Part shown: positions 1 to 33,248 of the stretch, piece by piece
Layout: each line of letters starts with the position of its first letter
How positions within the stretch are numbered: the stretch's first letter is position 1
NCBI GenBank assembly: GCA_018712435.1
Contig: DVGZ01000011.1
Span: forward strand, 1-33,248
DNA length: 33,248 nucleotides
Direction of reading: 5' to 3'
Source: Candidatus Caccousia avicola
GTDB lineage: Bacteria; Bacillota; Clostridia; Oscillospirales; Acutalibacteraceae
Translations under genes and position numbers: made by a program
The notes under the pieces: generated by a model
What the model saw: the letters and a program-made list of their open reading frames with translations, nothing else
What the model was told of the DNA's origin: nothing
Databases searched by the model: none

Positions 1-63
1 GCCGGCCGTGACGGGGGAGAGGGGGCGGCAAACCAACGTAGAAAACAAAGCGTGGGGTTCGAA

Positions 64-117
64 GGGGCAAAGCCCCTCGCGAATCTTTGCCTACTTTCTT
101 TTCGCAAAGAAAGTAGG
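64..117. repeat. Intergenic palindromic element (two hairpins)
   Basis: Two adjacent inverted repeats are visible. The first is GGGGC-AAA-GCCCC (64-76). The second has 12-bp arms, CCTACTTTCTTT (90-101) and AAAGAAAGTAGG (106-117), around the loop TCGC. The pattern resembles dispersed palindromic elements of clostridial intergenic DNA, and a related GGGGC-TCT-GCCCC hairpin occurs at 21999-22011 in this window. No long T-run follows the second hairpin, so it is not an obvious terminator. An open frame crosses the region, but its composition and lack of a ribosome binding site argue against coding. Confidence 0.6.
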
Positions 118-167
118 GGCCCGTCGCGGCCGGAGCGACTTGCGCCCCGCCTGCGGCGGTTCGCAGA

Positions 168-295
168 CTGAACTTCAATTTTGCGGCTCTTGCGAACCGG
201 AAAATCAAAGTTCAGCGGCTGAGTGTTATCCGGAAAATCAAAGTTCAGCGGCTGGGTGTTATCCGGAAAATCAAAGTTCAGCAGCTAAGTGCGGA
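168..295. repeat. 33-bp tandem repeat with inverted partner, followed by purine-rich DNA
   Basis: Three head-to-tail units of 33 bp start at 197, 230 and 263. The first two differ at one base and the third decays after about 28 bases. Each begins CCGGAAAATCAAAGTTCAGC. Upstream, 168-186 (starting CTGAACTTCAATTTTG) is close to the reverse complement of that unit, so the array has an imperfect inverted partner. A related CTGAACTGAAATTTTG lies at 31928-31943, suggesting a dispersed intergenic family. Because 33 is a multiple of three, the array stays open in one frame and would encode a PENQSSAA-like repeat, but nothing else supports translation. From 296 to 390 the DNA is purine-rich with no recognisable gene. 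Confidence 0.6.
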
Positions 296-396
296 AAAGA
301 AGCGACAAAGAAAAAATCAAAACAAAATGACAGAAAAAAGAAAAGAGAGAAAAGCGGCAAACGCCGAAAAACCGGCGAAATGACGGGGAAAATCGC

Positions 397-426
397 TTGA
401 CAGGGCGTGCTGGGGTGTGCTATGAT
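397..426 (+). promoter_or_regulatory. Sigma-A promoter for rpmG-secE-nusG
   Basis: Perfect -35 TTGACA (397-402), 18-bp spacer and -10 TATGAT (421-426), preceded by TGTGC, an extended -10. Transcription should start near 433, leaving a leader of about 118 nt before rpmG. The first four bases of the -35 coincide with the stop of a spurious upstream frame. Confidence 0.85.
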
Positions 427-480
427 GTTACTACCTCAGATGGGGGTTCTTTTTTTGCGCCCATTTCGAGGGAGGCTGAA

Positions 481-515
481 GGCTCCGCAGAGGAGCCCGG
501 GAAGCAACCGCTTCC
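481..515 (+). promoter_or_regulatory. Tandem hairpins in the rpmG leader
   Basis: Two consecutive hairpins lie in the 5' leader: GGCTCC-GCAGA-GGAGCC (481-497) and GGAAGC-AACC-GCTTCC (500-515). A short T-run (521-526) follows after TGAAAA, which is too far for a classical intrinsic terminator. Possible roles are leader stabilisation or weak attenuation. I do not recognise a named ribosomal leader family here. Confidence 0.4.
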
Positions 516-550
516 TGAAAATTTTTCCGTATCACGGGAGGTGCCGTCAC

Positions 551-700
551 ATGAGAGTGAAAGTCGTAATGGCCTGCACAGAGTGCAAACAGCGCAACTA
601 CAACACCAAGAAGAACAAGAAGAACGATCCGGACCGTCTTGAGATGAACAAGTACTGCCGTTTCTGCAGAAAGCACACGCTTCACAGAGAGACGAAGTAA
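551..700 (+). CDS. rpmG: 50S ribosomal protein L33
   Basis: A 49-residue protein of the large ribosomal subunit. Two CxxC pairs (CTEC near residues 9-12 and CRFC near 36-39) form the zinc ribbon of the zinc-binding C+ form of L33. The open frame extends upstream to 407, but the ATG at 551 is the right start: GGGAGG sits at 537-542, 8 nt before it, and the protein then has normal L33 length. It is the first gene after the promoter at 397 and is followed 21 nt later by secE, the classic Gram-positive rpmG-secE-nusG order. The identification is secure. Confidence 0.97.
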
Positions 701-721
701 TCCGGACGGAGGGAAAAGCGA

Positions 722-994
722 ATGGCTGACACTGAGAAGAAGATCGCGCCGGAGAAAAAGGCTTCTCCTGAGAAAAAGGACAAGAAGCCCGGCAAGTTCT
801 CCGCCTCGGTCAAGAACGCCGGGAAATTTTTCCGCGATGTCAAGAGCGAGATCAAAAAGATCGTGTGGCCCACTCCGAAGTCGGTGTTCAAGAATACCGG
901 CGTCGTGCTGGTGGCCATCATCATCAGCGGAATTTTCATTTCCGGTCTCGACTCCATTTTCCTCGCCCTGCTCGGCCTTGTCATGAACGTCTGA
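722..994 (+). CDS. secE: Preprotein translocase subunit SecE
   Basis: A 90-residue single-span component of the SecYEG protein export channel in the cytoplasmic membrane. The first 30 residues are a Lys/Glu/Pro-rich cytoplasmic tail. An amphipathic helix follows, containing the conserved VWPTPKSV stretch (around 49-56) that contacts SecY, and then one hydrophobic segment at roughly 61-86. Length and layout match the short Gram-positive SecE. GGAGGG lies about 8 nt before the start codon. It sits between rpmG and nusG and is presumably co-transcribed from the 397 promoter. Confidence 0.96.
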   Translation: MADTEKKIAPEKKASPEKKDKKPGKFSASVKNAGKFFRDVKSEIKKIVWPTPKSVFKNTGVVLVAIIISGIFISGLDSIFLALLGLVMNV

Positions 995-1031
995 TCGCCT
1001 GCATGCGTACAGACAGAGCGGAGGGGTGAAA

Positions 1032-1553
1032 ATGCCTGAGGAAGCAAAGTGGTATGTTGTCCACACCTATTCGGGGTACGAAAACAAGGTCGCGTCAAAC
1101 CTCGAAAAAACCGTGGAAAACCGTAACCTGCACGATCTGATTCCGGAGATCAAGGTGCCGACGGAAACCGTCACCGAGATCAAGGACAACAAGAAGCGTG
1201 AAGTGGAGCGGAAAATTTTCCCCGGATATGTACTGGTAAAAATGATCCTGACCGACGAATCCTGGTATGTGGTGCGCAACATCCGCGGCTGCACAGGCTT
1301 TGTCGGCCCGTCCTCCAAGCCGATCCCGCTGACCGATGAGGAAGTGGCAAAGCTCGGCGTGGAGACCAAGCAGGTGGAGGTTTCCTACGGCGTGGGCGAC
1401 AGCGTCCACATCACCGGCGGCCCGCTCGAGGGCTTTGTCGGAACCGTCACGGAGATCGACTCCGAAAAGAACCGTGTGCGCGTGACCGTGTCGATGTTCG
1501 GCAGGGAAACTCCCGTCGAGCTCGAACTGGATCAGGCCGAACCGGTCGAATGA
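1032..1553 (+). CDS. nusG: Transcription elongation/antitermination factor NusG
   Basis: A 173-residue NusG. The N-terminal NGN domain (about 1-105) opens with the conserved KWYVVHTYSGYENKV region and contains the FPGYVLVKM core. The C-terminal KOW domain (about 118-173) contains GDSVHITGGPLEGFVG. The protein binds RNA polymerase and modulates pausing and termination, and it couples transcription to other factors. A GTG at 1026 is also in frame, but it overlaps the Shine-Dalgarno run GGAGGGG (1020-1026), so the ATG at 1032 is the better start. It ends 134 nt before rplK, in a spacer that carries an L1-binding-like site. Confidence 0.97.
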   Translation: MPEEAKWYVVHTYSGYENKVASNLEKTVENRNLHDLIPEIKVPTETVTEIKDNKKREVERKIFPGYVLVKMILTDESWYVVRNIRGCTGFVGPSSKPIPLTDEEVAKLGVETKQVEVSYGVGDSVHITGGPLEGFVGTVTEIDSEKNRVRVTVSMFGRETPVELELDQAEPVE

Positions 1554-1599
1554 TTTTATTGTTCGCATAATATCGCGGGAAATCCGCTGTATTAGAGAG

Positions 1600-1666
1600 A
1601 GGGGCTTCATCCCCTTGTGGGAGGAACGGGCACAATCCTTACGCGGCCCGCTCCGCCAGCTACCAC
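1600..1666 (+). promoter_or_regulatory. Ribosomal protein L1 binding-site mimic upstream of rplK
   Basis: The leader contains GTGGGAGGAAC (1617-1627) and TACCAC (1661-1666). Their GTGG and CCAC parts pair, with further stems between them (CGGGC 1627-1631 with GCCCG 1646-1650). The 23S rRNA L1-binding region has the same paired strands, GGUGGGAGG and UACCACC. L1 is known to repress the L11-L1 operon through mRNA that imitates its rRNA site, so this is a translational operator candidate. A small hairpin, AGGGG-CTTCAT-CCCCT (1600-1615), precedes it. Confidence 0.65.
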
Positions 1667-1687
1667 GAATTTTGGAGGTGCAGAAAA

Positions 1688-2113
1688 ATGGCTCAGAAGG
1701 TAACGGGCTTTATCAAGCTTCAGATACCTGCAGGAAAAGCTACCCCGGCGCCCCCTGTTGGACCGGCACTCGGCCAGCACGGCGTCAACATCATGGCGTT
1801 CACGAAGGAATTCAACGAGCGCACGAAGAACGACGCGGGACTTATCATCCCCGTGGTGATTACCGTCTACGCGGATCGTTCCTTCACGTTCATCACCAAG
1901 ACCCCTCCGGCTGCTGTCCTGATCAAGAAGGCATGCGGCATTGAGAGCGGCTCCGGTGCGCCGAACAAGACGAAGGTTGCTAAGATTACCCGTGAGCAGG
2001 TCAAGAAAATTGCCGAACAGAAGATGCCCGACCTCAACGCCGCGACCATCGAGACCGCGATGAGCATGATCGCCGGTACGGCTCGCAGCATGGGCATCGA
2101 AGTCGTAGATTGA
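1688..2113 (+). CDS. rplK: 50S ribosomal protein L11
   Basis: A 141-residue L11, normal length. The N-terminal domain begins at the conserved [20 protein letters not shown] stretch, which is rich in the prolines that form the thiostrepton/EF-G contact. The C-terminal RNA-binding domain includes [17 protein letters not shown] and ends in SMGIEV. The protein binds the GTPase-associated centre of 23S rRNA. The ATG is preceded by GGAGGTG (1674-1680). It lies between two L1-site-like RNA motifs, implying control by the product of the next gene, rplA. Confidence 0.98.
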
Positions 2114-2120
2114 TCACCCG

Positions 2121-2151
2121 GGTGGGAGGAACACCAAATCCGATTTACCAC
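2121..2151 (+). promoter_or_regulatory. Second L1 binding-site mimic, between rplK and rplA
   Basis: GGTGGGAGG (2121-2129) and TACCAC (2146-2151) repeat the strand pair seen upstream of rplK, here separated by only 16 nt. GTGG pairs with CCAC, leaving the GAGG side unpaired as in 23S rRNA. The motif ends just before the rplA ribosome binding site (AGGGAGG near 2156-2162), so L1 bound here could directly block rplA translation. Confidence 0.65.
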
Positions 2152-2169
2152 TTATAGGGAGGAAAACCA

Positions 2170-2862
2170 ATGAAACACGGTAAGAAATATGTCGATGGCG
2201 CAAAGCTCATCGACCGCAGCAAGCTGTACGATGTGAATGAGGCCCTCGACCTGTGCGTCAAGACCGGCACCGCCAAGTTTGACGAGACGGTTGAGGTGCA
2301 TGTGAAGCTGGGCGTCGACAGCCGCCACGCTGACCAGCAGGTCCGCGGCGCTATCGTCCTGCCCAACGGCACCGGCAAAACGGTGCGCGTCCTCGCGATC
2401 TGCAAGGGCGACGCCGCGAAGGACGCCGAGGCCGCAGGCGCTGAGTTTGTCGGCGCGGAGGACATGATCCAGAAGATCCAGAATGAAAACTGGATGGATT
2501 TCGACGTCCTCATCACCACCCCGGACATGATGGGCCTGGTTGGCCGTCTCGGTAAGGTCCTCGGTCCCCGCGGCCTGATGCCGAACCCGAAGGCCGGCAC
2601 CGTGACCCGCGAGATCGGCAAGGCAATTGCCGACGCGAAGGCCGGTAAGATCGAGTATCGTCTCGACAAGACCAACATCATCCACTGCGTCATCGGCAAG
2701 GTTTCCTTCGGCACCGAGAAGCTGCAGGAGAACTTCGACGCTCTGCTCGGCGCTATCGTGAAGGCCAAGCCCGCCGCCAGCAAGGGCCAGTATATCCGTT
2801 CCTGCGTCGTCGCCTCCACCATGGGCCCCGGCGTGCGCATCAACCCCAGCAAGGTCGGCTGA
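2170..2862 (+). CDS. rplA: 50S ribosomal protein L1
   Basis: A 230-residue L1, full length. It carries the conserved core [20 protein letters not shown] (residues 127-146) and the C-terminal GPGVRINP signature. L1 forms the mobile stalk at the ribosomal E site and also acts as a translational repressor of its own operon. AGGGAGGAAAACCA gives a good ribosome binding site before the ATG. Two candidate target sites are present upstream (1617-1666 and 2121-2151). The gene is followed by a separate strong promoter for rplJL. Confidence 0.98.
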
Positions 2863-2878
2863 TTTTCGTCCGATCCCC

Positions 2879-2907
2879 TTGACAGGCGCATCTGCCTGTG
2901 ATATAAT
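2879..2907 (+). promoter_or_regulatory. Very strong promoter for rplJ-rplL
   Basis: Both hexamers are perfect: TTGACA (2879-2884), a 17-bp spacer, and TATAAT (2902-2907) preceded by TGTGA, an extended -10. Transcription should begin around 2914. It lies about 20 nt after the rplA stop, so rplJL can be transcribed independently of rplKA. Confidence 0.92.
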
Positions 2908-2913
2908 AATCAA

Positions 2914-3043
2914 GCTGTTTTATTCAAAGACAGCAGGCGCAGTATGCGTAATCGGGTTTTCCCAGCCTGCCGAGGATAGAGCGACGAGAATCATTGCTTT
3001 GGTTTCTTACGCCCTTCCCGCGGTATGTGGGAAGGGCTTTTTT
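2914..3043 (+). ncRNA. L10-type ribosomal protein leader
   Basis: The 187-nt leader of rplJL contains the pair GCAGGC (2933-2938) with GCCTGC (2965-2970), the latter followed by CGAGG. This is the arrangement typical of the bacterial L10 leader, where the L10-L7/L12 complex binds its own mRNA. An intrinsic terminator closes the element at 3011-3043, so regulation is probably transcriptional attenuation as proposed for Firmicutes. I assign the family from motif and position; a covariance search would confirm it. Confidence 0.75.
3011..3043 (+). terminator. Intrinsic terminator inside the rplJL leader
   Basis: A 9-bp perfect stem, GCCCTTCCC (3011-3019) with GGGAAGGGC (3029-3037), is followed directly by six T. 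It is 58 nt before rplJ and downstream of the promoter, so it must be conditional, consistent with an attenuator. Confidence 0.85.
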
Positions 3044-3100
3044 GATTGCGTCATCCCAAAATCCGATGGGATTGATTCCTGTATGTGGAGGTGAAACAAA

Positions 3101-3637
3101 TTGCCTAGCGAGAAAATTCTGGAACAGAAAAAGCAGCAGGTAGCCGAGCTGTCCGCCGCTTTGAAGGAGTCCTGCACCGGCGTGATTGTCAACTACAAGG
3201 GCATCAACGTCGCGGACGACACCAAGCTGCGTAAGCAGCTTCGCGAAGCCGGCAGCACCTATAAGGTTGTCAAGAACACGATGCTCAAGCGCGCGCTTGA
3301 GGATGCGGGTATCACGGGCCTTGACCATGTCCTGGAGGGCACCACCGCCATCGCGTACAATAAGGAGGACTATGTCGCCAGCGCGAAGATCCTCTCCGAG
3401 TTTGCGGAGAAGAATAAGAACTTCGAGCTCAAGGCAGGCTTTGTCGACGGTAACGTCCTCGACGCCAACGGCGTCAAGGAGCTGGCAGAGCTCCCGCCGA
3501 AGGAGGTCCTCGTGGCCAAGGCTCTGGGCGGCTTGAACGCTCCGATTACCGGCTTTGTCACCGTGCTCAACGGCACGCTCAAGGGTCTGGTGGTCGCGCT
3601 CAACGCCATCGCAGAGAAGCAGGGCGCGCAGGCATAA
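3101..3637 (+). CDS. rplJ: 50S ribosomal protein L10
   Basis: A 178-residue L10, the base of the ribosomal stalk that carries L7/L12 dimers. The N-terminal rRNA-binding region is followed by the characteristic NTMLKRALE stretch (around 59-67) and a C-terminal helix that binds L7/L12. The start is TTG at 3101, placed 9 nt after GGAGG (3087-3091); no suitable ATG is nearby. TTG starts are inefficient, so together with the leader attenuator it may tune the L10:L12 ratio. rplL follows after 66 nt. Confidence 0.97.
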   Translation: MPSEKILEQKKQQVAELSAALKESCTGVIVNYKGINVADDTKLRKQLREAGSTYKVVKNTMLKRALEDAGITGLDHVLEGTTAIAYNKEDYVASAKILSEFAEKNKNFELKAGFVDGNVLDANGVKELAELPPKEVLVAKALGGLNAPITGFVTVLNGTLKGLVVALNAIAEKQGAQA

Positions 3638-3703
3638 GCCTCACGCAGCCCGCACAAAAGTATCATTCCTTTAAAAATTTTAAAATAACGGAGGTTTCCA
3701 GCC

Positions 3704-4081
3704 ATGTCTGATAAGGTTGTTAAGCTGATTGAAGATGTTAAGTCCCTGACCGTTCTCGAGCTCTCCGAGCTCGTTAAGGCTCTCGAGGAAGAGTTCGGCG
3801 TTTCCGCCGCTGCTCCGGTTGCTGTTGCTGCTGCTCCGGCCGCTGCTGCTGCTCCGGCTGCTGAGGAGAAGACCGAGTTCGACGTAATCCTGAAGTCCGC
3901 TGGCGCCAACAAGATCCAGGTCATCAAGGTTGTCCGCGAGCTGACCGGCCTGGGCCTGAAGGAAGCCAAGGCTGTTGTTGACGAGGCTCCGAAGCCGGTC
4001 AAGGAAGGCGTTTCCAAGGACGACGCCGAGGCCATGAAGGCTAAGCTGACCGAGGCTGGCGCTGAGGTTGAGCTGAAGTAA
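3704..4081 (+). CDS. rplL: 50S ribosomal protein L7/L12
   Basis: A 125-residue stalk protein that recruits and stimulates translational GTPases. It has an N-terminal dimerisation and L10-binding domain (about 1-33), an Ala/Pro/Val-rich hinge (about 34-55), and a C-terminal domain with the conserved [20 protein letters not shown] face (70-89). A good AACGGAGG site precedes the ATG. The hinge and first domain favour GCT and GTT codons, in contrast to the C-ending codons of most genes here, as expected for a very highly expressed gene. It ends the ribosomal block just before a strong terminator. Confidence 0.98.
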
Positions 4082-4110
4082 GTTCACCCCCCATTTTTCA
4101 AAAAAGCCCG

Positions 4111-4148
4111 AAAAATCCGCTGTTCCGCAAGGGACAGCGGATTTTTTT
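4111..4148 (+). terminator. Intrinsic terminator after rplL
   Basis: A 16-bp stem (4111-4126 with 4131-4146, one G-U pair) is capped by a GCAA tetraloop and runs into a T7 tract (4142-4148). Confidence 0.93.
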
Positions 4149-4226
4149 GTTTGCGTTTGCAATCAGACTATCCTCGCTGCCGGGCCAGCTTTTTTCGCTC
4201 CGCCGCGCGGGCTGTGGGCGGGGCTA

Positions 4227-4256
4227 TGGACAATCGGGGGAGTTTTGTGGTATCAT
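4227..4256 (+). promoter_or_regulatory. Promoter for the hydroxyacid dehydrogenase gene
   Basis: TGGACA (4227-4232), 18-bp spacer and TATCAT (4251-4256), with TGTGG forming an extended -10. The start would be near 4263, giving an 86-nt leader. Confidence 0.7.
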
Positions 4257-4348
4257 CCAAACGGATGTACCTTCCCTTCATGAGAGAAAAACTGGACGCG
4301 TGCCGAAGCTTTCTCAGGGGAACGGAAGGGAGAAAGGGAGAATCAGCC

Positions 4349-5308
4349 ATGAAAATTGTCATTTTGGATGGATACACGGAGAATCCCGGCGACCTGAGCT
4401 GGGAAGGCTTTGAGAAGCTGGGCGAGGTTCGGATCTACGATCGCACGCCGCACGATCCGGCGGTGATTGTGGAGCGGATCGGGAACGCGGAAGCGGTCAT
4501 CACAAACAAAACGCCGCTGACGGCGGAGACGCTCGCGCTCTGCCCGTCGGTGCAATACATCGGCGTGCTGGCCACCGGCTACAACATTGTGGACACGGCC
4601 GCGGCGGCGGAGCGGGAGATCCCCGTTTGCAACATCCCGTCCTACTGCGCGGAGAGCGTGGCGCAGCTTACCTTTGCGCTCCTGCTGGAAATCTGCCATC
4701 ATGCCGGGCATCACAGCGACGCGGTGCATGCCGGAAAATGGAGCAGCAGCATTGATTTCTGTTTCTGGGATTTCCCTCTGATCGAGCTTATGGGGAAAAC
4801 GATGGGGATTGTCGGTTATGGCCGAATCGGCAAGGCGACGGCGAAGATTGCGTCGGCCTTCGGCATGAAGGTGCTTGCCTACAGCCGCCATATGCCGGAG
4901 ACGGGGGACGGAGTCGTGGAATTTGTCTCCCTGCCGGAGCTTTTGGCCCAGTCCGACGTGGTATCGCTGCACTGCCCGCTGAACGCGGAGAGCGAAAAAC
5001 TGATCAACGAGGAAGCCTTGCGTCAGATGAAGGACGGGGCGATCCTCCTCAACACCTCGCGCGGCGGGCTGCTGGATGAAGCGGCCGTCGCCGCCGCGCT
5101 GAAAACAGGCAAGCTGTACGCGGCGGGCGTCGATGTGGTTTCGGTGGAGCCGGTTTCGGAACAGAACCCGCTCCTCGGCGCGGAGAACTGCATCATCACG
5201 CCGCATATCGCATGGGCGCCGAAGGACTGCCGGATCCGTCTCATGGATATGGCCGTGGAGAATCTGCGCAGCTTCCTGGAGGGAAAAACCATCAACCGGG
5301 TGAACTGA
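4349..5308 (+). CDS. D-2-hydroxyacid dehydrogenase (glycerate dehydrogenase-like)
   Basis: A 319-residue NAD(P)-dependent D-isomer 2-hydroxyacid dehydrogenase that interconverts 2-keto and D-2-hydroxy acids in the cytoplasm. The Rossmann motif GYGRIG is at 156-161. The catalytic triad of the family is visible as Arg238 (NTSRGG), Glu267 (SVEP) and His286 (TPHIAWAP). The TPHIAWAP ending resembles hydroxypyruvate/glycerate dehydrogenases, but substrate cannot be fixed from sequence. The frame is open from 4151, but the promoter at 4227-4256 starts transcription inside that extension and GGGAG lies 9 nt before ATG 4349. It appears monocistronic, between its own promoter and a terminator. Confidence 0.92.
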   Translation: MKIVILDGYTENPGDLSWEGFEKLGEVRIYDRTPHDPAVIVERIGNAEAVITNKTPLTAETLALCPSVQYIGVLATGYNIVDTAAAAEREIPVCNIPSYCAESVAQLTFALLLEICHHAGHHSDAVHAGKWSSSIDFCFWDFPLIELMGKTMGIVGYGRIGKATAKIASAFGMKVLAYSRHMPETGDGVVEFVSLPELLAQSDVVSLHCPLNAESEKLINEEALRQMKDGAILLNTSRGGLLDEAAVAAALKTGKLYAAGVDVVSVEPVSEQNPLLGAENCIITPHIAWAPKDCRIRLMDMAVENLRSFLEGKTINRVN

Positions 5309-5340
5309 CCGGCGAAAAAACAGACATGCATCCAACAGAA

Positions 5341-5387
5341 AACCGGGAGCTTTCGAGTTTTGCAGCTCGAAAGCTCCCGGTTTTTTT
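5341..5387. terminator. Terminator after the dehydrogenase, possibly bidirectional
   Basis: A perfect 17-bp stem (5341-5357 with 5366-5382) and an 8-nt loop are followed on the plus strand by T7. In the other direction the stem is followed by four T, so it may also stop transcripts of the convergent LacI-family gene. Confidence 0.92.
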
Positions 5388-5473
5388 GTGTGGATGGGTT
5401 CAGCAGGTTTCGCAGCGGGCGCGGAAGGAGGGATCGTATTTGGCGAGAACCTCCTTCTTTGTCATAAAGGAAC

Positions 5474-6502
5474 TTATGCGTCGTCCGCCAGCGTGCCGCG
5501 GAACAGAACGTCCGAGCGCACATAGCTGATTTCCTGCGCCACGCCGGGATGCTCCAGCAGGAACAGAATTTTGCTGGCCAGACGCGCGCCGAGCGTTTTG
5601 GGGCGCACATCCACGGTAGTGATGCGCTTGGCAACGTTGAGGTACTCAGCGTTGTTGTCGAAGCCCGTCAGCACGATGCGCCCCTCGGGATCGCTGCCGT
5701 GCTCCTCAAAATAGCGCTGGATAAAGTGGGCGATGTAATCGCTGACGCAGACGAAGCCGTCCGGCAGAGAGGGAAGATTTTCGAGGAACTGGCTGATCTC
5801 CTCATAGTGCGTGCGCAGTCCCAGCGATCCGGTGAGGCACAGCGCGGGATCCGGGGTCAGACCGCGCTCGGAGAAGGCGTCCAGAAAGCCCTGGTAACGG
5901 TCGGTGTTGGTCTGCGCGTAGCCGACGTCGCCCAGAAATCCCAGCCGGGCATAGCCCCTGTCCAGCAGGCGGCCGGTGATTTCATGGATCGGCCCGCGCC
6001 CTTCGATCAGCAGAAGATCGCCGTCCAGCTCCCCGAACGGCAGCGAAGGGATGGTATCCAGATAGACCTTCGGCAGAGGGAGATCGGCCAGAAGCTGCAA
6101 AATGGGCGGGGCGTACACGTTGAGCACCACCACGCCCTCCACCGATCCGTCGGACAGGCTGGAGGGAAGGGAATAGCCTTCCTTCCAGGAAGTGGGTAAA
6201 TAAGTATACATCAAGTTAACACCGCGGGAGGAGAGATCCTTGGCCATCTGATGGATGATCTTCATCCAGAACAGGGAGGATTCCGGGCGGCAGACCGCCA
6301 CGGCCACACTGCGCCGGTGGATCGTTTCCGGCACGGCGGAGGAGGGGGATTCGGGCGGCAGATAACCGAGCTCCCGGGCTTTTTCCCAGATTTGATGGCG
6401 CAGAAGATCCGAGACGCCGGGGCGGTTGTTCAATACTTTCCATACGGAAACGCGGGATGTGGACAAAGCGTCTGCAATATCCTGCATGGTTGGTTTGCAC
6501 AT
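5474..6502 (-). CDS. LacI-family transcriptional regulator
   Basis: A 342-residue regulator. The N-terminal LacI helix-turn-helix covers about residues 5-50, with TMQDIADALSTSRVSVWKVL and the hinge-proximal ARELGY. It is followed by a periplasmic-binding-protein-like effector domain with FDNN and VDVRPKTLG near the end. The frame is open further upstream, but ATG 6502 has a strong GGAGG 9 nt before it and gives normal family length. It is divergent from the sugar transport/hydrolase operon beginning at 6882, so it most likely senses an imported or processed sugar and controls that operon and itself. Candidate operators are the GTTAAC palindromes at 6614-6825. The effector is unknown. Confidence 0.93.
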   Translation of the reverse strand: MCKPTMQDIADALSTSRVSVWKVLNNRPGVSDLLRHQIWEKARELGYLPPESPSSAVPETIHRRSVAVAVCRPESSLFWMKIIHQMAKDLSSRGVNLMYTYLPTSWKEGYSLPSSLSDGSVEGVVVLNVYAPPILQLLADLPLPKVYLDTIPSLPFGELDGDLLLIEGRGPIHEITGRLLDRGYARLGFLGDVGYAQTNTDRYQGFLDAFSERGLTPDPALCLTGSLGLRTHYEEISQFLENLPSLPDGFVCVSDYIAHFIQRYFEEHGSDPEGRIVLTGFDNNAEYLNVAKRITTVDVRPKTLGARLASKILFLLEHPGVAQEISYVRSDVLFRGTLADDA

Positions 6503-6577
6503 GGGTGGCGACCTCCGTCCAATTGGTTTCATCTTGTCTCTTTTCCTTTTTTGAGGGAGAGAAAAGGGGACGTTTCT

Positions 6578-6606
6578 ATTATACTGCTTTAGGAGAAAAA
6601 AGGCAA
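6578..6606 (-). promoter_or_regulatory. Promoter of the LacI-family gene
   Basis: Read on the minus strand: TTGCCT (6606-6601), 17-bp spacer, perfect TATAAT (6583-6578). Transcription would begin near 6571. Two GTTAAC palindromes lie directly upstream of the -35. Confidence 0.7.
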
Positions 6607-6611
6607 TATCC

Positions 6612-6631
6612 TTGTTAACATTTGTTAACAT
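6612..6631. promoter_or_regulatory. Tandem GTTAAC palindromes (candidate LacI-family operator pair)
   Basis: A perfect 10-bp tandem repeat TTGTTAACAT (6612-6621 and 6622-6631), each containing the palindrome GTTAAC (6614-6619, 6624-6629). The centres are one helical turn apart, just upstream of the regulator's -35 box. A pair of similar sites flanks the divergent promoter. Operator function is inferred. Confidence 0.55.
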
Positions 6632-6753
6632 TTGTCATTTTGCGTTTTTTGCTGACCAAAAGGCTTTTTGAGCAATTAAACCATATTTTTTCAAGGCTAA
6701 AAAATATTTTTACACGATAGGTGACAGAACTAAAAAATGATTTGGTTTTGCAG

Positions 6754-6782
6754 TTGACAAATTGTGCAAATAGTGTTAGTGT
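6754..6782 (+). promoter_or_regulatory. Promoter of the glycan transport and hydrolase operon
   Basis: Perfect -35 TTGACA (6754-6759) and, 17 bp on, a weak -10 TAGTGT (6777-6782) inside a TAGTGT repeat. A perfect -35 with a poor -10 is compatible with a regulated promoter. The deduced start near 6789 falls on a GTTAAC palindrome. The whole 6503-6881 gap is AT-rich and otherwise non-coding. Confidence 0.55.
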
Positions 6783-6785
6783 TAG

Positions 6786-6825
6786 GTTAACAAATAAAAA
6801 CAACTGTCGGTTTCATTTTGTTAAC
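6786..6825. promoter_or_regulatory. Two GTTAAC palindromes at the operon start (candidate operators)
   Basis: GTTAAC occurs at 6786-6791, overlapping the expected transcription start, and at 6820-6825, about 30 nt into the leader. Their centre lies about 184 bp from the pair at 6612-6631, a distance that would allow DNA looping. The shared pattern resembles TTGTTAACAA, the palindromic style of LacI-family operators. Confidence 0.5.
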
Positions 6826-6881
6826 TCGTATTAAATTCATTTAACATCAAGGCCGCACAGGTTGTTGAAAGGAGCGCGCTC

Positions 6882-7847
6882 ATGAATAAGGAGAAGCCCG
6901 CAAGCCCCCATCAGCCGAAGCGCAAGCGCTGGTCCCGCGACGACACCGAGCTCACCCTGCTTGGTCTGCCTGCCACTGTATGGTTCGTGGTGTTCTGCTA
7001 TCTGCCGATGTTCGGCCTGATTATCGCGTTCAAGAATTTCAAGCTTTCCCCCGGACAGGGATTTCTGTACAGCCTGTTCCACAGCGATTGGGCCGGCTTT
7101 GACAACTTCAAGTTCTTCCTGACGAGCAACACCTTCGGGCTGCTGCTGCGCAACACCATTTTGTACAATCTGGTGTTCATCATCATCAACCTGGTGCTTC
7201 CCGTCGCGCTGGCCATTATCATCAACCAGCTGTATTCCAAGTTCGCGTCCAAGTGCTACCAGACCATGATGTTCCTGCCCTACTTCATGTCGTGGGTCGT
7301 GGTCAGCTACTTTGTCTACGCGTTCCTCAATCCCGACAAGGGCCTGGCGAACAGCATTATCATGGGCCTGGGCGGCGAAAAGGTGATGTGGTATTCCGCT
7401 CCCCAGTACTGGCCCTTCATTCTGGTGTTCATGTCCACCTGGAAATCCATGGGCTACAACATGGTTGTGTATCTGGCGAGCATCACCGGCATCGACGGAA
7501 GCCTCTACGAGGCCGCGATTCTCGACGGCGCCACCAAGTGGCAGCAGGCGAAATACATCACCCTGCCCTCCATCAAGCCGATGATCATCATCATGTTCAT
7601 CCTCAACATCGGCAAGATTTTCTATTCCGACTTCGGCCTGTTCTGGCAGGTGACGCAGAGAGTGCCCGCTTCTCTGTACAATACCGTCAGCACCTTCGAT
7701 ACCTTCATCTATCAGTCTCTGCAAAGCCAGATCAGCATCGGCCAGACGGCTGCCGCCGGTCTGTTCCAGGCGGTCTGCTGCTGCGTGACCATCCTGATCA
7801 CGAACTTCATCGTCTCCAAGCTCGATGAAGACAGCGCCATCATCTGA
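6882..7847 (+). CDS. ABC transporter permease, LplB-type
   Basis: A 321-residue inner membrane permease of the carbohydrate uptake type. A charged N-terminal tail (about 1-25) precedes about six hydrophobic segments. The EAA loop that contacts the ATPase is visible as YEAAILDGATKWQQAKYITL, around residues 207-226. The sequence resembles the LplB group found in Firmicutes glycan loci. The ATG has AAAGGAG 7 nt upstream. It is the first gene of the operon, and the second permease starts 20 nt after its stop. No ATP-binding subunit is encoded nearby, so a shared MsmX-like ATPase is presumed. Confidence 0.9.
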   Translation: MNKEKPASPHQPKRKRWSRDDTELTLLGLPATVWFVVFCYLPMFGLIIAFKNFKLSPGQGFLYSLFHSDWAGFDNFKFFLTSNTFGLLLRNTILYNLVFIIINLVLPVALAIIINQLYSKFASKCYQTMMFLPYFMSWVVVSYFVYAFLNPDKGLANSIIMGLGGEKVMWYSAPQYWPFILVFMSTWKSMGYNMVVYLASITGIDGSLYEAAILDGATKWQQAKYITLPSIKPMIIIMFILNIGKIFYSDFGLFWQVTQRVPASLYNTVSTFDTFIYQSLQSQISIGQTAAAGLFQAVCCCVTILITNFIVSKLDEDSAII

Positions 7848-7866
7848 GAGGAGAGGAGGAACGAAA

Positions 7867-8820
7867 ATGAGTAATGCCGAAAAACGCAGAGCCCGCAAGG
7901 AGAGTCAGAACAGCGGCGCGGCCATCCTGCACCTGAACCGGATTAAGCCCGCGACCAACGCGATTTTCAACATCCTTTTTGTCATTCTCTCTTTCATCTG
8001 CATCTTCCCGGTCTTTTATGTCATCATGATCTCGGTCAGCTCCGAGGAATCCATCCGCCTCAATGGTTACGCCCTGTGGCCGGAGACCTTCTCGAACAGC
8101 GCCTACATGTTCCTCTGGAACGAGCGCGGCACCATCTTCCAGGCCCTTTTGGTGTCCATTGCCGTCACGGTGATCGGCACGGTGCTCGGCGTGCTGCTGA
8201 CCACCAGCATGGGTTATGTGCTGTCCCGTCCGCAGTACCGTCTGCGCGGCTTCTTCAACTGGGTTGTCTTTATCCCGATGATTTTCAACGGCGGCATGGT
8301 GGCCAACTATGTGGTCATGGTGAACATGCTGCATCTGAACGACACCATCTGGAGTTTGGTTCTGCCGCTGGCGGTGTCGAGCTTCAACGTCATCATCTGT
8401 AAAACCTTCTTCCGCACCACGATTCCCGATTCGATCATCGAGTCGGCCAAGATTGACGGCGCAACGCAGCTGACCGTCTTCGGCCGCATCGTGATTCCGA
8501 TTTCCAAGCCTGTGTTCGCTACCATCGGCCTGTTTTTGACCTTCGGCTACTGGAACGACTGGTTCCAGTCCAGCTTGTACATCAACCGGACGGATCTGCT
8601 CAGCCTGCAGGCTCTGCTGAACAACATGATGAAGAATCTGGACTACATCGCCAACAACCCCTCCGCCGGCCTGAGCTTGCAGCAGTACCGCAACTCCATG
8701 CCGTCCGAGTCGGTCCGTATGGCTATCGCGGTGGTCATCGTGGTGCCGATCGCCTGTGCCTATCCCTTCTTCCAGAAGTACTTCATCTCCGGTCTGACGA
8801 TCGGCGCGGTCAAGGGCTGA
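7867..8820 (+). CDS. ABC transporter permease, LplC/YtcP-type
   Basis: A 317-residue permease that pairs with the preceding one. The first roughly 30 residues are basic and cytoplasmic, followed by about six membrane segments. The EAA-type loop reads IESAKIDGATQLTVFGRIVI. The frame is open from 7825, inside the upstream gene, but GAGGAGGAACGAAA immediately precedes ATG 7867, which I take as the start. It should form a heterodimeric membrane pore with the LplB-type protein and receive substrate from the lipoprotein encoded next. Confidence 0.9.
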   Translation: MSNAEKRRARKESQNSGAAILHLNRIKPATNAIFNILFVILSFICIFPVFYVIMISVSSEESIRLNGYALWPETFSNSAYMFLWNERGTIFQALLVSIAVTVIGTVLGVLLTTSMGYVLSRPQYRLRGFFNWVVFIPMIFNGGMVANYVVMVNMLHLNDTIWSLVLPLAVSSFNVIICKTFFRTTIPDSIIESAKIDGATQLTVFGRIVIPISKPVFATIGLFLTFGYWNDWFQSSLYINRTDLLSLQALLNNMMKNLDYIANNPSAGLSLQQYRNSMPSESVRMAIAVVIVVPIACAYPFFQKYFISGLTIGAVKG

Positions 8821-8896
8821 GTCCCGGCCGCTGTTCCCTTTGGTTTCCCAAGGTTTTCCTGTTAAAACTATATTTTATAGAAAAAGGAGAAACATC

Positions 8897-10420
8897 ATGA
8901 AAAAACTCAACAAGATTCTTGCAATGAGTATGGCAGCGCTCATGACGATGAGCCTGGCTTCCTGTTATCAGGCTCCCGCCAGCTCCGGCGCTGCTTCCAC
9001 CGGCGGCGACACCGCTTCCACCGGCGATACCGCCTCCACGGGCGGCGACGCGGCTTCCGGTGAGGTCGTCACCCTGAAATGGGTCAGCGTCGGCAACGGC
9101 CAGCCCAGCAACTACGACGCATGGCTCGAGCAGATCAATCCCTATCTGGAGGAGAAGATCGGCGTCAACCTTGATATGCAGATCGTTTCCTGGGGCGACT
9201 GGGACAACCGCCGCAGCGTAATCGTCAACACCGCCGGTGAGTACGACATCCTGTTCACCAACATGAACACCTATGTCAACGACATCACCATCGGCGCGTT
9301 CAAGGATATCACCGAGCTGGTTCAGACCGCCACGCCGGATCTGTATGCTTCCATCCCCGAGGATTACTGGGAGGCCTGCTATGTGGGCGGCAAGCTGTAT
9401 GCCGTTCCGTCCTACAAGGACTCCTCCATCAGTGAGTATCTGGTGTGGGACAAGGAGCTGGCGGAATCCACCGGCTTCACGATCCCCGAGTCCATCGACA
9501 TGAAGGATCTGGGCACCCTCACCGAGACCCTGACCGCCATGAAGGACAGCAAGGGCGAGGCTTCCTTCCCGATGAACCAGAACGGCGCGACCTGGGTTGC
9601 TTTCGAGTATGATAACCTGGGCACCGGCCTGCTGCCGATCGGCGTCCGCTATGACGACAAGAATGCCAAGGTTGTTTCCGTGCTGGAGCAGGAAGACATC
9701 CAGGCTTCCCTCGACACCTTCCATGAGTGGTATCAGGCCGGCATCATCAACTCCGATGCTGCCACGAAGCCTGAGGAGAACAACTACAAGCCGTGCAGCG
9801 TAGCACAGGGCTGGTCCGGCGCCGCCGTCACCACCTGGGGCCCGAACATGGGCGTTGAGGCTGCCGCTACGAAGCTTGGCCCGACGATCGTTTCCAACGA
9901 CACCGTGCGCGGCTCCATGAGCTGCATTTCCGCCAACTGCGCGAACCCGGAGAAGGCTCTCCAGCTGCTGGAACTGGTCAACACCGACAGCTATGTCCGT
10001 GACCTGCTGTACTACGGCGTGCAGGGCGACGACTGGGATTACACCGACGACAGCAAAGAGTGGGTCCACAGAAACAACACCAACTGGACCATGGCCGGCT
10101 ACACCCAGGGCAGCTTCTTCGCCGTCACCCCGACCGACGACTTCGACTTCAACCAGTACGACGAGGTGAAGGAACTCAACGAGAACGCTTCTCCTTCCGT
10201 GCTGCTGGGCTTCAGCCTTGACACCACCAACTTCAAGGATCAGCTGACGAACTGTGTCGCTGTCTACGAGCGCTACAAGGGCGAGCTGCTCACCGGCACC
10301 CGTGCCACCGATGAGATCGTTCCTCAGATTATGTCCGAGATGCGCGCCGCCGGTTTCGACGAGATCGTCGCGCAGTGCCAGGAGCAGGTCGACGCTTTCC
10401 TGGCCAGCAATGCCGGATAA
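8897..10420 (+). CDS. Solute-binding lipoprotein for oligosaccharides
   Basis: A 507-residue extracellular substrate-binding protein of an LplA-like group. The signal peptide (1-22) ends in the lipobox LASC with Cys23 as the lipidated residue. A low-complexity Gly/Ala/Ser/Thr linker (about 24-60) carries imperfect STGGD repeats, acting as a tether to the membrane. The rest is the two-lobed binding domain, rich in aromatic residues. AAAGGAG lies 7 nt before ATG 8897; the open frame from 8840 lacks support. The neighbouring alpha-mannosidases and GH130 enzyme suggest it captures mannose-containing glycans, but specificity is inferred. Confidence 0.9.
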   Translation: MKKLNKILAMSMAALMTMSLASCYQAPASSGAASTGGDTASTGDTASTGGDAASGEVVTLKWVSVGNGQPSNYDAWLEQINPYLEEKIGVNLDMQIVSWGDWDNRRSVIVNTAGEYDILFTNMNTYVNDITIGAFKDITELVQTATPDLYASIPEDYWEACYVGGKLYAVPSYKDSSISEYLVWDKELAESTGFTIPESIDMKDLGTLTETLTAMKDSKGEASFPMNQNGATWVAFEYDNLGTGLLPIGVRYDDKNAKVVSVLEQEDIQASLDTFHEWYQAGIINSDAATKPEENNYKPCSVAQGWSGAAVTTWGPNMGVEAAATKLGPTIVSNDTVRGSMSCISANCANPEKALQLLELVNTDSYVRDLLYYGVQGDDWDYTDDSKEWVHRNNTNWTMAGYTQGSFFAVTPTDDFDFNQYDEVKELNENASPSVLLGFSLDTTNFKDQLTNCVAVYERYKGELLTGTRATDEIVPQIMSEMRAAGFDEIVAQCQEQVDAFLASNAG

Positions 10421-10460
10421 GGAAAACTGTCTGAGCATTCCTATTCATACTCTGTAACAG

Positions 10461-10553
10461 AAAGGCCGCCGCTGAGAGCGGGCAGGAGAAAACACAAGCC
10501 AGCGGGTTTTCTTGATCCGCGTTTTCACCGGCCCGCCCAGCGGCGGCCTTTTT
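10461..10553 (+). terminator. Long branched hairpin between binding protein and hydrolases
   Basis: An outer 13-bp perfect stem (10461-10473 with 10539-10551, partly GGCCGCCGCT/AGCGGCGGCC) encloses GCGGGC/GCCCGC and a smaller AGAAAAC/GTTTTCT hairpin, and it ends in TTTTT (10549-10553). It is likely a leaky terminator or processing stem that keeps transporter mRNA more abundant than the hydrolase mRNA. Confidence 0.75.
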
Positions 10554-10584
10554 CACCAATTTCCCATTTACGGGGGTTTTCACT

Positions 10585-12987
10585 ATGAAGCAGCACGCCA
10601 TCCGCACGGTGTACGCCGTGCACCACTCCCATACCGATATCGGCTACACCGATTTGCAGGAGCATGTCATCGACCTGCAAACCGACTATATCCGCAGCGC
10701 TCTGCGTCTGATGCGGGAACCGGAAAACGCGGATTTCCGCTGGAACTGTGAGACGCTGTACTGCGTGGAGCAGTTCTTTGAAAGCGCCGCGCCCGAGGAG
10801 CAGCGTTTCTTCCTGGAGCTGGCCGCGCAGGGGCGGCTCGGCCTTTCGGCCAACTATCTCAACTTCACGGATCTGCTCGACTGCGGGATCTATTCGCGCC
10901 GCCTGCACGCATGGAAGGAGCGCTTTGCCGATTCCGGCATCACGCTCCGCACCGCCATGTGCGCCGATATCAACGGCCTGTCCATGGGCCAGCGCGATGC
11001 AATGATTGACAACGGAATTGAATTTTTATACACTAATATTCACTGTCATCACGGAATGTATCCGCTGTGGCAGAACCAGAACGCCTATTTCTGGGAGAAC
11101 GCGGACGGCCGCCGCCTGCTGGTCTGGAACGGCGAGCATTATAACCTGGGAAATGTGCTCGGCCTGCGCCCCAACCATACCGTCAATTTCATGATGCTCG
11201 ACCGCCTCGGCGGCGATCCGCAGCCGCGGGACGACGTGGAAGCGCTGGCAAAGAATCTGGACGATTACCTGACCGAGTGTGAGGAAAACGGCTATCCATA
11301 TGACTTCATTCCCGCGTCGGTGTCCGGCGTGTTCAGCGACAACGCCCCGCCGGAGCCGCTGATCCTGCGCACGATCGAGGGCTTCCATGAGCGGTATGGA
11401 GACAAGGTGCGGGTGCGCATGGTCAGTTTGCAGGAGATGTACGGCGAGATTGCTCCGAAGCTGAAGGACGCGCCGGTTTTCCGGGGCGACCTCAACGACT
11501 GGTGGGCCCATGGCGTCGGCTCCACCCCGTATGCCGTCAAGCACTATCTCGGCGCGCGCCGCAGCTATGAGCTGGCCCGCCGCCTGGCTCCGGAGCTGGA
11601 CAAGAAGGACGGCGCTCTGGTGCGGGATACGGAGGACAGCCTGCTGCTTTACGCCGAGCACACCTGGGGCCATTCGGCCAGCATCACAAACCCGTATGAG
11701 TCGATGGTGCTCGACCTCGACATGCGCAAAAACGGCTACGCCAGCCGCGCGCACGAGGGCGCGGCGCGGATGCTCGGACGGATCGCGAGGGAGCAGGGCG
11801 ATATCCTGCGCTATTACGCGACCGAGGGCCGCATCCGTGTGCAGAACCCGACCGCGCTTTCCGGCCCGATGGCCGTGGAGTTCTACATCGAGACGCTGCC
11901 CGCGGGATTGCCCGCCGCCGTCATCCGCGCGGAGGACGGCCGGGAGCTGGCCTGCCAGGTCAGCCCGCACCCGCGCGGCCGCCGCATCACCTTTGTGGAC
12001 GATTTCGCGCCGGGCGAGTGGAAATCGTATTCGTATCACAGGGCCGAAGCCCCCGCGCAGCGATTGAACACCCGCCGGTGCTACGTCGGCGCGGAGCGCG
12101 TGCGCGATATCGTGAACGATTACGACCCCGTTTCCTACCGCCTGCCCTACGGCTTTGAAAACCGCTTTTTCCGCATTGGATACGAGGTCGGGCGCGGCCT
12201 GTGCAGTCTGTATGACAAGCGCGCCGGACGCGAGCTGATGGTGCGGGACGGCGTGCCGTTCTTCACCCCTGTCTATGAACGCACGCCGGTGCGCGCCGAA
12301 GGGCCCTGCCCGGCGGAGCAGGAGCGCCGTCTGCTGGGGCGCAACGTCCGGGGACAGCACGCGGAGCAGTTCCCTGCCGTGCTGGAGGAAGTGATCTGCG
12401 AAGAGCGCGGCCCCGTGTTCACCACGCTGCGCCTGCGCGGCTCCATGGTGGGGAGCGTTCACTGCGACGTGGTGCTCAAGCTGTATGAGGAGCTGCCCCG
12501 CATCGATCTGCGCGTGGAGCTGGGCAAGACGCTGTCCACCGACATCGAGAGCGTCTATGTGCCGGTGACGCTGGATCTTCCCGGTCACGAGCTGTGGCTG
12601 CGCAAGGGCGGCCGCGAGACCATGCGCCCCGGCGTGGATCAGCTGCCCGGCGGCGGCATGGAGTACAGCATGAGCGACGACGGCCTGGCCTGGCTGGGCG
12701 AGGACGGCGGCGTGCTGCTGGCTTCGCACGACGTCCCGCTGTTCTATTTCGGCGAGCTCACCCACCACCCGATCCGCCTGTGCGAAAACCGCCCGGAGGA
12801 CAATCATCGCCCGGTGTGGAGCTGGCTGATGAACAACATCTGGGAAACCAATTTCAAGCTGGATCTGTCCGGCTTTACCGAGTACCGCTACACTCTGTGG
12901 CTGACGGACGAAACCGGCCCCGAGCGCGCGATGGACGCTCTGCATGAGCGCATGTTTGAGCCCGTCGTGCGGATCGTGGGAGACTGA
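10585..12987 (+). CDS. GH38-like putative alpha-mannosidase
   Basis: An 800-residue cytoplasmic protein without a signal peptide. The N-terminus has the zinc-site motif HSHTD (His16 and Asp18). Asp128 in ADINGLS occupies the position of the GH38 nucleophile, and EHTWGH (359-363) matches the position of the last metal-binding histidine. The C-terminal half is beta-rich, as in GH38. It is shorter and more divergent than the 1033-residue enzyme at 14035, since the catalytic domain begins at residue 1. Some databases may label such proteins DUF5054. Alpha-mannosidase activity is plausible from motifs and context, but linkage specificity is unknown. Start: ATG after a GGGGG-containing site. Confidence 0.72.
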   Translation: MKQHAIRTVYAVHHSHTDIGYTDLQEHVIDLQTDYIRSALRLMREPENADFRWNCETLYCVEQFFESAAPEEQRFFLELAAQGRLGLSANYLNFTDLLDCGIYSRRLHAWKERFADSGITLRTAMCADINGLSMGQRDAMIDNGIEFLYTNIHCHHGMYPLWQNQNAYFWENADGRRLLVWNGEHYNLGNVLGLRPNHTVNFMMLDRLGGDPQPRDDVEALAKNLDDYLTECEENGYPYDFIPASVSGVFSDNAPPEPLILRTIEGFHERYGDKVRVRMVSLQEMYGEIAPKLKDAPVFRGDLNDWWAHGVGSTPYAVKHYLGARRSYELARRLAPELDKKDGALVRDTEDSLLLYAEHTWGHSASITNPYESMVLDLDMRKNGYASRAHEGAARMLGRIAREQGDILRYYATEGRIRVQNPTALSGPMAVEFYIETLPAGLPAAVIRAEDGRELACQVSPHPRGRRITFVDDFAPGEWKSYSYHRAEAPAQRLNTRRCYVGAERVRDIVNDYDPVSYRLPYGFENRFFRIGYEVGRGLCSLYDKRAGRELMVRDGVPFFTPVYERTPVRAEGPCPAEQERRLLGRNVRGQHAEQFPAVLEEVICEERGPVFTTLRLRGSMVGSVHCDVVLKLYEELPRIDLRVELGKTLSTDIESVYVPVTLDLPGHELWLRKGGRETMRPGVDQLPGGGMEYSMSDDGLAWLGEDGGVLLASHDVPLFYFGELTHHPIRLCENRPEDNHRPVWSWLMNNIWETNFKLDLSGFTEYRYTLWLTDETGPERAMDALHERMFEPVVRIVGD
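11006..11034 (+). promoter_or_regulatory. Promoter-like sequence inside the GH38-like gene
   Basis: TTGACA (11006-11011), 17-bp spacer and TACACT (11029-11034) lie in an AT-rich island of a GC-rich gene. The codons here (ATT, GAA, TTT, TTA, ACT, AAT) differ sharply from neighbours. If active it would supply extra mRNA for the downstream GH130, GH38, GH20 and GH3 genes. It could equally be chance. Confidence 0.3.
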
Positions 12988-13016
12988 CCACCCCTGAGAC
13001 CCAAAGGAGGTTCTTT

Positions 13017-14006
13017 ATGGCAAAGATTATCGGAAACGCATTACCCAACATCCCCTGGCAGGATCCGCCCGAGACGCTGCGCACCCCGCTGTGGCGCTTT
13101 GACGGCAACCCCATCATCGGCCGCGACGGCAACAAGCGCTCGAACAGCGTGTTCAACAGCGCGGTGGTCCCCTACAAGGACGGCTTCGCGGGCGTGTTCC
13201 GCTGCGACAGCCTGTCCATCAGCATGGACCTGTTTGCCGGGTTCAGCAAGGACGGCATCCACTGGATCATCGACGACGAGCCGATCCACATCGTGGGCGA
13301 CGACCCGGAGATCACAAAGCGCGAATACCGCTATGACGCGCGCGTCTGCCTGATGGAGGGCAAATACTACGTCAGCTGGTGCAACGGCTACCACGGCCCG
13401 ACGATCGGCCTGGCCTGGACGGAGGATTTCAAGACCTTCCATCAGCTGGAGAACGCGTTCCTCCCGTATAACCGCAACGGCGTTCTGTTCCCGCGCAAGA
13501 TCCAGGGACGCTATATGATGATGAGCCGTCCGAGCGACACGGGCCACACCCCGTTCGGCGATATCTTTGTCAGTCAGAGTGAGGACCTCGTCTACTGGGG
13601 CCGTCACCGCTACATGATGGGCGCTGTCCCGGGCGACACCTCCGCGTGGCAGAGCCTGAAAATCGGCCCCGGCCCCAGCCCGATCGAGACGGATGAGGGC
13701 TGGCTGCTGATTTACCACGGCGTGATCAACACCTGCAACGGCTATGTGTACCGCATGGGCGCGGCCCTGCTGGATCTCGACGAGCCGTGGAAGGTCAAGG
13801 CCAGAGGAAAGGATTATATCCTTGCTCCGCAGATGCTGTATGAGTGCGTGGGCGACGTGCCGAACGTGACCTTCCCCTGCGCGGCGCTGACGGACGCGCC
13901 GACCGGCCGCATCGCCGTTTACTACGGCTGCGCCGACACCGTCACCGGCCTGGCGTTTACCACCGTGGACCGCGTGCTCGATTACATCAAGGCAAACTCG
14001 TTCTGA
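13017..14006 (+). CDS. GH130 beta-mannoside phosphorylase
   Basis: A 329-residue five-bladed beta-propeller enzyme of family GH130. Asp107 in YDARV corresponds to the catalytic acid, in the DxRV motif of the family. The GLAWTEDF and YHGV stretches are also typical. The length of about 330 fits the subfamily that includes beta-1,4-mannosyl-N-acetylglucosamine and mannooligosaccharide phosphorylases rather than the longer mannosylglucose phosphorylases. It would split Man-beta-1,4-GlcNAc with phosphate into mannose-1-phosphate and GlcNAc. Flanking GH38 and GH20 genes and the downstream mutase/isomerase favour the N-glycan core substrate over beta-mannan. No signal peptide. AAAGGAGG precedes the ATG. 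Confidence 0.9.
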   Translation: MAKIIGNALPNIPWQDPPETLRTPLWRFDGNPIIGRDGNKRSNSVFNSAVVPYKDGFAGVFRCDSLSISMDLFAGFSKDGIHWIIDDEPIHIVGDDPEITKREYRYDARVCLMEGKYYVSWCNGYHGPTIGLAWTEDFKTFHQLENAFLPYNRNGVLFPRKIQGRYMMMSRPSDTGHTPFGDIFVSQSEDLVYWGRHRYMMGAVPGDTSAWQSLKIGPGPSPIETDEGWLLIYHGVINTCNGYVYRMGAALLDLDEPWKVKARGKDYILAPQMLYECVGDVPNVTFPCAALTDAPTGRIAVYYGCADTVTGLAFTTVDRVLDYIKANSF

Positions 14007-14034
14007 GCCGGACTCCGGAGAAAGGGATCAGCAT

Positions 14035-17000
14035 ATGGAGACTATGAGCTTTCTTGACAAACGCATCAACGGGATCTGCACGGAGCTGCAAAAGCTTTCC
14101 GTCAAGCAGAAATTCCCCACCGACAGCTGGGTATACAAGCCGGGCAACTTCCTGCGCCCGGAGGACGCGGACGCGGACGCCGCTCCGTTTGAGCCGTTCG
14201 ACTGCCGCACCATGCACTGGTACGGCCCGGACAAGCACTACTGGTTCCGCGCCGACGTGACCGTCCCGCCCGAGCTGGACGGCAAGCCGCTGTGGATGCA
14301 CGTCTGCACGCAGATCGACGAGTGGGACGACGCGAAAAACCCGCAGTTCCTTCTGTTCGTCAACGGCGTGGTGACGCAGGGCATCGACATGAACCACCGC
14401 GACGTGCTGCTGGACCGCTGCGCGAAGGCGGGCACGCAGTACCGTCTGGAAATGCAGGCCTACACCGGCATTCTGCACACGGAGTTCAACCTGATCGTGG
14501 ATCTGCGCGAGGTGGATCCGGCGATCACAGCGCTGTATTATGACATGGTCGTGCCGCTGCAGGCGTTCCCGCGCCTGGATCCGGACAGCAAGGCCCGCCA
14601 CGATCTCGAACGCGTGCTGAACGAGGCCGTCAACCTGCTGGATCTGCGCACGCCGTATAACGACAGCTTCTATGCCAGCGTGGACGAGGCCCGCCGCTAT
14701 CTCGACAAGGCGCTGTATACGGACCTTGCCGGAAACGACGAGGTGATCGCCAGCTGCATCGGCCACACGCACATTGACGTGGCGTGGTGGTGGACCGTGG
14801 CTCAGACGCGCGAGAAGGTCTGCCGCAGCTTCGCGACGGTCCTCAAGCTGATGGACGAATACCCGAACTATAAATTCATGTCGAGCCAGCCGCAGCTGTA
14901 TTTCTTCCTCAAGGAGCGTTATCCGGAGCTGTATGAGCAGGTGAAGAAGCGCGTCGCCGAGGGCCGCTGGGAGCCCGAGGGCGGCATGTGGGTGGAAGCC
15001 GACTGCAACCTGACGAGCGGCGAGAGCCTGGTGCGTCAGTTCCTCTACGGCAAGCGCTTTTTCAAGGAGGAGTTCGGCCTGGACAACCGCATTCTGTGGC
15101 TGCCCGACGTGTTCGGCTACTCCGGCGCGCTGCCGCAGATCATGAAGAAGTGCGGCATCGACTATTTCATGACGACGAAGCTCGCGTGGAACCAGTTCAA
15201 CAAAATGCCCTACGACACCTTCCGTTGGCGCGGCGTGGACGGCACGGAGATCCTCACCCATCTCGTCACGACGCTGGGCGTCGGCCAGGATGAAAAGGAC
15301 TTCTTCACCACCTACAACGGCATGCTGCATCCCGACGCCATCATCGGCGGCTGGCACCGCTACCAGCAGAAGGACATCAACAACGACATTCTGATCTCCT
15401 ACGGCTACGGAGACGGCGGCGGCGGACCGACCCGCGCCATGCTGGAAACCTCCCTGCGCATGGAGAAGGGAATCGAGGGCCTGCCGAAGGTGCGTCAGGC
15501 GTTTGCCCGCACGTTCTTCGACGAGCTGGACGAGCGCGTGAGCGGCAACCGCCGTCTGCCTACCTGGGAGGGCGAGCTGTACTTTGAATACCACCGCGGC
15601 ACCCTGACCTCCATGGCGCGCAACAAGCGTTCCAACCGCAAGGCGGAGCTGCACATGATGGATCTCGAGCTGCTCAGCGTGCTGGCCGCGAAGGAAGTGC
15701 CGTATCCCGCCGAGGCAATCGACCGCCTGTGGCACGGCATCCTCCTGAACCAGTTCCACGACATCCTGCCCGGCTCCTCCATCCATGAGGTGTACGAGGT
15801 CACCAAGCGCGAGTATGAGCAGATGGAGGAAGAGATCGGCAAGCTGCGCGACGAGCGCCTGGCCGCTCTGACCCCGGCGGGCGAGGGAATCACCGTGTTC
15901 AACACCACCGGCTTTGCGCGCCATGACGTGGTGGAGCTGGGTGACTGCACCGCCGCCGCGCTGTCCGACAGTGAGGGCCATGTGTATCCGGTGCAGCAGA
16001 CGGAGAACGGCGCGGTCGTCTATGTGGACGGCCTGCCCGCCAAGGGACGCAAGACGTTTGCTCCCGCCGCTGCTCCCGCTGCCGCCGGCCGCTTTGTGCT
16101 GGGTGCGGACGGCCATACGCTGGAAACGCCGTTCTATGCGGTGCGCTTTGACGAGAACGGCCAGATTTCCGGCCTGTTCGACAAGGAAAACCGCCGCGAG
16201 GTGCTCCAGGCCGGCAAGGCCGGAAACCTCCTGCGCGTGTTTGAGGATAAGCCCATTTATTACGATAACTGGGATATTGATATCTACTACACGGAGAAGT
16301 TCTGGGACGTGACGGATCTTCGGGAATTCCGCTGGACGGAGACCGGCCCGGTGCGCGCGACGCTGCATATCGAGCGCGCGTTCAGCAACTCCACGATCGC
16401 GCAGGATATCCATTTCTACGCCGACACCCGCCGCATCGACTTTGTGACCACGGTGGAGTGGCACGAGCACCAGCATCTGCTCAAAGTGCAGTTCCCGATC
16501 AACGTGCACACCGACGAGGCGACCTTCGAGATCCAGTACGGCAACCTCACCCGCAAGACCCACACCAACACCAGCTGGGACAAGGCGCGGTTTGAGAGCT
16601 GCGGCCAGAAGTGGGCCGATCTGTCCGAAGGCCATTACGGCGTGAGCCTGCTCAACGACTGCAAGTACGGCCATTCCGTGAAGGACAGCTGCATTTCGCT
16701 GACGCTCATCAAGTCCGGCATTGAGCCGAACCCGACCACCGATCAGGAGACGCATCACTTCACCTACGCGATCTATCCTCACGCCGAGACCTGGCGCGCG
16801 GCGGGCACGGTGCGTGAGGCGTACTTCCTCAACCAGCCCGCGCTGGCTGTGGCGGGCGGCGTCCCGGGCGACAGCTTCTCCCTGGCCTTCTGCGACGCGC
16901 CCAACGTGGTCGTGGAGACCGTCAAGCAGGCCGAGGACGGCGACGGCGTGATCGTGCGTATGTACGAGAGCGAGAACGCCCTGACCGAGACGGCGCTGCA

Positions 17001-17136
17001 CTGGGGACTCCCCTTCGCTTCCGCCGAGAGCTGCGACTGCCTGGAGCAGCCGGACGGCGAGCCCGTCGCGGTGGAGGATGGCAGCGTGCGCTTCACCATC
17101 AAGCCCTATGAGATCAAGACGCTGCGCATCCGCTGA
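14035..17136 (+). CDS. GH38 alpha-mannosidase
   Basis: A 1033-residue cytoplasmic alpha-mannosidase of the large Ams1-like GH38 class. An N-terminal beta domain (about 1-230) precedes the catalytic barrel. The metal site and nucleophile are complete: His246 and Asp248 (GHTHIDVAWWW), Asp358 (LPDVFGYSG) and His575 (NQFHDILPGS). GDGGGGP at 460-466 and the C-terminal DNWDIDIYY motif are also conserved. It removes terminal alpha-linked mannose, as in high-mannose glycans. AAAGGG lies 8 nt before ATG 14035; an internal ATG nine bases on is less well spaced. It sits between the GH130 and GH20 genes. Confidence 0.95.
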   Translation: METMSFLDKRINGICTELQKLSVKQKFPTDSWVYKPGNFLRPEDADADAAPFEPFDCRTMHWYGPDKHYWFRADVTVPPELDGKPLWMHVCTQIDEWDDAKNPQFLLFVNGVVTQGIDMNHRDVLLDRCAKAGTQYRLEMQAYTGILHTEFNLIVDLREVDPAITALYYDMVVPLQAFPRLDPDSKARHDLERVLNEAVNLLDLRTPYNDSFYASVDEARRYLDKALYTDLAGNDEVIASCIGHTHIDVAWWWTVAQTREKVCRSFATVLKLMDEYPNYKFMSSQPQLYFFLKERYPELYEQVKKRVAEGRWEPEGGMWVEADCNLTSGESLVRQFLYGKRFFKEEFGLDNRILWLPDVFGYSGALPQIMKKCGIDYFMTTKLAWNQFNKMPYDTFRWRGVDGTEILTHLVTTLGVGQDEKDFFTTYNGMLHPDAIIGGWHRYQQKDINNDILISYGYGDGGGGPTRAMLETSLRMEKGIEGLPKVRQAFARTFFDELDERVSGNRRLPTWEGELYFEYHRGTLTSMARNKRSNRKAELHMMDLELLSVLAAKEVPYPAEAIDRLWHGILLNQFHDILPGSSIHEVYEVTKREYEQMEEEIGKLRDERLAALTPAGEGITVFNTTGFARHDVVELGDCTAAALSDSEGHVYPVQQTENGAVVYVDGLPAKGRKTFAPAAAPAAAGRFVLGADGHTLETPFYAVRFDENGQISGLFDKENRREVLQAGKAGNLLRVFEDKPIYYDNWDIDIYYTEKFWDVTDLREFRWTETGPVRATLHIERAFSNSTIAQDIHFYADTRRIDFVTTVEWHEHQHLLKVQFPINVHTDEATFEIQYGNLTRKTHTNTSWDKARFESCGQKWADLSEGHYGVSLLNDCKYGHSVKDSCISLTLIKSGIEPNPTTDQETHHFTYAIYPHAETWRAAGTVREAYFLNQPALAVAGGVPGDSFSLAFCDAPNVVVETVKQAEDGDGVIVRMYESENALTETALHWGLPFASAESCDCLEQPDGEPVAVEDGSVRFTIKPYEIKTLRIR

Positions 17137-17190
17137 TCGGCGGGCGCGCGTTTCCCAATAACAAGCCGCAAGGCAGCGAGGATTTTTTCT

Positions 17191-19005
17191 ATGGCCATCG
17201 ATTTTTTGCCGCAGCCCAAACGGGTGGATTCCCGTTCCGACGGGCTGACCTTAACCCCTCATACCCGCGTCGTCCTGTGTGCCGGGACGGCGCCCGGCGC
17301 GCTCCTGTACGCGCAGATGCTGCGCGACGCTGTCCGTGACCACGCGGGGCTTTGCCCCGCGCTCGGGCGCGGGGAACCGGCGAAGGGGGATTTTGCCCTT
17401 CGCCTGGATCCCGCACAGTCCGCGGGCCATTATACAATCACCGTTTCGCCCGAGGGCGTGACGGTGGCCGCCGGGGATGACGAAGCCCTGTGCAACGGCG
17501 TGCAGACGCTGATCCAGCTGGTGGAGCGCTGCGGCGCGGTGCTGCCGGGCCTGTTCGTCGAGGACTGGCCGGATCTGCCGAACCGCGGGTACTATCTGGA
17601 CTGCTCGCGCGGGCGTGTGCCGAAGCTGGACTATCTGAAGCGCATGGCGGATCTGCTGTGCCGCTGCAAGATCAACCAGTGGCAGCTGTACATCGAGCAC
17701 ACCTACCTGTTCCGCGATCTGTCCGAGGCATGGCGCGACGACACGCCGCTGACCGCCGACGACATTCTGGAACTGGACGATTACTGCGCCGCGCGCCACA
17801 TCGAGCTGGTGCCGTCGCTGTCCACCTTCGGGCATATGTATAAGATTCTGTCCACCAAGACGTGCTGCGGCCTGTGCGAGCTTCCGGATTCCGAGAAGAT
17901 TCCGTTCAGCTTCACTTACGCCGGGGCGCATCACACGCTGAATGTTTCCAACCCGGACGTGCTGCCCTTCATCAAAAAGCTGATTGACGAGTACCGTCCG
18001 CTGTTCCGCTCGAAGAAGTTCAACATCTGCGCGGACGAAACCTTCGATCTCGGCAAGGGCCGCAGCAAGGCGCTTGCGGACGAGCTGGGCGAGAAGGAGC
18101 TGTATGTCCGCCACGTCAAGGCGCTGTGCGAGTATCTCGTGGAGCAGGGCTGCACGCCGATGTTCTGGGGCGATATCATGTGGCGTTTCCCGCAGAGCTG
18201 CGCCGAGCTTCCCCCGGAGACGATCTGTCTGAACTGGGGCTATCTGCCGAACCAGCGCGAGAACGAGATCCGCGATATCGCCGCCAGCGGCATCACCCAG
18301 TACGCCTGCCCCGGCGTGTGCGGCTGGAACCGCTGGGTGCCGCTGTACCGCAGCGCGTACAGCAACAACCGCGTCATGTGCGGCCACGCCCACAAGTACC
18401 ATGCCATCGGCATTCTGAATACCGACTGGGGCGATTATGCTCATGTCAACGACCCGCGCCTGACCATCCCCGGCGTGCTGTACGGCGCGGCCTTCGCGTG
18501 GAACGCGGAGCCGGTCGGGATGGAGGAGCTGGACGAAGCGATTTCCCGCGTCTGTTACGGCGATCCCTCGGGCCGTCTGATGGGCGCGCTCACCGACATG
18601 TCCGATCATGAGATCTTCGACTGGCAGCACGCCGTCAACTGGATCGAGGGCGACGACGCGCGCCGCGCCGAGCTGCTCGCGGAGCTGGACATGACAAAGG
18701 TTCCGAAAGCCAACGAGGACGTGGCCGCCGCGCTTACGCGGATTCTGGCCTGCTCCGCCGGTCTGCCCGCCGGAAAGAAGGAGATCATCAGTCTGGCGTC
18801 CGTCACGGCGGAGAGCGTCACGCTGTGGAACGAGATCGGCCAGTGGCTGACCGGCCCGCGTAACACCGATCCCGCGCTTGCCGCCCGTTTGGAACACTGG
18901 TACGCGCTGTATCAGGCACAGTGGAGACAGGTAAGCCGGGAAAGCGGCCTGCCGAAGCTGACGGCGCTGATCGTGCGCTATGCCGACCTGCTTCGCGGCC
19001 GGTAA
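17191..19005 (+). CDS. GH20-type beta-N-acetylhexosaminidase
   Basis: A 604-residue enzyme without a signal peptide. An N-terminal alpha/beta domain (about 1-125) precedes the barrel, which starts near NRGYYLDCSRGRVPK. The catalytic Asp-Glu pair of GH20 is Asp282-Glu283 in NICADETFDLG. The preceding residues differ from the usual HxGGDE form, marking a divergent clade. It probably removes terminal beta-GlcNAc (or GalNAc) from imported glycans through substrate-assisted catalysis. The GAGG before the ATG is modest. It is 54 nt after the GH38 gene and 19 nt before the GH3 gene, clearly the same operon. Confidence 0.85.
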   Translation: MAIDFLPQPKRVDSRSDGLTLTPHTRVVLCAGTAPGALLYAQMLRDAVRDHAGLCPALGRGEPAKGDFALRLDPAQSAGHYTITVSPEGVTVAAGDDEALCNGVQTLIQLVERCGAVLPGLFVEDWPDLPNRGYYLDCSRGRVPKLDYLKRMADLLCRCKINQWQLYIEHTYLFRDLSEAWRDDTPLTADDILELDDYCAARHIELVPSLSTFGHMYKILSTKTCCGLCELPDSEKIPFSFTYAGAHHTLNVSNPDVLPFIKKLIDEYRPLFRSKKFNICADETFDLGKGRSKALADELGEKELYVRHVKALCEYLVEQGCTPMFWGDIMWRFPQSCAELPPETICLNWGYLPNQRENEIRDIAASGITQYACPGVCGWNRWVPLYRSAYSNNRVMCGHAHKYHAIGILNTDWGDYAHVNDPRLTIPGVLYGAAFAWNAEPVGMEELDEAISRVCYGDPSGRLMGALTDMSDHEIFDWQHAVNWIEGDDARRAELLAELDMTKVPKANEDVAAALTRILACSAGLPAGKKEIISLASVTAESVTLWNEIGQWLTGPRNTDPALAARLEHWYALYQAQWRQVSRESGLPKLTALIVRYADLLRGR

Positions 19006-19024
19006 TCAGGGAGGTGGATTTCCC

Positions 19025-21628
19025 ATGTTTCCTTATCAAGACCCCAAGCTGCCGGTGGAGGAGCGCGTCGAGGATCTGCTGGCGCGCATGACGCTGCGGG
19101 AAAAAATCCTGCAAACGGATCAATACTTCTCCGGCGACTTTACCACGCAGGACGAGAACGGCCTTGTCACCGCGATGGACTTGAACCGTCTGGACGAGCT
19201 GCTGAACGGTTTCAGCGTGGGCAGCATCCAGCTGCGCGGCATGAACGCCGCGCAGGCGAACGCCGTCCAGCGGTACGCGCTGGAAAACACGCGGCTGGGC
19301 ATCCCGTTTTTGTTCAGCGAGGAGGCGCTGCACGGCCTGATGACCGGCAAAGCGACCAGCTTCCCGCAGCAGATCGGCCTGGCCGCTACCTTCGACCCCG
19401 CGCTCGGCCGCGAAATGGGCCGCGCCATCGGCACGGAGAGCCGCGCGCAGGGCATTCATGAAACCTACAGCCCCGTCATGGATCTGATCCGCGATCCGCG
19501 CTATGGACGCGGGGAGGAATCCTACGGCGAGGACACGCACCTGTGCGGTGAGTTCGCGCGCGAGGTGGTGCGCGGGATGCAGGGCGAAAACCTGTCCGAT
19601 CCCGACGCTATCGCCGCTGAGCCGAAGCACTACGCCGGCTACGGAAACCCCGTGGGCGGCCTGAACTGCGCGCCCTGCACGATGGGGCGGCACGACGTGT
19701 TCAGCGATTGCCTGCCGGTGTTCGAGGCCGCATTTGTGGATGGCGGCGCGTGCAACGCGATGTGCAGCTACAACTCGATCGACAGCATCCCCGTCTCGAT
19801 GGACCATGAGCTGCTGACCGACGTGCTGCGCGGCCAGTATGGCATGCCGGGCTTTGTGCGCACCGACCTGACGGCGGTTTCCCGTCTGTATGACTGGCAT
19901 TTCATCGCCCCCACCCCGGAGGAGGCCATCCGTCTCGGTCTGGAAGCGGGCGTGGATTTGCAGCTTTACGATTTCCCGCACGACGTGTGGCAGAACGCGA
20001 TCGAGCATCTGATCGAGAGCGGAAAGATGGATATTTCCGTATTGGATACCGCCTGCCGCCGCATTCTCGGTATGAAGTTCCGTCTCGGCTTGTTCGAGAA
20101 GCCTTTCACCGACGAGGACCGCGCGGACAAGGTGCTCCGCTGCCCGGAGCATCTGGATCTGGCTCGCCGGATCGCGCGGGAATCCGTTGTGCTGCTGAAA
20201 AACGACGGACTGCTTCCGCTGCGCAAGGATCTGTCCTGCGTGGCGGTCATCGGCCCCGGCGCGGATACCCCGGCGCTGGGCGATTACTCCGAGACGCGCG
20301 GGCGCACCGGCGCGGTCACGGTGCTCGACGGCATCCGCGCCGCCGTGTCCCCCGATACCCGTGTGCTGCACGCGCGCGGCTGCAACTTCCTCGGGCAGGC
20401 GCTGCACCCGTTTGACCCCGGCATGCTCTGCGACGAGGACGGCAATCCCGGATTGACGGGCCGGTACTACAACGGCCCGCGCCCCGAGGGCGTTCCGGTG
20501 CAGACCCGCAACGACCGCACGGTAAACTTTAACTGGATCTTTGCCCTGCCGCACCCGGAGCTGGACGCGCACTGCTTCAGCGCCGCGTGGACCGGCACGG
20601 TCTGCATGCCCCGCACGATGGACGGGTGCATCGGCCTGAGCACGCAGGACAGCATGCGGCTGTACATTGACGGCGAATTGCTGATCGACGGCTGGGGGCC
20701 GGACAAGAGCGCCGATCAGGCGCTGGACTTCCACTTCGAAGCGGGCCGCCGCTATGAGGTGCGCATTGAGTTCACCAACGACGGCCGTGGCGCGCGCGTC
20801 ATCTTCGGCTACAGCGCCGGACGCGAGGACTTCGCCGCCGCGGTGGAAGCCGCGAAGCAGGCCGACGTGGCGATTCTGTGCATGGGCGACAACGAGGAGA
20901 CCAGCGGCGAGAACTTCGACCGCGTTTCGCTTGATCTGCCGGGCCGCCAGCTGGAGCTGGTGAAGGCCGTCTACGAGACCGGCACGCCGGTGGTATTGCT
21001 GCTGCAAAGCGGCCGTCCGGTGAGCGCGAACTGGGAGAACGAGCATCTGCCCGCCATTCTGGAAGCCTGGTTTCCGGGCGAGCAGGGCGGCGCGGGAGTG
21101 GCCGACGTTCTGTTCGGCGACGCGTCCCCCAGCGGGCGGCTTCCGATCACCTTCCCGCGCAGCGTCGGGCAGGTGCCCTGCCACTACAGCCGCCGTCCGG
21201 GCGGCGGAAAGCGGTATGTCGAGATGGACTGGATGCCGCTGTACCCCTTCGGCTACGGCCTGAGCTATACCAGCTTTGCCTTCCGCGATCTCGCGCTGAA
21301 TCAGGCGGAAATCGATTCCGACGGCTCCGTGGAGGTCAGCTTCACCGTGGAAAACACGGGGGAGAAGGCGGGCATTGCCGTGCCGCAGATCTATGTGCGG
21401 GACTTTTACAGCTCCGTCGTCAAGCCGGAGCGTCAGCTGGCCGCCTTCACGCGCGTGGAGCTGGCCCCGGGCGAAAGCCGCCGCGTCAGCGTGACGGTGG
21501 GGCCGCGCGCGCTGCGCACCCTTGGCCCGGACTATGTGTGGCGTGTCGAGCCCGGCGATTTTGAAATTCAGCTGGGAGACAACGCGGAAAATATCCTGCT
21601 GCGCGCCGGTCTGACGGTGCGCGGCTGA
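19025..21628 (+). CDS. GH3 beta-glycosidase with inserted PA14 domain
   Basis: An 867-residue family 3 glycoside hydrolase without a signal peptide. The N-terminal barrel (about 40-330) has the KH pair (201-202) and the probable nucleophile Asp281 in VRTDLTAV, where many relatives have SDW. The C-terminal sandwich begins near 385 (ESVVLLKNDGLLPL), is interrupted by a PA14 module (about 472-597), and resumes with GDNEETSGE. A fibronectin III-like domain ends the protein. This is a beta-glucosidase/xylosidase-type layout, not the NagZ-type hexosaminidase. Its role in an N-glycan locus is unclear. The start ATG follows GGGAGGTG; the frame opens earlier inside the GH20 gene. Confidence 0.9.
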   Translation: MFPYQDPKLPVEERVEDLLARMTLREKILQTDQYFSGDFTTQDENGLVTAMDLNRLDELLNGFSVGSIQLRGMNAAQANAVQRYALENTRLGIPFLFSEEALHGLMTGKATSFPQQIGLAATFDPALGREMGRAIGTESRAQGIHETYSPVMDLIRDPRYGRGEESYGEDTHLCGEFAREVVRGMQGENLSDPDAIAAEPKHYAGYGNPVGGLNCAPCTMGRHDVFSDCLPVFEAAFVDGGACNAMCSYNSIDSIPVSMDHELLTDVLRGQYGMPGFVRTDLTAVSRLYDWHFIAPTPEEAIRLGLEAGVDLQLYDFPHDVWQNAIEHLIESGKMDISVLDTACRRILGMKFRLGLFEKPFTDEDRADKVLRCPEHLDLARRIARESVVLLKNDGLLPLRKDLSCVAVIGPGADTPALGDYSETRGRTGAVTVLDGIRAAVSPDTRVLHARGCNFLGQALHPFDPGMLCDEDGNPGLTGRYYNGPRPEGVPVQTRNDRTVNFNWIFALPHPELDAHCFSAAWTGTVCMPRTMDGCIGLSTQDSMRLYIDGELLIDGWGPDKSADQALDFHFEAGRRYEVRIEFTNDGRGARVIFGYSAGREDFAAAVEAAKQADVAILCMGDNEETSGENFDRVSLDLPGRQLELVKAVYETGTPVVLLLQSGRPVSANWENEHLPAILEAWFPGEQGGAGVADVLFGDASPSGRLPITFPRSVGQVPCHYSRRPGGGKRYVEMDWMPLYPFGYGLSYTSFAFRDLALNQAEIDSDGSVEVSFTVENTGEKAGIAVPQIYVRDFYSSVVKPERQLAAFTRVELAPGESRRVSVTVGPRALRTLGPDYVWRVEPGDFEIQLGDNAENILLRAGLTVRG

Positions 21629-21637
21629 CGGCACACG

Positions 21638-21679
21638 GCCCCGCCCTTCGGTGGTTTTCCACCGGGGGGCAGGGCTTTT
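21638..21679 (+). terminator. Terminator at the end of the hydrolase operon
   Basis: A long GC-rich hairpin (21638-21654 with 21659-21675, one mismatch and two G-T pairs, TTTT loop) is followed by TTTT. Confidence 0.75.
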
Positions 21680-21720
21680 GTGCAAGAGCCGCTGTTTTTC
21701 TCTTCGATTTCTGCCTGTTT

Positions 21721-21731
21721 TGTGATATGCT
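21721..21731 (+). promoter_or_regulatory. Possible extended -10 promoter for the mutase-isomerase pair
   Basis: TGTGA immediately before TATGCT (21726-21731) repeats the extended -10 pattern of four other promoters in this window. No convincing -35 is present at the right distance (TTCGAT at 21703-21708). It lies in the 478-nt gap after the GH3 terminator, about 370 nt before the next gene. I see no operator-like GTTAAC here. Confidence 0.35.
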
Positions 21732-21998
21732 TATGCTATGGATCTCCCAGTGGATGAGGGAAAAGCGGTTTTTCGGGACTGTGGGCGATTTGGGTGCGCC
21801 GTCGGATTCGCGGAAAGTCGCTTGATGTATGGGGGATTTTGCGAAGTCCTTGCCGGATTCCAAGTGCTTTGATGCGGAAGATTGCCGCTATGGAAAAACC
21901 ACGATGGCTATGATGGTTTGGACGAGCTTGGTGAAAGACGTTCGGAAAAAATCGCTTCGCTCTTTTTCCTGGCTTTCTTTGGCTTCGCTCCATAGTAT

Positions 21999-22088
21999 GG
22001 GGCTCTGCCCCAAACCCCGCAGCCTTTTGAAAAAGGCTGGCGAAAACTTCCAGTTTGCTTTTATGGCAGCTTTTTGAAAATTCAAAAA
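21999..22088. repeat. Intergenic palindromic elements upstream of the mutase gene
   Basis: Three inverted repeats follow each other: GGGGC-TCT-GCCCC (21999-22011), CAGCCTTTT-GA-AAAAGGCTG (22020-22039) and TTTTTGAA-AA-TTCAAAAA (22071-22088). The first two resemble dispersed palindromes common in clostridial intergenic DNA and echo the 64-76 element. The rest of the gap (21740-21990) contains no gene I can support. Confidence 0.55.
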
Positions 22089-22106
22089 AACAGGAGTGTG
22101 AATGGG

Positions 22107-23798
22107 ATGAATTCCGTAGAAACTCTTTACCGGCGCTGGCTGGCACAACCCGGCTTGCCGGAGGATCTGGCCGCTGAGCTTCGCTCCGTTGAGGGCGACG
22201 CCGACGCCATCAACGACCGCTTTTACCGTGATTTGGCCTTCGGAACCGGCGGCCTGCGCGGCGTGATCGGAGCGGGAACCAACCGGATGAACCTCTACAC
22301 CGTGCGTAAGGCCACGCAGGGATTGGCCGATTACCTCAACGCCACCGATCTGCCGAAAAAGGTTGCGATTGCGCACGACAGCCGCAACAAGGGCGAGCTG
22401 TTCGCGCGGGAAACGGCCCGCGTGCTGGCCGCCAACGGCATCACCGCCTGCCTGTATCCCCGCCTTGAACCGACCCCGGCGCTCTCGTGGGCCGTCCGGG
22501 ATCTCGGGTGCGGCGCGGGCGTGTGCGTCACCGCCAGCCATAACCCCGCCAAGTACAACGGCTACAAGGTCTACGGGGCGGACGGCTGCCAGATTACCCT
22601 CGAAGCCGCCGAAAAGATTCTGGCCGCTATTGAGTCCATTGATATCTTTGACGGCGTGAAAACGGTCGACTACGACGAAGCAGCGGCGGACGGCCGTATT
22701 GTCACCATCGGGGAGGACTGCATCAACCGGTTTGTGGACGCCGTCTATGCGCAGCGCGTGGGCGACGGCGAGGGCATTGACTCGCTCAAACTGGTGTATA
22801 CGCCGCTCAACGGCTCCGGACTGGAATGCGTGAAAAAGCTTCTCGCGAAGCTGGGCGTTACTCATCTCACCGTGGTGCCGGAGCAGGAACAGCCCGACGG
22901 AAACTTCCCGACCTGCCCGTATCCGAACCCGGAGATCCGCGAAGCCATGGAGAAGGGGCTGGAGCTGTGCGCGAAGGTGCAGCCGGACCTGCTGCTCGGC
23001 ACCGATCCCGACTGTGACCGCTGCGGCACCGCCGTGCCGGACGGAAAGGGCGGTTACCGGCTGATCACGGGAAATGAGATGGGCATTTTGCTGCTCGACT
23101 ACATCTGCCGCACCCGTCTGGCGCGCGGCACCATGCCGAAGGATCCCGTCGCCGTGACGACCATCGTTTCGACCGATATGGCCACGCCCGTCGCGGCCAA
23201 ATACGGCGTGGAGCTTCGCCGCACGCTCACCGGCTTCAAGTTCATCGGCGAGCAGATCGGCTTGCTCGAAGAGGAAGGCCGCGCGGATCGCTATATTTTC
23301 GGCTTTGAGGAGAGCTACGGCTACCTTTCCGGCGCACATGTGCGCGACAAGGACGCGGTCAACGCCACACTGTTGATCTGCGAAGCCGCCGCATGGTACG
23401 CCCAGCAGGGAATGACGCTGCTCGACGCCATGGAAGCGCTGTACCGCGAGTTCGGCTACTACCGCAATGGCCTGTGCTCGTTCACCTTCGAGGGCGAGAG
23501 CGGCATGCACGCCATGCAGCGTCTGATGGAGCAGCTGCGCGATTGCCCGCCCGCTGAGATCGGCGGCTACCGGGTCGAGCAGGCCGTGGACTATAACGTT
23601 GAGGGCGGCTATCATGGCCTGCCGCAGGCGGATGTGCTCGAATATACGCTGGCGGGCGGCCACAAGTTTATGGTGCGCCCCTCCGGCACCGAGCCGAAGA
23701 TCAAGGTTTATCTGTCCGCCGTCGGCGCAAGCGAGGCTGAGGCCGACGGAATCAATGAAACACTGGCCGCCGCCGCGGCTTCCATGATGAAAGGATGA
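22107..23798 (+). CDS. Phosphomannomutase/phosphoglucomutase (phosphohexomutase)
   Basis: A 563-residue alpha-D-phosphohexomutase. All four functional loops are visible: the phosphoserine loop TASHNP with Ser144, the metal loop GTDPDCDR (Asp300, 302, 304), the sugar-recognition GFEESYG (399-405) and the phosphate-binding RPSGTEPK (524-531). It interconverts sugar-1-phosphate and sugar-6-phosphate. Next to GH130 and manA, the likely task is mannose-1-phosphate to mannose-6-phosphate, although glucose phosphates are possible. AGGAG lies 10 nt before ATG 22107. A TTG 33 bases upstream is in frame but lies inside a palindrome. manA follows after 7 nt. Confidence 0.92.
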   Translation: MNSVETLYRRWLAQPGLPEDLAAELRSVEGDADAINDRFYRDLAFGTGGLRGVIGAGTNRMNLYTVRKATQGLADYLNATDLPKKVAIAHDSRNKGELFARETARVLAANGITACLYPRLEPTPALSWAVRDLGCGAGVCVTASHNPAKYNGYKVYGADGCQITLEAAEKILAAIESIDIFDGVKTVDYDEAAADGRIVTIGEDCINRFVDAVYAQRVGDGEGIDSLKLVYTPLNGSGLECVKKLLAKLGVTHLTVVPEQEQPDGNFPTCPYPNPEIREAMEKGLELCAKVQPDLLLGTDPDCDRCGTAVPDGKGGYRLITGNEMGILLLDYICRTRLARGTMPKDPVAVTTIVSTDMATPVAAKYGVELRRTLTGFKFIGEQIGLLEEEGRADRYIFGFEESYGYLSGAHVRDKDAVNATLLICEAAAWYAQQGMTLLDAMEALYREFGYYRNGLCSFTFEGESGMHAMQRLMEQLRDCPPAEIGGYRVEQAVDYNVEGGYHGLPQADVLEYTLAGGHKFMVRPSGTEPKIKVYLSAVGASEAEADGINETLAAAAASMMKG

Positions 23799-23805
23799 TC
23801 GCATC

Positions 23806-24726
23806 GTGTCCATGCTGAAACTGAAGCCCGCCTGTAAGGATTATCTCTGGGGAGGCGACAAGCTGCGCACCGCCTTCGGCGTCGAAAGCGACCTGCATCC
23901 GCTGGCTGAAGCGTGGGTGCTTTCCTGCCACCCGGACGGCCCCTCCGTCATTGTGGGAGGGAAGGACGACGGAAAGACGCTTGCCGCTTATCTCACAGAA
24001 CACGGCAAAGAGGTTCTGGGCGAGGATTGCCGGAAATTCGAGGATTTCCCCATCCTCACCAAGCTGATTGACGCGAAGGGCAACCTCTCCATTCAGGTCC
24101 ATCCGTCCAACGAGTACGCGCTCGAACACGAGCACCAGTACGGCAAGACGGAAATGTGGTATATTCTCGACTGTGAGCCGGGCGCGTTCCTCTATTACGG
24201 GTTTGATCACGAGATCAGTCGTGAGGAATTTGAGCGCCGGATCAAGGACAACACCCTCACCGAGGTGCTGCACGCCGCGCCGGTGCACAAGGGCGATGTG
24301 TTCTTCATTCCCTCCGGCACGCTGCACGCGATCTGCGAGGGGATCGTCATCGCGGAGATCCAGCAGAATTCCAACGTGACGTACCGCGTGTACGATTACG
24401 GCCGCGTGGGCGCGGACGGAAAGCCACGCGCCCTGCACATCCCGCAGGCGCTGGCGGTGACGGAGTGCAAGCCCGCCCAAGCGCATGACTTCGGCGGCCA
24501 TCTGGCCCAGTGCGAGTATTTCACCGTCGACGTGTACGAGAACGGCTTTTCCGGCACGGCGGGAGCGGACAGCTTTGTCTCGCTGCTCGTTGTGGACGGC
24601 GCGGGCGAGGTGTCCTGCGCCGGGGAGACGCTGCCGGTGAAGAAGGGCGACAGCATTTTCATCCCGGCCAACAGCGGCGATTTCACCGTGTCCGGCACGC
24701 TGCAAACGCTCTGCACCCGCGTATAA
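23806..24726 (+). CDS. manA: Mannose-6-phosphate isomerase, class I
   Basis: A 306-residue cupin-type isomerase converting mannose-6-phosphate to fructose-6-phosphate. The zinc ligands are seen as Gln97 and His99 (SIQVHPSN), Glu116 (KTEMWY) and His174 (IPSGTLHAI). It is of the compact Firmicutes type, shorter than E. coli ManA. I choose GTG 23806 as start because AAGGA (23791-23795) is 10 nt upstream; ATG 23812 would be 16 nt away. The Shine-Dalgarno overlaps the end of the mutase gene, so the two genes are probably translationally coupled. Together they feed GH130-derived mannose-1-phosphate and GH38-derived mannose (after phosphorylation) into glycolysis. Confidence 0.94.
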   Translation: MSMLKLKPACKDYLWGGDKLRTAFGVESDLHPLAEAWVLSCHPDGPSVIVGGKDDGKTLAAYLTEHGKEVLGEDCRKFEDFPILTKLIDAKGNLSIQVHPSNEYALEHEHQYGKTEMWYILDCEPGAFLYYGFDHEISREEFERRIKDNTLTEVLHAAPVHKGDVFFIPSGTLHAICEGIVIAEIQQNSNVTYRVYDYGRVGADGKPRALHIPQALAVTECKPAQAHDFGGHLAQCEYFTVDVYENGFSGTAGADSFVSLLVVDGAGEVSCAGETLPVKKGDSIFIPANSGDFTVSGTLQTLCTRV

Positions 24727-24745
24727 AACAATAAAACATAAAAGA

Positions 24746-24795
24746 AAAAAGGAGATTTCCGCAAGGCTTTCGGCCTGTGCGGAAATCTCCTTTTT
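24746..24795. terminator. Bidirectional terminator between manA and lysS
   Basis: An 18-bp perfect stem (24746-24763 with 24778-24795) has a small inner hairpin (AGGC/GCCT). It has T5 after it on the plus strand and T6 on the minus strand, so it can end both convergent transcripts. Confidence 0.93.
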
Positions 24796-24813
24796 GTTTG
24801 TCTGAAAGAGGGA

Positions 24814-26778
24814 TCAATACAGCTTGGCGCCCGCCGGGATGTGCGGATCGACCATCAGGCAGTGAAGCTTTTCCACGCCCTCCTCGTGATGGACGGCGCT
24901 GATGATCATGCCGCAGGAGTCAATGCCCATCATCTTGCGGGGCGGCAGGTTGGTGATGGCGATCAGCGTCTTGCCCACCAGCTCCTCCGGCTCGTAGGTG
25001 TCGTGGATGCCGCTGAGAATCACGCGGTCGGTTCCCGTGCCGTCGTCAAGAACGAACTTCAAAAGCTTCTTCGACTTGGGCACCGCCGTGCACTCCTTGA
25101 CCTTGACCGCGCGGAAGTCGGACTTCGCAAAGGTTTCAAAGTCGACAAAATCCTGGAACAGCGGCTCGATCTCCACCTTGGAGAAGTCAATCGGCTCCGA
25201 AGTCTGCTCCCATGCGGGGGCTTCGCTGACGGCGGCCGCGGGAGCTGCCGTTCTCTCGGCGCTCTCCTTTTTGTCCAGCGGCTTCATCGTCGGGAAGAGA
25301 ATCACTTCGCGAATCGAGTCGGAGTTGGTCAGCAGCATCACGCAACGGTCAATGCCGATACCCAGACCGCCGGTGGGCGGCATACCGTATTCGAGAGCGG
25401 TGAGGAAGTCCTCGTCCATCATGCCCGCCTCGTCGTCGCCCTTGTCGCGAAGCTCCACCTGCTTCTGGAAGCGGGCGCGCTGGTCGATGGGATCGTTCAG
25501 CTCGGAGAAGGCGTTGCCCATCTCGCTGTGGCAGATAAAGAGCTCGAAGCGCTCCGTCAGGCGCGGATCCTTCGGGGAACGCTTGGCCAGCGGGCTGACG
25601 TCCACAGGGTGCATCGTGATGAAGGTCGGCTGGATCAGTTTCTCCTCCACGCGCTGGTCAAACACCTCATAGAGCGCGTTGCCCCACGTCTTGTCCGCCG
25701 TCTCCGGCAGCTCGACGCCGATGGACTTCGCGGCCGCCACGGCTTCCTCGTCGCTTGTGATCGCCATGAAGTCCAGGCCGGTGTACTGCTTGACAGCCTC
25801 GTGCATCGGCAGGCGCGGCCAGCCGGGGGTCAGGTCGATCTGCTCGCCCTGCCACTGGAGCTGATAGGTGCCGAGCAGCTTCTGCGCGGCGGAGGACAGC
25901 AGCTCCTCGAACAGGTCCATCATATCGTTGAAATCGGCGTATGCCTGATACAGCTCCACCGTGGTGAATTCCGGGTTATGCTTCGGGTCCATGCCCTCGT
26001 TGCGGAAGATGCGGCCCAGCTCATACACGCGATCGAGACCGCCGACAATCAGACGCTTCAGCGGCAGCTCCGTCGCAATACGCATGTACATGTCGATGTC
26101 GAGCGTGTTGTGGTGCGTGATGAACGGTCTCGCCGTCGCGCCGCCGGAGATGGTGTTGAGCACGGGGGTCTCCACCTCCATGTAGCCGCGGTTGTCGAGG
26201 AAGTCGCGCACATGCTTGATGAACTGGGAGCGCAGCACAAAATTGCGCTTGACCTCCGGGTTCATAATCAGGTCGACATAGCGCTGGCGGTAACGCAGCT
26301 CGGTGTCTTTGAGGCCGTGGAACTTCTCCGGGAGGGGAAGCAGCGATTTGCTCAGGAGCGTCATCTTCTGCGCGTGCACGGAGATCTCCCCGCGGCGCGT
26401 GCGGAATACAAAGCCCTCCACCGAAATGATGTCGCCGACGTCCCAGCACTCCTTCATCTCGCGGTAGCTGTCCTCGCCCACGTCGTCGATCTTGACATAG
26501 ACCTGCATGCGGCCCGTTTTGTCGTGCACGTCGAGGAAGCTGGCCTTGCCCATGTCGCGGCGGCTCATGACGCGGCCCGCGATGCAGACGTGACGCTCGG
26601 TGTTTTCGTCAAAGTTCTCGCGGATTTCCTCCGCGAAGGCGTCGCGCGGGCAGGTGGTCAGCTGGAAGGGATCCTTGCCGGCCTCGCGCAGGCGGGCCAG
26701 CTTGTCGCGGCGGATTTGCAGCAGCTCGCCCAGCTCCTGCTCGGGAGCCTGCTGGTTCTCAGTTCGGTTCTCGCTCAT
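24814..26778 (-). CDS. lysS: Lysyl-tRNA synthetase fused to a C-terminal tRNA-binding domain
   Basis: A 654-residue class II LysRS. The N-terminal OB-fold anticodon-binding domain covers about 55-160, and the catalytic domain follows with motif 2 (IFRNEGMDP) and motif 3 (GGLGIGIDRCVMLLTN). After an Ala-rich linker (about 507-535), residues 545-654 form a second OB fold of the EMAP/MetG C-terminal tRNA-binding type, including SDFRAVKVKECTAVPKSKKL. Ordinary bacterial LysRS has about 500 residues, so the extra 150 are a genuine appended module likely to raise tRNA affinity. The start ATG follows AGAGGA at about 10 nt. It lies downstream of greA and is probably co-transcribed with it. Confidence 0.95.
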   Translation of the reverse strand: MSENRTENQQAPEQELGELLQIRRDKLARLREAGKDPFQLTTCPRDAFAEEIRENFDENTERHVCIAGRVMSRRDMGKASFLDVHDKTGRMQVYVKIDDVGEDSYREMKECWDVGDIISVEGFVFRTRRGEISVHAQKMTLLSKSLLPLPEKFHGLKDTELRYRQRYVDLIMNPEVKRNFVLRSQFIKHVRDFLDNRGYMEVETPVLNTISGGATARPFITHHNTLDIDMYMRIATELPLKRLIVGGLDRVYELGRIFRNEGMDPKHNPEFTTVELYQAYADFNDMMDLFEELLSSAAQKLLGTYQLQWQGEQIDLTPGWPRLPMHEAVKQYTGLDFMAITSDEEAVAAAKSIGVELPETADKTWGNALYEVFDQRVEEKLIQPTFITMHPVDVSPLAKRSPKDPRLTERFELFICHSEMGNAFSELNDPIDQRARFQKQVELRDKGDDEAGMMDEDFLTALEYGMPPTGGLGIGIDRCVMLLTNSDSIREVILFPTMKPLDKKESAERTAAPAAAVSEAPAWEQTSEPIDFSKVEIEPLFQDFVDFETFAKSDFRAVKVKECTAVPKSKKLLKFVLDDGTGTDRVILSGIHDTYEPEELVGKTLIAITNLPPRKMMGIDSCGMIISAVHHEEGVEKLHCLMVDPHIPAGAKLY

Positions 26779-26898
26779 TGTTCTGCATCCTCTCTTTTCT
26801 CAATCGTCCGTTTTTTCCTGTCCCGGAGGGCCGGGATCGCGGAGGGCGGGGCCGGAAAAGTCTGGCTTCCCCGTGCTCCGCCCGAAACTGCATCCTGT

Positions 26899-27387
26899 TT
26901 ATTTGGAGATTGCCAGCACCTCATACTCCATCACGCCGGCGGGAACCTCCACCTCAAAGCGGTCTCCAATGGCATGGTCGAGCAGGGCGCGGCCCACAAC
27001 GGATTCGTCGGAAATGAGGCCCTCGAGCGGATCCGCCTCATTCGAGCCGACGATCTGGTACATCATAACGTCGCTGCTGCCGGTTTTCTTGTTGGTCACA
27101 CGGACCTCGGCTTTCGAGCCGATGTGAATATGCTCGTTGCTCAGCTCCGTCTCGTCGATGACCTTCACGCGTTTGAGCATGACTTCGATATCCGCGATAC
27201 GGGCTTCCATCATGGCCTGCTCGTTTTTCGCCTCATCGTACTCGCTGTTCTCCGAAAGGTCGCCGAAGGAGAGGGCAACTTTGATCTTTTCCGCAATCTC
27301 CTTACGTTTGACGCTCTTGAGATCCTCGAGCTCCTTTTCCAGCTTTTCCAGACCGGCTTGGGTCAAAATGATCTGTTTTTCCGCCAT
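26899..27387 (-). CDS. greA: Transcription elongation factor GreA
   Basis: A 162-residue GreA that stimulates RNA cleavage by backtracked RNA polymerase. The N-terminal antiparallel coiled coil (about 1-75) contains the acidic tip sequence SFGDLSENSEYDEAKNEQ, with the conserved DLSENSEY. The C-terminal FKBP-like domain ends in VMEYEVLAISK. AAGGTGG lies 9 nt before the ATG. A perfect-hexamer promoter lies at 27490-27461, and lysS follows 120 nt after the stop, forming the common greA-lysS pair. Confidence 0.97.
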   Translation of the reverse strand: MAEKQIILTQAGLEKLEKELEDLKSVKRKEIAEKIKVALSFGDLSENSEYDEAKNEQAMMEARIADIEVMLKRVKVIDETELSNEHIHIGSKAEVRVTNKKTGSSDVMMYQIVGSNEADPLEGLISDESVVGRALLDHAIGDRFEVEVPAGVMEYEVLAISK

Positions 27388-27460
27388 ATCGAAACGCCAC
27401 CTTACCGTTTAAATTCAAATTTCTCCCGGCGGTGGAACGCCCCGCCCGGGTATCTTATTT

Positions 27461-27490
27461 ATTATACCGATCCCCGGCCCTGTTTGTCAA
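27461..27490 (-). promoter_or_regulatory. Promoter of greA-lysS
   Basis: On the minus strand both hexamers are perfect: TTGACA (27490-27485), 18-bp spacer, TATAAT (27466-27461). No clear terminator separates it from the upstream MBL gene that ends at 27531, so some read-through is possible. Confidence 0.88.
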
Positions 27491-27530
27491 CGGGATTCTT
27501 CGGACGAAAAAGAAGAGAAATTGGACGCAC

Positions 27531-28358
27531 TCAGAAGGAGAGTGTCATGCCGTCATAGGCGGTCAGGAATCCGAGAGGACGCGCACGCTCCTCCAGCTCC
27601 TCGTGGAGCAGGCCGCCGTTGTGAGAAAAGTGAGTAATTACATACTTTGTGCCTTCATGGGTACAGCCCGCTTCGCCGAGACGGCGGCACAGCTCCGCGT
27701 TATCCGTGAGGCCCATGTGGTTTGTGCCCTCCGGAATCTGCTGCATGGTACAGTCCATGCTGACCAGATCGAGCTTTTTGCCGCGCAGATACTCCCATGT
27801 TTCCTGGGGGAAAAGGCCGGTATCGTTGGCATACAGAAGGCTTTTACCGTCCTTTTCAATGAGATAGATCAGGCAGTTTTCGGCACGGTTATGCAGAGCC
27901 TTGAGCGGCGTGACACGGTATCCCTGCGTTTCAAACGGGGAAAACGCGGCAACCTCATTGTAATGCGCCCGCATGGCGTCCATCATGCTCTGGCCCACAA
28001 TGGGGAGAATGGCCTTGAGCCGCTGGGCGCAGGCGTCGTTTCCGTAAATTTCGAGAATGCCGTCTATGTCGTGGGAGAAGCCTTCTCCCCGAAAAGCGAG
28101 ATCCTCCGGGTACCAGTGATCCTGATGCGAGTGCGTCAGCAGGAGGGTGCGGATTTCCGGGAGGGGAAGACCGTCCCGCAGCATGTGCAGGTAGGTGTCC
28201 GGCGGGAAATCCATAAGGATGGTATCGTCGATCAATGCCTGCGAACGGGTGCGGATGTTTTTTCCTCCGGCTTCGCGGGCGCGCCTGCACACCTCGCAGC
28301 GGCAGAAAAGCCCCGGCCAGCCCTCGGCGGCGGCGGTCCCCAGATACTGGATTTTCAT
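27531..28358 (-). CDS. MBL-fold metallohydrolase, PhnP-like
   Basis: A 275-residue metallo-beta-lactamase-fold protein. The binuclear metal motif is THSHQDH (His76, His78, Asp80, His81). A Cys cluster FCRCEVC (19-24) near the N-terminus resembles the extra zinc site of PhnP-type phosphodiesterases. The substrate is unknown: cyclic phosphate diesters, lactones or other phosphoesters are possible. AAGGAGG lies 8 nt before the ATG. It is 20 nt after the permease gene and is the last gene of the second sugar ABC operon, so it may act on a product of the imported compound. Confidence 0.82.
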   Translation of the reverse strand: MKIQYLGTAAAEGWPGLFCRCEVCRRAREAGGKNIRTRSQALIDDTILMDFPPDTYLHMLRDGLPLPEIRTLLLTHSHQDHWYPEDLAFRGEGFSHDIDGILEIYGNDACAQRLKAILPIVGQSMMDAMRAHYNEVAAFSPFETQGYRVTPLKALHNRAENCLIYLIEKDGKSLLYANDTGLFPQETWEYLRGKKLDLVSMDCTMQQIPEGTNHMGLTDNAELCRRLGEAGCTHEGTKYVITHFSHNGGLLHEELEERARPLGFLTAYDGMTLSF

Positions 28359-28378
28359 GAGAGATTCCTCCTTTTGTG

Positions 28379-29215
28379 TCAGCTCTTTACCGCGCCGCTT
28401 GTCAGGCCGCCGATGATGGCTTTCTGCATGAAGCAGTAAAAAACGAGGATCGGCAGCATGGACATGACGAAGGTGGCAAAGGTCAGGCTGTAGTCGACGG
28501 CGTAATCCGTCTGGAAATTATACTGGAACAAGGTGAGCGTCCAGTATTTCCAGGAACGGTTGAGCGTAATCAGGGGAAGCATGAAGTCGTTCCACATCCA
28601 GAGCCCCTGACGAATCAGCACGGTGGCCAGCATGGGTTTGAGCAGGGGGAACACAATGGTGCGGTAGGTCAGGAAGGTGCCGGCTCCGTCAATGTAGGCG
28701 GCTTCCTCCATATCGCGGGGAATCGCGCTCATATAGCCGACAAGGAGGAACACGCTCTCACAGGTTGAGCTGGAAATGCATAGCACGCTCATGCCGGTGG
28801 GGTTCATCATGTTCAGGGTGCTGAGCAGCTTGACCAGAGGCATCATCTTTACCTGGAAGGGGATGAAAATGCCGAGCAGAAGAAAGAAATACATATACCG
28901 GTAAATGCGGCTGTGCGGCATGCGGCGGGCCAGCGCGTAGCTCATGGGAGGCATGATGATCAGGTTGCCGATCAGCACAAAGGCCGTCACATACACGGTA
29001 TTGCCGAGCGCCATATAGTAGCGCTCCGAGGAAAGAATTTCCTTGAAGCTGTCGAGGTAGACAGGATTCGGGAGCGTAAAGTAGCTGACAGAACTTTGTT
29101 CGTTGGATTTGAAGGCCGTGACCAGCGTGATATAGAGCGGAAGGATGATCAGCAGCAGGCCGGCGATGAGGATGATATAGGTGATGAGATTGCTTTGCTT
29201 TTTTGCTCCGACCAT
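28379..29215 (-). CDS. Carbohydrate ABC transporter permease (MalG/UgpE-type)
   Basis: A 278-residue CUT1-family inner membrane permease with about six hydrophobic segments, the first at roughly residues 11-32. The ATPase-contact EAA loop reads MEEAAYIDGAGTFLTYRTIV. Its start ATG lies 2 nt after the stop of the upstream permease gene, with AAGGCGG inside that gene's end, so translation is coupled. It forms the membrane pore with the next-listed permease. The sugar is not predictable from the sequence. Confidence 0.92.
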   Translation of the reverse strand: MVGAKKQSNLITYIILIAGLLLIILPLYITLVTAFKSNEQSSVSYFTLPNPVYLDSFKEILSSERYYMALGNTVYVTAFVLIGNLIIMPPMSYALARRMPHSRIYRYMYFFLLLGIFIPFQVKMMPLVKLLSTLNMMNPTGMSVLCISSSTCESVFLLVGYMSAIPRDMEEAAYIDGAGTFLTYRTIVFPLLKPMLATVLIRQGLWMWNDFMLPLITLNRSWKYWTLTLFQYNFQTDYAVDYSLTFATFVMSMLPILVFYCFMQKAIIGGLTSGAVKS

Positions 29216-29217
29216 CG

Positions 29218-30111
29218 TTACACCGCCTTTTTCTTATTGGTAAAGTAGATTTGCACCGCTGAAATCAGGGCGATGATGATACCGATCACAATCGCCTCCG
29301 CGATGCTGTACGCGTATTTGTTCTGGGTGAAGCCGTGCAGATAAATCATGTATGCCACACTCTGTGTCGCCGTGCCGGGGCCGCCCTCGGTCATCGACAT
29401 GATGTAATCAAACACCATCAGGCCGCTCTTGAGCGTGAGCACAAGCACGACGCTGAGCACAGGCATCAGGAAGGGGATGGTGATGGTGCGAAAGCGCTGC
29501 CAGGCGCTCGCGCCGTCCAGTGCGGCTGCCTCGTAAAGGTCGGAGGGGATTCCCTGCAATCCGGCGAGAAACAGCAGTGTGGGGATCGGAAGGCCCTGCC
29601 AGAGGTTGACAAAGAGAATGGCCCAGATGGCCAGGGCGGAATTTGAAAGGGGATTCTGGCTGAGAGCCTCAATCCCGAGCGTCTGTCCGATAGCCGGGAC
29701 AACGTGATAATACAGCTGCTTGAAAATCAGGCCGACCGTGAGCATGCTCAGGACAGCCGGGATGAAGTACATGGCGCGGAAGAAGGCCAGCCCTTTGATT
29801 TTACGGTTGAGCAGAAGGGACAGCATGACGGCCAGCACAACGGTGAAGAAAATCAAAAGGATGGTGTACTGGAAGGTGAACACAAGCGAATTGTAAAATT
29901 GCTTGTTCTGCAAAAGCTTTCCATAGTTTTCCATGCCAATAAAGTTGAATTTCCGGGTTACGCCGTCCCAGTCCGTCAGGCTGTAGTAAATTCCCATGAT
30001 GACGGGGGTGATAAAGAAAGCGCAGTAGAGCAGAAAGCCCGGCACCGTGAACAGGGCGAACACCCGGTTCTGCTGGCGGTTGGCCGCGCCGATGTGGGAG
30101 GCCTTTTTCAC
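29218..30111 (-). CDS. Carbohydrate ABC transporter permease (MalF/UgpA-type)
   Basis: A CUT1-family permease of about 297 residues with six predicted membrane spans and the EAA loop YEAAALDGASAWQRFRTITI. The start needs care. An ATG at 30132 is in frame, but it follows the pyrimidine-rich arm of a hairpin and has no ribosome binding site. AAAGGAG lies just inside that reading and 11 nt before GTG 30111, which I prefer. It partners with the permease at 28379 and the binding protein at 30205. No ATPase gene is linked. Confidence 0.88.
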   Translation of the reverse strand: MKKASHIGAANRQQNRVFALFTVPGFLLYCAFFITPVIMGIYYSLTDWDGVTRKFNFIGMENYGKLLQNKQFYNSLVFTFQYTILLIFFTVVLAVMLSLLLNRKIKGLAFFRAMYFIPAVLSMLTVGLIFKQLYYHVVPAIGQTLGIEALSQNPLSNSALAIWAILFVNLWQGLPIPTLLFLAGLQGIPSDLYEAAALDGASAWQRFRTITIPFLMPVLSVVLVLTLKSGLMVFDYIMSMTEGGPGTATQSVAYMIYLHGFTQNKYAYSIAEAIVIGIIIALISAVQIYFTNKKKAV

Positions 30112-30139
30112 AGCGGATTTCTCTCCTTTCATTGAAAGA

Positions 30140-30168
30140 GGGGGAGAAGCGCATCGCTCTCCTCCCCC
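30140..30168 (-). terminator. Attenuator-like hairpin between binding-protein and permease genes
   Basis: A GC-rich hairpin pairs GGGGGAG (30140-30146) with CTCCCCC (30162-30168) and AGCG with CGCT around a CAT loop. On the minus strand only a weak TCTTTC follows. Such stems after solute-binding-protein genes often stabilise the upstream mRNA and reduce downstream expression. Confidence 0.55.
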
Positions 30169-30204
30169 TGTTTTCACATACCGTCGGATATGATCCGTGC
30201 GGTA

Positions 30205-31500
30205 TCAGCCGTTATAAATGTTTTCAATGGCAGTCTGAGCGTCGGCAAAGAAGGCGTCGCGGTTTTGATCCTGGAGATAGACCTGGCAATAGGGGCGGAT
30301 CTCCTCGCGCAGGCCGTCCGGCCAGAAGTTGACGGCGGTGACGAACACATTGCCGCTGTCCACAGCCTCCAGCATGCCCTGATGCTGGGGAATGTCGTAG
30401 GTAACGCCCTCGATCAGGCTGACGTTGCCGTCCACGTCGCAGTACATCTGAGCGATCTCAGGCTGGGTCATGTAGGAGAGGAACTGGATGCCCACATCCA
30501 TATCCTTGCAGGTCTCGCCCACGGAGAAAGCGGTATCCACGTTGATCGGTACCTTTGTTTCGCCGCCGGTCGGGTTCGGGAAGGCGATCAGGGAAACGTC
30601 CGCGTCCGGATTGTTCTGCTGGATCGTGGAGAGCATCCAGGTTCCGCTGAGCATGAAGGCTCCCTTGCCGTTGCTGAAGTCGGCGCAGGCCACGTCATAA
30701 TCCATGCCCATGTGGTCGCTGTTCGCGTACTGAAGCAGCTGGTCATTGTAATCGCACCAGGCGTTGAGGGTGGGGGAGTCGGCGGCGGTCATTTCACCGG
30801 AGGCGATCTTCTGGAACTCACTGTTGGAGTCGTTGTTGATGATGCCCACGGTGCGTTCGAAGCGCTGTGCCACGTTGCCCACATCCTGGTTCGGCAGGAT
30901 GAAGCCGGTCACGCCGTTGGCCTTGAGCGTTTCGCATGCCGCGATGATTTCGTCCCAGGTGGTGGGCGTCGTTTCGATGCCGTTCTCCTTCAGGACGGTG
31001 TTGTTGACATAAATGCCGTAAGTGGAAACAGACATCGGCACCGCATAATAGGAGCCCTCATAGTCGCTCAGCTCAAGCGTGTCCTGCTTGACGTTGTTCA
31101 GGAATTCCTGATCGGTGATGTCGACAAAGCGGCCGTCCGCGAACATGGACTTGTAGAATTCCTCCAGCGGGAAGGTGTTCATCAGGTCGGGCATCTCGTT
31201 GGCGGACAGGCGGGTCTGGATAACGGTGCGGCCGTCAGAGGTGGAGGTGACATTGATGGTGACGCCCTCGTTTTCCTCGCAGAATTTCGCGGCGATCTCC
31301 TCCATCACGCCGGCGGTTTCCGGCTTGGTCATCAAAAGCTCAAGCTCGACGGATGCACCGGTGTTGCCGGTTCCTCCGTTGTCCGTGGAGGCGGCGGAGG
31401 CGTCTCCTCCTGCCTGGGAGCCGGTTTCCGACTGCGAGCATCCGGCGGCGCCCAGCATGGCCAAAGCCATCAAAACAGCAGCAAATCTTCTCAGTTTCAT
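30205..31500 (-). CDS. Sugar-binding lipoprotein of CUT1 ABC transporter
   Basis: A 431-residue extracellular solute-binding protein (SBP family 1). The signal peptide (1-20) ends in a lipobox AAGC with Cys21. A Ser/Gly/Ala/Thr linker (about 22-50) precedes the binding domain that begins VELELLMTKPE. It captures a carbohydrate for the two downstream permeases. A GGGGG-containing ribosome binding site lies about 8 nt before the ATG. The divergent neighbour is a YesM-type sensor kinase, a frequent partner of sugar-uptake operons. The ligand is unknown, and the family differs from the LplA-like protein at 8897. Confidence 0.92.
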   Translation of the reverse strand: MKLRRFAAVLMALAMLGAAGCSQSETGSQAGGDASAASTDNGGTGNTGASVELELLMTKPETAGVMEEIAAKFCEENEGVTINVTSTSDGRTVIQTRLSANEMPDLMNTFPLEEFYKSMFADGRFVDITDQEFLNNVKQDTLELSDYEGSYYAVPMSVSTYGIYVNNTVLKENGIETTPTTWDEIIAACETLKANGVTGFILPNQDVGNVAQRFERTVGIINNDSNSEFQKIASGEMTAADSPTLNAWCDYNDQLLQYANSDHMGMDYDVACADFSNGKGAFMLSGTWMLSTIQQNNPDADVSLIAFPNPTGGETKVPINVDTAFSVGETCKDMDVGIQFLSYMTQPEIAQMYCDVDGNVSLIEGVTYDIPQHQGMLEAVDSGNVFVTAVNFWPDGLREEIRPYCQVYLQDQNRDAFFADAQTAIENIYNG

Positions 31501-31589
31501 AAGAAAAACCCCCTTGCATTGACCAGCCCCCTCCCGGCTTCGCTTCCGGGAATTTCCGCCGGGGCGGTCCTCGTGTTTGAAGTATCTTT

Positions 31590-31618
31590 ATTGTATCGTG
31601 AAGAAGGACAAAACAACA
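31590..31618 (-). promoter_or_regulatory. Possible promoter of the second ABC operon
   Basis: On the minus strand: weak -35 TGTTGT (31618-31613), 17-bp spacer, good -10 TACAAT (31595-31590). The leader would be about 80 nt. A weak -35 fits activation by a response regulator. Confidence 0.45.
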
Positions 31619-31728
31619 TTGCCGAATTTCATATTTTTTTGTAATTTCTCATGCGTTTGCACAAGTCAAAGGAAAGGATACGACTCTTTTCTTTTTATCT
31701 TTTTTCACTACTTAAAACCGGCGTCGCC

Positions 31729-31757
31729 TTGTCCGTTTTCGCAGTGTGTGATATAAT
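31729..31757 (+). promoter_or_regulatory. Promoter of the sensor kinase gene
   Basis: TTGTCC (31729-31734), 17-bp spacer and perfect TATAAT (31752-31757) with TGTGA as an extended -10. Transcription should begin near 31764, about 200 nt before the kinase start. Confidence 0.8.
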
Positions 31758-31765
31758 GTCCGCGG

Positions 31766-31943
31766 GCAGGCTGAGCCTGCACGCAATGGCCCGCGCGGTG
31801 ATGCAGGACGGTCTGAACATACTCCCGTACTTTTGCAAGGCAGCAACGCGGGGCATACGACACACGGACCAACGCACAGCCGGGACGGCGGAGCCGTCTT
31901 GCGCGAAATGCCCACCGCAGGTGCGGCCTGAACTGAAATTTTG
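31766..31943 (+). other. Structured leader of the kinase gene with repeat-family sequence
   Basis: The 200-nt leader starts with a 15-bp palindrome GCAGGCTGAGCCTGC (31766-31780). Further hairpins are GACGGC-GGA-GCCGTC (31884-31898) and CCGCA-GG-TGCGG (31915-31926). The element ends with CTGAACTGAAATTTTG (31928-31943), related to the repeat at 168-186. I see no known riboswitch and no convincing short gene. From 31501 to 31728 the gap holds only the minus-strand promoter candidate. Confidence 0.45.
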
Positions 31944-31962
31944 ATGGGAAGGAGCTGATTCG

Positions 31963-33248
31963 ATGGATTCTCCGCTGTTTTCACAGCGCCGGGGCGTGCG
32001 GCTGCTGCGCCGTGTTTCGATCCGCAAGCGCCTTACGTTTCTGACCATCGCCTTCCTGATCCTTTCCATCTGTTTTCTGTTTTACCTGGTGGCGGTTTCC
32101 ATCGATCGCGACCGGGCCGAAATGAGCAATCATAACACCCACACGCTCGAAACCATGTCGAATCTGCTGAACAACAAGATTCAGACGCTCTATACCGTCA
32201 CCAAGGCTCCGGTCATTTTTACGCCGGATCGCAGTCTGGTTTATGAATATCTGAGTGTTTACGATCAGGGGACGCTGGACCGGCATCCGGAGGTGACGGA
32301 TTTTTCCTACCAAAACGCCTGCCTGATCTTTGCGCAGGAAATGTTCGGCCTGTATTCGCCTGAAGCGCGCCGCATTTCCATTTACAAGCCGGACGGTTTC
32401 GGCTATCAGTTCTTTTCCGGGCAGGACCGTCCGCCGCAGATCCACGGCAATTCCACCACACTCCGCGTTTTTGCGGATCCGCAGGAGGAGTGGTTTTCTC
32501 TGCTGGACGAGGGGCTGGGAAGGATGGAGCTGTTTCCCTACAGCCTTTTGGAGAATGAGTCCGACTTCCCGCTGCGGGATGTTTCGCTCTATGCGGGGCG
32601 GGCCATTGTGGACTCCAGCAATTCCCATATTATCGGATATATTATTGTGCGCAGCGACATTTCGGAGCTTCAGTCTTTTTTGGACAAAAGTCTGGAGTTT
32701 TCTTCCCAGCGCTACGGTTTTTTCACGCTGGAAGGCGATCTGCTGTTCGGCAGCCTTCCGGAGGAGCAGGCCGTGTCGCTCCTGGAAAATGCCGCCTTTG
32801 ATTCCGCCAATGAGCTGGCCCAGTCCTCCGATCTGACGATGACCCTTGAGGATGGCTCCGCCGCGCAGTACCACTATACCACGGTGGGCGGGGAGGGTAT
32901 TTTCATTCTGGAAACGCCGCTGCACCCCCTGACTATGCGCACGGTGATGCGGCATCTGCCGCTGTTCCTTTTGGTGGGAGCCCTTCTGGTGCTGCTCACC
33001 GTGTTTATGCGCCGTCTGGCGCGCAGCGTCACGCAGCCGCTTGCGCGATTGCAGGCAGCTTGCGAGGGGATCCGGCGCGGGGATTACAGCCCGGTGACGG
33101 ATACGCCCGGACGGGACGAGCTGGCCACCTTTACCGAAACGTTCAACACCATGGCGCGCGAGATTGACGATCTGATCCATGAGGGCTATGAGAAGGATCT
33201 GGCCGCCACGCGCCTGGAGCTTCAGATGCTGCGCCTTCAGATCAATCC
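31963..33248 (+). CDS. YesM-type sensor histidine kinase, cut by the window end
   Basis: The first 428 residues of a membrane sensor kinase. Membrane segment 1 lies at about 24-46, followed by a large extracellular sensing region (about 48-322), a second segment (about 325-343), and a HAMP linker (about 345-400) with SVTQPLARL and ETFNTMAREID. The last visible residues, LRLQINP, begin the LQxNPHFLxN phosphorylation motif of the LytS/YesM histidine kinase class, so the catalytic domain lies beyond the window. AAGGAG lies 8 nt before ATG 31963. An AraC-type response regulator probably follows, and the divergent ABC operon is the likely target. Confidence 0.93.
   Translation, partial: MDSPLFSQRRGVRLLRRVSIRKRLTFLTIAFLILSICFLFYLVAVSIDRDRAEMSNHNTHTLETMSNLLNNKIQTLYTVTKAPVIFTPDRSLVYEYLSVYDQGTLDRHPEVTDFSYQNACLIFAQEMFGLYSPEARRISIYKPDGFGYQFFSGQDRPPQIHGNSTTLRVFADPQEEWFSLLDEGLGRMELFPYSLLENESDFPLRDVSLYAGRAIVDSSNSHIIGYIIVRSDISELQSFLDKSLEFSSQRYGFFTLEGDLLFGSLPEEQAVSLLENAAFDSANELAQSSDLTMTLEDGSAAQYHYTTVGGEGIFILETPLHPLTMRTVMRHLPLFLLVGALLVLLTVFMRRLARSVTQPLARLQAACEGIRRGDYSPVTDTPGRDELATFTETFNTMAREIDDLIHEGYEKDLAATRLELQMLRLQIN

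Follow-up and report, generated by a model that had tools for sequence, protein, structure and literature searches.

The GH3 gene at 19025-21628 of the window (the whole 33,248-nucleotide stretch of Candidatus Caccousia avicola DNA analysed here) is part of a conserved alpha-mannoside and N-acetylglucosamine gene cluster, and we favour, at somewhat better than even confidence, the reading that it encodes a cytosolic retaining beta-xylosidase that would remove the core-mannose beta-1,2-xylose of plant-type N-glycan fragments. Gene order, domains, active-site residues and co-occurrence were computed, and they describe an enzyme that is ordinary in its family and informative in its setting.

The GH3 gene and its cluster

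The GH3 reading frame lies on the plus strand, ends with its stop at 21628 and offers an in-frame ATG at 18980, which would overlap the GH20 gene, or at 19025. We favour 19025 as the start because a Shine-Dalgarno-like ggaggtgg lies directly 5' of it and the alignments of the orthologs begin at the Met encoded there. The protein consists of a GH3 N-terminal domain (residues 51-348) and a GH3 C-terminal domain (residues 388-748; E-values of 8.8e-55 and 2.2e-61 for the pair), with PA14 inserted in the latter and an Fn3-like domain at residues 786-853, all above the Pfam cut-offs; this PA14 is the single match to PF07691 in the whole genome. Frame, domains and coordinates agree with the preliminary description of a GH3 gene with PA14 placed 19 nt after the GH20 gene; the GH3 gene is intact, GH20 ends at 19005, and the GH38, GH130 and GH20 neighbours that the description named were borne out by homology. 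No N-terminal signal-like stretch was seen by eye, and we infer a cytosolic location. The gene is not a chance reading frame, since orthologs of 60-98% identity occur at 19 other loci (L032-L050). A pseudogene was rejected, the frame being open throughout and the catalytic residues kept. None of 35 pattern matches on viral contigs was a relative. Terminator-like sites numbered 15 (14.2 on average after shuffling) and promoter-like sites 8 (4.0 after shuffling, sd 2.1), and neither scan was counted as evidence. The features are as follows.

5474..6631, minus strand: divergent LacI-type regulator (its sensor domain passes the cut-off, its DNA-binding domain falls slightly short)
6882..7847, plus strand: ABC permease (homology)
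7825..8820, plus strand: ABC permease (homology)
8840..10420, plus strand: NgtS-like DUF3502 solute-binding protein (a lipoprotein signal is visible by eye; the true start is probably internal)
10585..12987, plus strand: GH38-like protein of 800 aa (only a weak GH38 N-terminal match)
13017..14006, plus strand: GH130 mannoside phosphorylase (best PDB match Uhgb_MP)
14035..17136, plus strand: GH38 alpha-mannosidase, 1033 aa (best PDB match Ams1)
17191..19005, plus strand: GH20 beta-N-acetylhexosaminidase, 604 aa (homology)
19025..21628, plus strand: GH3 protein of 867 aa carrying an inserted PA14 and, at the C terminus, an Fn3-like domain (profile search), the proposed cytosolic beta-xylosidase
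19322..19324, plus strand: Glu100, strand-c subsite -1 residue (Glu in 20 of 20 orthologs)
19865..19870, plus strand: nucleophile Asp281 and Leu282 (residue 282 is Leu in 13 and Met in 7 of 20 orthologs)
20441..20800, plus strand: PA14, residues 473-592, within the C-terminal domain of GH3
20909..20911, plus strand: acid/base Glu629 (aligned to the Glu-to-Gln site of PDB 8c7f, E517Q)
22074..23798, plus strand: phosphoglucomutase/phosphomannomutase family (start uncertain; mannose role suggested by context)
23806..24726, plus strand: mannose-6-phosphate isomerase, type I

The components of an N-glycan cluster, namely an NgtS-like binding protein, permeases, an alpha-mannosidase and a Man-GlcNAc phosphorylase, were each identified here by homology. 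The binding protein has three sequence relatives in the PDB at an E-value of 0.001 (5swa, 5mlt and 5suo); in the available text of PMC5215778, 5SUO, 5SWA and 5SWB are NgtS of Streptococcus pneumoniae, which binds Man1GlcNAc and Man5GlcNAc. The GH130 protein matches Uhgb_MP at 488 bits, with a mannooligosaccharide phosphorylase (5ayd) close behind at 464 bits, and Uhgb_MP is listed as an N-glycan phosphorylase in an excerpt of PMC8950772. There is no fucosidase in the cluster. The GH38-like protein carries an HSHTDIGYT motif near its start, has no PDB relative by sequence and shows 62-96% identity to its relatives in the five loci aligned; to judge from its sequence it is possibly a divergent mannosidase, and its AlphaFold model was unusable (49.5). 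A second ABC transporter, with two permeases and an SBP_bac_1/8 binding protein, lies at 28379-31500 on the minus strand.

Conservation of gene order and co-occurrence

A scan of genome contigs returned 21 loci, comprising the 19 orthologous ones and two at 39% identity (L051 and L052) that are probably not orthologs. The loci belong to Gemmiger, Subdoligranulum, Anaeromassilibacillus and other Clostridia, and for several of them the title or the species name refers to poultry. By tblastn of the window proteins, the order GH38-GH20-GH3 is kept in 15 of the 21 loci, which are the 15 at identities of at least 74%, and GH130 is present in 14 of these 15, the contig of L041 beginning past it. As for the others, L044 has the transporter, the regulator and the GH38-like gene of the cluster nearby on the opposite strand, while L049, a distant ortholog, has GH130 8.7 kb from GH3 and an arabinofuranosidase-like neighbour that is a weak match below cut-off. 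No cluster gene was in view near GH3 in L043, L048, L051 or L052, and the L048 contig ends within GH3.

Several of these loci hold additional features. An MFS-type transporter gene stands between GH20 and GH3 in 11 of the 15 ordered loci (L033, L034, L035, L037, L038, L039, L040, L041, L042, L045 and L050), an assignment checked against Pfam for L040 and made by sequence appearance for the remaining loci; the transporter could export xylose or carry a monosaccharide. A sulfatase-like frame lies between GH130 and GH38 at L033:3009-3647. L051 and L052 carry one and the same GH3-PA14 gene, on two contigs of a single Clostridia assembly from roe deer; the two copies show no difference in the N-terminal part compared.

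Co-occurrence was assessed in 250 genomes of the family, own genome included, drawn from a larger group. GH3 (E-value to 1e-150) was found in five genomes and the NgtS-like protein (to 1e-60) in eight, and all five GH3 carriers fall within these eight; GH130 (to 1e-120) occurs in 40, and the eight genomes that have it at identities of at least 75% include all five GH3 carriers. The chance of the overlap with the NgtS-like protein would be 7e-9 if the genes were independent and kinship is ignored, or 2.5e-5 when counted by genus (3 of 3 within 5 of 135), and both values are too small because of kinship. Adjacency to the cluster is not needed for this co-occurrence. In G147, which by its coordinates is the genome of L043, some 157 kb separate GH3 from a cluster of GH38, GH130, binding-protein and permease genes. 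In G082 the distance from GH3 to the transporter is about 75 kb, and GH130 is on another contig than GH3. In G203 the GH3 gene, the transporter and GH130 are on three different contigs, and GH3, standing at a contig edge, may yet be linked to the others. The binding proteins of these three genomes are only 37-42% identical to that of the window. The cluster occurs without GH3 in G141 and G247, and the binding protein without GH3 in G085, so that GH3 has the look of an accessory serving only some N-glycans. The second binding protein of the window was found at an E-value of 1e-60 in its own genome only (1 of 250) and is therefore uninformative as a co-occurrence control. The genetic link to N-glycan enzymes that is looked for in a plant N-glycan beta-1,2-xylosidase is thus seen both in gene order and in co-occurrence, and the earlier suggestion of a substrate shared with GH20 gains from both: GH3 very likely belongs to the same alpha-mannoside/GlcNAc pathway.

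Active site, relatives and likely substrate

The catalytic residues of a GH3 enzyme (Asp281, the Lys201-His202 pair and Glu629) are present in all 20 orthologs scored, that is, the window protein and L032-L050, and Asp281 and Glu629 align with the mutation sites D281N and E517Q of 8c7f. A NagZ-type GlcNAcase was rejected, the protein having the domain-2 acid/base Glu that is absent from the NagZ-type group in the available part of PMC6987092. The same text reports Glu on strand c in the GH3 beta-xylosidases compared and Asp in beta-glucosidases, and cites Prevotella bryantii Xyl3B, in which the change of Glu115 to Asp gave higher activity on pNP-beta-Glc. Glu100, placed just after strand 96-99 of the AlphaFold model, corresponds to the beta-xylosidase state. 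Among 35 further GH3 rows, 31 were scorable at the strand-c and post-nucleophile positions, and Trp follows the nucleophile in none of the 16 other Glu rows versus 12 of the 15 Asp rows (Fisher p 3e-6, the rows not being independent). In barley ExoI the nucleophile is Asp285. Its Trp286 belongs to a clamp for glucosides, according to an excerpt of PMC9508125. The RTDLTAV that had been noted in place of SDW is indeed present at residues 279-285, with its nucleophile intact; it differs from SDW, as claimed, and the usual absence of Trp in Glu-type enzymes accounts for this, so that the missing SDW is part of a Glu-type pattern and not a lone anomaly. A Glu at the place of Glu100 is not exclusive to beta-xylosidases and is no proof of one, because the isoprimeverose-producing GH3 5yot also has Glu at the aligned position.

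In a tree of N-terminal domains with 54 rows (four of 55 dropped as too short and three reference rows added), the 20 orthologs group in a single clade (100/99). L051/L052 (100/95), a Persicobacter row, L053 (96/88), and, weakly, a Parabacteroides row, L054 (81/78), attach to this clade, and all of them have PA14 and the strand-c Glu. Together they stand apart from E. coli BglX, the SDW rows and the WWNEALHG group, and the clade holds no characterised sequence among these rows; the enzyme was placed in no characterised clade with an unrelated substrate, and its neighbourhood is kept. L004 has PA14-aligned columns yet falls among the WWNEALHG rows, which fits PA14 having been inserted in GH3 more than once, and two independent insertions are inferred in the available text of PMC6987092. 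The Persicobacter GH3 gene is followed, by annotation, by two alpha-L-fucosidase genes, GH2, a sulfatase and a beta-N-acetylhexosaminidase (the first fucosidase and GH2 checked against Pfam), a set that is by analogy reminiscent of plant N-glycan loci, but the locus may target another polysaccharide because genes for GH16, GH2, a cellulase-family protein and a further GH3 stand upstream of it. The Parabacteroides GH3 gene is followed by DUF4838 and GH20.

The alternative that survives best, although we consider it unlikely, is that the enzyme, as a beta-glucosidase or a beta-glycosidase of broad specificity, cleaves plant glucosides and plays only a loose role in the cluster. The GH3 family consists mostly of beta-glucosidases, and Foldseek places the compost beta-glucosidase 3u48 at the top of its ranking and finds xylosidases and glucosidases to be about as close as each other. 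The protein reached the cut-off of no NCBIfam model; the beta-glucosidase BglX model came nearest to its own (511.1 of 666 bits), an exo-beta-1,3/1,6-glucosidase model (NF052331) scored 519.5 of 1330 and a further glucosidase model, NF052330, 245.7 of 1300. The top bit score belongs to a beta-xylosidase/alpha-L-arabinosidase model (NF052329, 537.9 of 1050 needed), with other xylosidase models also below cut-off (NF041579, 492.2 of 1350; NF041776, 452.8 of 1250), and these profile scores do not settle xylosidase versus glucosidase. The strand-c Asp and common Trp of beta-glucosidases are replaced by Glu100 and Leu282, the tree sets the protein apart from BglX and the SDW rows, and the kept gene order and co-occurrence with N-glycan genes argue against a loose role. 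The earlier label of beta-glucosidase-type does not hold up against the strand-c Glu, the best PDB sequence match, which is the T. maritima beta-xylosidase, and the top NCBIfam score, itself below cut-off. The AlphaFold model (mean pLDDT 79.6) was used only for strand placement and fold ranking because several stretches with or near active-site residues fall below 50.

We rank next, as a further improbable reading, that the enzyme removes another beta-linked group from a mannose-rich glycan that is not of land-plant origin, either xylose carried by mannans or N-glycans of fungi, algae, molluscs or helminths, or a substituted sugar freed as a disaccharide. Beta-1,2-xylose is also found outside plants. 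The isoprimeverose-producing GH3 that shares the Glu releases a disaccharide, and sulfatase-type genes are found in the L033 cluster and beside the Persicobacter relative. Against this, no cluster gene marks fungal or algal mannan, and plant N-glycans are described as common in the gut in an excerpt of PMC9522356; of the complex plant or fungal glycan proposed before, the plant-type one is retained as the likeliest target.

Least probable of all is a beta-xylosidase/alpha-L-arabinosidase for xylan or arabinoxylan fragments unconnected to N-glycans, which the top NCBIfam score, the activity of the T. maritima match on xylo-oligosaccharides and the below-cut-off arabinofuranosidase-like neighbour of L049 would suit, but the neighbours are mannose and GlcNAc enzymes, a non-adjacent GH3 still tracks the N-glycan transporter and GH130, and feeding on xylan is unlikely without a xylose isomerase in the genome. 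A search with TIGR02630 found no xylose isomerase in the own genome and found it in 2 of 21 genome rows of relatives, G002 and G058 looking like one assembly, so that xylose would be wasted or exported. If the cells take off xylose merely for access to the core, this lack is no obstacle to the N-glycan reading and counts against a role in xylan use, but it equally fits xylose not being the sugar.

Proposed pathway and known systems

Under the favoured reading of a beta-xylosidase for plant-type N-glycans, the NgtS-like ABC transporter would import released fragments ending in Man-GlcNAc, GH20 would take off antennary GlcNAc, and GH38, perhaps with the GH38-like protein, would take off alpha-mannose. 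GH3 would take off the xylose, otherwise a block to the core, and GH130 would phosphorolyse Man-beta-1,4-GlcNAc, yielding GlcNAc and mannose-1-phosphate. This mannose-1-phosphate could be turned into fructose-6-phosphate by the mutase and the isomerase, which would pass mannose into glycolysis. The xylose specificity, the 1,2 linkage, the order of steps and the plant origin of the glycan are what we infer here. Weighing against this reading are the missing xylose isomerase and GH85 and PNGaseA enzymes, the cluster's want of a fucosidase, the four loci with no cluster gene in view, the Glu of 5yot, the BglX score, the upstream genes of the Persicobacter locus and a clade free of characterised members. 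The wider proposal, which we hold tentatively and rate a little below an even chance, is a Bacillota pathway for taking up xylosylated plant N-glycan cores whole and breaking them down inside the cytosol; in it a new clade of PA14-GH3 enzymes would serve to remove the blocking xylose, in cells unable to use that sugar.

The closest functional parallel described is Bacteroides massiliensis B035DRAFT_00995, a GH3 enzyme that, in the available text of PMC9522356, removes plant N-glycan beta-1,2-xylose once alpha-1,3-mannose is gone, is active among pNP substrates on pNP-beta-xylose only and leaves xylobiose uncut, and whose relatives lie in loci with GH29, GH3, GH130 and GH92. Compared by that description, both systems have GH3, GH130 in related loci and the same predicted cut, whereas B035DRAFT_00995 is predicted periplasmic, with PNGase and SusC/D, in Bacteroides, and the present protein has no visible signal, ABC import and a Bacillota host. 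The T. maritima beta-xylosidase (7zb3 and 8c7f, solved with xylo-oligosaccharides) likewise has the strand-c Glu and aligned catalytic Asp and Glu, but has SDY at the nucleophile, and the PA14 region of the window protein is unaligned in it. The S. pneumoniae N-glycan system (NgtS-P1-P2, GH38, GH92, GH125 and GH20C) shares the NgtS-type binding protein, ABC import and an intracellular GH38; the available part of PMC5215778 names no GH3 or GH130 there and concerns host-type N-glycans. The beta-glucosidases RmBgl3B and DesR also have PA14 inserted in GH3 domain 2, but in them the strand-c residue is Asp and subsite +1 holds a Trp, as described in the accessible part of PMC6987092. The accessible part of the review PMC10154615 names no GH3 enzyme. 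No report of a Bacillota GH3 with a plant N-glycan xylosidase role was found in a search that subscription literature mostly fell outside. A Xanthomonas GH3 xylosidase acts on plant N-glycans.

How plant N-glycans are broken down in the gut is known from Bacteroides, according to an excerpt of PMC9522356. If the favoured reading is right, Gemmiger-like bacteria would have a second, cytosolic, transporter-based route, extending the process to another phylum. Xylose is on plant, not mammalian, N-glycan trees; the gene would be a marker telling plant N-glycan users from host N-glycan users, its presence would, on the wider proposal, mark plant-glycoprotein scavengers among gut genomes, and the enzyme would be a candidate beta-1,2-xylosidase for glycan analysis.

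Two GH3 genes on plasmid-labelled contigs of Phocaeicola massiliensis were examined as possible relatives of B035DRAFT_00995. The first (L055:8294-17277) is in a GH2, AraC, GH2, GH3 arrangement by eye and encodes a protein that lacks PA14, has Glu as its strand-c residue and reads SDL around the nucleophile; no sulfatase was seen nearby among the listed frames of at least 250 aa. Around the second (L063), no GH2- or AraC-like neighbours or sulfatase were seen.

As for release of N-glycans from protein, searches of the own genome found no GH85, no PNGaseA and a single GH18 match, LysM-like by eye, so that release would depend on other bacteria. GH85 is present in 6 of 21 genome rows of relatives, with nine matches in the L043 genome (G069) and six in the L048 genome (G074), most of them in frames longer than 1000 aa and up to 1969 aa.
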